The translations under genes were made by a program, and so were the position numbers. Under the pieces are notes generated by a model, which saw nothing but the letters and a program-made list of their open reading frames with translations, had not been told where the DNA came from and did no database searches. From the NCBI GenBank assembly GCA_031082005.1, contig JAVHLR010000001.1, forward strand, positions 16,870-80,869: a stretch of DNA of 64,000 bases, given 5' to 3'. This document shows, one piece after another, positions 1-64,000 of this stretch. This stretch comes from Patescibacteria group bacterium (GTDB lineage Bacteria > Patescibacteriota > Patescibacteriia > 2-12-FULL-60-25). Each line of letters begins with the position of its first letter. Position 1 is the stretch's first letter.

Positions 1-202
1 ACAGGGGCGGCTTGTGTTGGGACTTGCGAACGGGTCCGTGGGCTTGCGCGGGATCGAACGGAAGGTCGATGACCACGCATTCGAGCGGACCTCCGCAATC
101 GTCCTCTGTGATCTCGATGAGCGCACCGCTGAGCCCGCTGGCAGGAGACAGGGGCGGCTTGTGTTGGGACTTGCGAACGGGTCCGTGGGCTTGCGCGGGA
201 TC
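1..202. repeat. In-frame direct repeat, 55 bp copies at 1-55 and 148-202
   Basis: Bases 1-55 and 148-202 are identical and the period of 147 bp is a multiple of three, so the repeat lies in phase within the partial minus-strand gene. The left copy may extend beyond the window. Perfect identity suggests a recent duplication or ongoing tandem repeat variation. Confidence 0.9.
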
Positions 203-211
203 ATGGGTCAT
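1..211 (-). CDS. Partial repeat protein, N-terminal 70 codons, truncated by window edge
   Basis: The reading frame starts at ATG 211-209, six bases after a strong ribosome site (GGAGGAAG, 222-215), and runs off the left edge of the window. The visible part contains the stretch DPAQAHGPVRKSQHKPP twice, 49 residues apart, because 147 bp are duplicated in frame. Between the copies is an acidic segment (EITEDDCGGP). I do not recognise a family. The next gene upstream on the same strand (314-580) is about 100 bp away, so this could be the end of the same transcription unit as the sigma-like gene. The start is well supported; the function is unknown. Confidence 0.6.
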   Translation of the reverse strand, partial: MTHDPAQAHGPVRKSQHKPPLSPASGLSGALIEITEDDCGGPLECVVIDLPFDPAQAHGPVRKSQHKPPL

Positions 212-313
212 GGTCTTCCTCCATGCGGGTATCCCGCTGGAGGTGCGGGAGTTGAGCGCCTTCGGGGCGACCTCCCGCGAATGTACAAAATGCAATCGGT
301 CGAAGCCAGAGCC

Positions 314-580
314 TCATTGCCCTCGCCTCGACCGGTTCCCCTCCTCGAACCGCCGATAGAGCTTGGCCGAGGCGACAACGGTCTGGAAGTCGTCCGCGGA
401 TAGCTGGATCAGCCGTTCGACGAGGTCGAACACGGCATTGCTGGGAAGAGACGTTTCAGCATCTGTCCCCACTACACCATTGAATGAACGTCTCTTTGTA
501 CCACCTTTCCTTACATCTGTCAAGAAGACGAGGGTTTTCGCTGGGTTGAGCGGCGGGGAGGGGGTTCGGGAGCCGCTCAT
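314..580 (-). CDS. Small hypothetical protein downstream of the sigma-like gene
   Basis: An 88-residue frame starts at ATG 580-578, with AGGTGG about seven bases upstream. A GTG at 589 is an alternative. It begins 18 bases after the stop of the sigma-like gene at 599, so the two are probably co-transcribed. The N-terminal half is basic and low in complexity. The C-terminal half (FDLVERLIQLSADDFQTVV and following) reads like a regular amphipathic helix pair. No family recognised. A small partner next to a sigma factor could be an anti-sigma or co-regulator, but nothing in the sequence shows this. Confidence 0.5.
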   Translation of the reverse strand: MSGSRTPSPPLNPAKTLVFLTDVRKGGTKRRSFNGVVGTDAETSLPSNAVFDLVERLIQLSADDFQTVVASAKLYRRFEEGNRSRRGQ

Positions 581-598
581 GCGAACCACCTGGCGGAG

Positions 599-1258
599 CT
601 AGGCGGCGTCGACAGGATCTGCCCGGAGTTGGCGCGCCAAACGCGCCACGAGATCGTGGTGACGCTTCTTGAGAGCATCTCGACTATCGCCGAGGTCTCG
701 AGCGATGTCCTCGTACGGCTCGTCTTCCAAGCGACGAAGGATGAGTTCCTTGTCACGGGGCTTGAGCGCGTGAACGGCTGCCACGAGGCGACGGAGGTTT
801 TCGGCTCGATCGGCTGCTTCGTCAGGCATCCAGCCGGGGTCCGCGACGCCCTCGAGGATATCGGCCTCGGTGGTCGGTTCAAGGGTGACACGGAGTTGCT
901 CTGCACGAGCGGTGGCGAGACGCCATGTCGTGCGTTGCGCAACGCGGAACACGAACCCGGAGACATTGCTTGTCCAGACCTTGCCTTCCTGCACGGCCCG
1001 GAAAAACTGCTCCCACGCTGTTGCGAGGATCTCGGCATAGAGATCAGCGTCCTCCAGCAAGGCTCGACGCACGGCTGTCATGCCGGGAGTCCTGCCCCGC
1101 AATCCCGACGAGCCGTGACCCCCGCCGCTTGCGCCGCTGGGTAGCCCCATCGTCCAGATGACTTGAGTAACCATGAGTCCGATGCGGGCTTGGTTGGCGT
1201 TCCAAAACGACTGCGCTCCCTCTAGCGACAGGAACTGCGGGACGTTCGAGTTCGACAC
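599..1258 (-). CDS. Sigma-70-family (ECF-like) RNA polymerase sigma factor
   Basis: The protein has 219 residues. The start is GTG 1258, behind GGAGGTGAGAGCAA. Residues about 70-120 (alternating helices with a YAEILATAWEQFF core) fit sigma region 2. The C-terminal 60 residues, with LKPRDKELILRRLED and YEDIARDLGDS, fit the region 4 helix-turn-helix that reads the -35 element. A Gly/Ser-rich insert sits near residues 43-58. ECF sigma factors normally direct a small regulon and are held by an anti-sigma factor; no clear anti-sigma is adjacent. Since the ubiquitin-like operon diverges from this gene, it may be a target, which is inference. It could also be a sigma-like DNA-binding protein without polymerase function. 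Confidence 0.75.
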   Translation of the reverse strand: MSNSNVPQFLSLEGAQSFWNANQARIGLMVTQVIWTMGLPSGASGGGHGSSGLRGRTPGMTAVRRALLEDADLYAEILATAWEQFFRAVQEGKVWTSNVSGFVFRVAQRTTWRLATARAEQLRVTLEPTTEADILEGVADPGWMPDEAADRAENLRRLVAAVHALKPRDKELILRRLEDEPYEDIARDLGDSRDALKKRHHDLVARLARQLRADPVDAA

Positions 1259-1646
1259 TTGCTCTCACCTCCGTGGATTCTTCGAAGGAAATGCGATCTC
1301 GGCGTCGGTAGCCGTTCCACGTAGGTTCTCTGTCGTGCCCTATGTCCCTTCCCTGATCGTTGCCTCCTTGTGGAGGGCTCTTCGCCCTCACGAACTGATC
1401 ATGCACCCGAGCAAGGCGCCGTTACAATCCAGATCGAGATTTTTTTTTGCGAGACCAGCCCGTGTCATGCCGCATCGCGTTGCTGCTGTGTGGAGGGTGC
1501 GCTGCGTCACGCCCGCTGGAGGGCTCGATGCTCGATGGCTTCCGTGTGCCGCGCGGTAACCGTCGGTGGCAGCCATGCATGGTCTCGGCAGGCACAGGTG
1601 CCCCGGACCCAGCGGGGGGTCGCAGGAGAGGTCGGAGGATCGGCGC
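1259..1646. other. Divergent intergenic region, sigma-like gene / membrane protein gene
   Basis: About 390 bp separate the minus-strand sigma-like gene from the plus-strand membrane protein gene. A run of nine T lies at 1440-1448. I see no confident promoter hexamers, tRNA or further gene; it must hold promoters for both directions. Confidence 0.5.
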
Positions 1647-2078
1647 ATGCCAGAGCCGTACTACACGCCACCGTTGGAGGCTGCAATGTACTGCCCCGGC
1701 CAGCGGTCAGCGACCACCACGGTCACGCCGCAGACCGGCCAATCGACTGGCGGCCTCGTAGTAGACGAATCCGCGGCGTTCGCGACCGCGACTGGCGTCG
1801 TCGGGTTCCTCCTCGGGATCCTTGCCGCGTGGCTTTGGCGTTGGATGCACGAGTGGAGGTTCACCGGGTTCGTACCTCTCACCAAGGTTCCTAGGGAGCC
1901 AGTTGCCGCGTTTCTGCCGCGTAGGGTCGCGACTGCAGACCTTCTCGAGGATGACGACGAGAGAGACGACGCTTTCACACCTCTCCGCGAAGATGGGGAG
2001 ACGCCCAAGCGGCGCTCTCCCCCTTGCTGGTTCTGCGGGCTGCCGAAAGACATAGGAAATCACGACCAGTGCTCGTGA
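1647..2078 (+). CDS. Small single-span membrane protein with F-x-P-L motif and Cys/His tail
   Basis: The start is ATG 1647 with GGAGG eight bases upstream, giving 143 residues. One hydrophobic span (FATATGVVGFLLGILAAWLW, about residues 45-65) is followed by basic residues, suggesting an N-out, C-in single-pass protein. The cytosolic part carries DERDDAFTPLRED, matching motifs in the E2-like protein (3870-4580) and in two other small membrane proteins (6205-6657, 13567-13737). The C-terminus has CWFCGLPKDIGNHDQC, a possible zinc site. It lies just upstream of the E1 gene on the same strand, so it may belong to the same operon. A membrane target or anchor for the ubiquitin-like system is my inference. 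Confidence 0.65.
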   Translation: MPEPYYTPPLEAAMYCPGQRSATTTVTPQTGQSTGGLVVDESAAFATATGVVGFLLGILAAWLWRWMHEWRFTGFVPLTKVPREPVAAFLPRRVATADLLEDDDERDDAFTPLREDGETPKRRSPPCWFCGLPKDIGNHDQCS

Positions 2079-2202
2079 CGCCGCACCGCGATGGTGCATG
2101 GGTACGGGAAAGGGCGCAGAGACCACCGCCGTGGACGACGAGCGGTGGGGCATTCTACGCGCCAACCGATCGCCAGCGCTATGGCGACAAGTGGAGGACG
2201 GT

Positions 2203-3510
2203 ATGCAATCGATGAACGGAAGCGACATGTGGAGCCGCGAGAAACTCGCAGGATATGACCCGGAAAAGCTCAGGAACGCGATCTTGGCACTCGATGGCGC
2301 AGGCGCAGCATGTAACAACATCGCATTCAACCTGTGTCTCTCGGGAGTGCGTGAGCTCCGCGTTGTGGATTTCGACACCGTCGAGGTCTCCAACTTGACG
2401 AGGTCATACTTCTTCAAGAAAGAGCGTCTCGCGGAAGGCAAGAAGCGCTACAAGGCGCGTGAGGTCGCCATCGGCGCTTTGACCTTGTCGTACGCCGAAG
2501 ACCCAATCGTTCGCTACGCGGTCGCCCGCGTCGAGGCTCTTGGACTCGGGGCACTTCTAGGCGCAAAGGTCGTTGTCTCCGCAGTTGATTCCTTCGGCTC
2601 ACGAGCGTGGCTCGCGAAGGCGACGCGCCTTCTGCGCATTCCCATGATCGAGGTGGGATTCACTGCATCGCAGGCGCACCTGTCGGTCTACCCCAACAAA
2701 GCCGAGGACGAGCCTTGCTGGCGCTGCGCGCATCCGAACGCAGAACCCGAAGGGATCTCCTGTACGGCATACGCGAGGGCGGTAGTCGAGCAAGGGATGA
2801 GTCCGGCAACCCAGACCGTCGCGGCCACAGTGGGCGCGCTCGCGGCAGAAGCGTGCATCCAAGCGCTGCATGGCGAGTTCCCCTTGGGAGGCAAGCTCCT
2901 CGTCCTCGACATCAGGACGGGCAAGTCCACCACGATCAACCTCACGGCGGATCCCGAATGCGCGAATGGGCATCGGTCGCTTGCACGCATCGACGATCTC
3001 GATGTTTCGGCCGATGAGCCCCTGCGCAGGGTCTTCGAGGTCACGGGGGCGGAGATGTCATCCCCCATCGCGCATCTGCCGTTCCCGTTCGTCATTGAGG
3101 CTCCGTGCGTGAATTGCGGTGCAAGGATACCGATCATGCAGCCCGCGTACGCAGTCCGGGAAGCGCCATGCTGCAAGCAATGCCCCGGCTCGCCGCCCAA
3201 AGCGCCGGCGCCGCTCAACTCCGTGTCGCTCGTCGCAGCGGACAGCCGCCTTGCGACGACGAGGCTGAAGAAGCTCGGACTGGGACCGAGTGCGATCTTC
3301 GACGTGGAGGACGGTGTGAGCGGCGAAATTCGCACCTTCCGCCTCGCGGGGACCACGGACGACATCTACACGACCCTGCGGAGGAAGGAACGCCGCGTCA
3401 GCGATGCCGCTCCCGATGCCTCGTCACCTGCTGATGCCTCAGCGGCCGAGGCAGATGCCGCACTGGACGCGGTGATTGAAGCGGATGAGCACGACCTCCC
3501 GTGCTTCTGA
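2203..3510 (+). CDS. E1-like ubiquitin-activating enzyme (ThiF/MoeB superfamily)
   Basis: An E1/ThiF enzyme would adenylate the C-terminus of a ubiquitin-like protein. With start ATG 2203 (GGAGG site six bases before) it has 435 residues; an earlier ATG at 2098 is possible. The Rossmann loop DGAGAACNN (31-39) departs from the usual GxGxxG by lacking the last Gly. Then come D56 and D58 (VVDFD), and N64/R67 in SNLTRS, all typical of the adenylation site. CWRC (C172, C175) and C187 in GISCTAYA follow, then a conserved-looking helix (TQTVAATVGALAAEA); C187 is a candidate thioester Cys. A second treble-clef-like Cys set (CVNC and CCKQC) sits near residue 305. The tail is acidic. It is followed 80 bp later by the ubiquitin-like gene. 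Confidence 0.88.
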   Translation: MQSMNGSDMWSREKLAGYDPEKLRNAILALDGAGAACNNIAFNLCLSGVRELRVVDFDTVEVSNLTRSYFFKKERLAEGKKRYKAREVAIGALTLSYAEDPIVRYAVARVEALGLGALLGAKVVVSAVDSFGSRAWLAKATRLLRIPMIEVGFTASQAHLSVYPNKAEDEPCWRCAHPNAEPEGISCTAYARAVVEQGMSPATQTVAATVGALAAEACIQALHGEFPLGGKLLVLDIRTGKSTTINLTADPECANGHRSLARIDDLDVSADEPLRRVFEVTGAEMSSPIAHLPFPFVIEAPCVNCGARIPIMQPAYAVREAPCCKQCPGSPPKAPAPLNSVSLVAADSRLATTRLKKLGLGPSAIFDVEDGVSGEIRTFRLAGTTDDIYTTLRRKERRVSDAAPDASSPADASAAEADAALDAVIEADEHDLPCF

Positions 3511-3589
3511 TTCCCGTAACAAGCCCGTAATTCGCGACATGGATGTGAGTGAGACCGACAGAGAGCCGGTCACAAACAGGAGACTGGAT

Positions 3590-3859
3590 ATGGCAACCAA
3601 CGGAAACAACATCGAAGTCGAATTTGCACATCCCCACAAGAGCAACTTGTTCAAGGCCGGAATCGGCAAGGGCACCACCGGAGCCCAGGCCATCGAGAAC
3701 CTCGTATCGCAGGGATTCCTCGAGAAGCCCGCGAGGAAGGACCAGTACCTCCTTACGGTTCAGTCGACGAACACCAACATTCCGCCCTCGCACGCGATCG
3801 CAGACTACGCCAAAGACGGCGACGTGATCGCCATCGTCTCTCCGGGCATCGGCGCATAG
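3590..3859 (+). CDS. Ubiquitin-like beta-grasp protein
   Basis: This 89-residue protein starts at ATG 3590 with AGGAG eight bases upstream. It lies between E1-like and E2-like genes, ten bases before the latter, which is the usual place for the modifier. The pattern of short strands (IEVEFAH, YLLTVQST, DVIAIVSPG) with one central helix (GAQAIENLVSQ) fits a beta-grasp fold. The C-terminus is PGIGA: one penultimate Gly followed by Ala, not Gly-Gly. If the Gly is the conjugated residue, the terminal Ala would have to be removed, and the adjacent JAMM protease could do this (inference). It might instead act without conjugation, for example as a sulfur carrier. Confidence 0.75.
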   Translation: MATNGNNIEVEFAHPHKSNLFKAGIGKGTTGAQAIENLVSQGFLEKPARKDQYLLTVQSTNTNIPPSHAIADYAKDGDVIAIVSPGIGA

Positions 3860-3869
3860 GGACTCCGCC

Positions 3870-4580
3870 ATGCAGCCTGCCACCCGCAACTTGCTCCGTA
3901 GCCGGCTCGCCCTAGATTACCAGGTAGCGAGTCGGCTGCGGGCTCCGGCCCTCAAGTCCGTCAGAGCTTTCGCTTCCGCGGAGCAGGTTCCGCGTAGGCG
4001 CGAAGTAACACCCGAGGAGGGCGAACGCGGGTTCGCGACCGTCTACCTCGTCGAATACGGCTTCCGCATGCTCAAGGGCCCCGGCGAATACGTGGATGGG
4101 GCCGTCGTGAGATTCGACCTCTTGGCCCATGGGGGATACCCGCGGACCGAGCCCAGGGTGCAGGTCGTGTCGCAGCCCTTGCCCTGGAGCCCGCACGTCG
4201 CACAGCCCGCTGGCGTGTTCTGCATCGGAGAGATCTGGAAGGAGAGACAGGGGCATATGCTCCTGGGCGGTCTCATCATCCATACGATGCGCGTTCTGAA
4301 TTGCGACGAGAAGGACCGCGGCGGGGGCTACGTTGGATACAGCCCTGCAGCGATCGGCTACTGGCGCGAGGTACTGAAGCGCCAACCCGTGAACCCGGAC
4401 CTCGAATACCCGCTCCTGCCGCCTGACGTGGCTTACGGCATCGAGGACCCGAACTCGGCTTTCGTGCCCATCGGAGGCGGCTTCGAGGCGCGCGGCACCG
4501 CCGGGCCGGGCAATGAGAGCGGTTTCGTGTGCCTCACACCGGAGGCAGCTGACAACGGCTTCACGCCCATCGGAGGGTGA
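3870..4580 (+). CDS. E2-like ubiquitin-conjugating protein with motif-bearing tail
   Basis: The 236-residue protein has the E2 layout: N-terminal helix, meander strands, YPRTEP (90-95, equivalent to the YPxxPP turn), SPHV before the active site, and GVFCIGE with Cys118 as the candidate thioester residue. Then come a helix (GGLIIHTMRVLN) and a YWREVL helix like the C-terminal E2 helices. The last 55 residues are not E2 fold. They carry NSAFVPIGGG and DNGFTPIGG, plus a related ESGFVCL, matching motifs in three small membrane proteins of this element. Stop and next start are within 5 bp of the JAMM gene. E2 activity is inferred from fold and neighbours. Confidence 0.82.
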   Translation: MQPATRNLLRSRLALDYQVASRLRAPALKSVRAFASAEQVPRRREVTPEEGERGFATVYLVEYGFRMLKGPGEYVDGAVVRFDLLAHGGYPRTEPRVQVVSQPLPWSPHVAQPAGVFCIGEIWKERQGHMLLGGLIIHTMRVLNCDEKDRGGGYVGYSPAAIGYWREVLKRQPVNPDLEYPLLPPDVAYGIEDPNSAFVPIGGGFEARGTAGPGNESGFVCLTPEAADNGFTPIGG

Positions 4581-4582
4581 AG

Positions 4583-5524
4583 ATGAACAACTCGATCCAG
4601 AGGGTACGCGACAACCAGGACTACTCGTTCGTCGCGCTCGGCGTCCGAGAACCGAAGGTACACGAGATCGACCGACGTGAGGCGCGGTCACAGGTCAGGG
4701 TGTTCCGCTCCCGAGACGGCTTCGAGGCTGCCTTCCGGGAAACCGTGGTGGAGCGGTGCCGCGAGTTTGCGCGCAACGCCGCGCCGAACGAGTGGTACGG
4801 CGTCCTTCTGGGCAGGCAATGCAAGGACGACGGGGGCAGGCATGTGGTCGTCGAAGGGATCGTTCCTGACCCGGATTGCCTGGCCGGCCCCGGATACTTC
4901 GAAACCACACCCGAGTCCGAACTGCGCACACGGATGACGTCCGACGCGCTCTTCCCGGACTGTGTGCTCTTGGGCTGGGTGCACTCCCATCCACACGGGA
5001 ACGCCCGGTTCTCGAGCGTGGATCGGCAGAACCAGACGCAGTGGACGGCACCTGACAGCCTCGGTGCCGTGATCGAGCCCTACGGAGACGGGGACGTGAG
5101 CGTGTACCGCGGGCCGCAAGCGGAACCACTCGAGGAGGTCGAAGACACGGTCGTGGATCTTGCGGCGCCTGCAGCCGATGCGACTCCATCGCCCGCGTTT
5201 CCTCCGATCCGGGCACGGACGGTTCACGAGACTGCCTCCGGCGATCCTGCGAGCATGGGGCTCGCCGCCCAGATGGGTGCAGCCTTGCTCGGAATCGTGT
5301 GCATCGTGGCGGTGCTCTCCGGCGTTTTGGCCCTCCGCCGAACAGCCACACTATCGTCGCGTGTGCTCGAGCTCGAGGCCGAAGTCGGGAGACAGTCGGA
5401 GCCGTTCGTGTCAACGATCCACGTGGTCGGGCCGTCGGAACACCTGGATCCGGTCGGTCGCGTGTGCGTCGACAACCCGCCAGCGGTCCCCGAGACACTG
5501 GTCTGCGAGTCGACGATAAAGTAG
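4583..5524 (+). CDS. JAMM/MPN metalloprotease with C-terminal membrane anchor (deubiquitinase-like)
   Basis: The start is ATG 4583, six bases after GGAGG. A GTG at 4577 overlapping the E2 stop is an alternative. The JAMM zinc site is complete: E70 before YGVLLG, H134-S-H136-P, Ser 144/145 and D147, with exactly ten residues between the second His and the Asp. Members of this family cleave ubiquitin-like conjugates or mature the modifier. After the catalytic domain, residues about 230-255 form one membrane span (AALLGIVCIVAVLSGVLAL). A short coiled coil (LELEAEVGRQ) and a 45-residue tail follow. A C-terminal membrane anchor puts deconjugation at the membrane, in line with the small membrane proteins nearby. 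AFPPI near residue 210 resembles the shared motif. Confidence 0.87.
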   Translation: MNNSIQRVRDNQDYSFVALGVREPKVHEIDRREARSQVRVFRSRDGFEAAFRETVVERCREFARNAAPNEWYGVLLGRQCKDDGGRHVVVEGIVPDPDCLAGPGYFETTPESELRTRMTSDALFPDCVLLGWVHSHPHGNARFSSVDRQNQTQWTAPDSLGAVIEPYGDGDVSVYRGPQAEPLEEVEDTVVDLAAPAADATPSPAFPPIRARTVHETASGDPASMGLAAQMGAALLGIVCIVAVLSGVLALRRTATLSSRVLELEAEVGRQSEPFVSTIHVVGPSEHLDPVGRVCVDNPPAVPETLVCESTIK

Positions 5525-5557
5525 GGGGAAGGCTGAGCTGAGAGCTGAAGAAAGCCT

Positions 5558-5971
5558 TCACCAGCTGGCAAGAAACTCGGCTTCGGCGGCAGGGTCAAGC
5601 GTGCGGGGCGACTGATCGAAGCGGCCGTTCGGCCACTCTGCCCGCCACACGGGCAGCAGCTTGTCGAGCCGGAGGCCGGGATCCTTCGCATGCGCATCCT
5701 CGAAGAGGTACACGCACTGCGCGTCCGGCCGACCCTGCGGATCGTCGTTCGGCTGCTTCCAGTCCGTCTGGAGCTTTGCGTGAGCGACGATGCGTCCCTT
5801 GAAGTGGAAGACGACAAGCGTTCCTGCCGACGTGTCGCGTGCGATGTAGTTGTCGCGACCGTAGACGTAGAACTTGCCAGGCGGGTTCCTGCGCGGCAGC
5901 TCTTCGAGGAAGAACTCCGCGACGCCGAATCCGTCGAGGACCTTCTCGTTCAGGGGCATGGATTTCGCCAT
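5558..5971 (-). CDS. Hypothetical protein, possible PUA/EVE-like beta barrel
   Basis: A 137-residue frame starts at ATG 5971 and lies opposite in strand to the ubiquitin-like operon, converging with it (34 bp between stops). The core (FYVYGRDNYIARDTSAGTLV, then FHFKGRIVAHAKL) resembles the pattern of PUA, ASCH and EVE-type small barrels, where a turn precedes 'vvf..g.iva.A'. This likeness is by eye only. No ribosome site is obvious at this start; the frame stays open upstream to 6121. Function unknown. Confidence 0.5.
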   Translation of the reverse strand: MAKSMPLNEKVLDGFGVAEFFLEELPRRNPPGKFYVYGRDNYIARDTSAGTLVVFHFKGRIVAHAKLQTDWKQPNDDPQGRPDAQCVYLFEDAHAKDPGLRLDKLLPVWRAEWPNGRFDQSPRTLDPAAEAEFLASW

Positions 5972-6204
5972 TGCGAGAGACGATAGCCGAGGTGCGGTAG
6001 CCGGATCAATCCGAAGGTTCGGTTTCTCGACAGAGCTCCTGACACCGTCGGATACCCCAGGGCTGGACCGCTCGACGGCGAGCGGCGTGTAACGCGAAGG
6101 CGTCAGTCGACATGGAGACATCGTGCGAAGTCGGGTCGCTACTCCAAACCGGTGAAGCTCGGTCGAAGCGTGGCCTCAACAGTTGCGGACAGAAGGAGGA
6201 ACAA

Positions 6205-6657
6205 ATGGAACTCATCACATTGGCAATCGGAGCAGCGATTCTTGTCGGCCTTGGGGCGTTCTTCGTGAAGCACCTCGGCTGGCCCCGGGACATCGCCGGC
6301 ATGGTCAAGTGGGGACTCGTACTCGTGCTCTCGGCGGTCCTTTTCGTAGGGATCCCAGATCTCATCCGGCAGTTCCCGACGGGCGCAATTCCAGCGGTCA
6401 ACGTCGGCGCGGTAGTCTTCGCGCTCGCCTTCCTTGCCCTCGCGGCCATCGGCTACTGGGGCTGGGCGAACGAGGTGGGGAAGCGCGAGAAGCGGCGGCT
6501 ATTCGAAGACCGCGCGCGGTCGCTGCCCCGCCGACGCCTGCCGCCGCCAGCACCGCGAACAGCACCGATTCACGCACACGATGAGCAAGGGTTCCATCTG
6601 CAAGACGACCAGGCGTTCACCCCGCTCGGCGGCGAGAACGGCAACGGTGTGGAGTAG
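6205..6657 (+). CDS. Three-span membrane protein with C-terminal F-x-P-L-G-G motif
   Basis: The start is ATG 6205 behind AAGGAGG, giving 150 residues. Three hydrophobic spans are visible: LITLAIGAAILVGLGAFFV, WGLVLVLSAVLFVGIP and NVGAVVFALAFLALAAIGYW. A basic, proline-rich linker and an acidic tail containing LQDDQAFTPLGGEN follow. That tail repeats the motif of the E2-like protein (DNGFTPIGG) and of two other membrane proteins here. It sits 10 bp upstream of the TraG/HerA-type ATPase gene, so it may act with that ATPase at the membrane. No named family recognised. Confidence 0.7.
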   Translation: MELITLAIGAAILVGLGAFFVKHLGWPRDIAGMVKWGLVLVLSAVLFVGIPDLIRQFPTGAIPAVNVGAVVFALAFLALAAIGYWGWANEVGKREKRRLFEDRARSLPRRRLPPPAPRTAPIHAHDEQGFHLQDDQAFTPLGGENGNGVE

Positions 6658-6667
6658 GAGGTAAGCC

Positions 6668-8332
6668 GTGGGGAATTGGGCAGGATTCTTCCGCGGCGCG
6701 TTCCGCGGCGATGACGGCAAGGCAGCCTTCGTCCGCGAGCGAGAGACGGTCCGAACCGCGACTGTGCGGTCGCCCCTGGACGACCGGTTCCGCGCCGACA
6801 TGCGGAAGCTCACAGTCCAGGATGAAGGCGTGCTGGTGGGAAGGGCCCACGCCGACCCGGGCGTCGAAGTTCGAATCCCCTGGCGCGACGTGGTCGGAAG
6901 CGGCCACGCGTTGGTGCTCGGTGCCAGCGGCGCGGGCAAGACCAGGGCTGTCGGCGGCATCGTGCGCACAATCCTCTCGCGTACTGCGGCGGATTCAGCG
7001 CCATGCAACCTCGTGATTCTTGACCACAAGTCCGAATTCGTTGACTTGGCTCGCCGCCTCCTCGCAGAGGTGCTCGACGATGTTCCGAGAACGCAGGCGC
7101 GCGCCCTGCTCGATCGGCTTGTCATCGTGAACCCATTCTCCGCGACCGCTCTCGTTCCGATGCAGATTCTCAAGGCGGAACCCGGTGTCCCACCGGAGGT
7201 TCAGGCGTTCGAGGTCGCGTCCGTCGTGAACCGGCTAGGCGGAGCGGAACTGGGGGTGCGGCAAGACACGTACCTCTTCCATCTCCTGCTCCTTGCGATC
7301 ACGAAGGGGATGTCGCTTCCCGAGGTTGCGAGGCTCTTGTCCGACGGGGAGGAGCTCAAGGCCGCCGCCGCAGATTGCCCTTCCGCCGAAGCCCGTGAGT
7401 TCTTTTCCGGCAAGGCAATGAAGGACCGATTGAATGCTGGCTCGCTCGAGGGCGTGCGTGCACGCCTCCACCGGCTGCTCCGGCTCCCTTCGACCCGCGC
7501 CATGCTTGGAGGCAAGACGTCAGTCTCGTTCCGCGAGCTGTTGCGCGATAGGATAGTGTTCATCGACCTCGGATCCCCGCCCTTGGGCTGCGAGGACATC
7601 GGACGGTTTTGGTCGGGGCTCGTCACGCTGAAGCTCACGCGAGCGATCTTCGAGCGGAGGCCCGAGGATTCCAAACACCCAGTCGCCCTGCTTGTCGACG
7701 AGTGGCAGGAGGGACTTGCCTCGGGCGGCGACATCGCGGACCACTACGAGCGGGTGCTCTCTATGGCACGCTCAAGGGGCGTGTCGTTCTGGTTGGTGAG
7801 CCAGTCGCTCGCGGGTGCAGCCAAGGTCTCCGCTTCGCTCCCCAAGATCGTGGCGACCAACACCAACGTCCAGCTCCTATTCCGATGTTCGCCCGAGGAT
7901 GCGCGGGGACTTTCACATGTCTTGCCCGTAACCGGCCGGCGACTGCGCGAGCAACCATCCCCGTGGGAGCGCGCGCAAGGATCGCCATTTCTGACCAGGC
8001 CGGAGGAACTACAGCTTCTCGTGAACGAAGCAAGCTCGCTCCCTGACCGCGTGTTCTACCTCTGGAACAGGAAGCGACCGTATCCGGCCGAACTCGTGCG
8101 CGCTTCTGACGTGAACGTAGGAGCATCTCTCCCCCGCAACTCCGCGGTCCGTCGAAGGCTCCAAGACGGCACGCTCGCCGTGCCGATTGGCCTGCTGGAA
8201 GCGCAAGTCCGCGGAGACTTCGACTTCCGGCGATTGCCCGCGAATGCGATGGAGACCACGGGTGCAGAGCCCGGCTGGGAAGGCCAGGGGAACGCCGGCT
8301 TCCCTACCCGGAAGCCGAAGCCTCTCAAGTAG
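6668..8332 (+). CDS. TraG/TraD/HerA-type membrane-associated P-loop ATPase
   Basis: The 554-residue protein starts at GTG 6668 after AGGAGGT. Walker A (GASGAGKT) is at about residues 86-93, followed by NLVILDHKSEF, typical of HerA/FtsK and conjugative coupling proteins. Walker B (VALLVDEWQEG) is near residue 340. A sensor-like segment (SFWLVSQSLAGAAK) and a late arginine-rich region complete the fold. Such ATPases pump DNA or couple it to a secretion channel. There is no membrane span in the protein itself; the three-span protein just upstream could provide it. A second member of the superfamily is at 56282-57400, also beside a replication-relaxation protein. Confidence 0.78.
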   Translation: MGNWAGFFRGAFRGDDGKAAFVRERETVRTATVRSPLDDRFRADMRKLTVQDEGVLVGRAHADPGVEVRIPWRDVVGSGHALVLGASGAGKTRAVGGIVRTILSRTAADSAPCNLVILDHKSEFVDLARRLLAEVLDDVPRTQARALLDRLVIVNPFSATALVPMQILKAEPGVPPEVQAFEVASVVNRLGGAELGVRQDTYLFHLLLLAITKGMSLPEVARLLSDGEELKAAAADCPSAEAREFFSGKAMKDRLNAGSLEGVRARLHRLLRLPSTRAMLGGKTSVSFRELLRDRIVFIDLGSPPLGCEDIGRFWSGLVTLKLTRAIFERRPEDSKHPVALLVDEWQEGLASGGDIADHYERVLSMARSRGVSFWLVSQSLAGAAKVSASLPKIVATNTNVQLLFRCSPEDARGLSHVLPVTGRRLREQPSPWERAQGSPFLTRPEELQLLVNEASSLPDRVFYLWNRKRPYPAELVRASDVNVGASLPRNSAVRRRLQDGTLAVPIGLLEAQVRGDFDFRRLPANAMETTGAEPGWEGQGNAGFPTRKPKPLK

Positions 8333-8492
8333 TCAGGCAAGATGCGTAACGAAGGGTCGATTCGTCGCATGGTCATCTTGGGAGGTAATGGAGCGGAGAC
8401 AATGACGGCAGTCGCTGCGCTTGCGCCTGTGGCGGTAGGTTCGCCGAGGATTCGGGCCCGACCCTTATTCTTCAATCGAACACGAAAACCAT

Positions 8493-9125
8493 ATGGGCAG
8501 AACGCTTTGTTACGAAGTAATCCACGACAAGCCGCTTCCGTACGAAACTCGAAGGGAGATCCGCCTGGCCGAACTCATGCTGAACCATCACTTCAAGTGG
8601 ACATGCGAGGAACTCTCGCTCGAGTATTTCGAGCAACCAGAGACTCCTGCGACGAGCGACAAGTACTTTTCCGACACCCGAAACCCGAGCCCCCGGATCG
8701 CGACTGGCTTCACCAAGGTGCGCGACGACGAATGGAACGCGGCACTCATCGTGGGCTTCATGCGCTGGGTCTCCACCCGGTTGCCCGAAGCCAGCGTGTC
8801 GCTCTATGACGAAGGCGATTACCTCTTGCCGGGCTACGTCTTGATCAGGAACGGCCGGTTCGAGGTGGACGAGACACGGGTCGCGCGCCAGCGGGAGTAC
8901 CTGAAGTCGCAGAAACTCGGCGAGTACCTTGCACGCTACGACAGGTGGGTAGAGCGTGCTCGCAATGGCGAATTCTTCAACGAGTACGCTGCATGGGAGT
9001 ACGCGAGTCGCGAGGAAATCGAGGCGCTCGGTCTCACCCGGGAGGAGATGCTGAAAGCACCTCTGGATGAGGTCGTGAACCGTCTCGTGCTCCCCTGGAA
9101 CACGGAGTGGCTCAAGGCTGCCTAA
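8493..9125 (+). CDS. Hypothetical protein, paralogue A of the 14716-15414 gene
   Basis: The protein has 210 residues and starts at ATG 8493 within CATATG, with no ribosome site upstream. It resembles the product of 14716-15414 along its length: an N-terminal F-x-W-[TS]-x-E/H-x-L segment, VRDDEWNAALIVGFMRWVS against VRDSLWNAHLATAFLRRVS, and LYDEGDYLLPGYVLIRNG against a DEGGFVLPGSVWIRDG segment. The shared W-N-A, D-E-G and L-P-G positions are probably structural. No enzyme motif seen. Both copies lie in the transfer and ubiquitin-like region, so they probably serve the element. Confidence 0.65.
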   Translation: MGRTLCYEVIHDKPLPYETRREIRLAELMLNHHFKWTCEELSLEYFEQPETPATSDKYFSDTRNPSPRIATGFTKVRDDEWNAALIVGFMRWVSTRLPEASVSLYDEGDYLLPGYVLIRNGRFEVDETRVARQREYLKSQKLGEYLARYDRWVERARNGEFFNEYAAWEYASREEIEALGLTREEMLKAPLDEVVNRLVLPWNTEWLKAA

Positions 9126-9326
9126 CGAAATCGCTCACCAATACCTCCCTGACGGAACCCGGCCGGGCAAGCGGGCCCGGATGCCTCGCGCGCGACCGTG
9201 CGCCCAGGTCCTCCAGCCTCGCGAAGGCCGGCGGATGGGCAAACGCAACACCTGCGAGGGCTGCAGGTCCACTTCGCCCGGCCGGGGACTCTGCTTTCCT
9301 TCGCACGCGATCAATCCGGAGGCGCT

Positions 9327-9653
9327 ATGTCCAAGGACGGTCACCGATTCTCACCCGAGAGGCTTTTCTTTCTCGCCCTCCTTTTGCCCTTCTATGCCCT
9401 CTATGGGCTCTTCCTGCTCGCAAGAGCCATTGTTCGCGCCTGGCGGAAGGCGAAGGGGCTCCGGTTTGCTCTGGCGTCCGAGATCCGCTGCCCAAACGGC
9501 CACGCAAACCCGACGGTCGGCCGCTTCGAGTGCGGAGCCTGCAGAGCTGTGTACCACGGCTGGGTCGGGCGCTGCTCGGTGTGTGGCGCCGGGGCCGCGT
9601 GGATCGCGTGCGATGTTTGCGGGGTAGCAATCCCACTCCCGTGGGAGCGATGA
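9327..9653 (+). CDS. Small membrane protein with zinc-ribbon tail
   Basis: The start is ATG 9327 with GGAGG just upstream, giving 108 residues. One hydrophobic segment (LFFLALLLPFYALYGLFLL) lies near residues 13-31, then a basic stretch. The tail has seven Cys/His in zinc-ribbon spacing (CPNGH, CGAC, CSVC, CDVC). Its stop overlaps the start of the replication-relaxation gene by 4 bp (ATGA), so the two are translationally coupled. A membrane-tethered zinc ribbon could be an adaptor for protein or DNA binding; the role is unknown. Confidence 0.65.
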   Translation: MSKDGHRFSPERLFFLALLLPFYALYGLFLLARAIVRAWRKAKGLRFALASEIRCPNGHANPTVGRFECGACRAVYHGWVGRCSVCGAGAAWIACDVCGVAIPLPWER

Positions 9654-10486
9654 CGGCTCCGATCGAAGAACGAGGCGCGATGAAGTGCCCGGATGCGGCC
9701 CGGTGCAAACCGCGGGAGCGGGTGTGCTCTGTCGTCGGACGACCGCGAGACTTGGACGTCCTCGAGTCGCTCGCGTGGGCCGGCATCCTCACGACCTCCC
9801 AGGTTGCGCGCTTACATTTCCCCTCGCGCCGCACGGCGGAGCGCCGGCTGCGGGCACTGCTCGATCATGGGCTCGTCCGGAGCTGCCTGCAGAACGAACA
9901 CCTCCATCGCGACAGCGTGCACCTCTTGACTCCGCGCGGGGCGGAGCATCTCGCCGAGGAGCGTAAACTCAATCAGAAGACCGTGCGACCCGGGCGTGTC
10001 CCCCGTCCGCAGAAGCTCCGGCACGCGCTTGCAGTCCGCGATGTGTTCGTAGAGTTCGTGCTCGCTGGAAGGATGGGCGCGTTCGAGCTTCAGGACTTCG
10101 CGTTCGACGACGACCTCGCGCGCCTCCCCGCGTTCAAGGAACGCCACATCGTTCCGGATGGGCTTTCGCTCGTCCGCGCGGGAGGACGAGCGCTTGCAAT
10201 CACAATCGAAGTCGATCTCGGGAGCGAAACGACGACCACGCTTCGCAAGAAGTTCGAGAACCATCGCGCGATCAAGACGGTTCCGGTTGCCGGCGTGGAC
10301 ACCGGAGTGCGGCTACTGGTCGTCGTGGAACGGCCGGCTCGAATGAAAACCGTGCGACGACTGCTCGAAGAGGAACAGGTTGGAGCTTGGACAGCGCTCA
10401 GCGCCGAGTTGGAACAACACCTCGGCATGCTGCTTGGACTCCAGCCCGACCTTGGCGACCCTCACGCTTTCTTGCCTCTGATCTGA
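9650..10486 (+). CDS. Replication-relaxation family protein
   Basis: The protein has 278 residues with ATG 9650 overlapping the preceding stop. A winged-helix domain at about residues 35-95 (VLESLAWAGILTTSQVARLHF, ERRLRALLDHGLV, LTPRGAEHLAEE) is followed by a nuclease-like core: HALAVRDVFVEF, then PDGLSLVRAGGRALAITIEVDLGSE and FENHRAIK. This is the layout of the replication-relaxation family found on plasmids and integrative elements, where it is linked with plasmid replication or nicking. A second family member, also next to a coupling-type ATPase, is at 57394-58551. Confidence 0.72.
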   Translation: MTAPIEERGAMKCPDAARCKPRERVCSVVGRPRDLDVLESLAWAGILTTSQVARLHFPSRRTAERRLRALLDHGLVRSCLQNEHLHRDSVHLLTPRGAEHLAEERKLNQKTVRPGRVPRPQKLRHALAVRDVFVEFVLAGRMGAFELQDFAFDDDLARLPAFKERHIVPDGLSLVRAGGRALAITIEVDLGSETTTTLRKKFENHRAIKTVPVAGVDTGVRLLVVVERPARMKTVRRLLEEEQVGAWTALSAELEQHLGMLLGLQPDLGDPHAFLPLI

Positions 10487-10663
10487 TGGTGTCTTGTGTT
10501 CTCTGACCCCCCCCAGCGCGGTTGTCGTCTCCGCGGCAAGTTCGCTCATTGCGTCCCCAATGGAACCAAGTCTCTCCGGGGTGCATGGACTTGACTGGAC
10601 TGAACCGATGATTAGGTCCATTCGTGCGTCCGTTTCAGGCGTGCAGTTCCAGGAGTCCCAGTC

Positions 10664-11206
10664 ATGCAGTGCCCGCCCGCCTTATGTGTTCCCACCACCG
10701 CTTCCTCACGTCTCGCTGCCGTGCGCAGGCTCGTCCAGCCCGGTGCCTTCGCGAGCATGGCGGCGGCGCTCGCGGGCCAGAACCGCACCGTCGGCCTCGC
10801 GGATCCGGTCGTCGCCTGGATGGCTACCGCGTTCGCCTCCCGGAAGCTCCGGTATGTGAGGGACCCCGTGCTCTGCAACGGGCTCAGGAATGCGGATTTG
10901 TGGCGCGCTCCGCAGGCGACTTTCGCGAACGGCGGGGGCGACTGCGAAGACCTTTCGATTGTTGCCGTCTCCGCCCTCATGGCGTTCGGTGTGGAGGATG
11001 CCTGGCTCGTCGTCGGGAAGCTGGGCGGCGAGGGGCATGCCTGGGTCGATGGGAGCGATATCCTGAATGGGTTCCTCGTCGAGGCGACGAAGTCCTCGCT
11101 TATCCGACGCGAGCCTCCTTCAAGCTACGTCCCCTCACACCGGTTTCACCCGACGATGGGTGCGCAGATTTTCACCAGCGTAGGGTGGCAGCCTCTCGCC
11201 GTGTGA
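10664..11206 (+). CDS. Transglutaminase-like cysteine protease
   Basis: The 180-residue protein starts at ATG 10664 (AGGAG eight bases before). It has the catalytic layout of bacterial transglutaminase-like cysteine proteases: GGGDCEDLS with Cys94, GHAWVD with His125, and Asp129. These act as proteases or amidases, or sometimes only as binding folds. No signal peptide is seen, so it is probably cytosolic. Its place next to the ubiquitin-like genes makes a role in peptide or isopeptide cleavage attractive, but this is inference. It precedes two unknown genes on the same strand. Confidence 0.72.
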   Translation: MQCPPALCVPTTASSRLAAVRRLVQPGAFASMAAALAGQNRTVGLADPVVAWMATAFASRKLRYVRDPVLCNGLRNADLWRAPQATFANGGGDCEDLSIVAVSALMAFGVEDAWLVVGKLGGEGHAWVDGSDILNGFLVEATKSSLIRREPPSSYVPSHRFHPTMGAQIFTSVGWQPLAV

Positions 11207-11246
11207 TGGTGGAAGAACCCACAGCCCGACCGAACGGAGAGACCCC

Positions 11247-11675
11247 TTGGACAACGTGCTCTTGGGCCGCATCATCGCGACGCTCGTGGAAATCTTGAAA
11301 GCGCGCACCGAAGGCCGGGTGGTGTGTCTCCTCGGCTTGGCGAAGGTCGAACCTGGCGCATACGGAGACGAATGGTACGGCGACACGGTGCCGTGGGTGT
11401 TCGACATGCTGCTGCCCGCCGCAGCGTACGCGCAGCTTCCGGACGAAGAGGTCAAGCGGGCGGAGACGGTGATCAGGACGACGCTCGCAGAGGTGACGCG
11501 GACCCTCGATGTCGAGTTCCCGGTCGTGCGGATCGCGCCGCAACTCGTCGAGGACCCCGGGGATGCTTGGCGTGAGGAGATTGGTCGGTGGTTGCCGGCG
11601 CTCCTGTCGACGGAGCGGGCCATAAGCAGCCGAGCCGAAGGTGCTGACGGTGAAGACGAACAGTGCCCATTCTGA
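11247..11675 (+). CDS. Hypothetical protein
   Basis: A 142-residue frame starts at TTG 11247 with GGAGAG six bases upstream. It is acidic and mostly alpha/beta, with a conserved-looking block (AYGDEWYGDTVPWVFD) and a helical C-terminal half (EEVKRAETVIRTTLAEVTRTL). It ends 24 bp before the next gene, so they are likely co-transcribed. I recognise no family or motif. Confidence 0.55.
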   Translation: MDNVLLGRIIATLVEILKARTEGRVVCLLGLAKVEPGAYGDEWYGDTVPWVFDMLLPAAAYAQLPDEEVKRAETVIRTTLAEVTRTLDVEFPVVRIAPQLVEDPGDAWREEIGRWLPALLSTERAISSRAEGADGEDEQCPF

Positions 11676-11698
11676 CGAGGGCACGAAAGGTGATGACG

Positions 11699-12136
11699 AT
11701 GGGCGAAGAGGAGAAGGTACCAAAACCGAGCACGGCACCCGAAGGCGTCGATCCTCTCCTTTGGGCGTTCGCAGGGCTTGCGGAGTCAGGGTTCGGCATG
11801 CCCGTGACGCTGCAGATCGGAGGTGCGTTGCTCACGGGGCGGATCATCTCGAGCAAGCAGTACCTCGAAGGCCTCGCGGACGGCTTCGCCAAGGCCAACG
11901 TTCTGAACGAGGCGGGTGAGACGCAGAGCGAGGAGGTCTCGCGCGCGATGACGGAAAGCCTCGTGAAGGGCATGAGCGATCTCGCATCAAAGGTCGGCCG
12001 CATGCCGTACCTGCACCTCACGGACGCCACGATACGGTCGCCCGACGGCAACACCGTCCGCTTGCAGGCTGCGGTGTGGCGCGGGCGGCTCGACGCGGTC
12101 GCCGGGTTCGTGTTGGGCATTCCCTCAGATGACTGA
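11699..12136 (+). CDS. Hypothetical protein with GvpU-like pattern
   Basis: The start ATG 11699 has AAAGG eight bases upstream; ATG 11693 is an alternative. The 145-residue protein contains VTLQIGGALLTGRIISSKQY, which resembles gas-vesicle accessory protein GvpU and related small proteins, where a strand pair is followed by '[IL]IS.k.Y[FL]e.l'. The second half repeats the theme (YLHLTDATIRSP, RLQAAVWRGRLDAVAGF). No gas-vesicle structural gene is nearby, so the resemblance may be only structural. Function unknown. Confidence 0.55.
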   Translation: MGEEEKVPKPSTAPEGVDPLLWAFAGLAESGFGMPVTLQIGGALLTGRIISSKQYLEGLADGFAKANVLNEAGETQSEEVSRAMTESLVKGMSDLASKVGRMPYLHLTDATIRSPDGNTVRLQAAVWRGRLDAVAGFVLGIPSDD

Positions 12137-12334
12137 CCGCGCCCCTCCACCCCGTTCGTGCCAGGTGTTCGCACAACCCATACTTGCCGTGCGTACACGT
12201 GCCCGCGCGGCTGGGCCTTCAGTTGCAGGCGCTTCGCGTCTCGGCGCGCGCGGCGTTTCGCCCCGTTGGTCGTGCTGCGGGTTCGGTTCGTTGCGCCGGC
12301 CCTCGCGCGCGCATTGGTTACGCCACTGCGACCA

Positions 12335-13147
12335 CTATCGCTCCCCGCCCGCGCCGGCGCCCGGCCCTCCACGGGTTGCTCCAGCCCGCTCCTCTGCACC
12401 ACGGCCGGGTACGGCGACCGAAGCGACCGTCTCCCAGGATCCGTCCACCTTCCGCCTGACATGGCGAACTGAAGCGCCCTTCGGACCTGCTACAAGGAAC
12501 TCGGGCTCGTGCGTGTTCTCGTAGCGATCGACCGCGGCATCAAGCCGTCGCTCGAGCTCTTCGAAGACCGGCCCCGCTTGCGATAGGGGCACGCCCTGCC
12601 CGAACAGCGCCGCGTTCTGCCTGCTCGCGTCTGCCATCAGGGTCACGTCATCCGCGAGGATACCGGCTATGAGAGCGGCTACGTCGTCCACCTGGGGCGT
12701 CTCCGTGAAGCCGTAGGCCTCGACGATCGCATCCGGCAAGGCCGAGAGAAGGAACGAGCGAGGCGATAGCGCGTAGCACAACCCGAACACGGCGGTCACG
12801 TCGCGCGCCTTTTCGAGGCCGCACTCAAGGATCGGGCGAACCTCGTCGAACGCAAGCTTGACTCGACCCTTTTTGTCGCGTGCGAGCGCATCGTCGAGGC
12901 CGTGAGCAGACAGGTAGAGCACTTGGAGGGAAGGCAGCTTCGCCAGCTCGCGCGCCAGCTCGGCACCGAACTCCACTGGATTCTCTGACGTGCAGGTGTG
13001 CGACGCGATGTGGGGTAGCTCGCCGCGCGCGCGACCCGCTTCCCCGCGTGCATGCTCGGCCTTCAATATCTCGATGGCCTTCGCGATCTCGTCACGTTCA
13101 TCTCTGGGCCGCCACTGGAAGAACAATACAGCGGGCTCATCGGGCAT
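12335..13147 (-). CDS. Caspase-like (C14/C80-type fold) protein
   Basis: The start ATG 13147 gives 270 residues. A strand ending in His (VLYLSAHGLDD, about residue 80) and a later strand ending in Cys (VTAVFGLCYALS, about residue 119) form the His-Cys dyad layout of caspase-like and CHAT peptidases, with the usual 35-45 residue spacing. The C-terminal 60 residues include SVRHVRRKVDGSWETVASV and a Gly-rich end. It faces the plus-strand genes upstream. Caspase-like proteases in bacteria often serve in abortive defence or toxin processing. Assignment is by motif only. Confidence 0.6.
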   Translation of the reverse strand: MPDEPAVLFFQWRPRDERDEIAKAIEILKAEHARGEAGRARGELPHIASHTCTSENPVEFGAELARELAKLPSLQVLYLSAHGLDDALARDKKGRVKLAFDEVRPILECGLEKARDVTAVFGLCYALSPRSFLLSALPDAIVEAYGFTETPQVDDVAALIAGILADDVTLMADASRQNAALFGQGVPLSQAGPVFEELERRLDAAVDRYENTHEPEFLVAGPKGASVRHVRRKVDGSWETVASVAVPGRGAEERAGATRGGPGAGAGGER

Positions 13148-13487
13148 CGTGCGACCGAGGATAGCACTGAGGCACCGTGAGGCAGCGCGGAAGAACCGCT
13201 GGACGACGTGACAAGGGCGGCAGACCACGCAGCGAAGGTAGCCGGGCGCCTCCTGTCGAGGCAACGAGCAATCGGTAGCGCGGCCGATGGACTCGTCGAT
13301 CCAGCGTGCAGTATCGACGAGTCAAGCCGTAACGCCGCTCCAGCTCGATGCATGATCGATGCATGATCGACTCTCGCAGCTTATCGAGCGCTTCAAGCCT
13401 CTCGTCATCACGCACCTCATCGACCTCGTGCGCCTCATCCCAGGTCGTCCGCGCGAAGCCGTCCAGCTCAGGTCCAAGCATTGGCAT
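13137..13487 (-). other. Uncertain minus-strand reading frame
   Basis: A frame from ATG 13487 to 13137 overlaps the start of the caspase-like gene by 11 bp. Its first 60 residues look protein-like (WDEAHEVDEVRDDERLEAL and an Arg-rich helix), but the rest is Arg/Pro/Leu-rich as in chance frames. No ribosome site. It may be a small upstream partner of the caspase-like gene or noise. Nothing else convincing lies between 13148 and 13566. Confidence 0.25.
13346..13367. repeat. Tandem 11-bp repeat, two copies
   Basis: The sequence CGATGCATGAT occurs twice in tandem (13346-13356 and 13357-13367). Each copy holds the palindrome ATGCAT, so the pair is a possible binding site for a dimeric regulator. 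It lies upstream of the small membrane protein and the caspase-like gene. Confidence 0.6.
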
Positions 13488-13566
13488 CGACTGGCACGCG
13501 GCCGCCGAGGGCATCGACCGGGCCGTCGTCGCCTCGTATCGCCCACCGCGCACGCGTGCGGAGAAG

Positions 13567-13737
13567 ATGGCCGAGGACGTGGCCGACGCTGGCGCCGTCG
13601 TGCTCGGTCTCGTCGGACTGTTTTTGGTTCTCTGCGCGAGCAACGACGACGTGTCACCGAATCCATCCGTTCCAGCCGACGACGACTTCGAACCGCTGGA
13701 CTCGTCGGACTCACGCAGCTGCGTCACGCGCTGGTAG
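13567..13737 (+). CDS. Very small membrane protein with D-D-x-F-x-P-L motif
   Basis: A 56-residue frame begins at ATG 13567 with GGAG four to five bases upstream. It has one membrane span (AGAVVLGLVGLFLVLC, about residues 8-23), then an acidic tail with ADDDFEPLDSSD. The tail matches the DDAFTPL, DQAFTPL and DNGFTPI motifs of two other small membrane proteins and the E2-like protein. The open frame extends upstream and could allow a longer N-terminus. The shared motif is the main reason to believe the gene is real. Confidence 0.45.
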   Translation: MAEDVADAGAVVLGLVGLFLVLCASNDDVSPNPSVPADDDFEPLDSSDSRSCVTRW

Positions 13738-13899
13738 GGCTCGGTGTCCTTCATGCAATTCGCGCTGGGGGAGGGGCGCGCGGCCATGTTGCCGTCCCCA
13801 GCCAAGGAGGAACGGGATGGCGAGGCCGTCGTCACGGGGGTTCGGGACGGCTGTCGCGGGCAGTGCGCGGTTCCGGGCCGACCCCGGTAACTCACGCAT

Positions 13900-14232
13900 A
13901 TGCAAGAAGACAAGATCATCGCCCACGACGACCTCTGGCAGAATGCCCGGGAGTCGAACACCTGGTTCGCGATCGTGTCCTCGGCGCTTTCGTCTCTTGG
14001 CGGAACGGCGACGCTTCGAGCGCTCTACAGCGCGATCGAGCGGCACCCCAAGACCGCGACCCGGAAGCACTGGAAGGCCAAGGTGCGGCAGGTGTTGCAG
14101 GCCCACGGCGCATTCGTGCGGGTCGGCGATGGCGCTTGGAGTCTAGCTTCGGAGCACACGGCGGAGGAGATCGAGAAGCTTCGCTCTCTGCGCCGCGAAC
14201 GCTACCCGCGAAGATCCGCTCCAGCAAGCTGA
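13900..14232 (+). CDS. Winged-helix domain protein (DpnI/HARE-type wH)
   Basis: The 110-residue protein starts at ATG 13900 and consists mainly of one winged helix. The first helix is WFAIVSSALSSLGG, then ATLRALYSAIERH, a recognition-type helix HWKAKVRQVLQAHG, and a wing with VRVGDGAWSL. The pattern 'LGG-A-L..lY..I......W.a.vRq.Lq' is typical of winged helices attached to restriction enzymes and transcription factors. Here it stands alone, so it may be a small regulator or the DNA-binding subunit of a multi-part complex. Confidence 0.65.
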   Translation: MQEDKIIAHDDLWQNARESNTWFAIVSSALSSLGGTATLRALYSAIERHPKTATRKHWKAKVRQVLQAHGAFVRVGDGAWSLASEHTAEEIEKLRSLRRERYPRRSAPAS

Positions 14233-14537
14233 CGGAGGAGCCACATCCATCCCTTCCAAGGAGACCACGGCGCGCCGGGGTCGGTTCATCGGACGCGCAT
14301 CTGCTTGCGACACCACTGAGCTGTGTCGGCGCGGCCGTGGCCTCCGGTTTCTTCGAGCGTCGATGCACGACTAGGGCGCGGTCTGCTGCATGTCCCGATG
14401 CGGACATGAACGGTCTCGGAGAGACCGACGCCCCTCGTGTGTCGACCCGTAACATTCGCGCTCTCGCAAGCATGATCAAAACAAGGAGGACGAAGCCATG
14501 CATTCCTGAGCAAACAAATGAAAGCAGACTGGTAATG

Positions 14538-14587
14538 GCCGAGCGGTGCGCGACCCCTCAATTCGCTGGGGTCACGCACCGCTCGGC
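14538..14587. promoter_or_regulatory. Long inverted repeat, 20-bp arms, 10-base loop
   Basis: Arms 14538-14557 and 14568-14587 pair over 20 bp with one mismatch. No T-run follows, so it does not look like an intrinsic terminator. It sits in a 480-bp gap (14233-14715) upstream of paralogue B. The same gap holds AAGGAGGACGAAGCC before a three-codon frame (ATG-CAT-TCC-stop at 14498-14509), and a four-codon frame at 14519. A regulatory hairpin or replication/transfer site is possible. Confidence 0.7.
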
Positions 14588-14715
14588 GGTCCTCCGAATC
14601 AGGGTCGAACGCGGAGATAGGTGGTCGGAACGGAGAGCGGATTCCCTCGGCTTGAGGTGCCTCGGCGCTTCGCAGCTGCGCACCGGGCTTCCTTACTTTT
14701 TCACCAAGAATCCAT

Positions 14716-15414
14716 ATGCCAAACTATCACCTACACTACGCGATCTCGAAGCGGACGCCTCCCAGTCCCAAGGCCTGGAAGGCAATCGCTGACGTTCAGA
14801 CGGAGATGAACCGCCGCTTCACGTGGTCGCACGAACGCCTGGCGCTCGCCCTCGAGCGACAGCCGGCGCGGCCGGGGCTCGCCTTTCCTTTCGTCCAGCT
14901 CACACCTCAAAAGCCCGAGCTGCCCTCGGATATCTTCATGCGCATCGATGGCGGTCCGGCCATGCGCTTCACCGACTCTGCGGCTTCAGGCTCGACCAGG
15001 GTGCGCGACTCCTTGTGGAACGCACATCTTGCAACGGCCTTCCTGCGCCGCGTTTCGGCAGCGCATCCCGAACTCCTCTTCGAGCTCAGGGACGAGGGCG
15101 GCTTCGTGCTGCCAGGCTCGGTCTGGATCAGGGACGGGAAGGTCGGGACCAACCGCGAATGGCTGAACCGCGAACGGGAACGGGCGCTCGAGCTTTCGGG
15201 CGATCCCCAAGCGGCGGCCCCCTTCGTCTGGGCCGAATGCGAAGCACTCCGTGGCCGGTTCTTCCAGGACACGGTGGCGTCCGACTACGCGGAGGTTCCG
15301 GAGATGCAGGATCTGGGTCTGGACTATGACGAGCTTGGCGGGATGAGCCTCGAGGAAGCCGCCCTTCGGGCGGTGGAACGCCTCGTGCCCATCCGAACGG
15401 AAGTGCTCGCCTGA
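14716..15414 (+). CDS. Hypothetical protein, paralogue B of the 8493-9125 gene
   Basis: The 232-residue protein starts at ATG 14716, again within CATATG and without a ribosome site, as in paralogue A. The two align from end to end (RFTWSHERLAL with HFKWTCEELSL; the VRD..WNA and DEG...LPG blocks). This copy has a longer loop after the first 40 residues (PFVQLTPQKPELPSDIFMRI). No known family recognised. Its own hairpin-bearing upstream region suggests separate control. Confidence 0.65.
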   Translation: MPNYHLHYAISKRTPPSPKAWKAIADVQTEMNRRFTWSHERLALALERQPARPGLAFPFVQLTPQKPELPSDIFMRIDGGPAMRFTDSAASGSTRVRDSLWNAHLATAFLRRVSAAHPELLFELRDEGGFVLPGSVWIRDGKVGTNREWLNRERERALELSGDPQAAAPFVWAECEALRGRFFQDTVASDYAEVPEMQDLGLDYDELGGMSLEEAALRAVERLVPIRTEVLA

Positions 15415-15647
15415 TCCTATCGGTCTCCGCGCCGACCGAAGGACGCGGGGGCCGGACGGTTCGTAAGCCCGGTGCGCGCGAAGCGCGAGGCAACCTCGAC
15501 CCCCGAGGGCGCCGCAGCGGTTCGATCACGGTCTTGCGGTGCCGTCCGGTCCCTCGCTTCCGTTTCTCCTCCGCAATGCGACGAGCGGCAACGCACGAGT
15601 AACGAAGCCGGACGCATGTCCGGATACGGATACATGAGGTGACCGCG

Positions 15648-15953
15648 ATGAAGTGCTTGGTGATGGTAACAATCGACGGAACGGACGATGCAACGAAGAT
15701 CGATGCGCTGCTCGAGAGCGCGGCTGCGGTTTGCGCGGGGGGCAGGGCCGAGATGACGGCGCTCGGCTCCTTCACGCGGCAGGGTCGCAAGTCGGACGAG
15801 ACGGTGCGTACGGCGCTCGTGGAACTCGGTGCGGTCGACGGCGCGGCCAAGCGGCTCGAGTCCGTGCTGCGGGCGATGCTTGCCGCATCGGGGCTGGTGG
15901 AGTGCGAGGCGAGGGCGTGGAACGGCGGGGACAAGGCGCCCAATCCCACATGA
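15648..15953 (+). CDS. Small hypothetical protein
   Basis: The start ATG 15648 has GAGGTG seven bases upstream (GTG 15639 in frame is possible). The 101-residue protein opens with a strand (KCLVMVTIDG), then a helix (ATKIDALLESAAAVC), a strand (AEMTALGSFT) and a long helix (AAKRLESVLRAMLAASG). This is a ferredoxin-like alternation. No family recognised. The preceding 230 bp hold no gene I can support. Confidence 0.5.
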   Translation: MKCLVMVTIDGTDDATKIDALLESAAAVCAGGRAEMTALGSFTRQGRKSDETVRTALVELGAVDGAAKRLESVLRAMLAASGLVECEARAWNGGDKAPNPT

Positions 15954-16118
15954 TCGTGCACGGGCCGACCGATTTGCCCAGGTCTGTCGTCACGGCCGCA
16001 TGTGATGCTGCTATGCGGGCAGGGCGTCGGCTGAGCAAGGCAAGACGCGGGCTCCGAGTCGGTTTCTTGCCCCAGATTCTGGTCGCGTGAGAAGCTAGCC
16101 CGATTCGGAGACCAGTTG

Positions 16119-17174
16119 ATGCCCACATACGCTTTCTGGAACAACAAGGGCGGCGTCGGGAAGAGCTACCTGACGTTTCAGGTGGCGTGCGAGTACGCAC
16201 TTCAACACCCGGATCAGAACATACTGGTCATCGACGCGTGTCCGCAGGCCAACGCCTCGAGCATGCTATTGGGCGGAATCGACGCGGGAGACCAGGCGCT
16301 GGATCGCTTCTCCACGCAAAGTCCCTTACGAACGATAAGCGGATACGTCGAGGACCGGATTCGCAGTCCATACGTCAACCCTCGGACGGGCTCGTCCTAC
16401 GCGTATCAGGTCAACCAGCTCAACCGGCTGGTGCCGTCGAACCTGTATCTGGTCGTCGGCGACGAGCAGCTGGAGATTCAGGCAAGTCGTGTGGTCGGAG
16501 CTACGGTGCCAGGTCCGCAGGACGCCTGGCGAATTGTCCATCAGTGGTTCAGCGACCTAATCGCGGACGTTATGAGTTCTTGGAACAATCACCCCGCGAC
16601 AGTCTTTCTCGACTGCAACCCAAGCTTCACGATCTACACTGAGCTTGCCATGTCAGCAGCAGATCGATTGATCGTTCCGTTCACCGCGGATGGTTCGTCA
16701 AAGAGAGCTGTGCGCACGCTGCTTTCTCTGCTATACGGAGTCCAGCGAAATCCGGGCGCGCAGCAGTCAACGTTCTATTTGAATTCGAACGTGTTCAGAA
16801 TGACCGTTCCCAACATCTACTCCTATGTGGGCAACAGGCTGACTCAAAACCTCGGTCCAGCCAGCGCATTCAGGACGGTAGTCAATGAGATTGGAGACGA
16901 GATACACAGAATCTGGCAAGCGAATCCGAGTCGCTTTGCCATCCATCCAGTCGGGGCGCAGCCGCCGAGGTCAGCCACGGAATTCCGGCGCATGTTCCAA
17001 GCGCAAATCAAGGACGCGAACACCGCTTCAGTGGTCTCCAGTGCTCTCGGCATTCCTCTTCGCAAACTGACAGCGGGGCCGAAGCAGCTAGCCGGACGCA
17101 CCGTGCCCATAAACCAGACGCAGCTGGACCGCCTCCAACCGAATATCAGGGACTTCGTCCAAACGATCGAATAG
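16119..17174 (+). CDS. ParA/MinD-type ATPase
   Basis: The protein has 351 residues from ATG 16119; TTG 16116 is an alternative. The deviant Walker A of the ParA family is clear (NNKGGVGKS, residues 8-16), with NILVIDACPQANAS as the following strand and switch, and TVFLDCNPS near residue 165 as Walker B. A basic or aromatic C-terminal half (FRRMFQAQIKDANTASVV) is not typical of partition ATPases. No ParB is adjacent. It could partition the element when extrachromosomal, or be the ATPase of an accessory or defence module. Confidence 0.72.
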   Translation: MPTYAFWNNKGGVGKSYLTFQVACEYALQHPDQNILVIDACPQANASSMLLGGIDAGDQALDRFSTQSPLRTISGYVEDRIRSPYVNPRTGSSYAYQVNQLNRLVPSNLYLVVGDEQLEIQASRVVGATVPGPQDAWRIVHQWFSDLIADVMSSWNNHPATVFLDCNPSFTIYTELAMSAADRLIVPFTADGSSKRAVRTLLSLLYGVQRNPGAQQSTFYLNSNVFRMTVPNIYSYVGNRLTQNLGPASAFRTVVNEIGDEIHRIWQANPSRFAIHPVGAQPPRSATEFRRMFQAQIKDANTASVVSSALGIPLRKLTAGPKQLAGRTVPINQTQLDRLQPNIRDFVQTIE

Positions 17175-17328
17175 CCAGCTGAAAACCAGGTGAGTACTGC
17201 GCTCTTCGCGATCGGCGGCGGACCATGCCCCAGTGCCTGCCATTCACCCCTCATTCCCTTACCGCCGTGACCGCTGGCGGGGACGGCATCCAGCACCCAG
17301 GTTCGGCGGTGCGCAGCCCTTCGGAAAC

Positions 17329-17643
17329 TCAGTGGCCGCGCTGGTCCGGACCGCTGGCGTTGCCTCCGTCGAGCCCCACTGCCTTCTTCATGACTGCCGC
17401 GTTCTTATCGGCAAATGCTGGGTCGTCATCGGTCGTGATGACGATAGCGAATGGCTCTGGACAGTCACGGCCCTCGAAATCGCACGGCTGGTGGAAGTTG
17501 ACGCCGGTTACGCGCAAAAGAAGTCGCGGGACTCCGGACGCTGGAAATGCTAGATCGATTCTGTCGCCCACCCGCGGCAGCGCATGGAACTTCGCATGGA
17601 CTACATGGTTTCCGAATTCTACCTGTGCGGGAATGCTCATCAT
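17329..17643 (-). CDS. Small hypothetical protein
   Basis: A 104-residue frame starts at ATG 17643 (GGGAG close upstream; a second ATG directly follows). The predicted product is beta-rich (QVEFGNHVVHAKFHALPRVG, FAIVITTDDDP) and could be a small barrel. The C-terminal 15 residues are low in complexity. It converges with the ParA-like gene. No family recognised; coding is likely but not certain. Confidence 0.45.
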   Translation of the reverse strand: MMSIPAQVEFGNHVVHAKFHALPRVGDRIDLAFPASGVPRLLLRVTGVNFHQPCDFEGRDCPEPFAIVITTDDDPAFADKNAAVMKKAVGLDGGNASGPDQRGH

Positions 17644-17754
17644 GGCTCCCTTCCGCGCTTGTGCGCTGTTCGATGTCCACGGCACGGGCGCTAGTGTGGG
17701 GGGATCCTGCTGGTCAGCGCTCGCTCGATTGCCGGTGTTCGATGCTCGTCCTGC

Positions 17755-18270
17755 TCACCCCTTGGCGTCAATTATCCGGACGACATCGTCCCTCGTAAGC
17801 TCCTGCTTGGCCCCCGACTTATTCCACTCCGCAAGCATTGCCCTGTACCGCTTCAAGGTGGGGCAGTGGCTGTTGAAATTATCACCACGGTCGACCTCAG
17901 GGAACCGAGGGTCGTGCGGGCCATCAATGGCGCAGAAGTACCGAGCGTAGCCCATCTGTTTGCATTCATTGTTGCCGTCGAATCCGCTGAACTTGACCTT
18001 CCACTCCTCGATCCCGCTCTTGTCCGCAAGTGCTTCATAGGCACGCTTTAATGCCCTGTGCATGTCGAGGATGTCGACGACCTCCCGGCACTCGGCGTCC
18101 GTCATCACATCCTCGTATATGTGCTCGGCAATCCAGCCATAGTGTAGTTCGTATCCAGACTCCAACGCCTCGCGCCACGTCGCGTAGGACCCCGCTTCAT
18201 CGGGGTAGAGCTTCTCCAGAATGCGATACTGATTGGCCAGTAGAAGCCGTTCGGTGCGTGTAAACCTCAT
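17755..18270 (-). CDS. YfbU family protein
   Basis: The 171-residue protein starts at ATG 18270. It follows the YfbU pattern closely: MRFTRTERLLLANQYRILE at the N-terminus, GYELHYGWIAEHIY, EVVDILDMHRALKRAYE, then VKFSGFDGNNE and MGYARYF, where E. coli YfbU has the equivalent 'FLGFD...YLGYVRF'. YfbU has no firmly established biochemical role. The gene sits in an accessory stretch between the ParA-like and integrase genes, alongside two unknowns on the same strand. Confidence 0.8.
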   Translation of the reverse strand: MRFTRTERLLLANQYRILEKLYPDEAGSYATWREALESGYELHYGWIAEHIYEDVMTDAECREVVDILDMHRALKRAYEALADKSGIEEWKVKFSGFDGNNECKQMGYARYFCAIDGPHDPRFPEVDRGDNFNSHCPTLKRYRAMLAEWNKSGAKQELTRDDVVRIIDAKG

Positions 18271-18303
18271 GCGATTCTCCAGGTCGACTCAAGCGTAGGG
18301 CGT

Positions 18304-18900
18304 TCAGATCTGCGCGAAGACCGTCAGGAAGTTATTGGCCTCCCCAGTCAGGAGTGCGTCCAAGCCTGGCGTGGGAGCAGCCATCGTGTGCAGCTTTCCC
18401 TTCCGAGCGTCCAGCAAGCCAAATGTCGCGGAAGTCGCTGACCCAGCGAGCGCCTGGTCCATCAAGTGCAGCACCAGCTGAACCTTGGGTTTCGTGAGCG
18501 GCTCATCCTTCCAGTAGACCTTGATTACATGACGGACACCCTGGATCTCCAACCCGAGCTCGGGGTTGACGGAGAGGGGCAGCGAGCCGATCTGATGGAC
18601 CGTCGATGGAGGATCGAACCAGGGGTACTTCTTCCTCTTGCCGTAGAACTTCTGATAGCCCGCGAGGATCGCCAGGTATGGGCTTCGCTTCGGCGTGGCC
18701 TGGGAGGCAGCCCAGGACTGAAGGTCGCCGATTGACCCACCCGCAACGTGCGTCTCCACGACCTTGTCGCGCAGGTCCTTGTAGAAGTCCATGAACGGCT
18801 TGTAGTCGTCGCGGTACTTGAAGTCCTTCACGACCGTGAGCTTGGGGGTGCCTGCCTTGAGGACGAAGTCGACAAAGTAGGTAAGGGAGACATTCTTCAT
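18304..18900 (-). CDS. Hypothetical protein
   Basis: The 198-residue protein starts at ATG 18900, behind AAGGGG. The open frame runs much further upstream, but that part is Arg/Ser-rich and not protein-like, so I place the start here. The product has mixed alpha/beta features (DFKYRDDYKPFMDFYKDLRD; IKVYWKDEPLTKPKVQLVL; LHTMAAPTPGLDALLTGE). It ends 33 bp before the YfbU-family gene and is probably co-transcribed with it. No family recognised. Confidence 0.55.
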   Translation of the reverse strand: MKNVSLTYFVDFVLKAGTPKLTVVKDFKYRDDYKPFMDFYKDLRDKVVETHVAGGSIGDLQSWAASQATPKRSPYLAILAGYQKFYGKRKKYPWFDPPSTVHQIGSLPLSVNPELGLEIQGVRHVIKVYWKDEPLTKPKVQLVLHLMDQALAGSATSATFGLLDARKGKLHTMAAPTPGLDALLTGEANNFLTVFAQI

Positions 18901-19378
18901 GACCAGGCCCCTTGGGTGGGGAGTCCGCAAAAAAAGTGGCGAGACGGCCACAACCTGCGCATCCGCGCAGGTGGAGTCAAGGGCGGAGAACGGAGTTGTT
19001 AGCATCCAGAGGTGAGAAGCGGGATTCCCCTCGGCGTCTGAGCGTCGGCAATGTTGTGCGCGACGAACCCTGCTGGTGCGCCGACCAACACGCCTCCGAC
19101 GAGGTAGCGCACTGCTCTGTATCGACGACGTGGCGAAGGCGTATGGTGCGAGTCGAGCACTCGTGCAGTACCGAGCGAATATCACTCGGGCGGGGTCGCT
19201 GCAACGCGGCTCAAGGTGTAGCCGAGACGAAAGCCGCGAACTCGGGCGCGCCGTGTCTGCCAGATCACTGATCGCGCAGAATAGTACGAGTAACGACGCG
19301 CTCACAGCCCGCATGATCCTCGCGAGAAGCGCGTAGCCCGCCGTTTCGTGCACGCGCAAGCACTCCGAGGAGGGAGCG
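18901..19378. other. Intergenic region before excisionase-integrase pair
   Basis: About 480 bp between a minus-strand gene and the plus-strand excisionase. I see short frames of unlikely composition and no RNA gene. It probably holds the excisionase promoter. Confidence 0.5.
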
Positions 19379-19678
19379 ATGAGCCGCGATGCTGCCGCCG
19401 CGGTGGCGGTCGAGTGCGAGGAGATACTGCGGGACGCGGGGGTCAACGCCGCGGCGACCGTAATGGTGGAGCCCAGTCCAGCGACGCCCATCCTCACCGT
19501 CGACGAACTGGCCGCCCTGCTTCGCGTGGAGCGCAAGACCGTGTACGCCGCCATCACCCGAGGCGACATCCCCGGCGTGCGCCGTGTTGGTCGATCCATC
19601 CGGATTTCGCGCGATGCGGTGCTAGACTGGCTGCGCACAGCCCATGTGCGCGCCCCGCACCCACGGAGGATCCGATGA
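19379..19678 (+). CDS. Excisionase-type helix-turn-helix protein (module 1)
   Basis: The 99-residue protein starts at ATG 19379 after GAGGAGGGAGCG. Its second half has the excisionase/MerR-like helix-turn-helix used to set integrase direction: ILTVDELAALLRVERKTVYA, then a wing with GDIPGVRRVGRSIRISRDAV. Its stop overlaps the integrase start (ATGA). The same gene pair recurs at 60397-61729, and the HTH resembles that of the first gene of the methyltransferase operon (25667-25867). Confidence 0.82.
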   Translation: MSRDAAAAVAVECEEILRDAGVNAAATVMVEPSPATPILTVDELAALLRVERKTVYAAITRGDIPGVRRVGRSIRISRDAVLDWLRTAHVRAPHPRRIR

Positions 19679-20814
19679 GTGTGAGGCGAGTGAAACGCCG
19701 CGACAGGAAGGGCGCGGCTGCGGAGTACTGGATGATCGACGTGTTCGTGGAGCACCCCGACGGCAGGCGCGAACGCATCCGCAAGGTTGCGCCCGTGCAG
19801 ACCAAGCGCGACGCCGAGCGCTACGAGCGCGAGCTCAGGCGCGAGATGCTCTTGGGTGTGCGGTGCGCGGACAACGACAACAAGGAGGTGAAGCCCAAGG
19901 AAACGCCAGCCTTCGCGGCGTTCGTGAAAACCTTTGAATCAAGCTACGTGAAGAGCAACAACAAGCCCTCCGAGGCCGAAACCAAGAAGAGCATCTTCAA
20001 GAAACACCTTGTTCCAGCCTTCGGCAAGCTCAAGCTCGACCAGATCGGCGCCAAGGAAATCGAAGCCTACAAGGCGAAGAAACTCGACAAACTCTCGGCA
20101 AAAACCGTAAACAATCACTTGACGGTGCTGCGTCGCACGCTTGCCGTGGCCCAGGAGTGGGGCGACCTCGCAGTCATCCCGCCCGTAAAATGGCTGAAAG
20201 TGCCCGAGCCCGAATTCGACTTCCTGACGTTCGAGGAAGCCGAGCGGCTCGTCGAAGCAGCCGAACTCGAGTGGCGTCCGATGATTCTGGTGGGGCTCAA
20301 GTGCGGGCTTCGGCAGGGCGAAATCCTCGCGCTGCGCACGGACGACACGGACCTCGTGGCAGGACGCATCATGGTGCGGCGGTCAGTCACCCGCGGCATC
20401 GTGACGACACCGAAAAGCGGTAAGTCCAGGGAGATTCCCCTGGGCGATATCGTGCTTCGGTCCTTGAAGGGGCATCGGCACTTGAAGGGCGAGCTGGTGT
20501 TCTGCGACGAGCGCGGGGGCATGCTCTCGAAGGGCGAGTGCAAGCACCCACTCTGGCGGGCCTGTAAGCGTGCGGGTCTGCGGCGTATCGGCTGGCACGT
20601 GCTTCGTCACTCATTCGCAAGTCACCTCGCCATGCGTGGCGTACCCCTGAAGGCCATCCAAGAGCTGATGGGTCACGCGACGATCGAGATGACGATGCGC
20701 TACGCGCACCTCTCGCCGGACGTGCGCCGCGATGCGGTGCGCACGCTCGACGAGCCGGCCTCGACGTCCAATGGCAACCTGATGGCAACCAAGGCCGCGG
20801 AGGGGCAAAAGTAG
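19675..20814 (+). CDS. Tyrosine recombinase / integrase (module 1)
   Basis: The 379-residue protein starts at ATG 19675. An N-terminal strand-rich arm-binding region (YWMIDVFVEHPDGRRERIRK) and SAM-like core-binding domain (about 75-170) precede the catalytic domain. The catalytic residues are present: Arg in LKCGLRQGEIL, His-x-x-Arg in HVLRHSFASHLA, His in LMGHATIEM, and Tyr in MRYAHLS. It resembles the integrase at 60644-61729 in both layout and sequence. A candidate attachment core (20834-20856) begins 19 bp after its stop. Two TGGCAACC repeats lie inside its 3' end. Confidence 0.9.
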   Translation: MSVRRVKRRDRKGAAAEYWMIDVFVEHPDGRRERIRKVAPVQTKRDAERYERELRREMLLGVRCADNDNKEVKPKETPAFAAFVKTFESSYVKSNNKPSEAETKKSIFKKHLVPAFGKLKLDQIGAKEIEAYKAKKLDKLSAKTVNNHLTVLRRTLAVAQEWGDLAVIPPVKWLKVPEPEFDFLTFEEAERLVEAAELEWRPMILVGLKCGLRQGEILALRTDDTDLVAGRIMVRRSVTRGIVTTPKSGKSREIPLGDIVLRSLKGHRHLKGELVFCDERGGMLSKGECKHPLWRACKRAGLRRIGWHVLRHSFASHLAMRGVPLKAIQELMGHATIEMTMRYAHLSPDVRRDAVRTLDEPASTSNGNLMATKAAEGQK

Positions 20815-21007
20815 CAAAATATCCGAGGAAACTGGGTGGAGGCGCCGGGAATCGAACCCATGAAAAAGTCCGCGGAAAAAGTCAAGCGGGACGTGCACAT
20901 GGGCAGCAACATCGCGGATTCCAAAGAAAAGGTTCCTCCCGTCTTGTCCCACCCAGTTCCCTCCCGTCCCGTCGCTGGCTGCAGAGTCAGTGGCAACCGT
21001 GGCAACC
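20772..21007. repeat. Four TGGCAACC octamers flanking the att-like core (arm-type sites)
   Basis: TGGCAACC occurs at 20772-20779, 20783-20790, 20991-20998 and 21000-21007, all in the same orientation, in two closely spaced pairs, one on each side of the tRNA-like core. Paired direct repeats flanking a core are the usual layout of integrase arm-binding sites. Inverted copies of a 12-13 bp sequence (20827-20839 and 20949-20960) lie between the pairs. The 400 bp between 20814 and 21214 hold no gene. Confidence 0.65.
20834..20856 (-). other. Candidate attachment core: tRNA/tmRNA 3'-end fragment
   Basis: Read on the minus strand this is a T-arm and 3' acceptor strand: GGGTTCGATTCCC, then GGCGCCTCCA. 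No D-arm or anticodon arm precedes it, so it is not a whole tRNA gene. It lies immediately after an integrase gene, where attP or att junctions carry exactly such a piece. The parent tRNA or tmRNA is not in this window. Confidence 0.75.
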
Positions 21008-21213
21008 AGGTGCGGTACCGGGTTACATGGCCCAGCGACGCCTGGTTCCACTCTGGCTGTAGGAGAGAACATGATAAACGCATTCACTAATCGATGCTCC
21101 GCCAACCCGCTGCATCAGCGGTTCGGGCTGAGGCCGGTCGCGCACTGCCCGGCTGGGGCAACGCGCTTCGTCCAGTCGAGGCCCGCGGCTCGTGCTAGCT
21201 TAGGAGGAGGGAC

Positions 21214-21768
21214 ATGACCGAACTCCAGATAGATCCCAGGCCGTACTCGCCCGATGTCGAGCGATCGCTCAAGGCAATGGACGAGCGAGCCGTGCGTGAG
21301 GCGGTGCTCCCCGAGTTGCTCAAGGCCCTGGACTTCTTCGACGTGCGCCAACGTCACGGCGCCCGCGAAGAGGGCAAGGACCTTCTCGCCTGGCGAAACA
21401 GCGTTCTCGGCACGCACGATTGGCATGGGTTCGTCGTCAAGGTCGGCGACCTGAACGCCCAAGTCACCTCCGCGCACGGTGTTCGTTCGGTGCTGCACCA
21501 GGTGGAGCAGGTGCTTGACCACGAGATCACGGATCCCCTCACATCCGGGCAGACCTTCGTCCGCGAGTGCTGGGTTGTCACGACGGGCACCATTCCCGGG
21601 CCCGCGCTAGATGAGGTTGCGGTAACACTCCGCCGGCACCACCTTCATCAAGCTGTACGGTGGATCGACGGCAAGAAACTCTCGTCACTGCTTTGCGAGC
21701 ACCTTCCGGCACCACAATTGGACGCGATTCTCGCTCTGCCCGCGAAAACGGAGGAAGTACTGCCATGA
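21214..21768 (+). CDS. Restriction-endonuclease-fold-like protein
   Basis: The 184-residue protein starts at ATG 21214 after GGAGGAGGG. The pattern ALDFFDVRQRHGAREEGKDL followed by a strand HGFVVKVGDLN resembles PD-(D/E)XK-type domains (acid, Asp, then a strand ending in Lys) found in restriction and STAND-linked nucleases. A long helix (VRSVLHQVEQVLDHEITDP) and VRECWVVTTGTIPGPALDEV then WIDGKKLSSLL follow, as in such domains. It overlaps the next gene by 4 bp. It may be a sensor or nuclease of a small two-gene defence unit. Confidence 0.55.
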   Translation: MTELQIDPRPYSPDVERSLKAMDERAVREAVLPELLKALDFFDVRQRHGAREEGKDLLAWRNSVLGTHDWHGFVVKVGDLNAQVTSAHGVRSVLHQVEQVLDHEITDPLTSGQTFVRECWVVTTGTIPGPALDEVAVTLRRHHLHQAVRWIDGKKLSSLLCEHLPAPQLDAILALPAKTEEVLP

Positions 21769-22052
21769 AGATCCGAGTCTACCCCACCGGCCTGGGAACG
21801 AGAGACTGGCGGGTCGAGTTCGCGGACGGACGTCAGATCTGCGACATCCGCCTGGCCGTCAGCTCCATCATGAATGGATCGCGCTACTACATCATCGTGG
21901 ACGGCACGGTGACGAAGGAGGGCACGTTCGACTTCGCCGTGTGGGACTGGGATGCCGCGCGGGAACTGCTCACTGCCCTCGTCAGAAGCATGTACCTGGA
22001 TGCAGAGATCTCGGTGGAGATTCCGCAGACCTCCCGTGCGGTGAATGGGTGA
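21765..22052 (+). CDS. Small hypothetical protein coupled to the nuclease-like gene
   Basis: The 95-residue product starts at ATG 21765, overlapping the preceding stop by 4 bp. It is beta-rich with an N-terminal repeat of strands (KIRVYPTGLGTRDWRVEFAD, YYIIVDGTVTKEGTFDFAVW) and a C-terminal helix (AARELLTALVRSMYLDAE). Tight coupling suggests a subunit or regulator of the nuclease-like protein. No family recognised. Confidence 0.6.
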   Translation: MKIRVYPTGLGTRDWRVEFADGRQICDIRLAVSSIMNGSRYYIIVDGTVTKEGTFDFAVWDWDAARELLTALVRSMYLDAEISVEIPQTSRAVNG

Positions 22053-22181
22053 AGAGGGGTAAACCGGCGAGCTCATCCTGGGTCATCCCAGATTCTGCCG
22101 CTGGTCAACAAGTGAGCAGATACTACCATGGCGCGCCGGAAACGCCCCGCGCGCTTCGGTTGCATCTTGCATCAAGCGTCG

Positions 22182-23183
22182 CTAGTCGCTGCTCCGCTTC
22201 GCCTCGAATGCGTCGCGAACCGCTGCGTACGTGTTGCTGGCTGGTTGGTCCTTTGCGTTGCGGAGCGATTCGACGTAGTCAGCCATGAGGCTGAAGAGCT
22301 TTGCGCATCCGGCTCTGTCCGCGACATCCCCTATCAGATTGCTGGAACTGTCATAGGGATCGGCGATCACCCCGCTCTGGATCGCCCGAGCAAGGTGACG
22401 AAACGCATACACAACTTCAAGGGAAACCGACTTCGTCCAACTCGTTGCTCGTCCGTAGTCGACTATCGCCGTCTCGATGGCAAACGAAGGCAGCTTGATG
22501 CCGTATGTGTCGCGGACGCGCTTCGCGATGCGGATGACGTTCCGAAAGTCCGCCTTTCCATCGGCGACGCGATTCAGTATCTCGATATCCCCACGCGGGG
22601 ATGTCAACGTCCAACCATCGGCCGCGTTGCCCTTCGGGATGTTGTAGAAAACGGTGCCATTGTTCGCGTGCTCGAAGACCCCAGCTGGCACGAGGTCGAT
22701 TGCAAGGTCTCTCGACGCAATCCGCGCAGTGATTGCCTGGCCATCGCGGATAGGTGCCTCGCCCCCGAACGAGTCCACAATCCTAGCAACGACAAGCCTA
22801 AGCCACTCGAGCATCTTCGCCGGGCTCACGCCTGAACCGTCGGGCTTGAAGAAGCGTTCGTCGTACTTGTGATTCGGGAATTCCGATCCTTGGCCCGAAC
22901 CCAAGGTCCTTCCTCCCGAGTGGAAGTAACCAGTATTGGAGTCGATCACCACTAGGATATCGAACTCATCCACGTCCCGTACCTTTGTGCCCTTGAAGTA
23001 GCTGCCAAAACGGATGAAACGTTCAGTCGGGTAGAGCTGAGGCCCAGCCGATGTCGACACAATCTCGTTCTCGAGACGGGTCAGAAACCACTCCCGGCTC
23101 GCGGCACATGCACTGATGTCCTTCGCACCAAGCGCGATGTCCGTTTCGATATACTTGTGGATGGCTGCATCGACGTCTGCCAT
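22182..23183 (-). CDS. cGAS/Mab21-like nucleotidyltransferase
   Basis: The 333-residue protein starts at ATG 23183, just after the stop of the S-4TM gene (an earlier start at 23228 would overlap it). The active-site pattern is GSYFKGTKVRDVDEFDIL: Gly-Ser then Glu-Phe-Asp, as in cGAS and Mab21-type enzymes, with a third Asp in LAIDLVPAGVF. A C-terminal helical domain follows (IRIAKRVRDTYGIKLPSFAIE). Enzymes of this group make cyclic or linear oligonucleotide signals. It is the third gene of a minus-strand unit with another NTase and a four-span effector. Confidence 0.8.
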   Translation of the reverse strand: MADVDAAIHKYIETDIALGAKDISACAASREWFLTRLENEIVSTSAGPQLYPTERFIRFGSYFKGTKVRDVDEFDILVVIDSNTGYFHSGGRTLGSGQGSEFPNHKYDERFFKPDGSGVSPAKMLEWLRLVVARIVDSFGGEAPIRDGQAITARIASRDLAIDLVPAGVFEHANNGTVFYNIPKGNAADGWTLTSPRGDIEILNRVADGKADFRNVIRIAKRVRDTYGIKLPSFAIETAIVDYGRATSWTKSVSLEVVYAFRHLARAIQSGVIADPYDSSSNLIGDVADRAGCAKLFSLMADYVESLRNAKDQPASNTYAAVRDAFEAKRSSD

Positions 23184-23187
23184 ATGA

Positions 23188-24027
23188 TCACTTGCTCGAC
23201 TCGCCATGGCTCTGGCGGTAGTCATCATTCAGTTCTTGCATGTTGCTGGCGTGTAGCCAGCGAGGAAGTGGAGGCGACTGGACATGAGCAGAGTCGTACT
23301 CGATTAGGAGCGGTAGAACGTCCGCCAACTCAAGTCCCTCGAGCCCACGGATGCGAGTGGCACCGTCGTACGCTTGTCGAGCGGCCTGTTGGAGGCGCGC
23401 GAATCGCCAGAGAAGTAGGGCATAGTCACCGGAAACCAAAAACGCTGCCACGATAGCGATGCCGCGTGCAATTGGCGGGAGCACGCCGGGTGCGACGCTC
23501 ACGGTGCTGGCGAGGTACACGGCTGCCACAAGGGCTCCGACGATAGCGATTCCACCCCACGCAAGAAATCTCACGAGCTTCTCAGCAAGATGTTCCGTGA
23601 AGTACGCGCTCTCAGCTAGATTGTCCGCTAGTCGGCTGGCGCCCTGGGGGAATTTCGACGTGTAGTACGGCGACACGTAGGGCGCTGGCGCAAGGGCGTC
23701 GCCAGCGACCCACCGGCGAACCTGCGCTTGCTCGGCGGCAGGAATCGTTCGACCAAGACTGTCCGAGAGTAGGATGAGGTGACGGATCTTGTCGGCGCGG
23801 CCCGTGGGGATGGCGGCAGCCTCCCTAAGCACAGCCGATACACCTGGCGCGAGAAATGCGACCATTGCGGCGCCCAAGCCAACGCCGGATCGCTCCGCGC
23901 AGGTTATCGCCACGAGCGCGGCGACGAGAGCGGTGGCGTTTGCGACCACACTCACGGTCCAGAGGCGCCCAGCATTCGCGTACAACGCATCCTTGAGGTC
24001 GTGAAAGTCTTTTTGCTTTTGCGACAT
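23188..24027 (-). CDS. S-4TM-type four-span membrane effector
   Basis: The 279-residue protein starts at ATG 24027. Four membrane spans appear in two pairs: about residues 25-45 and 50-70, then 155-175 and 185-210. A cytosolic middle region has RRWVAGDALAP and YVSPYYTSK, and the C-terminus is charged. This is the S-4TM layout known from CBASS loci, where the membrane protein is the presumed killing effector triggered by a nucleotide signal. It lies between two NTase genes, 5 bp from one and 46 bp from the other. Confidence 0.75.
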   Translation of the reverse strand: MSQKQKDFHDLKDALYANAGRLWTVSVVANATALVAALVAITCAERSGVGLGAAMVAFLAPGVSAVLREAAAIPTGRADKIRHLILLSDSLGRTIPAAEQAQVRRWVAGDALAPAPYVSPYYTSKFPQGASRLADNLAESAYFTEHLAEKLVRFLAWGGIAIVGALVAAVYLASTVSVAPGVLPPIARGIAIVAAFLVSGDYALLLWRFARLQQAARQAYDGATRIRGLEGLELADVLPLLIEYDSAHVQSPPLPRWLHASNMQELNDDYRQSHGESSK

Positions 24028-24073
24028 GCTCGCACCATACTGTAACAATGTTCAGCTGTCCAGGGAGTCCGAG

Positions 24074-24961
24074 TCAAGGGAACCGGCCGTTGAACACGAG
24101 ACCCCAAAGCCGCAAAGCCTCACCGATGTTGCCGAACGATTCGCAGCGGACTGCCTCCTGGGCGCGTCCCGCGGACGCGCCCACCGCGGCGACCAGTCGG
24201 TCAACCTTGGAGTTCGTGGCTGCTGCCGAGATGTTCCCGGAGATGCTGCACGGATCTTGGAGCGCGCGAGCAGACCTCTGCTGGACGAGAGATAGCGCGT
24301 CCGCCACGCACTGAGCAAGGGTTCGGCCTCCGTTGCACGTGCCATGTTTCGCGAGAAGGAGTTCGAGATGGAACGCATTGAGCGGCAGCTGTGGCACTCG
24401 ACAAAACTTCCAGTACTTGAGAATGCGAACAACTGACTTCAGTTTTCCACCAGCTCTTTCGTTCCCTTCGGCGATATACTTGTTGTGGAGCTCCGGCGAG
24501 GTTGCGAGCCAGTGATCGACGTCGCTCGGGATGCGGTACAGAGGCCAGCCGCTTTCGAGCGCATCATCAAAGCGGGCTGGGACGACGTCGACCTCTCGTC
24601 CATCTGAGAACTTGATCACAACCGCTTGGCCGTCGCGTCCGATAAAACTCTGCGGGAACGTTCCCTGGAGCGCAGTGCGCAGGCGAGTGAGGATCGTGTT
24701 GGGGAGCACCAGGCGACCGCCCCAGTCCGTTTCTCGACGGCGAAGCACAACGAAGAGGTCGAGATCGCTGAAGAGACGAATTGCGGACCCGCGTGCGTAG
24801 CTTCCGACGCAAACGACTTTTGAGAGATTGAAGCTACTGCGGAGCGAGCTCTCTATCCGTGCGCGGTGAGTCTCGAACGCAGAGATGTCCGGTTCCGCGA
24901 GTGTGACGCCGGCCAATATGCCCGCGAAGGACTCGGCCACAGGCGATCTCGAGACGGCCAC
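24074..24961 (-). CDS. CD-NTase (SMODS-type nucleotidyltransferase)
   Basis: The 295-residue protein starts at GTG 24961 with an AGGTAA-type site upstream. Near residue 54 is GSYARGSAIRLFSDLDLFVV, the Gly-Ser...Asp-x-Asp signature of the SMODS/OAS-like CD-NTases, with a third acidic strand REVDVVPARF near residue 123. A helical C-terminal domain (VVRILKYWKFC, FHLELLLAKHG) matches the family. It would make a cyclic oligonucleotide on phage infection. It heads the unit CD-NTase, S-4TM, cGAS-like NTase, beside an XRE regulator. Confidence 0.82.
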   Translation of the reverse strand: MAVSRSPVAESFAGILAGVTLAEPDISAFETHRARIESSLRSSFNLSKVVCVGSYARGSAIRLFSDLDLFVVLRRRETDWGGRLVLPNTILTRLRTALQGTFPQSFIGRDGQAVVIKFSDGREVDVVPARFDDALESGWPLYRIPSDVDHWLATSPELHNKYIAEGNERAGGKLKSVVRILKYWKFCRVPQLPLNAFHLELLLAKHGTCNGGRTLAQCVADALSLVQQRSARALQDPCSISGNISAAATNSKVDRLVAAVGASAGRAQEAVRCESFGNIGEALRLWGLVFNGRFP

Positions 24962-25082
24962 TTACCTACCCTTTGGCGGCAACCGCATGCCACGGTGGAA
25001 ATCCGGGCAGGAGGCCATTTCAGTACTCCCGTTGCCGTGGTCGCACCTTTCACCCCACGACCTGCCCTGAGGAGGCATCGCA

Positions 25083-25105
25083 TGTTGCGCGACACAAAAC
25101 AACAC
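25083..25105. promoter_or_regulatory. Operator-like repeat, copy 1 (upstream of CD-NTase)
   Basis: TGTTGCGCGACACAAAACA matches copy 2 (25515-25538) with two differences over 19 bases. It lies between the XRE gene and the CD-NTase start, where a repressor of the CBASS-like unit would bind. Confidence 0.6.
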
Positions 25106-25137
25106 ACTCGCGTCACTCTCCGTCTTGCAGGACAGCA

Positions 25138-25500
25138 TCAGTCGTTCCCCTGGCTAGATGGTCGCCTGCGCTTTATCTCTTCAGTGAGCACTGCGAAATC
25201 GTCCGACGTGAGTCGCAAGGCCCGCGCCGTTCGCAAGAACTCGGGAACGTTGGGGACTACGTGCACGTACTCGGCGATGTCCGGATCGGTGCTTTCCGCG
25301 AGTCTGAAGAGCAGGTCAGCATCGCCACCAAGAAGCATCGCCACCTTCTTGACGAGTTCAGGCTTCGGAGGTCGCTCCTTCCCGCGTTCAATCCTGCTTA
25401 GGTATGCTGGGGAGATCCCAAGGCGTTCTGCGGCAACACGTAGACCGAGACTCCGTGCTTCCCTCATCTCCCTGACCGTCTCCCCAAAGGACCTCGCCAT
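25138..25500 (-). CDS. XRE-family transcriptional regulator
   Basis: The 120-residue protein starts at ATG 25500 (AGGAG about ten bases upstream). An N-terminal XRE helix-turn-helix is clear: FGETVREMREARSLGLRVAA, ERLGISPAYLSRIERGKERP, then helix five. The C-terminal part is helical (AEYVHVVPNVPEFLRTARAL). The gene lies directly upstream of the CD-NTase unit on the same strand, with similar operator-like repeats before itself and before the CD-NTase, so it probably represses both. XRE regulators next to defence units commonly act this way. Confidence 0.82.
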   Translation of the reverse strand: MARSFGETVREMREARSLGLRVAAERLGISPAYLSRIERGKERPPKPELVKKVAMLLGGDADLLFRLAESTDPDIAEYVHVVPNVPEFLRTARALRLTSDDFAVLTEEIKRRRPSSQGND

Positions 25501-25514
25501 ACCGATGCGTCTCC

Positions 25515-25538
25515 TGTTGCGCAACACATAACACAACC
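25515..25538. promoter_or_regulatory. Operator-like repeat, copy 2 (upstream of XRE gene)
   Basis: TGTTGCGCAACACATAACA lies 15 bp upstream of the chosen XRE start codon and contains the palindrome TGTTGCGCAACA. Its match to copy 1 supports autoregulation. Confidence 0.6.
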
Positions 25539-25666
25539 TGCCCTCGTGTCAAACGGAAAACTAGCGAAGCGCATGCGATCGTTGCAAGTAGCCGTTGCTA
25601 CATGGAAATGCTTGGCATATCGTGGCGTCTCCTGGAACCACCTGGCAACGACGAGGGAGACATGCC

Positions 25667-25867
25667 GTGACAAGTGACGAGATCCTCACACTAAAGGAGG
25701 TCGCCAAGCTCCTGAAGGTTGCCGAGAAGACCGTGTACACCATGGCCCAGAACAAGGAACTCCCGGCGTTCAAGGTCCGCGGGCAGTGGCGGTTCCGCCG
25801 CGAGGACATGGACCGGTGGATCGAGGAGCAGAAGGCTCAGGCCGCCGAGGAGGGCTCGGATGAGTAA
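25667..25867 (+). CDS. Helix-turn-helix protein, first gene of the MADS-like operon
   Basis: The start is GTG 25667, with GGGAG upstream, giving 66 residues. It is almost entirely an excisionase/MerR-like helix-turn-helix: ILTLKEVAKLLKVAEKTVYT, a wing with FKVRGQWRFRREDMDRW, and a charged tail. It overlaps the first methyltransferase gene by 8 bp. As the first gene of a seven-gene overlapping operon it is probably a regulator. A gene of this kind heads the methylation-associated defence system (MADS) as I recall it. Confidence 0.75.
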   Translation: MTSDEILTLKEVAKLLKVAEKTVYTMAQNKELPAFKVRGQWRFRREDMDRWIEEQKAQAAEEGSDE

Positions 25868-27962
25868 GCGGAAGACGGCGACCAATCGCCGCAAGCGCGA
25901 TGAAGAGGTGGAGCAGGTCGCTGAGGAAGGCGCCAATGGCGACCTCGGCGCGCTCGATGACGAGGCACAGGGCGACGACGCCGAGGTCGTGCGCGACGGC
26001 TTCGTGCTCGACTTCATCTCGGGCACCAAGGAGCTGAAGGAGACCCCAAAGGAGCTCGTGCGGCAGCGGATCGCCCGGGCGCTGTTCCACGAGTACGGAA
26101 TCTCGGTCAACGACATGGAGGGCGACTCCCCAGTGTCGGTCGGCGGCCGGCGCCGCCGGGTGGACATCGCCATCTTCGCGGCTGGCAAGCCCCACGCCAC
26201 TGAGTACCTACGCCGGGTCGTGGTCTGCCGCCCCGAGCCTAAGCAGAACAAGCGGGGCGTGGTCAAGATGCGCGACTATGACCAAGCCGCCAAGGACATC
26301 GAGGAGATCAAGCCGTTCTTCGAGGAGTGTGAGGAGTGCGAGTACGGGCTGTGGACCAACGGCCTCGAGTTCTTCTTCGTCCAGAAGAAGAAGTCGAAGT
26401 TCCAGGTCGATGCGGAACCGATTGGCGACTGGCCCATGGGCGACGAGTCAGTAGGCACGCGCGACGTCGTATCCCACGCGAAGTCGCGGCGCGCACAACC
26501 CGACATGCTGCGCACCGCCTTCCGACGCTGCCACAACTTCATCCACGGCAACGAGGGCATGCCCAAGGACGCTGCCTTCTGGCAGTTCCTGTACCTCATC
26601 TTCTGCAAGATGCACGACGAGGGAGCGCCACGTGGGCGCCGTCGCTTCTGGGCCGGGCCTCAGGAGCAGTTTACGGAGGCCGGGCGCAACGGAATTCAGC
26701 AACGCCTTCTGCCTCTCTTCGATGAGGTCAAGCAGGAGTACAAGTCGATCTTCCGGGAAAGTGATCAGATCAGCCTCTCACCGCGAGCACTCGCGTTCAT
26801 GGTTTCGGAGCTCTCAAAGTATGAGTTCACTCGCATCGATGTCGACGCAAAGGGGGCTGCGTACCAGGAGATCGTCGGCACAAACCTGCGCGGCGATCGC
26901 GGCCAATACTTCACGCCTCGAGGCGCAATCAAGCTGGTAACGCAGATCCTTGCCCCCAAGGAGAGCGAGCGAGTCCTCGACCCCGCATGCGGCACGGGAG
27001 GATTTCTCGTCGCCACTCTTGCCCACATGATGAACCGATTTCGCCAGGAGGCGAAGATCAACGTCGGGGCTGAGACATCCGAGGAGTTCGAGTCCCTGCA
27101 CGATCGACTGCGCGACTACGCTTCGAAGCAACTCTTCGGCTGCGACTTCGATCCATTCCTGATCCGCGCCAGCCAGATGAACATGGTCATGGCTGGCGAC
27201 GGCAAGGGGCACCTCTATAACATCAACTCGCTCGAGTTCCCCGAGGGCTACCTGCCCGGGGTCAAGCCCGCGAAGAAAGACATTCCATTCGGCTCGGTGG
27301 ACGTGGTGATGACCAACCCGCCCTTTGGATCAGGCATCCCCATCACCGACGAGAACATACTTCGCCATTTCCACCTGGCCGCCACATGGGAGCGAACCGA
27401 AGACGGCTCGTTCCGCGAGACCCCCAAGCGTCAGGGTAGCGTGGCGCCCGAAGTGCTGTTCATCGAGCGCTGTCTGGACTGGCTCAGGCCCGGGGGGCGC
27501 ATGGGCATCGTCCTCCCGGACGGCATCCTCGGCAACCCGGCTGCCGAGTACATCCGCTGGTGGATCCTGAAGCACGCCTGGGTGCTGGCCAGCGTGGACC
27601 TCCCGGTCGAGACCTTCATCGTCGAGGCCAACGTCAACATTCTCACCAGCCTTTTGTTTCTCAAGAAGAAGCCGCCCGAGGTCCTCAAGCGGGAGGGTAT
27701 GAGCGGAGCGGCGGACTACCCCGTGTTCATGGCAGTGGCCGAGAAGGTTGGCTTCGACCGCCGGGGCAACGTCTTGAACAAGCGATCGCCCGAGGGTGAG
27801 GAGCTGACCCGCGACACTGAAGAGATCGAGACCATCACGGTCGGAGGGCGCAAGGTGGCGCGGACCCTTCGCCGCAAGGAGAAAATCCTCGACAACGACC
27901 TGCCTGAGATCGCGGAGCGCTACCGCGCATTCAGGCGTCAGCACGCGGAGCCGGGGAAATGA
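25860..27962 (+). CDS. HsdM-like N6-adenine DNA methyltransferase with nuclease-like N-terminus (1)
   Basis: The 700-residue protein starts at ATG 25860. Residues about 55-190 resemble the N-terminal domain of type I restriction subunits (VDIAIF, then CRPEPK as a possible ExK, and LWTNGLEFFFVQ). An HsdM helical domain follows, then the methyltransferase core: QYFTPRGAIKLV, DPACGTGGFL (about 373-382, SAM binding) and TNPPFG (about 484-489, catalytic). The gamma-class order matches type I HsdM. It overlaps its neighbours by 8 and 4 bp. It should mark self DNA for the defence system, working with the HsdS-like protein. Confidence 0.85.
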   Translation: MSKRKTATNRRKRDEEVEQVAEEGANGDLGALDDEAQGDDAEVVRDGFVLDFISGTKELKETPKELVRQRIARALFHEYGISVNDMEGDSPVSVGGRRRRVDIAIFAAGKPHATEYLRRVVVCRPEPKQNKRGVVKMRDYDQAAKDIEEIKPFFEECEECEYGLWTNGLEFFFVQKKKSKFQVDAEPIGDWPMGDESVGTRDVVSHAKSRRAQPDMLRTAFRRCHNFIHGNEGMPKDAAFWQFLYLIFCKMHDEGAPRGRRRFWAGPQEQFTEAGRNGIQQRLLPLFDEVKQEYKSIFRESDQISLSPRALAFMVSELSKYEFTRIDVDAKGAAYQEIVGTNLRGDRGQYFTPRGAIKLVTQILAPKESERVLDPACGTGGFLVATLAHMMNRFRQEAKINVGAETSEEFESLHDRLRDYASKQLFGCDFDPFLIRASQMNMVMAGDGKGHLYNINSLEFPEGYLPGVKPAKKDIPFGSVDVVMTNPPFGSGIPITDENILRHFHLAATWERTEDGSFRETPKRQGSVAPEVLFIERCLDWLRPGGRMGIVLPDGILGNPAAEYIRWWILKHAWVLASVDLPVETFIVEANVNILTSLLFLKKKPPEVLKREGMSGAADYPVFMAVAEKVGFDRRGNVLNKRSPEGEELTRDTEEIETITVGGRKVARTLRRKEKILDNDLPEIAERYRAFRRQHAEPGK

Positions 27963-29974
27963 GCGAAGAGCTTGAAGACCAGGTCGAGGACGGGACCGAC
28001 GAGGAGTCTGGCGGCGCGGACTCGCTCATTGACATCCTGACCGGCGAACCGATCGCGTCGTCCGCCAAAAACCGCCTCGTGCAAAAGGTGCTGCGGCAGC
28101 TCATCGAGAGCTACGGCTTCGACCGGAAGGACCTCAAGGTGGGCTACCGGCTCACCTCGAAGGGCAAGCGGCAGCAGTCGGTCGATATCGCCATCCTGCG
28201 CCACGATACCGAGATCTGCGACGAAAACATCGAGCGCATCGTGGTCTGCGAAAACCAGAAGGCGCGTGAAAAGCTCCGCAGCGCCCACGAGGCCGCGGCC
28301 GACCTGCGCAATCTGCACAAGAAGCTCGAGCTCTTCTCGTCGTGCCACCTCGGGATGTGGACCAATGGCCAAGAGGAGTTCTTCGTCCGCGTTCAGGACA
28401 CGACCTTCGAGACGAGGTTCCTGAACATCGGCGCATGGCCGGCGCCCGGCGAGCGCACCGACGATGTCCTGCGTGCGGGCGGCGCCACCCAGGTGGCCGC
28501 AGATCCCGAGGATCTCGAGGCTGCCCTCGGACGTTGTCACCAATACCTGACCAAGAACCTCATGCTAGGCGGCGATGCGTTCAAGCCCTTCGGCGCGCTG
28601 CTCATCTCCAAGCTCTACGACGAGACGCGGCCAGCGGGGCAGCGGCAATTCTGGATCCGCGGCGACGAGCCCTTCACCGCCGAGGGGCAAGCCGCCATCC
28701 GCAAGCGTGTGGCTTCGTGCTTCGAAGCCGTGCATGTCTGGCAGCCCGACGTGCTGAAGCACGGGTGGGACATCGATCACCTCGACGCTACGCAGACCAG
28801 CCGCCTGGTGATGGAGCTGGCCCGCTACTCCCTCGCCGACAGTCTTCCACGGAGCCGGACGATCGCCTACCGCTCGGCGGTGCGTTCGACCATGGACGGC
28901 AAGGATGGCCGCTATCCCACGCCGCTCAACGTCGCCGAGATGGCCGTGCGGATGCTCGACCCCGGGCCCGACGATCGCGTGTTCGACGGGTCGTGCGGCA
29001 CTGGGACCTTCCTGGGCATGGTCGCCGCTCACGTCTTCGAGTCCTTCCTCTCCAGCGCGGGCGCCGCACCTCACACGGCGACGGCGCAGCAGCTCAAGGA
29101 GGCTCAAGGCAAGACGGCCATGTGGGCGCGCGAGCACGTGTTCGGCTGCGATATGGCTCCCTCCCTCGTCGTAGCGGCGCGGTTGAACGTGCTGCTCACC
29201 GCGGGCCATCCGGGCAACATCTTTCGCATCGACGCCCGGACCTTCCCGGACGGCGAACTCGAGGATCAGGAGCGCGCGACGCGGATGCTGCCCGAGGGGA
29301 GCATGGACATCGTGCTCACCAACCCCTGGTTCAGCACCAAGGATACCGTCGCCGACGAGGCGATCCTCCGGCGCTATGACCTCGGCGAGAACTGGAACCG
29401 GACTGACGAGGGCACCTTCGTCAGCACCGGGACCCCGAAGTCCGGCGGCGTGCCGCCCGAGGTCATCTTCCTCGAGCGCGCCTGGCGCTGGGCCAAGCCG
29501 GGCACCGGCCGCATAGCCATCCTGCTCCCCGACGGTCTGCTGGGCAATCCGGGCGACGAGTACGTGCGCGCATGGATCCTGCGCCACTGCGAGGTGCTCG
29601 CGAGCGTCGACCTTCCGGTGGATCCGTTCAAGGTAACGCTAAAGGACTACCGCCTAACGCCGGCGTTGCCCAGCCTCCTGGTGCTTCGCCGCCGGAGCGA
29701 TGAGGAGCTCAAGCTCACCTTGCACCCCGACTACTGGGTCTTCATGGCCGTCGTGAACCGCGCCGGGGTTGGCGCACGCGGCAACAAGATCTTCGAGCGC
29801 GCGCCGGACGGCGAGGAGCTTGTGTTCAACGACGAGGTCGTCGAGCGCGTGCGGGTGGGTGGGAAGGTGGAGTCGCGGTTCGTGGCTCGCCGCCAGCGGC
29901 ACATCGATGACGAGCTGCCGATCGTTGCGGAGCACTACCGGAAGTTCGTTGCGGAGGGGAGGAAGGGACGATGA
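27959..29974 (+). CDS. HsdM-like N6-adenine DNA methyltransferase with nuclease-like N-terminus (2)
   Basis: The 671-residue protein starts at ATG 27959, overlapping by 4 bp. It parallels the first methyltransferase: N-terminal VDIAIL...CENQK region and LGMWTNGQEEFFVR, then YPTPLNVAEMAV, FDGSCGTGTF (about 342-351) and TNPWFSTKD (about 453-461). The catalytic tetrapeptide is NPWF rather than NPPF, which gamma-class enzymes tolerate. The two proteins are probably distant duplicates that form a heterodimer, each partner supplying one HsdM to a single HsdS. Confidence 0.83.
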   Translation: MSEELEDQVEDGTDEESGGADSLIDILTGEPIASSAKNRLVQKVLRQLIESYGFDRKDLKVGYRLTSKGKRQQSVDIAILRHDTEICDENIERIVVCENQKAREKLRSAHEAAADLRNLHKKLELFSSCHLGMWTNGQEEFFVRVQDTTFETRFLNIGAWPAPGERTDDVLRAGGATQVAADPEDLEAALGRCHQYLTKNLMLGGDAFKPFGALLISKLYDETRPAGQRQFWIRGDEPFTAEGQAAIRKRVASCFEAVHVWQPDVLKHGWDIDHLDATQTSRLVMELARYSLADSLPRSRTIAYRSAVRSTMDGKDGRYPTPLNVAEMAVRMLDPGPDDRVFDGSCGTGTFLGMVAAHVFESFLSSAGAAPHTATAQQLKEAQGKTAMWAREHVFGCDMAPSLVVAARLNVLLTAGHPGNIFRIDARTFPDGELEDQERATRMLPEGSMDIVLTNPWFSTKDTVADEAILRRYDLGENWNRTDEGTFVSTGTPKSGGVPPEVIFLERAWRWAKPGTGRIAILLPDGLLGNPGDEYVRAWILRHCEVLASVDLPVDPFKVTLKDYRLTPALPSLLVLRRRSDEELKLTLHPDYWVFMAVVNRAGVGARGNKIFERAPDGEELVFNDEVVERVRVGGKVESRFVARRQRHIDDELPIVAEHYRKFVAEGRKGR

Positions 29975-31395
29975 AAGAGAAACTCGTCCCCAGCGCGTGG
30001 CTGGAGAAGGAAGGTCGGCGCCTTGACTGCGGACCATATGTGTCTGGAGCCATCGAGGCACGGGTTCTCCTCGGACAACTCCCAGTGAAGAAGACCCCGC
30101 TTCAGGCCCTTACAGCAGGCCACGACGGCGGCATCTACAACGGACCACAATTCGTGCGCAGGTACGTTGATGGCGAGCAGCATGGTGTTCGGTTTCTCAC
30201 GAGTAGTTCGATGCTCCTTGCCGATCTCAGACTCGCCGATCTGCTAAAAAGAAGCGACGCACATTCCTCGCGACTCGCCCATCTGCGTCTGTCGCCATCA
30301 ATGATCCTAATTTCCTGTTCGGGAACTATCGGTCGCATGTCGTTTGCGCGTGCCGACATGGACGGCATGTGGTCGTCGCAGGACATCCTCAAGATCGTCG
30401 CGGCACCGAAGCGGGTGAAACCGGGGTTCCTGTACGCGTATCTGTCCAGCCGTTTCGGCGTGCCGCTCGTAACGGGTGGCACGTACGGTGCGATCATTCA
30501 GCACCTGGAGCCACAACACATTGCAGACCTCCCAGTCCCCGAAGCCCCCGCTGATATCCAAGACAAGGCTCACGCGCTTGTCGTGAGGGCGGCCGACGCG
30601 AGGACGACTGCAATCGGCCTAATCATTGCCGCCGAGAAGCGCGTAGCTGAAGCATGGGGCCTTGGGCCTCAATCGGCCGATCCAGCGCGCAAGGCAGGAG
30701 GTCCAGACATACTTCTCACTCAGGCGTCAGCGCTCGCGGGTCGGTTCGACGCTCACTTCCATTCCAGCCCTGCCCGTGCGGCAGATGAAGCGCTGGGACG
30801 TCTCGCGCACAGCATTGAGGTGAAGCGACTAGGAGATGTCGTTGAGTCCGTCTTCGAGACGCCTCGCTTTGGACGGATTCCTGTTGAGGACCCCAAATAC
30901 GGCGTACCGTTCATGTCGATTTCGGACCTTGCCCGAATCGATCCGATTCCATCTGGTCTCATCAGCAAACGGCAAGCGGTAGCGATGAAAGCCATCGTTG
31001 AGGACGGGTGGCTCATTCTTCCTCGCGTCGGTCAGCTACAGGGATTGTTTGGGCATGTGGTTGCGGTTCCCCCGCATCTCAGAGGACTCGGGGTGAGCGA
31101 CAACAACATCCGGGTGGTTCCGCGGTCAAAGCCCGACAGCGGATACCTATTCGCTGCGCTGTCGACGAAGATTAGCTACTGGCAGATCGTGCGACGGGCT
31201 TGCGGAACTTCGATCCCGTATCTTGATGCCGCCAGAGTTTCCGATGTCCCCGTGCCATGGGTGGGCAGTGACGAACGAGCCAAGATCGGCGCCTTGGTGA
31301 ATGAAGCGATGGCTCTTCGTTCGCGTGCGCGCCATGACGAGCGCGAAGCTGTCGTCCTGGTAGAGCGCTGGATCGAAGGGATGGGAGGTGCCTGA
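29971..31395 (+). CDS. hsdS: HsdS-like DNA specificity subunit
   Basis: The 474-residue protein starts at ATG 29971 with a 4-bp overlap. It has two target-recognition-like halves: SCSGTIGRMSFARADMDG...SSQDILKIVA and later DGWLILPRVGQLQGLFGHVV...VSDNNIRVVP. Each ends with a conserved-region-like helix segment (PAPADIQDKAHALV-like at about 190; ERAKIGALVNEAMAL near the C-terminus). HsdS subunits choose the bipartite target sequence of type I enzymes. No HsdR with a helicase is present, so cleavage would depend on other proteins of this operon. Confidence 0.8.
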   Translation: MKEKLVPSAWLEKEGRRLDCGPYVSGAIEARVLLGQLPVKKTPLQALTAGHDGGIYNGPQFVRRYVDGEQHGVRFLTSSSMLLADLRLADLLKRSDAHSSRLAHLRLSPSMILISCSGTIGRMSFARADMDGMWSSQDILKIVAAPKRVKPGFLYAYLSSRFGVPLVTGGTYGAIIQHLEPQHIADLPVPEAPADIQDKAHALVVRAADARTTAIGLIIAAEKRVAEAWGLGPQSADPARKAGGPDILLTQASALAGRFDAHFHSSPARAADEALGRLAHSIEVKRLGDVVESVFETPRFGRIPVEDPKYGVPFMSISDLARIDPIPSGLISKRQAVAMKAIVEDGWLILPRVGQLQGLFGHVVAVPPHLRGLGVSDNNIRVVPRSKPDSGYLFAALSTKISYWQIVRRACGTSIPYLDAARVSDVPVPWVGSDERAKIGALVNEAMALRSRARHDEREAVVLVERWIEGMGGA

Positions 31396-34300
31396 TGGCC
31401 AAGGTCATCGCCATCGGTCAGCCTGCCAACGACTCGGAGCGCGAGGCCATCGCCTACCTGCGCGACAACCTCTCTAACGCCTTCACGGTCATCCACAACT
31501 TCGAGCTGAAGCAGGGCCACGAGCTGTACGAGATCGACGTCGCCCTGCTGTGCCCGCAGTGCGTGTTCGTCATCGACGTGAAGGGAACGCGTGGGCTCGT
31601 CGACGTCTACGGCAGCAAGTGGTACCCGGAGGGCCGCGCACCCTACCACTCGCCGCTCGCCATCCTGCGCAACCACGCCAAGGCGCTCAAGACTCTGATC
31701 CGCGATCAGTACCCGGCGAACACGGCGATGGGCGGCGTATGGATCGACGCGGCGGTGTTGATGACCGCACCCGATGCACTCGTGCAGGACCCCGGAGGTC
31801 AGGACGGTCCCTCGGTCGCGTATCTCAAGAAGTGCACCGCCTTCTTCCAGGACAAGGGGCGAGTGCGCCCTGGCTGCTCGACGGAGATCCGTGCCCGGCT
31901 CGGGCAGATCGAGAAGGCCATCGTCGGCCGCGCCAAACCCAAGAGTGCCCCTCCCTGCTACGGCAACTGGCAGGTCGACGAGAAGCTCGGCGGCACCGAC
32001 CGCTACACCGAGTACCGCGCCAAGCACACGCTCCTCGGGGCCAAGCGCGGTGGCACCGCGCGGCTGCGCGTGTACCAGGTGGATCCGTACCTGCCCGAGG
32101 AGCAGCGCAAACGGGAACACCGCCGCATCGGAAACGCCTTCCGAGCCGTGGCCTCGATGCCCGGGCACCCGAACATTCTGACGGTCCGCGACCTCATTCC
32201 CACCGAGGCCGAGGACCGACTCGTGCTCGTGACCGGCGATGTGGCGGGCCACGCCCTGCGCCAGCACATCAAGAAGAGCGCTCTGGCGCTCACGTTCGAC
32301 CAGAAGATCGCCGTGATCCGGGACGTGCTGGCGGCCCTCGACCACGCTCACCGCAGCGACCCGCAGGTCGTCCACCGCAACCTGAACCCAGACGCTGTGC
32401 TCATCAGCACCGCTGGCCGCGCCTTGATCTGTGGCTTCGACTACGCCCGCGCTGGCAAGGACCGGACGAGCACCATCGCCCAGGACATCGTCGACGAGCT
32501 CGACCCGATGTACCAGGCACCCGAGTGCTACAAGGATCCGTCGAAGGCGAGCGTGGCCTCCGACCTCTATTCGGCGGGCCTCGTGTTCTACGAGCTGCTG
32601 GTGGGCGAGCAGCCGTGGTCCTCCATCGACGACATGATGGAGAAGGATGGCGTGTTCCCGGTGAAGCCGTCCGAGCAGAAGCCGGAGCTGCCCGCGGATC
32701 TGGACGGCTGGCTCCAGGCGCTCTGTTCGTTCGACGTGGAGGACCGCCCTTCATCCTCTGCGGTGGCGCTTGCCAGGTTCAACGATATCGTCGGCCCCGA
32801 CCCAAGGGAAGCCGGCAAGCAAAAGCCGCGCGAGAGCCTGCCGCCCGCCGCCGCGCGGCCCGACGTCGACTACCGGGCCCTCAAACGCGGCGACGAGGTC
32901 GCCAACCGCTTCCGGGTCGAGGACAAGCTGGGCGACGGCGGCTTCGCGTCTGTGTACCGGGTCTTCGACTCCTTCGCGGACACGACCCGCGTCCTCAAGA
33001 TCATCGTCAAGGACCGGCGTTCGACCTTCCAGCGCCTCAAGCAGGAGTATTGCGTCCTCGAGAAGCTCAAGCCCCACCCGAATGTGGTTCGCGTGGTCTG
33101 GGCGGACAAGCTTCCCGACGAAACCCCCTTCCTCGTCTTCGAGTACATCGCCGGCACCGGCATCGACGACCTGCTCACGAGCGGCTCCGTTTCCCTCGAG
33201 GACGTCAGGCGCATCGGCCTCGACACCCTGACAGGGCTCGAGTACCTCCACGCGAGCGGCGTCTTTCACCGCGACATCAAGCCGTCGAACCTGCTCTGGA
33301 CCGACCAGGGTGTGCGCATCATCGACTTCAACGTCGCGGTGCACCAGGACGACGAGGAGGCCCGGGCCGGCGGCACGCGACGGTACATCCCCCCGGACCT
33401 CGAGCTGTCCGATTCGCTGACGTTCGAGGAGAAGGTCGACTGGGACCTCTACTCGCTTGGCATCACGCTCTACGAGTGTGCCACCGGCTGGAAGTACCCG
33501 TGGGCCGAGGCGATGCCGCCAATGAAGGTCCTTCCCAAAGACCCGCGGGACTACATCTCCGATCTGAGCCCGGAGATCGTGCAGGTCATCCTCCGCGCGA
33601 TCGCTCCGAGCCGGGCTGACCGTTTCGCCTCGGCGACCGAGTTCCGGGAGGCACTGTCGATGGTGGCCAAGGTTCGGGTCACGCCTTCGGCACCCGTGGT
33701 CACGATCACGCCGAAGCCGGAGGCTGGAGCGTTGGCGCTCTTCCAGCCCCACAAGCCCAACTTCAACCCCTTCGTCACGCACCTGCTCACCATGTACAGC
33801 CAGAGCCCGACGACCAACGCGGGCACGCGCGGGCTGGATGATGTTGGGCGCGAGACGTACATCCGCACCTTGCTCGACGACAAGCTGCGGCCAGCCGTGC
33901 TCGCCGGCGAGTTCCGCCTGGTCGCTGTCACGGGCAACGCGGGCGACGGAAAGACCGCGTTCATCAACCGGATCGAGGACGCCACCGAGGTGAAGCCCAG
34001 CCTCGTCCGGAAGACCAACGGCTCGGAGTTCACCCTGCGAGGCCGGCGCTTCATCACCAACTACGACGGCAGCCAGGACGAGGACACCAAGGCCAACGAC
34101 GTGGTGCTCCAGGACTTCCTGGGGCCGTACGCGGGCGCGGACTCAAGCGCCTGGCCCACTGACGAGACGCGGATCATCGCGATCAACGAGGGGCGCCTCG
34201 TCGATTTCCTGACGGAGCACGAGGACCAGTACCCCCATCTGCGGGCTCTGGTCATGGCTGGGCTCGCCGGCGCCCCGGCCTCCGACGGGGTCGTCGCGGT

Positions 34301-35537
34301 GAACCTCAACCTGCGCGCTATCGTAGCCGACCCACCGGGTTCGCCCGGGCCCGACACGATCTTCGACCGGCTCCTGCTTCGCCTCGTGAACGACAAGTTC
34401 TGGGAGCCCTGCGCGAGCTGCGACATCCGCGACCGATGCTACGTGTTCCACAACGCCCGGACCTTCATGGACCCGGTGGCTGGACCCAAGGTCACCGAGC
34501 GGCTGCGTCGGCTCTACGCGATCACGCACCTGCGGGGGCGGCTGCACATCACCATGCGGGATCTGCGCTCGGCCCTGGCTTTCACCCTCGCGGGTACGCG
34601 GGACTGCGACGACATCCACGCTCTGTACGCCAGCACGAGCGCGGAAGCCCGCCACCAGATCCTGCAGGGGTTCTACTTCAACGCCTGGCGCGGCGGCACC
34701 AGCACGGCGGATCGGCTCCTGTCGTTGCTCGGCGAGATCGACATGGGAGAGGCGTCGAACCCGGACATCGACCGTGCTCTCGACTACCTGCCACCCGACG
34801 CCGGCGAGTTGGCGCGGTTCACTTTGGCGTCCCGCGCCGACTTCGACAATCAGCTCCTCGACCGCATGTACCGGGAGCTGCCCAGGGACGCCTCGGCTGG
34901 CTCTGCCGGTCGGCGCATGGCGGATCACCGCGAGTACGTGGCCATGTTGCGGCGGCGCCAGTTCTTCGAGCGCCGCGACGAGAACTGGAAGGAGATGCTG
35001 CCCTACCGTACGGCGAGCACCTTCTGGCGTCTGGTCACAGGCGAGACGCAGCCCGGCATCCATCTCGACGAGGTCCTGACGGCGATCAACCACGGCGAGG
35101 GCTTGAGCAACCCGAAGCGGCTCGGCAACTGCCTCGCCCTGCGGGTCCGCGTGGTCGAGCGTGGCACGGTGCGTAGCTACCGGCTGTTCCCAGGTGAGTG
35201 CTTCAGCCTCGATCTTCCTCCCGGCGCCAGCAACGAGTTCGTCGAGCACATCCCGCAGACGCTGCGGCTCGTCTACACAGCGCCCTCCGGTCAACAGGCC
35301 GAGCTCCTCGTGGACCTCGACATCTACGAAATGCTGGCCCGTCTGAACGACGGCTATCGGCCGAGCCTCGAGGAGCTGCAGGGCTACTACTTGACGCTGA
35401 CGGTCTTCAAGAACGTCCTGTCTTCTGCCCCCTACCAGGAGGTCCTGCTCAGCCGGACAGGCCACGACTTCTATCGCATCCGGCGTGAGTCGGAGGGCAC
35501 GCTCCACCTGGAAGCGCTGCCGGGAGGGGCGAGCTGA
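31395..35537 (+). CDS. NERD nuclease domain, pseudokinase, Ser/Thr kinase and P-loop ATPase fusion
   Basis: This 1380-residue protein overlaps its neighbours by 1 bp on each side. Order: NERD domain (1-110; LYEIDVALL and FVIDVKG); kinase fold 1 (about 180-470) with HRNLNP (327) and CGFDYAR in place of HRDLKP and DFG, so probably inactive; kinase fold 2 (about 500-760) with GDGGFASVY, HRDIKPSN (about 625) and IIDFNVAV, likely active; then a P-loop domain with GNAGDGKT (about 845) and a Cys cluster (CASCDIRDRC). A kinase follows the methyltransferases and HsdS in MADS and in Pgl/BREX type 2 (PglW). It probably signals infection by phosphorylating partners. Confidence 0.83.
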   Translation: MAKVIAIGQPANDSEREAIAYLRDNLSNAFTVIHNFELKQGHELYEIDVALLCPQCVFVIDVKGTRGLVDVYGSKWYPEGRAPYHSPLAILRNHAKALKTLIRDQYPANTAMGGVWIDAAVLMTAPDALVQDPGGQDGPSVAYLKKCTAFFQDKGRVRPGCSTEIRARLGQIEKAIVGRAKPKSAPPCYGNWQVDEKLGGTDRYTEYRAKHTLLGAKRGGTARLRVYQVDPYLPEEQRKREHRRIGNAFRAVASMPGHPNILTVRDLIPTEAEDRLVLVTGDVAGHALRQHIKKSALALTFDQKIAVIRDVLAALDHAHRSDPQVVHRNLNPDAVLISTAGRALICGFDYARAGKDRTSTIAQDIVDELDPMYQAPECYKDPSKASVASDLYSAGLVFYELLVGEQPWSSIDDMMEKDGVFPVKPSEQKPELPADLDGWLQALCSFDVEDRPSSSAVALARFNDIVGPDPREAGKQKPRESLPPAAARPDVDYRALKRGDEVANRFRVEDKLGDGGFASVYRVFDSFADTTRVLKIIVKDRRSTFQRLKQEYCVLEKLKPHPNVVRVVWADKLPDETPFLVFEYIAGTGIDDLLTSGSVSLEDVRRIGLDTLTGLEYLHASGVFHRDIKPSNLLWTDQGVRIIDFNVAVHQDDEEARAGGTRRYIPPDLELSDSLTFEEKVDWDLYSLGITLYECATGWKYPWAEAMPPMKVLPKDPRDYISDLSPEIVQVILRAIAPSRADRFASATEFREALSMVAKVRVTPSAPVVTITPKPEAGALALFQPHKPNFNPFVTHLLTMYSQSPTTNAGTRGLDDVGRETYIRTLLDDKLRPAVLAGEFRLVAVTGNAGDGKTAFINRIEDATEVKPSLVRKTNGSEFTLRGRRFITNYDGSQDEDTKANDVVLQDFLGPYAGADSSAWPTDETRIIAINEGRLVDFLTEHEDQYPHLRALVMAGLAGAPASDGVVAVNLNLRAIVADPPGSPGPDTIFDRLLLRLVNDKFWEPCASCDIRDRCYVFHNARTFMDPVAGPKVTERLRRLYAITHLRGRLHITMRDLRSALAFTLAGTRDCDDIHALYASTSAEARHQILQGFYFNAWRGGTSTADRLLSLLGEIDMGEASNPDIDRALDYLPPDAGELARFTLASRADFDNQLLDRMYRELPRDASAGSAGRRMADHREYVAMLRRRQFFERRDENWKEMLPYRTASTFWRLVTGETQPGIHLDEVLTAINHGEGLSNPKRLGNCLALRVRVVERGTVRSYRLFPGECFSLDLPPGASNEFVEHIPQTLRLVYTAPSGQQAELLVDLDIYEMLARLNDGYRPSLEELQGYYLTLTVFKNVLSSAPYQEVLLSRTGHDFYRIRRESEGTLHLEALPGGAS

Positions 35538-37201
35538 TGGCGATCAAGGGAAAAGACCGCGAGTTTCGACTCCGGCAGCTTTCGTACATCGACTTCAAGC
35601 CGGTGAACATGGACCGCGTGCTGACGATGCTGTTTCCCCGCCTGCGCTTCGGGGGCTACGGCACTCGGCGGCCGCCGCGCAAGAACGAGCTCACCGTCTC
35701 CGATTTCACCCGCGAGTACGTGAAGGATCCGAAGCAGTTTGCCGGATTCGCCGAGCATCAGAACCTCGTCGAACGGTGGATCGAGACCGACCTGATGGAC
35801 ATGGTCAATCGGGGACGGCCGAACCAGGCGCTCGCCGCGCCGAGGCCCCTGCATGGCAACACCTACAAGTTCCGGAACGCGCGACACGCGCGTGACTACG
35901 GCGCCGCCGAGCAGCTCTACTGGATGCTCTACTACGCCCGCGGCGGAAGAGGACAGGTAGCCCGCGAGGCGCTCACGCGGTTCTTCTTTCCCGGCGTCGA
36001 CCTGCACACCGACAAGTACGACCCGTCCGCTTCGGTGGATGTCGAGACCCAGGCGCTGCTCCACTTCGACCAGCAGGTATCGGTGGACATGCGCGACTCC
36101 CAGGAGCCGGAGCGCTTTCCTCCGCCCTGCGTCGGGCAAGTGGATCTCCTCGCGGACGACACACTCAGGCTTCTCGCCTACGAGCCGTACATCCCCCGGA
36201 CGGTCCTGGTCGAGTATCTGAAGACGCTGTTCGCCTTCCACCTTGGGCTCTACCACCTCCGGCTCATCAAGCTCCTGCCCGCCCTCGTGCGGCGACGGAG
36301 CACGGACCCGACCTGCGATTTCAAGAGCTGCCCCGTGGCGCCCGATCAGATGGAAGCGCACGGCGGGTGCCCGTATCGTGTCTATCTCCTGGCCGACCTT
36401 GGCAACGACCTCGACAGCCACATGGCCGCCCTGGCACGGCACAGCGCGGATGTGCACTACCGCCGCATTCCGACATACGTCCAGTCGCACTACCTGTTGC
36501 GCAAGCTCGATGAGCTCGCGGACTACCTGAGCCATCGCGTGGGCAAGCTGTCGGCGCCGGCCAACGGCTTCTTTGGGATCGGGGATCTGCTTGCCCTGCT
36601 CGAACCGCCACATGCCGCCGAGCGAGATGGCTACTTCAAGGCCAGGCTGGCGGGGCTGCTGGAGGACACTGGGGGCAACACCCGAGAGGAGATCGATCCC
36701 GAGATCAAGCGCGTCACCGAGATGGGCCTCGGCGATCTCGACATGTACGTCGAGATCTTGATGGCCCTCCGGGGTTCCTACCATCGGCGCTACATCACCG
36801 AGTTCCTCGACTCGGTGTTCAAGCGCGGCGACGCCGGCGTCATGCACCAGTCCAAGGCGAGCCCGCGAAGGTTCGCAGTGGGCAGCCAGCTGCTCGAGGT
36901 CCTCCTCCAGATCGCAGTCCTGCGTTCGTCCGGCTCCGGCTTCTACACGCGTGCCCTGCGTATCGACGAGCTGCTCGTCTTCCTGCGCGAGCGCTACGGC
37001 ATCTACATCGATCGACTGCCGCCCGGAGATGGCTTCGGCGCCGCGAGCATCAAGGACCTGGCGGCGCTCCGGCAGAACGTCCAGAGCTTCCGCGGCCGCC
37101 TGCGGGAGATCGGCTTCTTCCGAGATCTGTCAGATGCGTACATCACGCAGACGGTCATGCCTCGCTACACGATCGAGAAGACCAACGGAGGTGCGCCATG
37201 A
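35537..37201 (+). CDS. Unknown protein of the MADS-like operon
   Basis: The 554-residue protein overlaps the kinase gene by 1 bp and the next gene by 4 bp, so it is an integral part of the operon. It is largely helical, with FDFKSC-type Cys residues near 260 (CDFKSCPVAPDQMEAHGGC, a possible zinc site) and a conserved-looking block YVQSHYLLRKLDELADYLSH. The C-terminal domain (RIDELLVFLRERYGIYIDRL, then a helix pair) resembles a winged helix. I recognise no catalytic motif. By position it matches the unknown gene between kinase and ATPase in MADS-type loci. Confidence 0.75.
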   Translation: MAIKGKDREFRLRQLSYIDFKPVNMDRVLTMLFPRLRFGGYGTRRPPRKNELTVSDFTREYVKDPKQFAGFAEHQNLVERWIETDLMDMVNRGRPNQALAAPRPLHGNTYKFRNARHARDYGAAEQLYWMLYYARGGRGQVAREALTRFFFPGVDLHTDKYDPSASVDVETQALLHFDQQVSVDMRDSQEPERFPPPCVGQVDLLADDTLRLLAYEPYIPRTVLVEYLKTLFAFHLGLYHLRLIKLLPALVRRRSTDPTCDFKSCPVAPDQMEAHGGCPYRVYLLADLGNDLDSHMAALARHSADVHYRRIPTYVQSHYLLRKLDELADYLSHRVGKLSAPANGFFGIGDLLALLEPPHAAERDGYFKARLAGLLEDTGGNTREEIDPEIKRVTEMGLGDLDMYVEILMALRGSYHRRYITEFLDSVFKRGDAGVMHQSKASPRRFAVGSQLLEVLLQIAVLRSSGSGFYTRALRIDELLVFLRERYGIYIDRLPPGDGFGAASIKDLAALRQNVQSFRGRLREIGFFRDLSDAYITQTVMPRYTIEKTNGGAP

Positions 37202-40200
37202 GCAACGGGTTTCGGGCACTGCCCTCCGTCGACCTGACTCGCGCGGTCGAACAATTGCTTCTTCCGCGGCTCGCCGCAGCCTTGCGCGAGCGCGGTGCCG
37301 GACACTGCATGCGGGTGCCGGACTTGGATCGCGAGCTGATGCTGTCGCTGGCCAAGGGGCTCCGGGCCGAGGTTCCGGAAGCCCAAGTCTTCGTTCTGGC
37401 CAACGGTTCGCCTGCGCCTGACGGCGACCTGCTGATCTCGTCGACCAAGCTGGTCGAACTTCGCAATCCGCTCCCGAACGGATCGCTGCGCCCGCCGCTG
37501 TGCGTGTTCTTGCCCGCCAACCTGAGAACGAGCGCCGAGGATTCGTTCGGCGTCGCCACGTTCCAGGAGTTCCCGGTAGGTGACTCCTACGAGTCCCTGC
37601 GGGGTCAGTTGCTCGAGCGGGTGCCAGCCTCTTTGCTGGGCTACGTCCGAGATGCCCTCCATCTCCTTCGAGAGCAGCGCTGGCGCTGGGCCAGCGACGT
37701 GGCCCAGGTGCGCTACCTGCTCTGTGCCCACGCGAACGGCAACGACGGCGAGGCATTTGGCGGCTCGCTGTACGAGCTGGGCCTTGTCCCGGACTTCAAG
37801 CTCTTCGACGATCCGACGACGGCATACGGGCGGGTCCGCAAGAATCTCGAGTGCGTCAGACGGCTAACCGATGGCGACGCCTCAGTGCGTGCGCGCGTGC
37901 TCGGGCTCGATCTGGTGAACAAGGGGCTGCGCCGCAGGCTGGCCGAGTACCTCGTGGACGCAGGCGTCGAAGACCCGGTGGCGTGGACCCGAGACATCGT
38001 CCTCCACCGCCGCAAGTGGGATCTGTCTTTCGACAAGTGGGAGTTCGCCTCCGAGATCTCGCCCGACAAGATCTCGTTTTTGAAGGTCGAGACGGATCTG
38101 CCGGTCATCGCTGACGACGAGACGGACGAGCGCCTTCTGGACCTCGTCGGCCAACAGGTGCTCGCGCCGCAGGAGCGGCGCAAGTTCAACGTCGTGGTCG
38201 AGGTCTCGCCGCATCCTGGGCAGGTTCAGGGGCTCGATCACTTCACCGTGCAGATCATCTCCAAAGACACCGGCCCAGTGGGGGTGGTCCGGAAGGTGCC
38301 TGTTTGGAAGACGAACCGCACGACCTGCAACGTGTCCTTCTCGAAGCTCAACAAGGTCGAGTTCGAGGAGGGCTGGTACAACGTGCGCGTACTGCCCTGG
38401 ACGGCTGGCGGCGATCCGATCCCCATCGACGAGCCGGCCGGCTCGCTCGCCAAGCGCTCGAACGAAAGCGAGCCCTTCTACGTGCTGCCCGAGATCGAAC
38501 TCGAGGAGGAGCCACCTCAGCGCGCGGTACCAAAGGCCGAGAGCGTGGAGCACGCACGCATCGACCGGCAATTCACGGCGATTCTGCAGGGACGCGAGCC
38601 ACAAGACGTTGCGCTGGATAGCGTGGGTTGGGCCCAGAAGAACACCCAGCGCCGCTCCACCTCTCACGAGACCATCGAGGCGAAGTTCGGCAAGGAGGGG
38701 GCCTTCCAGATTGCCGTCGCGAGGTGGCTCAAGATCGTCGAGGAACGGATCCTCACGAGCCCCGAACGCCCGGTGAGCTGGCGGATGCAGCTCCACATGG
38801 GTCAACCGCAGACGCCGACCGGCGACATTAGCGAATGGCCGGCGTCGGCAGCCGTGCGGAGCTTTCTCGATGCGCGTACGGGGTACTTCGCCGCGGTCAC
38901 CCAGAACAAGGGCCTCGTCACCCAGGGGCTCGACTTCCTGGCAGCGGAAGAGAGTGTCCTCGCCTACGCGTCCGCCTACATCGACCTGCTGAAGGACCTC
39001 TCGGCCAAAGTGGAGCGCGAGTCAGGCAGCGATCAGCTCAAGGCCATCGTTGCTCTCCGTGCCGCCCTGGCGGTGGACACCATTCGTCTGGTCATCGAGG
39101 ACTACCGCGGTCACGTTCGCGAAGCTGCGGTGATCGCGCCCACGCATCCCTTGCGGGTCCTGTGGCAACTCGGATGGGCGCAGCTCGGCGCGGCCTGGGT
39201 CAAGGCAACCACGAAGGGGCCGGAGGAGCACGTGACCCCGGCGCGCGACGCTCTTCTGCGTGGCATCTCCTCCGTGAACTTCCCGCCGATGCTTCCAATC
39301 AGCGATGGTCGCGTGTTCGTCGCGGTCGACAACATTCATCCCTTCTGGTCGCTCTACGCGCCCGCGACCGAGGAAGATCCCCGCGGGCTCCTCGGCGATG
39401 TCTGTGCGGCGCTCGGGCTTCCTGAGCCGTCCATCGGCGGGCTTGCGGTCACCGGTGAAGTTATCGCGTCCAGGATCGAGCGCTACCTCGTCCAGCACCC
39501 GTATGTCCGGACTCTTGCGATCAACGCGTTTAACCCAGGGCGCGCGACAGTGCTCGCCGACGCCCTCGTGGCCCTGCAGAAGCAGGAGCCGTTCAAGGAC
39601 CTTCGCTACGACCTACGCCTGTTCGTGCCCGACCCCGATGCCCTAGGGGTCGGTGAGTCAATCGCGGCGCTACTGGCAGGGGAAGGAACGCTGGCCGGCG
39701 AGGCATTCTCAGTTCCGACGGGCAGCCACGTCTTCCCGAAGCTCAACGTCGCGGTCCGCGGCACTGCCGATTTTCGCGAAACCCCCTCTCGCTATCGGTC
39801 CCACCTGAGCTTCCTCTTCGACGTCTTCCCGGCCGAGGAGGTCGGCGCCGGAAAACCCTTCCGGCTCGAGCGTACGATACCTCTGCACGGGCTCGTCCAG
39901 GACTTCACGGTGCGATACCGGGACGACGAGACGGGTACAGGATGGCAGCGCCAGCCCCGCCACGGGGCCGCGACGATGATCGCGGGTGCCGAAGAGACGA
40001 GCATGCTCCTCGGGCAGCTCCCCGCACTGCTCTCCGCGGCCGCTGCGACCGTTGCTCGATCGACTCCCGATTTCGAGTCGCGACCGATCATCCGCCTTGA
40101 GCTCGATCCGGACGAGCGCGCATTGATCAGTGAGATCCACGACGCCAGCGACTGGGTCTTCACCATCGACCGCAACATGGGGATCGAATTCTTCGACCAC

Positions 40201-42693
40201 GGCGGGCGCCACGATCGTCCGGACTACCTCATCGACTACACGCCCTCCGGAGTTCCCGAGCACGGCCACCGCCTCGTGATCAGCTCGAGGTCGCTCGCCG
40301 AGCTCGAGGCCATCCTGCGACCGGTGCTGCAGCAGTACGGGCTGGACGCCGAGGGTCGCCAGGCTGTCCTCATCCTGGAGCAGCTCCGCTCTCTGTCGGG
40401 CCGCTTGGCACTGAAGCTGGTCTCCTCTCCCACGGCACGCGCGGAAGCGCTGGGCATGGCTTTGGCTCGCCTCTACCTGGAGTACCAGGGCGCGCTTCGC
40501 GATCAGATCGTGGTGCCGCTCGACGCTCACCTCGAGCTGTTTCACACCGCCAAGAAGCATGCGGAGGCAATCGGCGACGAGGTGACTCTGCGCCGGACCG
40601 ACCTGGCCCTGTTCGACCTCGACGTGGCCCGTCGAACCATCACCTGCAATCTGGTGGAGGTGAAATGCTACGCCCAGAAGCTCGGGCTCAGTGGCTACGG
40701 CCAGGTGAAGGAGAACATCACCGAGCAGATCAACCAGAGCGAGCGCATCCTCCAGAAGCACTTTGACCCGCATCGGACCACGCCTGATCGTCCCGACCGC
40801 CTGCTGAAGACGCGTGAGCTGGCCACGCTCCTCGAGTTCTACCTCGACCGGGGTCTGCGCTACCGCATCATGGACCCCGCGGCCGGCGAGGAGGCCAGGA
40901 CCTTCCTCGACGTCCTCGAGGCCGGGTACACCCTGCGCTTCACGCGAAGCGGGCTGGTGTTCGACTTCGACAAGCCCGGAACCGAGCCGCCCGAACACGA
41001 GGTCGGTATCGAGTTCCACCGCATCGGCAAGGATCTCATCCACGCCCTGGTGGAGCGCCCGGCTCCGGCGCCGTCTTCGGATGAGGACGGCGATGGAGGG
41101 GCCGGCGAGGAACCCGCTGCTTCCGTGGCGCCGAGCAGTGCCCCGATTCCGATGCTCAACTCGGCTGCGTTCCTGGTCGAAGAGCGGCAGCGGGTTATCT
41201 CGGTTGACCTCAGTTGGAACGGGGAGCATCGCCCTGGTGCAGACAAGCCAGCCGCGCATGAACCGGACGACACGCCTGCCTCTGCTCCCGGCGATACGCC
41301 GGTCAACGACGGAGACACTTCCGCCGGCATTTCAAGTCCAGCGGTTGCTGCACCCGTAGCCGAGGAACAGGAGGTCCCGGCACATAAGCCTGCATCGACG
41401 GAGGCCCCCAAGAAGCCTAAGCCCCCACGCGAAGGTGAAACCAGGGAGGCCACTATCACGTCACGAGAGCCTGAAGCGCCAGCCTCGTGTCTGCCATGCG
41501 ACGTGGTTATCGGTGTCAACGCACCGTCCCCGCAGCTCGGCGTGCTTGGCGAGGTGGTGGGCCGCAAGATCGCGCTGGACCTCAACCAGACGCACACCAT
41601 CAGCCTGTTCGGCGTGCAAGGGGGCGGCAAGAGTTACACCCTGGGCAGCGTCGTCGAGATGGCCTGCATGCCGATCCCCGGGGTGAACGTGCTGCCCCAC
41701 CCGCTGGCCGGCGTCATCTTCCACTACAGCGCGACGCTCGACTACAAGCCCGAGTTCACTTCGATGATCTCGCCGAACACGGGTGCCTCCGAGGTCGCCA
41801 CGTTGCGGGAACGCTACGGCGCTGAACCTCGTGCTTTGGAGGACGTGGTCATCCTCGCGCCGGCTGCCAAGGTCTCGGAGCGCAGCGCCGAGTACCCGGG
41901 CATCCAGGTGTTGCCCATCGCCTTCGCCGCCTCGGAGCTGAAAGCGGCGCACTGGAAGTTCCTCATGGGGGCGGTCGGCAGCCAGAGCATGTACATCCGG
42001 CAGCTCGGCCTGATCATGAAGAAGCTCCGCGGCGAGCTCACGCTCGACGGGCTTCGCCAGGAGGTCGAGCACTCAGGTCTGTCGGACTACTTGAAGGAGC
42101 TCGCGCTCCTGCGGCTGCGTTTCGCCGCTGAGTACATTGATGACAACCACCGCCTGACGAACGTACTGCGGCCCGGCCGCCTGGTAATCGTAGACCTCAG
42201 AGACGAGCTGGTGGAGAAGGACGAAGCGCTCGGTCTCTTCGTCGTGCTCCTGCAGATGTTCTCCGAGACCACCTTCGAGGGGCGCTCCTTCAACAAGCTC
42301 GTCGTCTTCGACGAGGCCCACAAGTACATCGACAACCCCGACCTCGTCGCCGGGCTCGTCGAGGTCGTCCGCGAGATGCGCCACAAGGGCACGAGCATCA
42401 TGGTCGCCTCGCAGGATCCCCCCTCGGTGCCGACGTCGCTGATCGAGCTGTCGACGCAGATCATCATGCACAAGTTCAACTCCCCCGCGTGGCTGAAGCA
42501 CGTACAGAAGGCGAACGCCGCCCTCGACGAGCTCACGCCGGCAAAGCTCGCCGCGCTCGGCCCAGGCGAGGCGTACGTCTGGAGCAGCAAATCAACCGAC
42601 GACGCCTTCACCAGGGGCGCGGTCAAGGTGCGGTGCCGGCCCAGAGTCACGCTGCATGGCGGCGGAACTAAGACTGCCGTCGAGGAAAAATGA
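37198..42693 (+). CDS. Large HerA/FtsK-type ATPase with embedded PD-(D/E)XK-like domain
   Basis: The 1831-residue protein ends the operon. Its N-terminal 1100 residues are unassigned and include EYLVDAGVEDPVAWTRDIVL and a beta-rich region. At about 1135-1165 is a nuclease-like pattern (RRTDLALFDLD then LVEVKCYAQ: Asp, then Glu-x-Lys). A low-complexity Pro/Ala/Glu linker (about 1340-1430) leads to a HerA-like motor with GVQGGGKS (about 1472, Walker A), VFDEAHKYID (about 1703, Walker B) and IMVASQDPPSVPTSLIELS. A DNA translocase with a nuclease domain would be the attacking part of the system (inference). Confidence 0.82.
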   Translation: MSNGFRALPSVDLTRAVEQLLLPRLAAALRERGAGHCMRVPDLDRELMLSLAKGLRAEVPEAQVFVLANGSPAPDGDLLISSTKLVELRNPLPNGSLRPPLCVFLPANLRTSAEDSFGVATFQEFPVGDSYESLRGQLLERVPASLLGYVRDALHLLREQRWRWASDVAQVRYLLCAHANGNDGEAFGGSLYELGLVPDFKLFDDPTTAYGRVRKNLECVRRLTDGDASVRARVLGLDLVNKGLRRRLAEYLVDAGVEDPVAWTRDIVLHRRKWDLSFDKWEFASEISPDKISFLKVETDLPVIADDETDERLLDLVGQQVLAPQERRKFNVVVEVSPHPGQVQGLDHFTVQIISKDTGPVGVVRKVPVWKTNRTTCNVSFSKLNKVEFEEGWYNVRVLPWTAGGDPIPIDEPAGSLAKRSNESEPFYVLPEIELEEEPPQRAVPKAESVEHARIDRQFTAILQGREPQDVALDSVGWAQKNTQRRSTSHETIEAKFGKEGAFQIAVARWLKIVEERILTSPERPVSWRMQLHMGQPQTPTGDISEWPASAAVRSFLDARTGYFAAVTQNKGLVTQGLDFLAAEESVLAYASAYIDLLKDLSAKVERESGSDQLKAIVALRAALAVDTIRLVIEDYRGHVREAAVIAPTHPLRVLWQLGWAQLGAAWVKATTKGPEEHVTPARDALLRGISSVNFPPMLPISDGRVFVAVDNIHPFWSLYAPATEEDPRGLLGDVCAALGLPEPSIGGLAVTGEVIASRIERYLVQHPYVRTLAINAFNPGRATVLADALVALQKQEPFKDLRYDLRLFVPDPDALGVGESIAALLAGEGTLAGEAFSVPTGSHVFPKLNVAVRGTADFRETPSRYRSHLSFLFDVFPAEEVGAGKPFRLERTIPLHGLVQDFTVRYRDDETGTGWQRQPRHGAATMIAGAEETSMLLGQLPALLSAAAATVARSTPDFESRPIIRLELDPDERALISEIHDASDWVFTIDRNMGIEFFDHGGRHDRPDYLIDYTPSGVPEHGHRLVISSRSLAELEAILRPVLQQYGLDAEGRQAVLILEQLRSLSGRLALKLVSSPTARAEALGMALARLYLEYQGALRDQIVVPLDAHLELFHTAKKHAEAIGDEVTLRRTDLALFDLDVARRTITCNLVEVKCYAQKLGLSGYGQVKENITEQINQSERILQKHFDPHRTTPDRPDRLLKTRELATLLEFYLDRGLRYRIMDPAAGEEARTFLDVLEAGYTLRFTRSGLVFDFDKPGTEPPEHEVGIEFHRIGKDLIHALVERPAPAPSSDEDGDGGAGEEPAASVAPSSAPIPMLNSAAFLVEERQRVISVDLSWNGEHRPGADKPAAHEPDDTPASAPGDTPVNDGDTSAGISSPAVAAPVAEEQEVPAHKPASTEAPKKPKPPREGETREATITSREPEAPASCLPCDVVIGVNAPSPQLGVLGEVVGRKIALDLNQTHTISLFGVQGGGKSYTLGSVVEMACMPIPGVNVLPHPLAGVIFHYSATLDYKPEFTSMISPNTGASEVATLRERYGAEPRALEDVVILAPAAKVSERSAEYPGIQVLPIAFAASELKAAHWKFLMGAVGSQSMYIRQLGLIMKKLRGELTLDGLRQEVEHSGLSDYLKELALLRLRFAAEYIDDNHRLTNVLRPGRLVIVDLRDELVEKDEALGLFVVLLQMFSETTFEGRSFNKLVVFDEAHKYIDNPDLVAGLVEVVREMRHKGTSIMVASQDPPSVPTSLIELSTQIIMHKFNSPAWLKHVQKANAALDELTPAKLAALGPGEAYVWSSKSTDDAFTRGAVKVRCRPRVTLHGGGTKTAVEEK

Positions 42694-42734
42694 CACCGGT
42701 ACGGAGAGGGCCGCTACCGAGGGGAAGGTAGACT

Positions 42735-43067
42735 ATGTCAACCAAACAAGAACTGGCCGTGCACTACGCCGCACAGTTGTCGCATGCGCTTCGCCTCGAT
42801 GAGGCTAGAGGCTCGAAGACAGCACGAAGGGCACCGTCCCTCGAGGAGGCCATCCGCGATGTCGTGCGACAGGTCGATGGTATGTACTACGAACGCACCG
42901 GACGGAAGCTGTCAGCCGGAGAGAAGTACGAGCTCTACGGCCTAATCGCCGCGGAGCTCGGTGTGTCTGCTAGCCAGTGGGGCATTATCAAGGAGAGCTC
43001 AATAGCCCAGGCTCTGTCCTTCGAGCAGCTACTGGTGTTGCTCATGCAGAAGGTGACGTATGTGTGA
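42735..43067 (+). CDS. Small helical protein coupled to the phosphorylase-fold gene
   Basis: The 110-residue protein starts at ATG 42735 (GGGGAAGG upstream) and overlaps the next gene by 8 bp. It is wholly helical (LEEAIRDVVRQVDGMYYERT; YELYGLIAAELGVSASQWG; ALSFEQLLVLLMQKV). Small helical domains next to enzyme-like effectors in defence loci often work as adaptors that link a sensor to its effector. It lies 42 bp after the ATPase gene and may belong to the same transcript. Confidence 0.65.
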   Translation: MSTKQELAVHYAAQLSHALRLDEARGSKTARRAPSLEEAIRDVVRQVDGMYYERTGRKLSAGEKYELYGLIAAELGVSASQWGIIKESSIAQALSFEQLLVLLMQKVTYV

Positions 43068-44316
43068 CCAACGCCACAAGTGCGAGGCACGCACGGGCGC
43101 GTCGAGCGTTCAGCCTCAGATTCACTTCGTCCTCGTTGTCGCCGTCCAAGTTGAGCTCAGCGCTGTCCTCGATGCGATGTCGCCTCTTGACAGGGAGCAG
43201 GCACTCCTGAAGGTGTTTGAGGGAGATTCGGTCTACTACGCTGGAAAGGTCGGGCTGTACAACTGCGTTGCTGTTATGTGCCATATGGGTGCGACCGGCC
43301 GAGACAGCTCGATTCTCGCGACGAGTACAGCTCTCAAGACATGGAAGCCCACTGCCGGCGTAATCATGCCCGGTATTGCCTTTGGCCGCTTCGGGCCTCC
43401 AACCGACGGGGACAGGTCCCCCAAACAGGTGATCGGTGACGTCATCGTGGCGACACAGGTGGTTCCGTATGAACCGCAGCGCATGGGGATATCCGAGAAC
43501 GTTCCACGTGGCGCTCACCCCGAGTCGTCATTGCTGTTCTGCAATCGCTTGAGGAATCTCGGATGGCAGTGGGCTCCAAGCGGCAGCGCCTCGACACGTG
43601 GCCTCCTCGAAGGGCCCCTTCTCTCGGGCGAGAAGCTCGTCGACGATCCCGCGTTCAAGGCCAAGCTGTTCGAAGAGTTCCCCAAGGCAATCGGTGGCGA
43701 GATGGAGGGCGCGGGCGTCTACGCTGCTGCTGCTCGCGAATCAGTGAACTGGATCGTTGTGAAGTCGATCTGCGATTGGGGTGACGGAAACAAGTCGAAA
43801 GAACATCAGCCTCTGGCAGCCAAGAACTCGGTATCGGTAGTCGCCGCTCTATTCTCGGAGCCTGGAATGCCTACCGGCGAAGGGGATAGGATCGATCAGG
43901 TACAGGCAGCCGTGATGCGATCCAAAATCGAGTTGATTCGGCGCGCTGACGAAGTCCGCCAATCCAAGTCGGGCGCACTCATGAAGTTACTGGCATCCGT
44001 TCCTCGCGACAACGATGGTAACCTCCAGGTTCCGATCTCGATGAAGCCCATCATCGAGATCTTGTCCGAAGAGCACCGCGTGGCACTGGAGCAGTGGCTC
44101 AACGCATATGAGGATGCGTGCGGAGAATTCCTGGCAGGCGGCATCGCGCGGAAGTACTTTGACGTCGGCCTCGGCCAGGAGATTCGAGAGTTGGTGGAAC
44201 TGGATGGGCCACAGCAGGAACGACTCAGACCGCGTGAAAGCAGTCCGTACAAGGCCATACACGCGACGTACGAAGCGCTTCTCGGCAGCTACGTTGGCGA
44301 GCACGAGAAGGGGTAA
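43060..44316 (+). CDS. Nucleoside-phosphorylase-fold effector-like protein
   Basis: The 418-residue protein starts at ATG 43060. Residues about 20-260 have the PNP/UDP-phosphorylase fold: VVAVQVELSAVLDAM, a glycine turn with PGIAFGRFG, GGEMEGAGVYAAA (ribose-binding Glu-Met-Glu) and VVKSICDWGD (base-binding Asp). The C-terminal 150 residues are helical (KSGALMKLLASVPRD and following), probably a partner-binding domain. Phosphorylase-fold domains in defence loci deplete nucleotides or serve as sensors. Whether it belongs to the MADS-like unit or is a separate two-gene system cannot be told from sequence. Confidence 0.75.
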   Translation: MCDQRHKCEARTGASSVQPQIHFVLVVAVQVELSAVLDAMSPLDREQALLKVFEGDSVYYAGKVGLYNCVAVMCHMGATGRDSSILATSTALKTWKPTAGVIMPGIAFGRFGPPTDGDRSPKQVIGDVIVATQVVPYEPQRMGISENVPRGAHPESSLLFCNRLRNLGWQWAPSGSASTRGLLEGPLLSGEKLVDDPAFKAKLFEEFPKAIGGEMEGAGVYAAAARESVNWIVVKSICDWGDGNKSKEHQPLAAKNSVSVVAALFSEPGMPTGEGDRIDQVQAAVMRSKIELIRRADEVRQSKSGALMKLLASVPRDNDGNLQVPISMKPIIEILSEEHRVALEQWLNAYEDACGEFLAGGIARKYFDVGLGQEIRELVELDGPQQERLRPRESSPYKAIHATYEALLGSYVGEHEKG

Positions 44317-44386
44317 GGGAATGATGCTCGACATTCCGTCTCCAAGGAATGGGGGGCTGATGGCATGAGCCCATCGGAGCAGGGGC

Positions 44387-47170
44387 ATGTGGCGGTACCC
44401 ACGACCTGAATACTGGCAGCAATTCGAGCAGATCCTTGCTGACTGGGCGCAGGAGCAACTTGGTGACCCAAGTGCCGATCGCTATGGCCGGAGCGGTCAA
44501 CGGCAGGACGGGATCGATATCCTAGCGCGCAATCGGCGAACCAGCGGTGGGGGTGGGCGCGTCGAGCTTTGGGCCATCCAAGCGAAGAAGTACGACGAAA
44601 CCCCCCTTACGCCCGCGGCCGCGCAAGCCGAACTCGATCGTGCCATGACTCACTCGCCACGTCCGGATGTGTTCGTCTTGGCCACCTCGACACCGCGGGA
44701 CACGAAACTCCAGGCATGGGCCGCCGAACCGAAGCACCCAATTCGAGTGGAGGTGTGGTTCTGGGACGGACTCGTCGAGCGCCTCCTCAAAGAGACCTGG
44801 TTCCGACGGAAGTACATTGCCGAGCAGTGGTTTCGCAGGATTCCTCACGAGATACCCGCCGCGGTAGCTGACTTCACTGGCCGCGAATTGGAGCTAGCTG
44901 ATCTCGCCCATCGCTTCGAGTCTGGTGGGTCGGTGGTGGTGCTTTCGGGCATGGGTGGAGTTGGAAAGACGGAACTGGCTCTGGCGGTCGCGCAGCGCGC
45001 AGCGGGTGAGTGCGTCGACGGTGAGCTTAGAGTAGACCTGTGCGGCACGGACCCGGCACATGGCTTATCCACGCACGAGATCATGAGCCAACTTGTGCGC
45101 AGTCTCGACCCGTTGGCGCCGTCTGCCGGTTCCTACGAGGAGATCGTAGCGGCATATCGGTCAACGTTGTGGGGCAGACGGGTTACGATTCTCCTGGACA
45201 ATGTCTATGATGCTGCTCAGGTAGAGCCGCTCCTGCCCCTGCCGGACGCTCGAATAGTCATTACTAGCCGCCAGCGGTTCATTCTTCCCGGAGCCCACTC
45301 GCACGAAGTCCTGGGGCTATCTCAAGCGGCCAGCGCGAAGCTGTTGTCACGGGTGTGTCGACGGGCGACGAGAATCGCGGTCGAGATGGCTCAGTTGTGC
45401 GGCGGCTTGCCGTTGGCCCTCAGACTGGCTGCCACGGCTCTTGCGGAACGGGTGGATTTGACGTCCGCTGAGTACTTGGAGTGGCTCCGCGACGAACGGA
45501 CACGTCGAGAGTTCGTTGAAGCCACGGCATGCCTTAGCTATCGGTTGCTCACCGGCCAAGCGCAAACTGTTTGGCGGACGCTCGCGACGTTCCGCAACCC
45601 GTTCGACTCGTGTGCGGCCGCGGCTGTTGCCGGTCAGGAACGCAGCACCATGGCTACCCATCTTGGTATTCTACTGAGACACAGCCTTCTCGACTGGGAT
45701 GCAACGATCAGACGGTACCGCATTCACGAGTTGCTGCGAATATTCGGCGATTCCCTTCGATCAGAAGAGGATCGCGCAAGCGCCGAGAGACGTTTCGTCT
45801 TGCACTACCAGTCGTTGCTGACGTCGATGAAGGAGCAGTTTCGCTTGGGCGGCACTTCATCCGAGGAAGCCCTCCGTCGGTTCGACGCCGACGCCGCCCA
45901 TTTTTTCGCCGCAGGTGCCTGGCTTCGCCCTGGTTCAAATGAGGACTTGGCAACAGCGGCAATGTGGTCCGTGTTCCTTGACGCGGGCGTTGACATCTTC
46001 CCGCTTCGGGTGGAGCCCCAGCTCCTTCGAATATGGCTGAGTGAGGCGGTGGATGGTGCGCACCGACGGCGAGAGGTGGGGATTGCTCGCGTTCATGCGG
46101 GCAATTTGGCTTTGGTGCTCCGCGATCTTGGCGAAGCCGCGGACGCCGAGGCTACTCAGCGGAAGTGTTTGGAGGAGTCGCGCATGTCGGGGGACCTCGA
46201 CGGGATCACACGTGCGCTCGGCAATCTTGCCGTTCTTGCGTTGGATCGAGGCGAAGCTGATCGTGCGATCGAGTTGGCGTCAGAGTCGGCCGAAATGGAG
46301 CGACGGCTCGACAACCAGAAGGGGTTGGCGGCCGACTACAATACACTAGCGAACGCGTACCGACAGAAGGGCGAGCGTGACAGGGCTCTGGCGTTGTTCG
46401 CGGCTTCGCTCAAGATGAAGGCTGAAATCGGCGATATCCGCGGACGTGCAGTGACGACTGTTGGGATCGCGCAGCTATTCATGGACTCGAATGACTTCGA
46501 AAGAGCCCTATCACTTCTTAGCCAGGCGGTCTTCGTGTTCCGTCGGCTGGGCGACCATCGAACCGAGGATGCTGCCCGCAACGTCCTTTGTTCAGCTTGG
46601 CTTGGATACGGTGTTGGTCGGATGTTGACAATGGAGGAGTTTACCGAGTCGGCTGAACCGGAGAACTGTGACAACGTACAAGAAGTCGTTCGCCGAATCA
46701 TTCCGAGCCTTAGGGCCAAAGCCGACCTTGTCGTCGGGGAGAACGCGGTAGTAGCCGCCGCGATGCTCGGCGACATTGGCGGGATGTGCGAGGCGGTGGG
46801 TGACACCGCTCAGGCAATACAATGCTACAATAGGAGCATTGCCCGCGCGCGCCTGTGCGGCGAACAACGCATACTGGCAAACGGCCATTACAACAAGGCG
46901 ATCGCGTTGGCAGGGGTTGGGAGGCTCGCCCAAGGAGTCGCTGAACTGCACGTTGCACGCCGGCTCTACGCGAAGCTCGGGTTAGAGGACGTCTCAGATG
47001 TGGACACAATGCTTGACTACATAGCGAAAACTGCTCCCGCGGCGCGATCCCGGGAAGCCCCATCACCAGGCCGACGTCGGTCCGCGCGGCCGCGGGCTAA
47101 CGATGCTTGTGCGTGTGGCAGCGGCAAGAAATATAAACGCTGCTGCATGCTCCGGGATCGTCAACGATGA
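44387..47170 (+). CDS. STAND/NB-ARC ATPase with N-terminal nuclease, TPR repeats and SEC-C
   Basis: The 927-residue protein starts at ATG 44387 (GGAG upstream). An N-terminal Mrr-like nuclease region (1-150) has DGIDIL (43-48) and IQAKKY (63-68). FTGRELELADL precedes the NB-ARC module: GMGGVGKT (about 188-195), ILLDN (about 268), ITSRQRF and GGLPLAL. About 13 TPR-like helices follow (ALGNLAVLALDRGEADRAIE, LANAYRQKGERDRALALF). The C-terminus is a SEC-C zinc motif (CACGSGKKYKRCC). This is the plan of an Avs/NLR-type antiphage sensor: repeats bind a phage protein and the nuclease cuts DNA. Confidence 0.85.
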   Translation: MWRYPRPEYWQQFEQILADWAQEQLGDPSADRYGRSGQRQDGIDILARNRRTSGGGGRVELWAIQAKKYDETPLTPAAAQAELDRAMTHSPRPDVFVLATSTPRDTKLQAWAAEPKHPIRVEVWFWDGLVERLLKETWFRRKYIAEQWFRRIPHEIPAAVADFTGRELELADLAHRFESGGSVVVLSGMGGVGKTELALAVAQRAAGECVDGELRVDLCGTDPAHGLSTHEIMSQLVRSLDPLAPSAGSYEEIVAAYRSTLWGRRVTILLDNVYDAAQVEPLLPLPDARIVITSRQRFILPGAHSHEVLGLSQAASAKLLSRVCRRATRIAVEMAQLCGGLPLALRLAATALAERVDLTSAEYLEWLRDERTRREFVEATACLSYRLLTGQAQTVWRTLATFRNPFDSCAAAAVAGQERSTMATHLGILLRHSLLDWDATIRRYRIHELLRIFGDSLRSEEDRASAERRFVLHYQSLLTSMKEQFRLGGTSSEEALRRFDADAAHFFAAGAWLRPGSNEDLATAAMWSVFLDAGVDIFPLRVEPQLLRIWLSEAVDGAHRRREVGIARVHAGNLALVLRDLGEAADAEATQRKCLEESRMSGDLDGITRALGNLAVLALDRGEADRAIELASESAEMERRLDNQKGLAADYNTLANAYRQKGERDRALALFAASLKMKAEIGDIRGRAVTTVGIAQLFMDSNDFERALSLLSQAVFVFRRLGDHRTEDAARNVLCSAWLGYGVGRMLTMEEFTESAEPENCDNVQEVVRRIIPSLRAKADLVVGENAVVAAAMLGDIGGMCEAVGDTAQAIQCYNRSIARARLCGEQRILANGHYNKAIALAGVGRLAQGVAELHVARRLYAKLGLEDVSDVDTMLDYIAKTAPAARSREAPSPGRRRSARPRANDACACGSGKKYKRCCMLRDRQR

Positions 47171-47712
47171 GTCCTTGCGCAAGCGTTCTGTTTCGCTAAG
47201 CTGGCCGAGTGCTCGTAGCGTGCCACAACCGCGCCACTTCCCGATGCGGCAAGCCCCGGCACCCGCTCCGCCCCTCGGTGGGGTGTAGTAGCCGGTTCGA
47301 GCGAACTGGAATGAGCGGACTCGCGAATCCCGCCAGAGACCAGAGAAACCACGCCGTAGGCCGTAGCTTGCAGACACAAGCGCGCGATCCGTGCTCGATT
47401 CTCTTACCAACGCTCCCCGCAGACCTTGCCGGCTGGACCCCGTCTTGGGACGCGCCTGGGCATCTTCGCGCTGGCTCGTCATGCCGCTTTCTGCTCGTCG
47501 CCGAAGCGGTGTTGGGCGACAGAGCTGCGGAGACGCGAAAGCCTCCGCGACGACGATGTGCTACGGCTCAGGCAACTTGACGGCGTGCTGCGCGCACGGT
47601 GTCGTTGGACTGTGAAGGTGTGACGCGTCGGCTTCGACGCCCCTCACGGCCAATCGGAGCAAACCCGCGCGGTCAGAAGGGCGTCGCTGCGCTGAGCAGG
47701 CACCCTACCTGT
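47171..47712. other. Gap between STAND gene and recombinase
   Basis: About 540 bp with short frames of chance-like composition only. I see no RNA gene, terminator or repeat. It marks the right end of the defence island. Confidence 0.5.
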
Positions 47713-49011
47713 ATGCACAGCCACATCCCAGCTTTCATCCAACACCTCTCAGGTCGCCGTGCTGCCCGCACGGTTCTTTCGTATGGGGCAACCGCCTCGG
47801 CGTTCGCAGAGTTCTTCGACGCGCGGAAGCCCGTGGATGTCCCGATGCCTGCGGATGTCGAGGCCTTCCTTGCCCGACCAACGAACACGGGCGGTCGTCG
47901 TGCGCCAGCAACACGGAACCAGGAACTCGCGGCGCTCCGAGCGTTCACGAAGTTCGTTGCGTCCGCCCAGGGCTGGAAGGTCGACCCGACCGAGGGAGTT
48001 CCGTTCGTCCGCGAGCCTGCTCATGACCCTGCCGTGCTCACGGCCTTCGAATTGCGCCGGTTCTTCCTCGCGGCTGCGTGGATCGAGGATCCGCTTCGGC
48101 GGTCGCTGTCCCTTGCTCTCCTCGCGGTCCTGTCGCAGGTCGGGCTGCGCGTACATGAGGCGGTCGCGCTCGAGCTCGACAGGGTTGACCTTGTGACGGG
48201 GACCCTGGTCGCTGTGCGCGGAAAAGGAGGGACAATCTGCGACCTTCCGTTGAACGCGCCATCGCTCGCCCTGCTCACGGCCTGGATCGCCGACCGGCAA
48301 CACCTGGCGTCCGCTGACGAGCCGGCGCTCTTCGTGTCATCGCACGGGACCCGCTTGTCAGTGCGGTCGGTACAGCGATTGATGGAGACGCTGCGCAGGG
48401 CCACAGGAACGCCGAAGCACGTGACGCCCCACACCCTGCGGCACACAGCTGCGACCCTCGCACTCACCATGGGCGCAGATTTGTCTACAGTCGCAGACCT
48501 TCTCCGACATTCCGACCTGAATACCACGCGTCGTTACCTGCACCTTGTTGATGAGCGACGCCGAGAAGCTGTCCGCAGGCTTGGATGCTGCGTCCCGAAG
48601 GAGATTCTGCCCGATGACGAGAAGCCCGCCGCACTACGGGAAGGGCCGGCCTCCGAGGGGTGCGGGGTCGAGCCTGCCCTCGACAACCACCAAGGGCGCA
48701 GCGAGACGAGCGAGAATTCTGTTCGCACAGAACAAATGACAACACACGACCCCCTTGACGTCCAACACCGCTTGTGGGACAGTCCGTCCCCGAAGATGGC
48801 GCCCAAGGCGCCTGACCTGACCCGGAGCAAGGAACGCGGTCCTCTTTCGAAGAGGCACCGTGCGTCTGCACTCCATTCGAACGAGGGGACTCCGAACGAT
48901 GCAGTGCGAATCCAAGCGATCTTCGCCTTCGGGCTCGCGCTCGGCCTCTTGGTCTGGCCGATGCACGCAACGCTCGCGACTCGGCAGGCCTTCGTCCCTT
49001 CGCCCGGATGA
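47713..49011 (+). CDS. Tyrosine recombinase (XerC/D-type) with long C-terminal tail
   Basis: The start ATG 47713 gives 432 residues. The core-binding domain (TVLSYGATASAFAEFFDAR, ATRNQELAALRAFTKFV) and catalytic domain are clear: GLRVHEAVAL, HTLRHTAATLAL, LLRHSDLNTTRRYLHL. This is closer to shufflon or XerC/D-type recombinases than to the two phage-type integrases here. After the catalytic Tyr there are about 120 further residues of low complexity ending in a hydrophobic stretch (IFAFGLALGLLVWP), which is unusual and may reflect a lost stop codon or fusion. Confidence 0.8.
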   Translation: MHSHIPAFIQHLSGRRAARTVLSYGATASAFAEFFDARKPVDVPMPADVEAFLARPTNTGGRRAPATRNQELAALRAFTKFVASAQGWKVDPTEGVPFVREPAHDPAVLTAFELRRFFLAAAWIEDPLRRSLSLALLAVLSQVGLRVHEAVALELDRVDLVTGTLVAVRGKGGTICDLPLNAPSLALLTAWIADRQHLASADEPALFVSSHGTRLSVRSVQRLMETLRRATGTPKHVTPHTLRHTAATLALTMGADLSTVADLLRHSDLNTTRRYLHLVDERRREAVRRLGCCVPKEILPDDEKPAALREGPASEGCGVEPALDNHQGRSETSENSVRTEQMTTHDPLDVQHRLWDSPSPKMAPKAPDLTRSKERGPLSKRHRASALHSNEGTPNDAVRIQAIFAFGLALGLLVWPMHATLATRQAFVPSPG

Positions 49012-49120
49012 GCCGCGGACTCAGCTCCGGGGATGCGAGGACATCCAAGGGCGATCAATCAACGTGCTTCGGGCGCGTGCAGCATTCCTGCGCGCGTCCA
49101 TTCGTAATGGGAGAACGACG

Positions 49121-49555
49121 ATGAAGGCAAGGTGGGTATTCGGATCGATCGCTGTGGCACTATTCCTCGTCGGCTGCGTGAAGGCACCCGCGGTGCCGCC
49201 CGCAAACGTGGCACCAGAGGACGTGAAGCTGCATGTCCTGCAGAACGAACGGGCGGCCAAACAGTACGACGGAAAGCGCGTGCGCACAGTCGCCAAGTTC
49301 ATGGGCATGTCGGGAATGCGCGAGGCTCCTCCCGGCTACGACGAGAACTGGCAAGGCATGAGCGTCATGGTTTGCGACATGAGCCAGTCCACCATGGGCG
49401 GCAACATCCAGTTCGTCGCCCAGGAGCCGACCGCGACCAAGATGCTCGAGCTCAAGAACGGCACAGCGATCGAAGTCGTGGGCATCGTGCGCGAGGGCGG
49501 CATCGTCAACAGCCTCGAAGTCGAGAGCTACAAGGCCGTGGAGAAGTGCGAGTGA
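49121..49555 (+). CDS. Lipoprotein, OB-fold-like
   Basis: The 144-residue protein starts at ATG 49121 after GGGAG. A lipoprotein signal is clear (FGSIAVALFLVGC, Cys19). The mature part (YDGKRVRTVAKFMGMSG, MLELKNGTAIEVVGIVREGG) has the strand pattern of small OB-like domains that handle 'loss or gain of a moiety' in lipoproteins of Myxococcota. It heads three lipoprotein genes on the same strand. Confidence 0.7.
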   Translation: MKARWVFGSIAVALFLVGCVKAPAVPPANVAPEDVKLHVLQNERAAKQYDGKRVRTVAKFMGMSGMREAPPGYDENWQGMSVMVCDMSQSTMGGNIQFVAQEPTATKMLELKNGTAIEVVGIVREGGIVNSLEVESYKAVEKCE

Positions 49556-49578
49556 TGTCCGTTTGAGGGAGGGGCGCG

Positions 49579-51129
49579 ATGACAACGACACGACAAACCC
49601 AAATCCAAGGCACTCAAGGGATCTTGTTCGTCTGGCTCGTGATCCTCCTTTTCGGTTGTACGACGAGCGACGGGAACAACAGTCAGAGCGTCCCGGGCAA
49701 TGGCGGCGTTGGCGGGAACTCCGGTGTTGGCGGGTCGGTCGTGGGTGGTGGACAAGGAGGAGGCGGCATCGGAGGCAGTGATTCCGGAGGCAGCGCCGGA
49801 ACTGTAGCTGGATCGGGCGGCGAAGAAAGTGACGGCAGCGCAGGTGTGGACTCAGGCACCGGAGCGGGGGGAACGGGTGTGGGGGGCACCGGCGGCTCGA
49901 CCTTCGATGGCGGGGACTCTGGCACGATCTGCTACGACCCGCTCATCGAATGCAGTGGAACATGTGTCAACCCAAAGACAAGCCTCGAGCACTGCGGTCA
50001 GTGCGGAATCTCCTGCGGCCCGAACCAGCACTGTTTCTTCGGCATCTGCAAATGCAACGATGACAACGCGATGCTGTGCGGCAACGACTGCACGCCCAGG
50101 GACGACCGAAGCTGCACTGATTGTGGGATCGCGTGCCCCGAGCGGTCGCACTGCAATGCTGTGGCCAACCCTCCCCACTGCGACCCGTGTGCTTCCGGTT
50201 TCGAACTGGATACGACAACCGGGGCCTGTCGCAAGCCAACGCGTGACTGGTGTGGCGCCGATTTTCTCAACTGTGCTCCGGACCAGTACTGCAAACCAGC
50301 GAGCATGAACGGCCCCTATGGGGGGTACTGCCAGTCAAGCTGTGGGGAGACAGACTGCGACGGTGTGTGCACGAGTCTCGGGTACGACAGCGCCAACTGC
50401 GGTGCGTGCGGTAACGAATGCCCGTCGGATGCGGTGTGTGAGTCCGGGCAATGCCGGCCGTACTGCAAACAACTTGGCTTCTGTGACGGGGTTTGTTCCG
50501 ATCTGGCCAACGACTGGGCAAACTGCGGTGCCTGCGGCAAGGTGTGTCCGGCCTGGTCGGGATGCACGCAGGGACAGTGCGACTGCCCCGGGTCGGTTTG
50601 CAACGGGCAGTGCGTCGATACCAGCACGGACTCGAACAACTGCGGCGGGTGCGACGCGGCCTGCATCGGTGACTCGGAATGCCAATTCGGGACCTGTGCC
50701 TGCCAAAACGGTGGAATCGTATGCAGTGGAAAATGCACGGCCGGGCCGAACGACCCAGGCAACTGCGGCAGTTGCGGCCATAACTGCCCGTCGGGCACTC
50801 CGTGCTACATGGGTACTTGCGGTTGCCCGGCGTACGCTCCCATCCTCTGCAACGGCGAGTGCCTGTCTGCCTACAACACGAGCAACCACTGCGGGTCGTG
50901 CGGACACGCCTGCCCCGCCACCCAGTACTGCAGCAACGGCCTCTGCAAGGACGGAAACGAGCCCACGCCCGTCTGCGAAGCGCACTACGAGCTCGCCACG
51001 TGTTTCGAGTGGCTCGAGACTCTCGGATACACCATGTACGTGTGCACGGGCAGCCCACCACCTGCCGGTTTGAGCTGTCTTCTCTACTACTCCGACTACA
51101 CAAGCACCTGGGCGTACTGCTGCAAGTAG
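49579..51129 (+). CDS. Cys-rich surface lipoprotein with Stig1-like repeats
   Basis: The 516-residue protein starts at ATG 49579. A signal ends in VILLFGCT (Cys about 24). A Gly/Ser/Asp-rich linker of some 90 residues follows, then seven or eight Cys repeats of the form C-x-G-x-C-x(8-12)-N/H-C-G-x-C-G-x-x-C, as in CNGQCVDTSTDSNNCGGCDA. Such Stig1-like repeat lipoproteins are frequent in Polyangia genomes, which is the main hint to the source of this DNA. Function at the cell surface is unknown. Confidence 0.75.
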   Translation: MTTTRQTQIQGTQGILFVWLVILLFGCTTSDGNNSQSVPGNGGVGGNSGVGGSVVGGGQGGGGIGGSDSGGSAGTVAGSGGEESDGSAGVDSGTGAGGTGVGGTGGSTFDGGDSGTICYDPLIECSGTCVNPKTSLEHCGQCGISCGPNQHCFFGICKCNDDNAMLCGNDCTPRDDRSCTDCGIACPERSHCNAVANPPHCDPCASGFELDTTTGACRKPTRDWCGADFLNCAPDQYCKPASMNGPYGGYCQSSCGETDCDGVCTSLGYDSANCGACGNECPSDAVCESGQCRPYCKQLGFCDGVCSDLANDWANCGACGKVCPAWSGCTQGQCDCPGSVCNGQCVDTSTDSNNCGGCDAACIGDSECQFGTCACQNGGIVCSGKCTAGPNDPGNCGSCGHNCPSGTPCYMGTCGCPAYAPILCNGECLSAYNTSNHCGSCGHACPATQYCSNGLCKDGNEPTPVCEAHYELATCFEWLETLGYTMYVCTGSPPPAGLSCLLYYSDYTSTWAYCCK

Positions 51130-51169
51130 CAGACCCGGTCCGATGGCTCGGGATGACTGGAGCAAGAGG

Positions 51170-52300
51170 ATGAAACGCGCATTTCTTGTTGGTGTGTTGG
51201 CATTCGCCGCGACCCATTCTGGTTGCGGCAGCAGCGATTCGGATCCCCCTGGAGGAAGTACGGGCGGAAGCGACGGCGGGACCGCGGGCACAGGTGGAGC
51301 GTCTGGATCAGGCGGAACGGGCGCGGGCGGTGTCGGCGGCTCTGGAGGTACCACGAGCCAGCCCGAGATCCTCGCAGACGACCTGGACAAAGTGCAGTGC
51401 GTGGGGACGGATGGATCGAACATCTACTGGGGAGACTGGTACGGGGTGACAACCGACGGAGGAATCAAGACCTGTCCGGCCGGAGGTTGCGGCGCCGCGG
51501 GACCGTCCGTCGTCATTTCTGGGCTTGAGCAAGGGCACGGCTGCCAACAGGTTATCGTGAGCGGCAAGAACCTGTATTGGTTCGATGGGGCTCTGCAGCG
51601 ATGCTCGTCGTCGTTGCCTGCTTGTGACAGCCCAATTGGTCTTGGTGGCTATGTCGGACACAGCGGCAGTTGTGCAATCGACGCCGCGCATGCGTACTGC
51701 ACGGGCAATGATCAGTACTCTGGCAATCTCATTCGTGTTCCACTCTCCAGCACCGGACAAGGCAACTACGATTATTTCAGCAGCAGCGAGTGGGTCGGGG
51801 CTGTCGCGACGAACGGCCAGCAAGTGTTCTGGACTGGCGAAGGAAGCATCAATAGCTGTTCAACGAATGGCTGCGATAGGGTGGTTCTCGCCTCCGGGTT
51901 GGACGACCCGACCGCCGTTGCTGCCACAGCAGAGAATGTCTACTGGATGTCTCGCGATGGTCTGTTCTCGTGCCCCACTTCGGGCTGCGGCATGGCGCCA
52001 AGCAAGCTCGCGGGTGGCCCATCAACGGTGAATCCACCATCCATGGGGGAACGGATCTGGGCGGAGATGCAGGCTTCCGGAGGAACACTGTACTGGCTGT
52101 GGCGATACGCCGACTCTGATTCAGGTATCTATCGTTGCAGCGAAACCGATTGCGCCACGACCTTGACTGCGCTTGCAAAGGAAGAGACGACTCGATCGAT
52201 GGCACTCGACGCTGGATTCGTCTATTGGGTGCGGTACACCATCAACGACTCAATTATGGGCACTCCGGGTCCGGGCACAATCCTGCGCATCGCAAGGTGA
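51170..52300 (+). CDS. Lipoprotein with YW-blade beta-propeller repeats
   Basis: The 376-residue protein starts at ATG 51170 (GGAG upstream). A short signal ends at Cys (THSGCGSSDSD), followed by a Gly/Ser/Thr-rich linker. The rest has six or so repeats with a '[NQ][VIL]YW' strand (SNIYWGDW, KNLYWFDG, QQVFWTGE, ENVYWMSR, GTLYWLWR, GFVYWVRY), a beta-propeller. This type is common in Myxococcota. A strong terminator follows 6 bp after the stop. Confidence 0.75.
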   Translation: MKRAFLVGVLAFAATHSGCGSSDSDPPGGSTGGSDGGTAGTGGASGSGGTGAGGVGGSGGTTSQPEILADDLDKVQCVGTDGSNIYWGDWYGVTTDGGIKTCPAGGCGAAGPSVVISGLEQGHGCQQVIVSGKNLYWFDGALQRCSSSLPACDSPIGLGGYVGHSGSCAIDAAHAYCTGNDQYSGNLIRVPLSSTGQGNYDYFSSSEWVGAVATNGQQVFWTGEGSINSCSTNGCDRVVLASGLDDPTAVAATAENVYWMSRDGLFSCPTSGCGMAPSKLAGGPSTVNPPSMGERIWAEMQASGGTLYWLWRYADSDSGIYRCSETDCATTLTALAKEETTRSMALDAGFVYWVRYTINDSIMGTPGPGTILRIAR

Positions 52301-52305
52301 AATAA

Positions 52306-52331
52306 GAAGGCGGAGCAAGTGCTCCGCCTTC
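52306..52331. terminator. Bidirectional terminator-like hairpin
   Basis: An 11-bp perfect stem (GAAGGCGGAGC / GCTCCGCCTTC) with a 4-base loop lies between converging genes. No long T-run follows, but position and stability support termination of both strands. Confidence 0.7.
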
Positions 52332-52363
52332 GAGTAGGTGTGGGAGGTCGCGTCCTCCAGCCG

Positions 52364-52564
52364 TCAACGCCGCTCGACGTCGTTTTCCGCCTGGACGTCC
52401 GCCCGGATCTGCAAGGTGCCAGACACGGGCAAGGCATCAAGCCGACAGGTGAGGGATCCGTCGCGGTTCACGTAGGCGATCCCGATCCTCGTCCAGTAGC
52501 TCTTCTCGCCGCGCTCGGTGATGGCGTAGACGGTGCGGGTCTCGGTAGGTCGTCGATCGTTCAT
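52364..52564 (-). CDS. Small hypothetical protein
   Basis: The 66-residue product starts at ATG 52564 behind GGGAGACGCC, 11 bp after the stop of the DUF932-like gene. It is predicted as a short beta sheet (TVYAITERGEKSYWTRIGIA, DGSLTCRLDALP). Such small proteins often accompany DUF932 and RadC genes on plasmids. No named family recognised. Confidence 0.6.
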   Translation of the reverse strand: MNDRRPTETRTVYAITERGEKSYWTRIGIAYVNRDGSLTCRLDALPVSGTLQIRADVQAENDVERR

Positions 52565-52575
52565 GGCGTCTCCCG

Positions 52576-53667
52576 TCAGCTCTTCGCGGTTGCGAGGTAG
52601 AGGCCCGAGGCCCGTTCGAGTGCAACGCGCTCTTCTGGAGTGAGGCGCTGCGCCGCGAGAGTCGCGGCTTGCGAGATGCCGAAAGCGGTCTCCTCGGGTT
52701 CCTCGCGATATGCAGAGAGGAGATCCGGCAGGATCCGCATCGGGAGCCTCGCCGAGAGAAGCAGCGAGCGGAGTTCGGTCTCGATGTTCGAGATGATGCG
52801 CGTGCGGCCTTGCCGCAGGATCTCCGCGCCCTGCCTGAGCTTGCTCGGTAGGTCCCCGAGGCGCTCGATGAGGATGTCCTTGAGCTTGCCCATGTCGAGG
52901 CCGCGGTGGCGTCGCTTCAGGAGCAGCGCATCAGGCATGGGCGCGGTCATACCGTTTCGGCAGAGGAGCCGCGTCAGATGGAGCGAGATGAAGAGACTCG
53001 CATAACCCACGCCCGAGTTCCGGACGAGGAGCCCGCCCCACACGTCTCCGACGTCTCCGGGACCGCCCATCTTGTATGGCTCGCCCACGGCGACGACGTA
53101 GCTTGCCGTCCGGTCGGTCACATCGCACCGGATGAGGCGCTGCGCGTGGTCCGAAGGAGCGAGAGCCTGGGCAAGCAGTCCCGCGACCTCGGCGTCGGCG
53201 ATCGCGCTGTAGCCCGTGGAGACGATGGCCCGGACAAGTCCGGGTTCGGCGTTGTCGATCGTGCGACGGGTGCGGACCTTGACCGCGCCCGTGCCTCGCG
53301 CGAATCGGCGGTTGAGCTCGTCGGCCTGCTCGCGCGGTCCCGCGTTCTCGAACCACTTGTCCCAGCGCAGGCCCAGGAGGCTCGCGCACTGCCGGCGGCT
53401 CCAGTCCGTGAAGGTGAAGTCGCCGAGGCCGGGAACGGCCAGGGTGCCGTCGGGCGAGAGACGCAGGTCGCGTACCGCGAGAGTCACGTCGGGGTTGTCC
53501 GCCGACTCCTCTGCCGTGAAGCGTTCCGCGAGTTCGGGCAGGGTGCGGACGCGGGTTTCGGCCCGCTCTGCCGTGGTCCGTGGGCGTGAAAGCTCACGGA
53601 TGGGGAAGGGCGACGGGGGTCGCAGGGATGTGAGGGTGCGATCGATGACGGTCGAGACATGTTCCAT
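52576..53667 (-). CDS. DUF932-like phage/plasmid protein
   Basis: The start ATG 53667 follows GGAGGACCCC, giving 363 residues. The pattern LPELAERFTAEESADNPDVT, GDFTFTDWSRRQCASLLGL, VRAIVSTGYSAIADAEV and the later WGGLLVRNSGVGYASLFISL is that of DUF932 proteins, common on plasmids and phages and often beside RadC and RecB-like genes, as here. A role in replication or protection of incoming DNA is suspected for the family but not established. Overall helical C-terminus (about 270-363). Confidence 0.65.
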   Translation of the reverse strand: MEHVSTVIDRTLTSLRPPSPFPIRELSRPRTTAERAETRVRTLPELAERFTAEESADNPDVTLAVRDLRLSPDGTLAVPGLGDFTFTDWSRRQCASLLGLRWDKWFENAGPREQADELNRRFARGTGAVKVRTRRTIDNAEPGLVRAIVSTGYSAIADAEVAGLLAQALAPSDHAQRLIRCDVTDRTASYVVAVGEPYKMGGPGDVGDVWGGLLVRNSGVGYASLFISLHLTRLLCRNGMTAPMPDALLLKRRHRGLDMGKLKDILIERLGDLPSKLRQGAEILRQGRTRIISNIETELRSLLLSARLPMRILPDLLSAYREEPEETAFGISQAATLAAQRLTPEERVALERASGLYLATAKS

Positions 53668-53834
53668 GGGGTCCTCCAGCCGGCCGTCGGAAAGAAGTTC
53701 CCGGAGATGGCCGTCCGAGTCCGCGAGCGGGTCGTGGCTTCGGACGGACATGGGAGAACGAGGTGAGGTGGCCCCGGGGAACGCAGGACGTGCCCCGGAG
53801 CTTTGCGTGTGAGAAGTTGGATGACGGAGCGAGG

Positions 53835-54689
53835 TCAACCGGCCGGAAGCGGCTCCGGCTCGCGGTCTCTCGCGTGGAGCGGGATGATGCGGCGTTCGCT
53901 TGCTGGGGCGAGATCGCCAGAGAGGCAGGTCCTCGCGTATTCGCATTCGAAGCAGAGGTGCGAAGGACTGGGCGGAAAACGGCCTGCGGCGATCGCGTAC
54001 TCGGTTTCGGCGGCAGCAGTCGTCCACCACTCGTCTTGTTGCTCGCCGCGCTCGATCTGGAACGTCTCAAGCCGCGGTTCACGCTTGAGCTTCACGAGAA
54101 CGTGGATCTCGATCTTCGACGGTCCGCCCTCGAGCGCGTTGCGCGCGTAGGAGTACGCACCGACCTGCAGGTGTCGCTTGAGGTCGTGCTCATTCCATCC
54201 GCGTGAAGATGTCTTGAGCTCCACGACACGACCATCTTCGAGCACGAGGTCGAAGTAGCCCTTCATGGGTCGGGGCAGCAGTTCCCCTGTCGAAGGATCT
54301 ACGATGTCGACCTGGAAAGGCACTTCCACGGATTTGACCGAGAGATCGCCCATCTCGGCGAGGTAGACGCGGAGCAGCTTGCGTGCTTCGGCCTCAAGCG
54401 ATTCTGGCGTCGAGGTCTTCCAGCGCACAGGGACGCCCGCGGCGCCCGCCTGAAGGTCTGCCGCGAGGACACTCTCCGCGGCGACGACCTCCGGCGTCCT
54501 GCCGGAGAGTCGCTCCTCGAACCACCACCCTATTGCGCTGTGCATGGCAGACCCCAGGATGAGCTGGATCGAGCGGAACTCCGGTTCGACCCCAAGCACG
54601 TAGCGGCAAGCATACTTCCGGGCGCACATCGTGAAGCACGTGATTTGGGAAGCCGAAGTGGTCGGTGGCAATCGGATGTTACGCGGCAT
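53835..54689 (-). CDS. PD-(D/E)XK exonuclease of the RecB/Cas4 type
   Basis: The 284-residue protein starts at ATG 54689. The nuclease core is seen in GYFDLVLEDGRVVELKTSS (Asp, then Glu-Leu-Lys) with a QVGAYSYARNALEGGPS helix. Cys residues at the N-terminus (ITCFTMCARKYACRY) and near the end (CFECEYARTC) match the iron-sulfur cluster arrangement of Cas4/AddB-type nucleases. It overlaps the Rad52/Sak-like gene by 11 bp. The two may act as an exonuclease-annealase pair. Confidence 0.75.
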   Translation of the reverse strand: MPRNIRLPPTTSASQITCFTMCARKYACRYVLGVEPEFRSIQLILGSAMHSAIGWWFEERLSGRTPEVVAAESVLAADLQAGAAGVPVRWKTSTPESLEAEARKLLRVYLAEMGDLSVKSVEVPFQVDIVDPSTGELLPRPMKGYFDLVLEDGRVVELKTSSRGWNEHDLKRHLQVGAYSYARNALEGGPSKIEIHVLVKLKREPRLETFQIERGEQQDEWWTTAAAETEYAIAAGRFPPSPSHLCFECEYARTCLSGDLAPASERRIIPLHARDREPEPLPAG

Positions 54690-55431
54690 GACTCGCGTCT
54701 CCGTGGTTCGACTTGCCGTTGCCCTTCCTTTCGGCGAGTGCACGCTTCAAGGCATCAATTGCGCGTGAGGCGTCAGCCCTTGTGGCGTATTCGAATCGCT
54801 CTACCTTGAGGGCGACAAGCGCGCGGGCGGCTGCAGTCTCCCGACTCTCGCCCAAGTCGTACACGAGCCGGAAGACAAGCTTCTTTTGCTCGTCGGTCAT
54901 CGCACGTCTGTCTGACGGATCCGCCTCAGTCGGGCGGTCGTCGCGACCTCGGAAGCTCTCAGGTCGAGCGTCGCGTGGCGGCGCGTTTGGCGGTGAGGCG
55001 GATATCGGCTTCTCGCTTTGTTTTGCAGCTGGCGCCGGCGCATTCTGTTCTGCCTGAAGGGCAATATCCTCGCCCAGCTCCTCCAAAGCGACTTCGCCCA
55101 CATTCACGGCGATGCGTAGCGCGCGAGCAATGGCTCGGGTCTCTGCCATGCGGATGATATGAGGAGCAATCCTCCTGTTCACGTTGCTCGGATTCGCGTC
55201 TCCCACGCCTGCGAATACACCTTTGCGCGTACGGATTGAGGCGGCGACGATGGCGGTACGGCCGTTCGACTCGTCCGGGAGCTGCACGAGCTTGGTGCGC
55301 ACGGCCTTGAGGCCATCCTCATGCGCGAGTGCGAGCAGTCCCTTGTAGGTAATGGCCTCGACTTCGCCGACGACCCGGCCGTGCTCATCCTTGATGGAAA
55401 TGCGGACGATGAAGCCTTCTTTGCGCAGCAT
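54679..55431 (-). CDS. Rad52/Sak-like single-strand annealing protein (tentative)
   Basis: The 250-residue protein starts at ATG 55431 after GGAGGGTGACG. The first 140 residues have strand pairs followed by VGDANPSNVNRRIAPHIIRM and AETRAIARALRIAVNVGE, a helix typical of Rad52/Sak-type annealing proteins of phages and plasmids. A low-complexity Pro/Ala linker and a C-terminal helical domain (TDEQKKLVFRLVYDLGESRE) follow. Coupling to a Cas4-like exonuclease supports a recombination role. Confidence 0.55.
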   Translation of the reverse strand: MLRKEGFIVRISIKDEHGRVVGEVEAITYKGLLALAHEDGLKAVRTKLVQLPDESNGRTAIVAASIRTRKGVFAGVGDANPSNVNRRIAPHIIRMAETRAIARALRIAVNVGEVALEELGEDIALQAEQNAPAPAAKQSEKPISASPPNAPPRDARPESFRGRDDRPTEADPSDRRAMTDEQKKLVFRLVYDLGESRETAAARALVALKVERFEYATRADASRAIDALKRALAERKGNGKSNHGDASHAA

Positions 55432-55435
55432 GGCG

Positions 55436-56140
55436 TCACCCTCCGTTCCCGGATGGAGAAGGCTCGTGGAGAGTCATCGACGAGATCTCCTCCGCTGTCG
55501 GCAGGAGGTTAGCTTCGAGGAGCGAGAAGATACGGCCTCCGCCGATGACCACATGGTCCACGAGGGGGAGGGCGAGCACCTGACCCGCAGCAGCGAGGCG
55601 GTTGGTGAGCACGACGTCCGCTTCCGAGGGCGTCGGATCCCCTGACGGATGGTTGTGCACGAGCACGAAGGCTCGAACACGGAGGCGGACGAGCGGAGCG
55701 AAGACATCGCGTGGCTCGAGCGCAGCAAGCGACCCGCCACCCTGGGCGACGAGGACGAGAGCGCGAACCCGATTGCGGCCGTCGAGGCCGATCGCGAGCA
55801 CCATCTCGACTTCGAGTGCAGCGAAACCCGGCGGCAGGTGGTCGAGAATGTCGCGAGGCGAGGTGATGGGCGTCGCTGGCTGTGTAACACGCCCATCATA
55901 GAGCGTGCGCGCTGCCACGACTGTCTCGGCGGCACGGAGCGGCACGTCGCAGGTGGCAGCGAGTTCCTCTGCTGACCAGGCTCGGATACCCGGCTCTCCT
56001 GCATGATCGAGGATGCGGGTTCCGGCTTCGGCGCCGACGAGCTTCGCGAGAGCTTGGACGAGATCGATGCTCTCGCCCCTCGGTTGGATGATGCATCCTG
56101 TACTCCCTTCGGGCGTGTCTCTGTTTTCAAGGTACTGCAT
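55436..56140 (-). CDS. radC: RadC-family JAB-domain protein
   Basis: The 234-residue protein starts at ATG 56140. The helix-hairpin-helix N-terminus (EELAATCDVPLRAAETVVAA) and MPN/JAB domain are typical: ITSPRDILDHL, LVHNHPSGDPTPSEADVV with the His-x-His...Asp zinc site, and LPLVDHVVIGGGR. RadC proteins are common on plasmids and integrative elements; the biochemical role is unsettled. It is a distant relative of the JAMM protease at 4583-5524 but has a different domain plan. It ends 4 bp before the annealing-protein gene. Confidence 0.85.
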   Translation of the reverse strand: MQYLENRDTPEGSTGCIIQPRGESIDLVQALAKLVGAEAGTRILDHAGEPGIRAWSAEELAATCDVPLRAAETVVAARTLYDGRVTQPATPITSPRDILDHLPPGFAALEVEMVLAIGLDGRNRVRALVLVAQGGGSLAALEPRDVFAPLVRLRVRAFVLVHNHPSGDPTPSEADVVLTNRLAAAGQVLALPLVDHVVIGGGRIFSLLEANLLPTAEEISSMTLHEPSPSGNGG

Positions 56141-56281
56141 GGCACTCTGCTCCTTCCGGTCGGCATGGACCGGCAGCGCGCTCCCGAGATGAGCGAGCTG
56201 CCGGTCCGGCTGACCGCGGCGAGCCACGACAGACGCTGCGGCTTGGAGAGATTGAAGCCCGAGGTACTCGGACTTCCACCG

Positions 56282-57400
56282 CTACGGCGCAGAGCCTTCG
56301 ATGAGTCTCGCGCGTCCTGCTCCGGTTCGGACCACCATGTCGCCGAGGGACAGGCGCAGGAGATGTTGCGCTGCGTATTCATGACCGAACTCGCGGGCCA
56401 CGATCTCGGCGTCGTCGGCGCCGAGCCGGAAGGCGGCGAGCGTGCCCACGGTGCCGAGGAACGCATGGCGCGTGTGCTCGTCCATGGCTGCAAGAGACTG
56501 CGTCGCGACGAGAAGCGAGATGCCGTACTTCCTCGCTTCAGCCGTGAGTTCGAGGAACGGAGCAGTCGCGAAGCTCGCGGCCTCATCGACCACAAGCAGG
56601 AACGGGCGACGTTGATCTGTCGGTGTGCTGGCGCGTGCGAAGGCAGCCTTCGCGAACTCACCCAGGACGAGGGCTCCGAGAAAAAGCGCGCCGTCCCAGC
56701 CGATCTCGCCCTTGGGCACCGAGGCGAGAACGATCTTTCCCCGGTCCATGATGTGGCTTGCGTCGAGCCGTCTCCGCGTCTTCGTCACGATCGTGCGAAC
56801 CGCATCGACCGACAGCAGGTTGCCGAGCTTGTTCAGGATGGGCGCGGTGATCTCCGACCAGAGCCGCTTGTCGTACGAGGGAAACTCGCGGGTCCAGAAG
56901 AACGTGGGGGCTGGCTCCTGGGCGTGTTTCATCACCCACCTGCGATGCGCGTCGTCGACGAGCATGAGGCGCACGTCTTCGAGAGTGGCGCCACGAACGT
57001 GGGCAAGCGCGAGAATTGCATGCCTCAGAAGATGCTCAGATCTTGGTCCCCACGAGTCAGGCCAGAGCCGCCGGAAGACAGAGAGCACGTTCGAGGTGAC
57101 GAGCCCTGGCGCGCCTTCCGACATGGCCCGAAGCGGATTCAATCCGGGGCAGCTTTCGGGTTCTGAAGCGAAGAAAGGAGCGACGTCGTTCCTGCGCATG
57201 CGAGGAAGAGCGTCCTGGATCTCCGCGGCCAGGTCGCCGTGCGGATCCACGAGAAGCAGTCCTCCTCCTCGCTCCGCTTCAGCCAGGCAGACCTCGCGAA
57301 GCAGGCTCGACTTGCCCATGCCCGTCTTGCCGCAGACAAGGACATGATGGGCGCGGGCAGCAAGCAGTGTTTGCGCACGTGTGGTGTTCAGTTTCAGCAT
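56282..57400 (-). CDS. TraD/HerA-type coupling ATPase
   Basis: The 372-residue protein starts at ATG 57400, overlapping the previous gene by 7 bp. Walker A (GKTGMGKS, about residues 24-31), LLLVDPHGDLA, and Walker B (FLLVVDEAASFA, about residue 275) with SLLVATQSLAAMD follow the HerA/VirD4 pattern. It lacks membrane spans. It is half the size of the ATPase at 6668-8332, but the context (replication-relaxation gene directly upstream) is the same, so the element holds two copies of this two-gene unit. Confidence 0.8.
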   Translation of the reverse strand: MLKLNTTRAQTLLAARAHHVLVCGKTGMGKSSLLREVCLAEAERGGGLLLVDPHGDLAAEIQDALPRMRRNDVAPFFASEPESCPGLNPLRAMSEGAPGLVTSNVLSVFRRLWPDSWGPRSEHLLRHAILALAHVRGATLEDVRLMLVDDAHRRWVMKHAQEPAPTFFWTREFPSYDKRLWSEITAPILNKLGNLLSVDAVRTIVTKTRRRLDASHIMDRGKIVLASVPKGEIGWDGALFLGALVLGEFAKAAFARASTPTDQRRPFLLVVDEAASFATAPFLELTAEARKYGISLLVATQSLAAMDEHTRHAFLGTVGTLAAFRLGADDAEIVAREFGHEYAAQHLLRLSLGDMVVRTGAGRARLIEGSAP

Positions 57401-58551
57401 GTAGGTTCAGACGCCATCGCGAGCTTTTGCCGAGGAGTGCCGCCCTCCCGCAGGCCGTGGTCCCCGTCCGGTGCCACGGGGGCGGCATCTCCAGTACCGC
57501 GGGCGAGAGAAGAGCCCGGCGCGGACCAAAGCGTCAGAGCCTGTGTTCGGGCCGTGACGGCGGGAGGGCGGCGCGAGATGGCGGGAGCCCCAGGCATTGA
57601 CCGAGTGGCTAATTCGCGCTCTGGAGGGTTGCCTCCAAGAGGACTGCGACTTGCCTGGGGGTCGCGGCATCCCGCGTCCTTGTCGAAGAGGGGCACGCGC
57701 GCATCCGGCGCGTTGCCGAGCGGACGGGCGACGGGCAGGAGGAGCTTCGACGGCTCTCGTACATCGATTGCTTCGCGTTCGAGGAAGAGCAGGAACCCGG
57801 AGCGCTTGCCATAGTTCGCCGCGAGCGCGGCGTCGTGCAGCGCACGGCTTCGACGATCTTGAGGCGCGATGGTCACGACCCGCATGGCCTTCACCCCGAA
57901 GTCGCGGATGGGTCCTCCCTGGTCTTTCCAGGCGAGGTAGCCCGCGTACTTCTCGGCAAGGCGCTTCACGGAAGTCGTTCCGCGATCGATCTCGATCAAG
58001 TGGCCGACAGGCCCTTCGCTCGTGTCTCTGACGACGTAGGCATCGGCTTGCAGCGCGATGCGCTTGGGCCCGACCCCGGGTATTGTTGTCGCGACCGAAG
58101 TCCCGATCCGCTTGTCGTCGAACTCGACGCCGCGGAGTCGGATGTGCCCGGCTCTCGCGAGGGCCAGGATCGCAAGCCCGGTGTCGCCGACTTCAGCGTC
58201 GTGTGCGGTCCTACGGGTCGAAGGCACGCGCTTGGGCGCCGGGATGGACTGGCCGGTTGCCATGGCGAGTGACCGCGCTCCTGCGCGGCCAAGCGAGATG
58301 CACGCGAGTTCCTGCGCGGCCAGGTCATCGAAAGCGCGCCGCTTCATGAGGAGCCCCGCATCGCACCAGGTGTCGAGCAGCTCCTCCGTGAGTCCGGACG
58401 ATGCGAACGCGCTGAGGAGCGAGTCCGCAGTCGCGAGTCGGACGATGGCGAGCGAGGTCAAGACCTCACGCGCGAGGCACTCGTGTTCGGCCGGGACCGC
58501 GAGGGGACGGGCGGCGGCGAGGAGCGTAGGGACGTGTTGGGATATGGGCAT
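57394..58551 (-). CDS. Replication-relaxation family protein (copy 2)
   Basis: The start ATG 58551 is chosen because upstream sequence is of chance composition; the protein has 385 residues. The winged helix (ADSLLSAFASSGLTEELLD, DLAAQELACISLGRAGARSL) is followed by the core (ALQADAYVVRD, HLIEIDRGTTSVKRLAEKYA) in which IEIDRG resembles the IEVDLG of copy 1 (9650-10486). The last 120 residues are Pro/Arg-rich and disordered. A catalytic role is unproven for the family. Confidence 0.7.
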   Translation of the reverse strand: MPISQHVPTLLAAARPLAVPAEHECLAREVLTSLAIVRLATADSLLSAFASSGLTEELLDTWCDAGLLMKRRAFDDLAAQELACISLGRAGARSLAMATGQSIPAPKRVPSTRRTAHDAEVGDTGLAILALARAGHIRLRGVEFDDKRIGTSVATTIPGVGPKRIALQADAYVVRDTSEGPVGHLIEIDRGTTSVKRLAEKYAGYLAWKDQGGPIRDFGVKAMRVVTIAPQDRRSRALHDAALAANYGKRSGFLLFLEREAIDVREPSKLLLPVARPLGNAPDARVPLFDKDAGCRDPQASRSPLGGNPPERELATRSMPGAPAISRRPPAVTARTQALTLWSAPGSSLARGTGDAAPVAPDGDHGLREGGTPRQKLAMASEPTC

Positions 58552-58927
58552 ACAGGGTGTGGGTGATAGCGATGGATGCGACGCGGGCGAGGACGCCCGT
58601 CGGCGCGTAAAGGTCGAACTCGGGGTAAAGAGCTCGGGCGACCGGCGCGGGTATCGTGGTGCGCTGTCGGCGAAGCAGGGGCAGGGACACGGGTGAGGCG
58701 GAGTCATGGAGCGATCGACGGAGTGCTCGCGAGGCAGTGACGATCGCTGTGGGCTTTTCGCGGAGCACGAGCTTCCGCAGCTCATGGGGCAGAGACGCTC
58801 GGCTCGTGTGGAGCATCCCGGTGCCCCGGATCTCCCAGGGGTCTGCGACGGCCCAAGACAGGCTGTGCCTTCGCAGGGAGAGGGCGAGCACGCGAGGTTC
58901 GCGGCGCGGAGGATGGCGGTATGGCAT
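58466..58927 (-). CDS. Small protein, possibly RNase H-fold
   Basis: A 153-residue frame starts at ATG 58927 and overlaps the next gene's start by 86 bp. Residues about 12-30 (VLALSLRRHSLSWAVAD) resemble the first strand of RuvC-like proteins ('iLalD...gwAv') but without the acidic residue. The middle (LRKLVLREKPTAIVTASRAL) fits the next strand-helix unit. The end is Arg/Pro-rich. Coding is likely since the block is otherwise gap-free. Confidence 0.45.
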   Translation of the reverse strand: MPYRHPPRREPRVLALSLRRHSLSWAVADPWEIRGTGMLHTSRASLPHELRKLVLREKPTAIVTASRALRRSLHDSASPVSLPLLRRQRTTIPAPVARALYPEFDLYAPTGVLARVASIAITHTLYAHIPTRPYAPRRRPSPRGPGRTRVPRA

Positions 58928-58932
58928 ATGGG

Positions 58933-59439
58933 TCAGGTTGGGGGGGATCGATTGGCTGCTGCTTCGTGCTCGCGCAAGTGCGGAAGGCAGAGCGCCGTGA
59001 AGTAGGCGGCGCGGGAGCGGCGGACATCCCGGGCGGGTAGGTCGAGGGCGCGCGTTAGGCAGTCGCGGATGATGGGACTCGGAACGATACCGGCGAGGCG
59101 GCGGTAGAAGGCGAGACTCTTCGCGTCATCGAGCCGATCGGCGAGGAACGAAGCGAGCTCTCGGGCTTCCTCTTCCCTCCCTTCCCCCCTGCACCCCCTT
59201 TCTCTCCCTTCTTCTTCACGAACGAACGAAACGTTCTCGTTATTCTCTTGCCGGGAATCACCTCCCCCTAGAGTCCCCCTCCTCTTGTTCACAACTTGTG
59301 GATGGGGACCCTGGAAGAGCAGACCCAGGAGAGCGGGCTCGAGGTCGTCGAGCTCGAGAATGGCTGCAAGCTCAGCGGCCTCGAACTCGCGGTGGTGAGT
59401 GCCAAGTTCGAGCGTGATGCGTAAGGCGAAGTCGTTCAT
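58933..59439 (-). CDS. Hypothetical protein of the replication block
   Basis: The 168-residue protein starts at ATG 59439, with a 4-bp overlap with the RuvC-like gene. Two helical lobes flank a charged low-complexity linker (about 68-95). The C-terminal lobe (DDAKSLAFYRRLAGIVPSPI, IRDCLTRALDLP, YFTALCLPHLREH) recurs in proteins encoded next to replication genes on mobile elements, as far as I recall. Role unknown. Confidence 0.6.
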   Translation of the reverse strand: MNDFALRITLELGTHHREFEAAELAAILELDDLEPALLGLLFQGPHPQVVNKRRGTLGGGDSRQENNENVSFVREEEGRERGCRGEGREEEARELASFLADRLDDAKSLAFYRRLAGIVPSPIIRDCLTRALDLPARDVRRSRAAYFTALCLPHLREHEAAANRSPPT

Positions 59440-60104
59440 GGGCGTCGGGATTCATCGCGTTTCGCGACTGCAAGGGCAGCGGCAGCGCCCAGCACCGCAG
59501 GTCCCCAGTAGCGATCTGACTCGGAACGTGCATGTTCTCGCGAGACGTGCGCGGCGACGAATGGGGACCGGCGGGCAAGCTCGAGCCGGACCGCGACAGC
59601 GGTCGTCGCCGAGAGCCTGAGCGCCGTCGCGATTTCCGCGCGGCAGGTCTCGACAGGGACGAGATTGCAGCGTGCAGCGGCCCGGTGCACCGCCTCTGTG
59701 AGTTCGGCAGTGCGGGGCGAAGAATCGGGAATGGCCTCGTCGAGCAAGGCAACCGCTACGGGGCAGAATCGTTCGAGGGAGCCCGCGGCCCAGTCGATGA
59801 TTCGGGCAAGGCTCGCGCCGCTTCCGCGGGCGATTCTCCGCGTCTTCAGCGCCACGATCTCGCCCTTCAAAATGACGGCGCAACCGAGGTAGCGTGAAGT
59901 GGCGGCGAAGCCGAGAATGGGGCGCGAATCGTTGCGATTCGAAGGACGCCCGGACGTGTTTGACGTGGGTGGATTGGATGTCGTAAGGTGGCACCTCCTT
60001 TCGGTGAAGTTGTTCGGCAACGAGCGCACCTCCCACCGAAAGGATCGCCCGGTAACGGGCGCCCGAGGCGGATCGTGTGAAGCGGTCCGCCTCTTCGGTT
60101 TCAT
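59436..60104 (-). CDS. RuvC-like RNase H-fold protein, start uncertain
   Basis: The reliable part begins near 59915. It has ILGFAATSRYLGCAVILKGE, a helix SLARIIDWAAGSLERFCP, VAVALLDEAIPD, and a C-terminal helix (AVLGAAAALAVAK), the order of a RuvC/YqgF-type RNase H fold. The first catalytic Asp (normally GxDxS) is replaced by Ala (GFAATS), so activity is doubtful. No ATG, GTG or TTG lies at proper distance from the strong AAGGAGGT site at about 60000. I give the next ATG upstream (60104), but then structured RNA would be coding. Confidence 0.5.
   Translation of the reverse strand: MKPKRRTASHDPPRAPVTGRSFRWEVRSLPNNFTERRCHLTTSNPPTSNTSGRPSNRNDSRPILGFAATSRYLGCAVILKGEIVALKTRRIARGSGASLARIIDWAAGSLERFCPVAVALLDEAIPDSSPRTAELTEAVHRAAARCNLVPVETCRAEIATALRLSATTAVAVRLELARRSPFVAAHVSREHARSESDRYWGPAVLGAAAALAVAKRDESRRP
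59986..60096 (-). promoter_or_regulatory. Structured leader with hairpin over the ribosome site
   Basis: On the minus strand, three hairpins follow one another: GAGGCGGACCG / CGATCCGCCTC (60093-60065), CGCCCG-TTAC-CGGGCG (about 60062-60047), and an 11-bp stem TCCTTTCGGTG / CACCGAAAGGA (about 60045-59994) with an inner GTTG / CAAC hairpin. The last arm includes the first bases of AAGGAGG, so pairing would hide the ribosome site. GGAGGTGC occurs twice, once in the loop. Confidence 0.5.
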
Positions 60105-60148
60105 GCACTGGTCGCGAGGGAAAGATACAACCTCGCGCAATTCAAAAC

Positions 60149-60214
60149 AGGGGGACAATTAGCCCCCTATGTGGATATCTCCACTTGTTCACATACGGGG
60201 CCAATTGTCCCCCT
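60149..60214. promoter_or_regulatory. Large imperfect palindrome between divergent genes
   Basis: Arms 60149-60173 and 60190-60214 are 25 bases each, with two mismatches (AGGGGGACAATT...TATGTG). Inside lies a second palindrome, GTGGATATCTCCAC (60171-60184). It sits between the minus-strand replication/transfer block and the plus-strand excisionase gene. An operator, replication origin or transfer origin are all possible. The GC-poor flank and nested symmetry favour a protein-binding or strand-opening site. Confidence 0.6.
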
Positions 60215-60396
60215 GCGAGCGCCCCGGTCCTCGGATATCGTTTCCCGTGTATGAAAAACACCCACGCTACGCCTTCAGGATCCGGGGCTTCCCCGATCCG
60301 GGTAACAAATGCTACGTTCCATAACGTGCTCTGCGCGGCAGCCTCGACGGGAGATGAATCCCGAGCTGCCGCGTCCGCTCTCGCCCTTTACAACGT

Positions 60397-60666
60397 ATGA
60401 CCGAACCAACAACAACGCAGTTGAGGGAGAACGAGAACCACGCAACCTTCGCGCTTCCTTCCGACCTCATCACGGCAGCCGAGGTGGCCACCAGGCTCGG
60501 CGTCGCGAAGAGTGCAGTGTACGAGTGGATCGCGCGACGGGACATCGCCTACCACCGCGTGGGCCGTCTCATCCGCATCCGCGAAACTGACGTCGCCGCG
60601 TTTTTGAATCGTAACCGCGTGGAGTACAATCCGCGCCGCCGCCATGTCCGCTATCCGGAGGCGTGA
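60397..60666 (+). CDS. Excisionase-type helix-turn-helix protein (module 2)
   Basis: The 89-residue protein starts at ATG 60397. The helix-turn-helix (LITAAEVATRLGVAKSAVYE) and wing (HRVGRLIRIRETDVAAFL) match module 1 at 19379-19678. Its end overlaps the integrase start by 23 bp. It should steer the integrase toward excision. Confidence 0.82.
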   Translation: MTEPTTTQLRENENHATFALPSDLITAAEVATRLGVAKSAVYEWIARRDIAYHRVGRLIRIRETDVAAFLNRNRVEYNPRRRHVRYPEA

Positions 60667-61729
60667 TCGCGCCGATGAATGGTGGGTCGACTTCCGGTTC
60701 CAGGGCCAGCGCATCCGCAAGCGTTCCCCCGTACAGACCAGACGCGGCGCCGAGCAGTACGAACGATGCCTGCGGAACGACTTCGTCGCCGACGTCGAGG
60801 CCGGGCGCGATCCCTTCGCTGGGCCGCCGCCGACCCTCGCGGAATTCGCGGAGCTGTGGATGCGCGAGTACTCAACACCGCGGAACCGAGAAACGACCGT
60901 GGTCGCCAAGAGGTACTTGCTCGACCAGCACATCCTGCGGCATGTAGGACAGCGGCGCATCGACGTGATCGACTCGCAAACCGTCGATGATCTTGTTGCT
61001 GCGCTTCGACGGTCAGGCCTCGCTCCCAAGAGCATCAACAATGCCCTATCTGTCCTGCACACCTGTCTGCGCTCTGCGGCCCGCTGGCATGTGATTCGTC
61101 ACGTACCCGAGTTCCAGTGGGCGCGCGTGCCTGAGCCCCGATTCCGGTATCTGAGCAAGGACGAGGAGCGAGCGCTGATCGGCGCCTGCCGGCCAGGCTT
61201 CTGGCGGGCCCTCATTGTCCTGCTGCTGCAGACCGGCTTGCGTTTCAGCGAGGCCGCGGCGCTTGAATGGAGCGACATCGATCATGGGCGAGCGACGCCA
61301 ACCATCAGGGTGTGCAAAGGCGGATCGCGGGGCAAGCCCGGTCCGACGAAGACGGGCTCGCATCGTGAGGTTCCGCTCAGCCCGGCGGTCTCCTCCGAAC
61401 TCGCCACGCTGGCGCGAACAGGTGACCTCATCTTCCCGACTCCAAAGGGCCGCATGATGGACCCGGCGGTGACGGGTAACTACCTTCACAGAATCTGCGC
61501 CCGCGCGGGAATCGCCCCGTGCGGTTGGCACGTGCTTCGTCACACCTTCGCAACCAGGATGGCTAGCGCCAACATCCCACTGCCAGTGCTGCAAAAGCTC
61601 CTCGGGCATACCACGCTGAAGATGACCATGCGCTACGTCCACGTCGACAAGGCCAGTATGTCAGCTGCCGTGGAGACTATCGAACAAGTTTTCGAGTCGC
61701 CGCGCAACGCCCGACGAGAGTCGGCTTGA
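60644..61729 (+). CDS. Tyrosine recombinase / integrase (module 2), adjacent to tRNA-His
   Basis: The 361-residue protein starts at ATG 60644. The arm-type N-terminus (EWWVDFRFQGQRIRKRSPVQ) resembles module 1 (RIRKVAPVQTKRDAE against RIRKRSPVQTRRGAE). Catalytic residues are complete: LLQTGLRFSEAAAL, HVLRHTFATRMA, LLGHTTLKMTMRYVHV. The stop lies 135 bp from the 3' end of tRNA-His, the usual position of an integrase relative to its target. This is the integrase most likely to have placed the element here. Confidence 0.9.
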   Translation: MSAIRRRDRADEWWVDFRFQGQRIRKRSPVQTRRGAEQYERCLRNDFVADVEAGRDPFAGPPPTLAEFAELWMREYSTPRNRETTVVAKRYLLDQHILRHVGQRRIDVIDSQTVDDLVAALRRSGLAPKSINNALSVLHTCLRSAARWHVIRHVPEFQWARVPEPRFRYLSKDEERALIGACRPGFWRALIVLLLQTGLRFSEAAALEWSDIDHGRATPTIRVCKGGSRGKPGPTKTGSHREVPLSPAVSSELATLARTGDLIFPTPKGRMMDPAVTGNYLHRICARAGIAPCGWHVLRHTFATRMASANIPLPVLQKLLGHTTLKMTMRYVHVDKASMSAAVETIEQVFESPRNARRESA

Positions 61730-61743
61730 TGGCGGACCGGTTG

Positions 61744-61763
61744 GTCACCAGGCGGTCACCAGA
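61744..61763. repeat. GGTCACCAG direct repeat, possible integrase arm site
   Basis: GGTCACCAG occurs twice, about 12 bp apart (start to start), between the integrase stop and the tRNA-His gene. The spacing and form resemble the TGGCAACC pairs beside integrase 1 (TGGTCACC against TGGCAACC). Confidence 0.5.
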
Positions 61764-61832
61764 AGTCGAAACTCGAGGCCGTCGCTCGTGCCAAAGCCGC
61801 GCTCCACCTGCGTTTCGCCGCTAGATAGACGC

Positions 61833-61860
61833 AAAAGACCGACGGTCACGTCGGTCTTTT
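61833..61860. terminator. Bidirectional intrinsic terminator after tRNA-His
   Basis: A 12-bp perfect stem (AAAAGACCGACG / CGTCGGTCTTTT) with a GTCA loop, flanked by A and T runs, so it can stop transcription from both sides. It lies just beyond the 3' end of tRNA-His and appears to be part of the chromosomal side of the junction. Confidence 0.85.
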
Positions 61861-61863
61861 TCA

Positions 61864-61938
61864 TGGGGTGGCCAACGGGGGTCGAACCCGTGATAGCAGA
61901 GCCACAATCTGCTGTGATACCGCTTCACCATGGCCACC
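61864..61938 (-). tRNA. tRNA-His (GTG)
   Basis: Cloverleaf on the minus strand: acceptor GTGGCCA / TGGCCAC with the extra G at -1 opposite C73, anticodon stem GCAGA / TCTGC with loop TTGTGGC (anticodon GTG), T stem ACGGG / CCCGT with TTCGACC. The 3' CCA is encoded (61866-61864). The G-1:C73 pair is specific to tRNA-His. Confidence 0.96.
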
Positions 61939-62013
61939 ATGGTATCGTTTAATCTGCTGTAGGCTGCGTATTTATATCGTAAAAAAACCGTTTTGGCAAG
62001 GCCTGACGCTTGA

Positions 62014-62042
62014 TTGACCGTGGCGCTTTTTTCCTATATATT
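62014..62042 (+). promoter_or_regulatory. Sigma-70-type promoter for tRNA-Arg
   Basis: TTGACC (62014-62019), a 17-bp spacer and TATATT (62037-62042), 13 bp before the tRNA-Arg 5' end. Spacing and position are those of a strong stable-RNA promoter. Confidence 0.75.
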
Positions 62043-62055
62043 CGCACAGACTCAT

Positions 62056-62130
62056 GTCCCTGTAGCACAATGGATAGTGCACCAGCCTTCTAAGCTGGCC
62101 ATGATGGTTCGATTCCATCCGGGGACACCA
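62056..62130 (+). tRNA. tRNA-Arg (TCT)
   Basis: Cloverleaf: acceptor GTCCCTG / CGGGGAC with discriminator A, anticodon loop CTTCTAA (anticodon TCT) on stem CCAGC / GCTGG, T loop TTCGATT on stem GATGG / CCATC. The 3' CCA is encoded (62128-62130). Confidence 0.96.
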
Positions 62131-62137
62131 GCGCTTA

Positions 62138-62159
62138 ACTCCGCCTAAAGCGGAGTTTT
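62138..62159. terminator. Terminator between tRNA-Arg and ddl
   Basis: Stem AACTCCGC / GCGGAGTT with a short loop and TTTT following on the plus strand. It can end the tRNA-Arg transcript and, from the other side, the ddl transcript. Confidence 0.8.
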
Positions 62160-62166
62160 GTGCAGC

Positions 62167-63078
62167 TTATTTCGCCACCTCTTTAATCCATTGCGCCAAT
62201 ACCTTGCCCATATCGCGTCCCGAGGCCTTAACCGCTTTCGGTACAAGGGAGTTTAGCGTCTGACCTGGGATAGTATTGATTTCCAAGAACCAGATACGTT
62301 CATCCTGATCAACGATGAAATCCGAACGCGTCAGATGACGCGCACCTATCAATCGATGAACCGTCACGGCTGCCGCTTTCAGCCTCTCACCCAACTCTGC
62401 ATCTATCGGCGCCGGACAAATCTCTTCCACCAGCTCGGCATCATATTTTGCCGCAAAATCGAAAAACTCCGTCTTTGGTTCGATGGCGATGACAGGTAAC
62501 GCAATCGCTTGGTTGCCTTCATCGATTACCGCGACAGTATACTCTTTTCCTTGCACATATCTCTCGACCAAAACCTCGTCGCCGAATTTTAGCGCTTCAG
62601 CGATGGCGGCACTGAATTCTTGTTCGGTTTTTGCGATACTGATGCCGACCGAGCTTCCTCCCTCCATCGGCTTGATGACGCACGGCTCGTCAAACTCAGC
62701 TTCCGCGGCTCCGACACGACCAAGTACGTGGTAGTCCGGAGTCAGTATCCCGGTTTTGCTCACGACGTCTTTCGTGAAGGCTTTGTTTAACGCAATAGCA
62801 TGTGCCGTGACATCAGAAAAAATGAACGGTAGGCCAAGTGTTTTCAGGAAACCTTGGATCACCCCGTCTTCACCCCCTTTGCCATGGAAGACAGGGATGA
62901 CTGCGTTGAACTTCTTGAACCCCATTAGGAATTTATCGAAGTCGCTAGGAAAATCAAAAACGTCCAACTCGAAGCATGGCGCGAGCGCTGACCTTACTCC
63001 TTCAGCCGAGAGCAGCGCTATCTCCCTTTCCGAACTCGTTCCACCCGTCAGGATCGCGATCGTCTGTTGTTGTGACAT
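62167..63078 (-). CDS. ddl: D-alanine--D-alanine ligase
   Basis: The 303-residue protein starts at ATG 63078. It has the ATP-grasp ligase signatures of Ddl: ILTGGTSSEREIALLSAEGV, VIPVFHGKGGEDGVIQGFL, IKPMEGGSSVGIS, and the C-terminal WFLEINTIPGQTLNSLVPK with metal-binding Glu and Asn. It makes the D-Ala-D-Ala dipeptide for peptidoglycan in the cytosol. It stands alone, away from other cell-wall genes, as is frequent in Candidate Phyla Radiation bacteria. Codon use is less GC-biased than in the rest of the window. Confidence 0.95.
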   Translation of the reverse strand: MSQQQTIAILTGGTSSEREIALLSAEGVRSALAPCFELDVFDFPSDFDKFLMGFKKFNAVIPVFHGKGGEDGVIQGFLKTLGLPFIFSDVTAHAIALNKAFTKDVVSKTGILTPDYHVLGRVGAAEAEFDEPCVIKPMEGGSSVGISIAKTEQEFSAAIAEALKFGDEVLVERYVQGKEYTVAVIDEGNQAIALPVIAIEPKTEFFDFAAKYDAELVEEICPAPIDAELGERLKAAAVTVHRLIGARHLTRSDFIVDQDERIWFLEINTIPGQTLNSLVPKAVKASGRDMGKVLAQWIKEVAK

Positions 63079-63299
63079 ATCGATTTCATCCTAACATGTG
63101 CTCTCGCAAAAATAAAAAACACTCTACGTCGAATTATGGTTGTGGATAATTATTCATCAAGTAATAGATTTCATCTAAGTTTAGCCACATAAAAACATAC
63201 TTGCCAACTAGGAGTTTACAGCCTATTGTTTATGTATGGACAGTGCCATCTTTACGCACCAAGCGTGCCTAAGTCGAGCTTCGACTGATCGTACGAGAT
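63079..63299. other. AT-rich intergenic region with DnaA-box-like site
   Basis: The 220-bp divergent region holds TTGTGGATAA at 63140-63149, a perfect DnaA box on the minus strand (TTATCCACAA). A single box is not an origin. The region must also hold the ddl promoter and that of the secreted protein. Confidence 0.4.
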
Positions 63300-64000
63300 A
63301 TGAAATCACACCTATTACGCTTATCCGCGATAGCAACCATCTCAATGGGTGCGATTTTGACTTCATTTCTTGATTCTACAATTGCTGCCGGGGTCAACCT
63401 GATACCCAACCCCCAATTCGAGGAGGCGGAGGCGACCGATCCTTCTCGACCGGCTCATTGGCAGGCCGGCTCATGGGGAAGCGTACAGGCGACTTTTGCG
63501 TATCCTGTTCCTGGAGTCGGCAATTCAAGCGCGGTTAGTGTGAATGTCTCTTCTACCCTGGGCGATGGCGATGCGAAATGGTTCTTCGAAGATGTACCTG
63601 TTGTAGCAGGACAGACATATTCCTATGGCACACACTACCGCGCTGACGTGGGAACTGAAATTGACGTACGTTTTCTCCTCTCTGACGGTAGCTATTCTTA
63701 CTATTATCTGACCTCTGCACCGGTTGCTGCTGACTGGAGCTTCGTATCCTCTTCGTTTGCAGTACCAGCGGGTGCGATCAGCGCCACGATATTTCATGTG
63801 CTAAGCGCCGTCGGGACGCTGACTGTGGATGAAACAAGTCTTGAACAGCTGGAAGCTGCGCCTCCTCCGCCACCCCCGCCTCCACCCCCGCCTCCGACCA
63901 GTACAACCAGCCTCATCCCGAACTATGACTTGGAAACCATAGATCAGGATCAGCCCGGCTTACCAGCGAGTTGGTCTCAAGGAGTTTGGGGAAATCTAAG
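63300..64000 (+). CDS. Secreted protein with repeated carbohydrate-binding-like modules, partial
   Basis: The frame starts at ATG 63300 and is open at the right edge (233 codons visible). A signal peptide is clear (LLRLSAIATISMGAILTSFL, then AA). A module starting NLIPNPQFEEAEATDPSRPA-HW, with W-G and W-FFEDVPV positions typical of family 4/9 carbohydrate-binding modules, runs to about residue 180. A linker of twelve prolines follows, then the beginning of a second module (SLIPNYDLETIDQD, then SWSQGVWG). It is a surface or secreted protein; a catalytic domain may lie beyond the window. Confidence 0.8.
   Translation, partial: MKSHLLRLSAIATISMGAILTSFLDSTIAAGVNLIPNPQFEEAEATDPSRPAHWQAGSWGSVQATFAYPVPGVGNSSAVSVNVSSTLGDGDAKWFFEDVPVVAGQTYSYGTHYRADVGTEIDVRFLLSDGSYSYYYLTSAPVAADWSFVSSSFAVPAGAISATIFHVLSAVGTLTVDETSLEQLEAAPPPPPPPPPPPPTSTTSLIPNYDLETIDQDQPGLPASWSQGVWGNL

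Follow-up and report, generated by a model that had tools for sequence, protein, structure and literature searches.

A short tail motif recurs in the E2-like enzyme and neighbouring membrane proteins of a divergent bacterial ubiquitin-like operon

A short tag, F(T/V)P(L/I) with or without a trailing GG, recurs in the tail of an E2-like enzyme and in two small membrane proteins (TM1 and TM2) encoded on either side of a compact operon for conjugation of a ubiquitin-like protein (Ubl). The window, meaning the whole stretch of DNA analysed, comprises 64,000 nt of assembly GCA_031082005.1 (contig JAVHLR010000001.1, positions 16,870-80,869, forward strand), and its + strand encodes at 2203-5524 an E1, a single Ubl, a canonical-type E2 and a JAMM protease predicted to be membrane-anchored, with all catalytic residues present. 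Judged by sequence, this set is a very divergent member of the bacterial E1-Ubl-E2-JAMM clusters with canonical-type E2s. The set itself has relatives in many phyla; the new point is the tail tag. By analogy with SIM and LIR motifs, we infer that it may act as a cluster-specific docking motif bringing the cascade to membrane partners.

The core operon and its setting

A first-pass annotation of this DNA had placed the four genes in a row on one strand, and both coordinates and strand are confirmed (Table 1). The gaps, given there as 80, 10 and 2 bp, measure 79-80 bp between E1 and Ubl, 10 bp between Ubl and E2, and 2 bp between E2 and JAMM if the latter starts at ATG 4583; an alternative GTG start at 4577 is possible and overlaps the E2 gene. 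The E1 matches PF00899 (ThiF, E 2.5e-25 in a Pfam search) through a single ThiF domain in 435 aa. Its D56, D58, E61, N64, R67 and C187 are invariant in an alignment of 22 E1s of related clusters, the Cys pairs of its C-terminal Zn ribbon align with theirs, and its branch is very long (4.53). The JAMM protein matches Prok-JAB (7.4e-12, Pfam search) and carries the E, HxH, S and D pattern, with E70, H134, H136 and D147 (ATG numbering; 72, 136, 138 and 149 from the GTG) invariant in related clusters.

Searched by themselves against Pfam, the Ubl and the E2 of the window returned no match. The Ubl, 89 aa in one domain, aligns over 75 columns with a profile of 29 related-cluster Ubls (P 2.6e-5), many of which match PF08817 (YukD) or PF00240 (ubiquitin). 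Its AlphaFold model (pLDDT 81) has the ubiquitin order b-b-a-b-b-(a)-b and gives TM values of 0.7-0.77 against ubiquitin-fold structures, the closest being Caldiarchaeum ubiquitin and FAT10; the protein is predicted to be a beta-grasp, the fold on which the earlier reading had been staked. The E2 aligns with the E2 profile of related clusters (P 6.9e-7, profile-profile), its C118 falling on the invariant catalytic Cys. As many as 23 of the 24 members of that alignment match PF00179 (UQ_con), and a homologue has a predicted E2 fold; the profile match and this predicted fold support the fold assigned earlier. The full conjugation-deconjugation set proposed at first pass is supported, and the key residues named there are all present.

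Eukaryotic E2s carry an H-P-N motif. The window E2 has S-P-H at that position, neither HPN nor HPH, and its relatives have mostly HPN, some HPH or NPN/NPH; the motif is an E2 active-site feature and does not define the cluster. A search with the E2 alone, insensitive as a single-protein search, covered 193 relatives of the host and found only the host's own copy.

The operon lies within a 74-kb element integrated in tRNA-His of a small-genome bacterium, and the 27-bp att repeat with its adjoining integrase confirms the mobile setting read earlier. A very small genome here holds a full pathway on mobile DNA. TM1 has an RBS-like GGAGG upstream of its ATG, and an opposite-strand gene (5558-6121) lies between the core operon and TM2. 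Also encoded on the element are CBASS-like cyclases, accompanied by a 4TM effector, and a MADS-like methylation/kinase set; the defence block lies at 22-47 kb, and the cyclases about 17 kb from the operon.

Table 1. Features of the window discussed in the text.
Feature	Coordinates	Strand	Basis
TM1, 143 aa, one predicted TM helix (about residue 43), tags FVPL and FTPL	1647..2078	+	sequence
Tag FVPL in TM1, EWRFTGFVPLTK	1869..1880	+	sequence
Tag FTPL in TM1, DERDDAFTPLRED	1974..1985	+	sequence
E1-like adenylating enzyme, ThiF and C-terminal Zn ribbon, C187	2203..3510	+	Pfam and alignment
Single ubiquitin-like protein, C-terminus ...SPGIGA	3590..3859	+	profile match and AlphaFold model
E2-like conjugating enzyme, Cys118, long C-terminal tail	3870..4580	+	profile match, alignment; homologue folds as E2 (predicted)
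Tag FVPIGG, E2 tail	4461..4478	+	sequence
Tag FTPIGG, extreme C-terminus of E2	4560..4577	+	sequence
JAMM/MPN+ protease, predicted C-terminal TM segment near residue 235	4577..5524 (ATG alternative 4583)	+	Pfam, alignment, TM prediction
TM2, 150 aa, three predicted TM helices, tail tag FTPLGG	6205..6657	+	sequence
Tag FTPLGG in TM2, LQDDQAFTPLGGENG	6616..6633	+	sequence
HerA/TraG-like coupling-type P-loop ATPase	6668..8332	+	PF01935 2.8e-6, PADLOC mad8 4e-12
Replication-relaxation family protein	9680..10486	+	PF13814 3.1e-23
Tyrosine integrase adjoining att site	60644..61729	+	ORF read as integrase from sequence, beside tRNA-His
27-bp direct repeat, tRNA-His 3' end (att site)	61864..61890	.	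repeat match; other copy G000:C3:4348-4374, outside window

The tail tag and its counterparts in related clusters

F[TV]P[LI] occurs five times in TM1, the E2 tail and TM2 versus twice across the rest of the window's ORF residues (627 ORFs), an excess with a Poisson probability of 2e-12 and with 0 of 20,000 shuffles exceeding 2, for a motif picked after inspection. TM2 is the top match to the E2 tail among the 627 ORFs with a score of 32, the next unrelated ORF reaching 24. The five copies vary at synonymous positions and are therefore kept as protein. All four forms (FTPI, FVPI, FTPL and FVPL) fit the core [W/F/Y]xx[L/I/V] of SIM/LIR-type motifs, and acidic residues precede most of them; GG ends three of the five, both TM1 tags having none and one E2 copy being internal. 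No clear tag was found in the coupling ATPase of the window. The JAMM N-terminus (DYSFVALG) is plausible-looking and was set aside, 23% of all window ORF N-termini being at least as close to the E2 tail. Elsewhere in the host genome FxP[LI]GG has two sites, neither of them in a tail; each falls within a longer ORF that looks enzyme-like (by eye, one PP-loop-like and one FAD-enzyme-like), and we take them as chance. The shared tail tag is the most unusual feature and had been overlooked at first pass.

Related E1-Ubl-E2-JAMM clusters that have canonical E2s, and in many cases YukD-type Ubls, are present in Cyanobacteria, Planctomycetota, Armatimonadota, Chloroflexota, Pseudomonadota and others. 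Their recurring tag is [LIVM]xWx[D/E], found at E2 C-termini, at JAMM N-termini, in coupling-ATPase tails and at the N-termini of J-domain partner proteins, which begin with it, and its exact form tends to agree within one cluster. In Crinalium, [LIVM]xW[RKQH] occurs 11 times in a run of five adjacent genes in the cluster region (counting one MTWQ at the ATPase start) versus six times in all other genes, and the coupling-ATPase C-tails of six cyanobacterial clusters hold 2-5 copies each. Similarity between E2 C-tail and JAMM N-terminus is higher within clusters than in permuted pairs (p 5e-5), and a later set of clusters gave the same result (p 5e-5), as did a W-centred test (p 6e-5); the signal is weak once the cyanobacterial TraG clade is removed (p 0.058), and also among planctomycete-type clusters (p 0.08-0.15). 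None of these tags has GG, and endings in WR, NDV or REL are common. At W+2 they have D/E in 31 of 42 cases and at W+3 a hydrophobic residue in only about half, departing from a strict LIR consensus, and the window motif (F..L/I with P) is only loosely like them. AlphaFold models the tail of a natural Ubl-E2 fusion at low confidence (pLDDT about 45) and leaves it undocked. Different tags reused alike in the window and in related clusters suggest a docking code that has not been described.

A possible membrane-centred pathway and its alternatives

We give even credence to a membrane-centred Ubl conjugation pathway on an integrative element, with partners chosen by a short linear tag. Starting from the gene set, the conserved residues, the predicted Ubl fold, the element boundaries and the tag recurrence, this explanation extends to the chemistry, the tag as docking motif, the identity of its reader and the biological output, all of which we infer as follows. 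The E1, through C187, would adenylate the Ubl C-terminus and hand the Ubl to C118 of the E2; charged E2 would place it on proteins and the membrane-anchored JAMM would take it off, steps proposed from the conserved residues and from what is established for these families. The tag F(T/V)P(L/I)(GG) on the E2 tail, TM1 and TM2 would decide substrate or partner, one common reader binding all copies, for which the Ubl or the E1 would be the best candidates since they are core proteins without a tail tag. It would thereby bring charged E2 to the membrane apparatus of the element, coupling-type ATPase included, and related clusters would follow the same plan with [LIVM]xWx[D/E]. The pathway would probably serve in control of what the element does at the membrane (DNA transfer or exclusion) or in defence.

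The cyclases and the MADS-like set of the element, along with the anti-phage role of Bil and CBASS E1/E2/JAB systems (PMC10097602, PMC11354881), would fit a plain Bil/Bub-type anti-phage operon that puts Ubl on virion or host proteins during infection, the tail repeats being minor lineage-specific docking features of no wider role. We consider this rather unlikely, given that the operon has replication-relaxation and coupling-ATPase genes as neighbours and lies outside the defence block, that its closest-ordered relative is on a plasmid and adjoins a conjugation-type ATPase, and that the features defining Bil are absent. Another reading takes the tags as processing or donor sites: FTPIGG at the E2 C-terminus and FTPLGG-ENGNGVE in TM2 would mimic a Ubl C-terminus, and JAMM would cleave them after GG or E1 would activate them, like CBASS cGAS C-termini. 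Three of the five tags do end in GG, one being the exact E2 C-terminus, and CBASS Cap2 conjugates a non-Ubl protein via a C-terminal G or A (PMC10097602). It is nevertheless improbable considering the TM1 tags and the internal E2 copy; moreover, GG is missing from the tags of relatives, which excludes a GG donor as the general plan. Equally slim is the prospect that the recurring tails reflect duplication, or convergent low-complexity disordered sequence, with no binding role: the tags are in tails rather than in folded domains, the choice of motif followed inspection and the fusion model shows no docking, yet neither shuffles nor background ORFs reproduce the counts, the same arrangement appears with other sequences in independent clusters and in the later set, and the copies vary at synonymous sites.

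Beyond the window, bacterial Ubl systems may use a cluster-specific tag code, a generalisation that we hold tentatively and at somewhat under even confidence: one tail motif would be common to the E2, often the JAMM, and clients or effectors (coupling ATPases, J-domain proteins, small membrane proteins), and its reader would be the Ubl or E1 of the same cluster. If true, this code would be the bacterial counterpart of SIM and LIR/AIM motifs, and clients of such Ubl systems would be findable by sequence. To our knowledge, few bacterial ubiquitin-like pathways have known substrates and partners, and a tag common to a conjugating enzyme and its neighbours names likely partners straight from sequence. 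Should the tag peptide bind its own Ubl or E1, Ubl reading by short linear motifs would cease to be eukaryote-only.

Comparison with known systems

The first-pass impression that gene order and surroundings match no known ones did not hold, the order E1-Ubl-E2-JAMM followed by a coupling-type ATPase being found on the Crinalium epipsammum plasmid pCRI9333.03 (E1-Ubl-Ubl-E2-MPN-VirD4-like ATPase) and in other cyanobacteria. Searches with the window E2, E1 and Ubl against plasmids, phages and viral contigs returned almost nothing, with the Crinalium E1 as the sole full-length relative (28% identity). Both E1s have a C-terminal Zn ribbon, both JAMM proteins a C-terminal TM-like segment, and both clusters a recurring tail tag in the E2 and a membrane protein. 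Unlike the window, Crinalium has two Ubl genes, and its tag is LxWRD rather than F(T/V)P(L/I) and is present in the JAMM and the ATPase too. Homology between the two coupling ATPases was undetectable beyond the generic P-loop.

The predicted bacterial operons of Iyer et al. 2006 (rows 6a-6e, PMC1779556) bring the same four functions into one neighbourhood. In rows 6a-6c the E2 is fused to the E1, the 6d E2 has a His downstream and lacks the conserved one upstream, and 6e combines a polyUbl, an inactive E2-like domain and a JAB-E1 fusion (PMC1779556). In the window the four genes are separate, and relatives of its E2 carry HPN; its single Ubl, Cys118-bearing E2 and separate JAMM set it apart from 6e.

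The window set is neither Bil nor CBASS Cap2/3. BilABCD likewise joins Ubl, E1, E2 and JAMM in one operon, with two beta-grasp domains in BilA, inactive and active adenylation domains in the E1, and a CEHH motif in BilB (C, +6 E, +8 H, +13 H; PMC11354881); the window has one Ubl domain and one ThiF domain, and K at +6 and R at +8 after C118 give no CEHH spacing. CBASS Cap2/Cap3 uses similar E1, E2 and JAB chemistry and allows a C-terminal Ala at the donor, but Cap2, encoded beside a cGAS-like enzyme, is an E1-E2 fusion that conjugates cGAS with no Ubl (PMC10097602); in the window E1 and E2 are separate, a Ubl is present and the cyclases lie at a distance.

Among eukaryotic systems, Atg3 and Atg4B bear LIRs for Atg8 (PMC7615515), and SENPs and SAE2 bear SIMs (PMC12687455). 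Whereas Ubl binding by these motifs has been shown in eukaryotes and is proposed by analogy here, for tag sequences that fit no single consensus, SIM and LIR/AIM motifs resemble the tags in being short, hydrophobic or aromatic, often acid-flanked and carried by the enzymes and effectors of one Ubl system.

Core genes and their relatives

The first-pass annotation described a complete ubiquitin-like conjugation set, and all four of its genes are present as described (see table). Pfam searches match the window E1 to ThiF (PF00899, 2.5e-25) and the JAMM protease to Prok-JAB (7.4e-12); the window Ubl and E2 gave no Pfam match when searched singly, and relatives were therefore gathered. A neighbourhood survey of homologues reached, through an E1 match, a syntenic relative on Crinalium epipsammum plasmid pCRI9333.03, ordered E1-Ubl-Ubl-E2-MPN-VirD4-like ATPase. 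Scanning the E1 stretch DxDx[VI]E[VIL]xNLTRS as a DNA pattern over one genome each of 84,980 species returned at least 117 loci. More than 20 among the matches listed hold E1 with E2 and JAMM together, and most of the remaining ones listed are E1-only, many in Prevotella and relatives. An E2 profile matched 13 of 292 genomes of the cyanobacterial phylum and 33 of 294 of the planctomycete phylum (E2 matches, the whole cluster being checked for part only), some of these E2s bearing Cys-rich RING-like extensions. Those of six planctomycete loci (L173, L175-L178, L181) are long and are possible E2-E3 fusions.

In alignments of the bacterial E1-Ubl-E2-JAMM clusters assembled here from many phyla (canonical-E2 clusters), the E1 residues singled out earlier (D56, D58, N64, R67, C187) are invariant and C-terminal Zn-ribbon Cys pairs are present. 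C118, claimed as the E2 catalytic cysteine, likewise occupies an invariant position, and the JAMM catalytic residues hold throughout (Glu, HxH, Ser, Asp). UQ_con is matched by 23/24 cluster E2s, whose profile reaches eukaryotic E2 structures at 3e-17, while 13/24 cluster Ubls match YukD and 4/24 ubiquitin. By hhalign, the window E2 aligns to the cluster E2 profile (P 6.9e-7) with C118 on the catalytic cysteine, and the window Ubl to the Ubl profile (P 2.6e-5) over 75/89 residues; both are far diverged from these relatives. The window E2 has S-P-H where H-P-N stands in most relatives. The window Ubl ends in ...PGIGA, a terminal Ala also seen in two relatives; CBASS likewise accepts Ala as a donor (PMC10097602).

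The expected beta-grasp was recovered in the predicted window Ubl (strand-strand-helix-strand-strand-strand, pLDDT 81.4), with Caldiarchaeum ubiquitin, FAT10, SUMO and ubiquitin as best PDB matches (TM about 0.7 to 0.77). Two planctomycete MAGs encode a natural Ubl-E2 fusion (L119:2301-3239 and L101:301-1239), in which the Ubl ends ...VAG ahead of E2; JAMM cleavage would be needed for release. The L119 model comprises Ubl plus E2 domains, pLDDT mostly above 90 in both, and is closest to Rad6/UBE2A; the tail was not docked in this model.

A recurrent tail tag

In the window, F(T/V)P(L/I) occurs in three tails: twice in TM1 (one TM, upstream of the core), twice in E2, where the second copy forms the last residues, and once in TM2 (three TM, downstream). 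These are five of the seven occurrences across window ORFs of at least 60 aa (90,729 residues); the remaining ORFs predict 0.012 for the three proteins, and 20,000 shuffles of them never gave more than 2, statistics that overstate the case because the motif was picked post hoc. Codons differ among the five copies. Among 627 ORFs, TM2 is the best match to the E2 tail (score 32; next unrelated ORF 24). The whole host genome has five FxPxGG-type sites, three in the operon and two within longer enzyme-like ORFs. The window JAMM N-terminus is not special when compared with the E2 tail, so the window tag connects E2 to membrane proteins alone. A literature search by title or abstract, with the main Bub and Bil papers outside it, returned no paper on the tag.

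The Crinalium cluster follows the same plan with another motif, [LIVM]xWx[D/E]: E2 carries LNWR C-terminally and JAMM LQWRD N-terminally, the ATPase tail has three copies, and each of the next two proteins has two. Between them, these five neighbouring genes hold 11/17 plasmid matches to [LIVM]xW[RKQH]. Coupling ATPases of six cyanobacterial clusters each contain two to five copies, confined to the C-terminal part. Proteobacterial and other clusters have the motif at the start of JAMM (MKWNEL, MQWTDL) and of a J-domain protein (MKWRNI, MRWKEL), and at the end of E2 (IVWSTI, IVWRDF). [ILVMA]xW is found in E2 tails of 21/27 clusters (5.7 expected from shuffles) and in JAMM N-termini of 21/27 (8.4 expected), with Asp or Glu at W+2 in 31/42. 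Recurrence of the motif across clusters is firm. In three planctomycete E2 tails (L180, L184, L187), hydrophobic repeats with acidic flanks (DDVLIID, EDILIIE, DDLLIIE) resemble SUMO-interacting motifs.

Matching within clusters was measured as the best 5- and 6-residue similarity between an E2 tail and its own JAMM N-terminus against permuted pairs, p 5e-5 being the floor of 20,000 permutations and the clusters being related by descent. Own pairs exceeded permuted ones in 27 clusters (p 5e-5), also without the cyanobacterial TraG clade (p 7.5e-4 and 5e-5) and in 16 clusters collected once the hypothesis was in place (p 5e-5; 7/16 also in the 27-cluster test); the planctomycete-type subset of the latter alone gave p 0.08-0.15. 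A conserved family motif alone cannot produce the result of the test aligned on Trp, which gave p 6e-5 for all clusters, 7e-4 with one per close group and 0.058 without the whole TraG clade. Cluster-specific matching is thus clear in the set including cyanobacteria and only suggestive outside it.

The mobile element and its host

The claim that the operon lies on a mobile element is borne out by a 27-bp perfect repeat of the tRNA-His 3' end, adjoined by a gene reading as tyrosine integrase; the two repeat copies delimit an element of about 74.4 kb (C3:4348-78759, in host-contig coordinates). G+C is 0.59-0.67 up to 62 kb of the window and 0.50 beyond.

Features of the window and the host contig (G000:C3)
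Feature	Coordinates	Strand	Remark
Direct repeat flanking masked stretch	1-260; L004 16700-17170		LVLGLANGSVGLRGI in translation; upstream of operon
Sigma-factor-like gene	599-1258	minus	adjoins direct repeat
TM1	1647-2078	plus
E1	2203-3510	plus
Ubl	3590-3859	plus
E2	3870-4580	plus
JAMM	4577-5524	plus
Opposite-strand gene	5558-6121	minus	no Pfam match; interrupts plus-strand operon
TM2	6205-6657	plus
CBASS-like set	22182-24961	minus	two CD-NTase-like cyclases, 4TM effector-like protein (PADLOC)
MADS-like defence set	25860-37201		two mad2-like methylases, mad5, mad6 (kinase/PglW-like), mad7
1831-aa protein	37198-42693		after MADS-like set; C-terminal part reads like HerA-type ATPase
Nucleosidase-like protein, then STAND NTPase-like protein	43060-47170		PADLOC effector match; TPR-like repeats in the latter
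Lipoprotein	51143-52300		inside element
tRNA-His 3' end	61864-61890		27-bp repeat
Second repeat copy	G000:C3:4348
Look-alike lipoprotein	G000:C3:607-1740		left of att repeat, near contig end
Integrase-type transposase (586 aa), AAA ATPase	G000:C3:4859-8190		inside element near left end

The nucleosidase-like and STAND NTPase-like genes are probably another defence pair. The two lipoproteins share a near-identical start (GCGSSDxDPxGGxxGGSDGG), so the left end of the element may be more complicated than a single insertion would leave. By eye, the transposase-ATPase pair resembles Tn5053/Tn7-like transposons. The host genome is 1.31 Mb (relatives 0.7-1.6 Mb) and ribosomal protein L30 is absent by a search positive in 13/14 controls. 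The host probably belongs to the Patescibacteria. A single-protein search for the window E2 in 193 host relatives found none.

Proposed mechanism and place among known systems

From the conserved residues we infer a standard relay, in which E1 adenylation and thioester formation would be followed by transfer to E2 C118, conjugation and removal by JAMM. The pathway is probably membrane-centred, since the window JAMM has a C-terminal TM segment and the tagged window partners are membrane proteins. We propose that the tag may be a docking site bringing the cascade to clients. Of the core proteins, only E1 and Ubl lack a tail tag (zero Ubl matches; E1 matches within its folded region) and are therefore the leading candidates for a putative reader. 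There are precedents: in autophagy, Atg3 (an E2) and Atg4B (a protease) bear LIRs (PMC7615515), and in the SUMO system SENPs and SAE2 bear SIMs (PMC12687455).

Bil membership was rejected on Ubl, E1 and E2 make-up: Bil systems have a two-domain Ubl, a two-domain E1 and a CEHH E2 (PMC11354881), from which the window set differs. It also differs from CBASS Cap2/3, where E1 and E2 share one protein and Ubl is missing, and both this assignment and Iyer class 6e were rejected. At 4.53 changes per site, the branch of the window E1 is long enough to leave its tree position unsure. The window set belongs with the canonical-E2 clusters, and since comparable bacterial systems with RING-like partners have already been described, we claim it as a variant and not as a new kind.

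What the first reader, a model, noticed from the sequence alone, without database searches (positions are those of the whole stretch)
25667..42693. Seven-gene overlapping MADS-like operon with nuclease-like domains on both methyltransferases
HTH, two HsdM-like methyltransferases, HsdS, NERD-pseudokinase-kinase-ATPase, an unknown protein and a 1831-residue HerA ATPase overlap by 1-8 bp. This matches the methylation-associated defence system in order as I recall it. Both methyltransferases also begin with a type I restriction R-subunit-like domain, and no helicase HsdR is present, so restriction must come from these domains, NERD or the ATPase's own nuclease-like part.
Basis: partly seen in the sequence, partly recalled or inferred. 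Interest (0 to 1): 0.7.

Follow-up and report, generated by a model that had tools for sequence, protein, structure and literature searches.

The report
Two-methyltransferase variant of MADS phage defence
A seven-gene bacterial anti-virus operon of the known MADS kind, in a form with a second, altered DNA methyltransferase, sits on a mobile genomic island in a tiny-genome bacterium, and its last three genes resemble a known DNA-damaging module, which suggests how MADS may attack foreign DNA.

Summary
The operon is real (25667-42693; overlaps of 1-8 bp). It is MADS: all seven proteins hit NCBIfam MADS models, six above cut-off, the second methyltransferase at 716 of 720 bits. It is not the eight-gene form. 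A Piscinibacter plasmid with a curated MAD3 hit has one methyltransferase plus an ATPase (mad3) and a small protein (mad4); here a second, divergent methyltransferase ("MtB") stands in their place, with NPWF instead of NPPF in 28 of 28 rows. The type-I-R-like domains exist but look nuclease-dead: Cys where Glu is expected in 27 of 27 Mad2 and 28 of 28 MtB rows. Intact nuclease motifs are in Mad6 (NERD) and Mad8. The Mad6 C-terminus, Mad7 and Mad8 match SspF/DndF, SspG and DndH models (12/12, 12/12, 9/9 relatives scanned), so restriction most likely comes from an SspFGH/DndFGH-like module acting on unmethylated DNA. The operon is cargo of a 74-kb, ~63% GC island in tRNA-His, bounded by a perfect 27-bp repeat, in a 1.3-Mb genome that fits Patescibacteria (inferred). 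Its nearest relative is a Myxococcota MAG with a swapped specificity gene.

The parts
25667..25867 (+). mad1, small helix-turn-helix protein
   Evidence: NCBIfam MAD1 91.6 bits, cut-off 80
25860..27962 (+). mad2, N6-adenine methyltransferase with N-terminal HSDR_N-like domain (about 26046-26402), motif NPPF
   Evidence: NCBIfam MAD2 987 bits; HSDR_N_2 and N6_Mtase; NPPF 27 of 27 rows
27959..29974 (+). MtB, second divergent methyltransferase with HSDR_N-like domain (about 28082-28420); NPWF at 29321-29332
   Evidence: MAD2 model 716.4 bits, cut-off 720; NPWF 28 of 28 rows
29971..31395 (+). mad5, HsdS-like specificity subunit
   Evidence: NCBIfam MAD5 451 bits, cut-off 400
31395..35537 (+). mad6: NERD, pseudokinase (HRN), Ser/Thr kinase, C-terminal SspF/DndF-like ATPase (33792-35537)
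   Evidence: NCBIfam MAD6 752 bits; Pfam NERD and kinase; SspF 1.3e-24; motifs
35537..37201 (+). mad7, SspG-like protein
   Evidence: NCBIfam MAD7 625 bits; PADLOC SspG 1.9e-7
37198..42693 (+). mad8, DndH-like protein with PD-(D/E)XK-type motif (about 40600-40665) and C-terminal HerA-like ATPase (Walker A about 41611-41640)
   Evidence: NCBIfam MAD8 217 bits; PADLOC mad8 and DndH; motifs 22 of 22
60644..61729 (+). tyrosine integrase next to the attachment site (island, not operon)
   Evidence: Pfam Phage_integrase 2e-29
61864..61937 (-). tRNA-His, integration target; its 3' end 61864-61890 is the 27-bp direct repeat at the right end of the island (the other copy lies left of the window)
   Evidence: ARAGORN; perfect 27-bp repeat

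Best explanation
The operon is a two-methyltransferase variant of MADS, carried as cargo on an integrated island. Mad2, MtB and Mad5 form a type-I-like M1-M2-S methyltransferase that marks host DNA at a sequence read by Mad5 (inferred from homology). Mad2 keeps the NPPF motif; MtB has a conserved altered pocket (NPWF) and probably makes the mark asymmetric, by modifying the other strand differently or not at all (inferred). The Mad6 C-terminal ATPase, Mad7 and Mad8 are homologous to SspF/DndF, SspG and DndH (shown by profile matches); by analogy with SspFGH they damage DNA that lacks the mark, with Mad8 as the likely nuclease and translocase (inferred). NERD and kinase parts of Mad6 probably gate or assist this step (inferred). 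The R-subunit-like domains of Mad2 and MtB are probably structural or DNA-binding remnants.
For: MADS models for all seven proteins. F-G-H homology in the same gene order, repeated in 12/12, 12/12 and 9/9 relatives scanned. Mad8 D1135, E1154, K1156 and Walker motifs 22 of 22; NERD D48, D61, K63 27 of 27, both also seen in three divergent plasmid operons. R-like domain: expected Glu is Cys in 27/27 and 28/28. SspFGH damages unmodified DNA and is toxic without the modification (PMC8092258, passages). A two-M precedent exists in PacII M1M2S (PMC9613975, passages). mad5 is the most variable gene (31-50%) and is swapped against L015.
Against: No activity was measured. SspG and DndH matches cover only part of the proteins (Mad7 406-534, Mad8 868-1077). 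The window's own Mad2 has a Glu and a Lys (E126, K128) just after the third strand, so a shifted ExK cannot be excluded for this copy, although the Lys is kept in only 6 of 27. MtB keeps Asn, first Pro and Phe of motif IV and may be a normal methyltransferase. NERD is as well conserved as the Mad8 motif. [quoted passage not shown]
Confidence: 0.6

Rival explanations
1. The NERD domain of Mad6 is the restriction nuclease, switched by the kinase, and Mad8 mainly moves along DNA.
For: NERD D48, D61, K63 conserved 27 of 27, and an (D/E)xK also in three divergent plasmid operons; Bacteroidota plasmid L117 has a PP2C phosphatase gene after mad8, in line with phospho-control.
Against: Mad8 has its own intact motif and matches DndH models; NERD is shared with PglW-type proteins and may serve another role.
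Confidence: 0.25
2. The R-subunit-like domains of Mad2 and MtB cut DNA.
For: HSDR_N_2 matches in both; best structural match of the Mad2 model is BsaXI, a nuclease-methyltransferase fusion; E126 in 26 of 27 and K128 in the window's own copy.
Against: Cys at the expected Glu in 27/27 Mad2 and 28/28 MtB; K128 in only 6 of 27.
Confidence: 0.07
3. Exclusion without cutting, as proposed for BREX: the ATPase and kinase block phage DNA replication.
For: Mad6 resembles PglW over residues 14-706; a review lists MADS restriction as unknown (PMC12904381, passages).
Against: Two intact nuclease motifs; F-G-H module homology.
Confidence: 0.12
4. The high-GC island is an assembly chimera and not part of this small genome.
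For: About 63% GC against 51-55% in sampled chromosome stretches; nearest operon in a Myxococcota MAG; MAD7 in no other genome sampled from the phylum.
Against: Perfect 27-bp repeat exactly at both GC borders; both flanks match the tRNA-His/tRNA-Arg locus of a same-genus genome that has the identical 27 bp and no island; 1.24-Mb contig.
Confidence: 0.05

Closest known systems
MADS, eight-gene form (example: Piscinibacter gummiphilus plasmid NZ_CP136338; Maestri et al. 2024 recalled, not read)
   Same: mad1, mad2, mad5, mad6, mad7, mad8 in the same order
   Different: mad3 (AAA ATPase, 547 bits) and mad4 are absent here; a second methyltransferase stands in their place
SspFGH / DndFGH phosphorothioate restriction modules
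   Same: F-, G- and H-like proteins in the same order
   Different: fused to NERD-kinase and paired with methyltransferases and HsdS, not with sulphur-modification genes
Non-canonical type I M1M2S methyltransferases (PacII; PMC9613975)
   Same: two different M subunits and one S; PacII chains among the structural matches of the Mad2 model
   Different: NPWF instead of NPPY in the second M; N-terminal R-like domain; no helicase-type R subunit
BREX type 2 (PglW)
   Same: NERD-kinase layout, 246 bits over residues 14-706
   Different: far below the cut-off of 990; no PglZ-like protein in the operon

Membership tests
MADS | MAD1, MAD2, MAD5, MAD6, MAD7, MAD8 equivalogs | tested here: met
   all over their NCBIfam cut-offs
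MADS | mad3 (AAA ATPase) of the eight-gene form | tested here: not met
   NF047739 0 of 1 own genome; Piscinibacter mad3 not found in window or in 30 loci
MADS | mad4 of the eight-gene form | tested here: not met
   tblastn of Piscinibacter mad4: no significant hit in the window (best E 0.17) nor in 30 loci
MADS | DNA methylation and phage protection | not testable with these tools
   no methylation or phage data
Type I restriction-modification | HsdM and HsdS plus helicase-type HsdR | tested here: not met
   M- and S-like found, no helicase domain among the seven proteins
BREX type 2 | PglW equivalog | tested here: not met
   246 bits, cut-off 990
SspFGH/DndFGH-like restriction module | F-, G-, H-like proteins in order | tested here: met
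   profile matches; homology only, partial for G and H
SspFGH/DndFGH systems proper | adjacent phosphorothioate-modification genes | tested here: not met
   operon holds methyltransferases and HsdS instead

The most novel reading that the evidence does not exclude
MADS is a methylation-guided member of the SspFGH/DndFGH restriction group, and this widespread subtype writes an asymmetric mark with an NPPF/NPWF methyltransferase pair; it moves as a unit, with specificity-gene swapping, even into a streamlined small-genome bacterium on an integrative island.
Probability: 0.4. Interest if true: 0.75.

Novelty: new variant of a known kind. Interest (0 to 1): 0.55.

Why it matters
A February 2026 review lists the restriction mechanism of MADS as unknown (PMC12904381, passages read). 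The F-G-H homology and the list of intact versus lost nuclease motifs turn this into direct mutational tests. The conserved NPPF/NPWF pair in place of mad3-mad4 defines a subtype whose mark can be predicted and measured. The island documents transfer of a whole multi-gene defence system into a genome of a lineage with small genomes.

Tried and rejected
AlphaFold of Mad7 gave pLDDT 55 and was not searched. No solved structure matched Mad7 or the Mad6 C-terminus by sequence. PHROGs added nothing decisive. BREX type 2 and plain type I were rejected by cut-offs and missing parts. I first took the second methyltransferase for a published mad gene; the Piscinibacter operon showed otherwise. Accessory genes between mad2 and mad5 in some loci (Fic, an HExxH protein, a PDC-M24B-like protein with a small neighbour, an IS-like transposase) were considered as mad3/mad4 and rejected. 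NF047739 rings in 26 of 27 genomes behind MtB loci but in none over its cut-off, so these are other ATPases. Contig C5 (63% GC) has no match to the island or its flanks. Rows dropped: L042 from the MtB count, because its row was its Mad2; its broken MtB also reads NPWF. L040 and L043 fell below the coverage limit for the MtB set. L093 (excluded) and L104 (outside the range I took) are not in the Mad8 set. The founding MADS paper is not held; what I remember of it was not used as evidence.

Full report
Observation. The seven genes lie at 25667-42693 on the + strand with overlaps of 8, 4, 4, 1, 1 and 4 bp. All proteins hit NCBIfam MADS models: MAD1 91.6 bits (cut-off 80), MAD2 987 (720), second methyltransferase 716.4 on the same MAD2 model (720), MAD5 451 (400), MAD6 752 (460), MAD7 625 (410), MAD8 217 (175). 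BREX PglW is far below its cut-off (246 of 990). PADLOC agrees for mad1, mad2, mad5, mad6, mad7 and mad8.

Variant. MAD3 (NF047739) has no match in the genome. A plasmid of Piscinibacter gummiphilus, found with Mad7 and so not chosen by the second methyltransferase, holds mad1, one MAD2 (1015 bits), an AAA ATPase that is MAD3 (547 bits, cut-off 420), a 215-aa protein, HsdS, kinase, mad7 and mad8. Two annotated Bacteroidota plasmids have one methyltransferase and no MAD3 over cut-off; their HsdS gene follows the methyltransferase directly, and one has a PP2C phosphatase gene after mad8. A third, unannotated one has a MAD2 match in two pieces. The window's Mad2 is 61% identical to the Piscinibacter enzyme and MtB 37%, so MtB is the added paralogue. 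A scan of genome contigs with MtB gave 30 loci; 21 of 30 show all seven genes in order and 9 a subset in order (some without a mad1 hit, others cut by contig or locus ends or interrupted). Piscinibacter mad3 and mad4 are not found in any of the 30 (tblastn, E 1e-3); L043 ends before mad5. Because these loci were found with MtB, the share of the two forms is not estimated.

Methyltransferases. Mad2 has NPPF in 27 of 27 rows and a standard motif I. MtB has NPWF in 28 of 28 and a changed motif I that keeps G-T-G. In PacII M1M2S, M1 has NPPF (m6A) and M2 NPPY (m4C); the Asn side chain and the first Pro main chain hold the target amino group, and the second Pro and the Tyr line the pocket (PMC9613975, passages). 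MtB keeps Asn, first Pro and Phe, so it may be an altered or an inactive enzyme; I cannot tell which. The Mad2 model (pLDDT 78) best matches BsaXI, a nuclease-methyltransferase fusion, then type I M subunits; the PacII chains are among the first 20.

Nuclease parts. In the R-like domain the Asp is kept (Mad2 D102 27/27, MtB D76 28/28), but where the Glu is expected, at the end of the third strand, there is Cys (27/27, 28/28). In Mad2 a Glu three residues on is kept in 26 of 27 and a Lys two further in 6 of 27, the window's own copy being one of the 6. The placing of the Glu rests on the strand order in the model and on recalled PD-(D/E)XK geometry. NERD D48, D61 and K63 are 27 of 27. Mad8 D1135, E1154 and K1156 are 22 of 22, with Walker-type motifs 22 of 22. 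The first kinase-like domain has HRN (27/27); the second has K535, D627, N632 and DFN (27/27). The Mad6 ATPase has GNAGDGKT (27/27) (all). The same types of motif are seen in NERD and Mad8 of three divergent plasmid operons.

Restriction module. The Mad6 C-terminus alone hits PADLOC SspF (1.3e-24) and DndF (1.1e-6). Mad7 hits SspG (1.9e-7) and Mad8 DndH (2.4e-7). Among relatives, 12 of 12 Mad6 C-termini hit SspF and DndF, 12 of 12 Mad7 hit SspG, 9 of 9 Mad8 hit DndH and 5 of 9 SspH, at E 0.001 (I gave 12 of 26, 12 of 25 and 9 of 21 available). The family counts are per family over 33 members, and I assign them to the protein by the models' own names. The order F-G-H is the same. SspFGH damages unmodified DNA and is harmful to cells without the modification (PMC8092258, passages). 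That paper finds no significant identity between SspFGH and DndFGH, while another review calls them homologues (PMC12707154, passages). A review lists MADS restriction as unknown (PMC12904381, passages). In the held library, the searches showed no paper describing this link; the founding paper is not held, so the link may be in print.

Island. The window is 59-67% GC up to about 62 kb, then 50%. Sampled chromosome stretches are 51-55%, three other contigs 48-52%, one small contig 63%. A perfect 27-bp direct repeat lies at contig positions 4348-4374 and 78733-78759; the latter is the 3' end of tRNA-His at window 61864-61937. A tyrosine integrase is next to it. In same-genus genome G408 the tRNA-His/tRNA-Arg locus has the identical 27 bp, homologues of left-flank DNA 3-6 kb away, and no match to the island in the 60 kb fetched; part of the left flank (contig 1-1740) maps beyond the tRNAs in inverted orientation, so the locus has also been rearranged. 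In G406 a left-flank homologue is also near these tRNAs. I read this as a 74.4-kb integrated element. The genome is 1.31 Mb, has a bacterial 16S gene and lacks ribosomal protein L30 (0 of 1; controls 13 of 14). The sampled phylum has over 300 genera and listed genomes of about 0.7-1.6 Mb. This fits Patescibacteria; it is an inference, since the tools name no taxon. MAD7 over cut-off occurs only in this genome among 379 of the phylum and 380 of the class (overlapping samples). Genomic islands and defence systems are reported for such bacteria (PMC12455944 and PMC12259885, passages), so an island as such is not unheard of.

Mobility of the operon. The nearest relative is a Myxococcota MAG contig (L015): 89-94% protein identity for mad2, MtB, mad6, mad7 and mad8, 74% for mad1, but 37% for mad5. 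Nothing else of the island matches that contig. In the Mad7 tree the window joins L015 (100/100) and then two Acidobacteriota rows (100/100). mad5 is the most variable gene across the set (31-50% identity to the window; the other genes mostly above 50%).

Verdict. A known kind of system in a distinct, widespread form, with a testable explanation of its restriction step that I did not find stated in what I could read.

Noticed in passing
22182-24961, minus strand: CBASS-like cluster just upstream of MADS: two CD-NTase (SMODS) genes with a 4TM-effector-like gene between them.
   Followed up: partly
43060-47170, plus strand: Phosphorylase-superfamily gene followed by an NB-ARC/TPR/SEC-C gene, directly after mad8; looks like another defence or NLR-like pair.
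   Followed up: partly
2098-8332, plus strand: ThiF (E1-like), JAB and a HerA-like ATPase gene that also hits the PADLOC mad8 model (4.3e-12); a possible further conflict system.
   Followed up: partly
9107-10486 and 56282-58785: Two replication-relaxation genes and a TraG/TrwB-like coupling protein, with further integrases at 19348-20814 and 47599-49011: the island may be composite and mobilisable.
   Followed up: no
49579-51129: STIG1-like protein (2.9e-25); recalled as common in Myxococcota, in line with a foreign origin of the island.
   Followed up: no
L031:8877-10004, L036:8379-9488, L039:8747-9871, L040:281-1402, L016:8690-9960: Different accessory genes (HExxH protein, Fic, PDC-M24B-like) sit between mad2 and MtB or between MtB and mad5 in some relatives: an insertion hotspot inside the operon.
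   Followed up: partly
L117:20109-20774: PP2C phosphatase gene directly after mad8 in a Bacteroides finegoldii plasmid MADS operon, hinting at phospho-control by Mad6.
   Followed up: no
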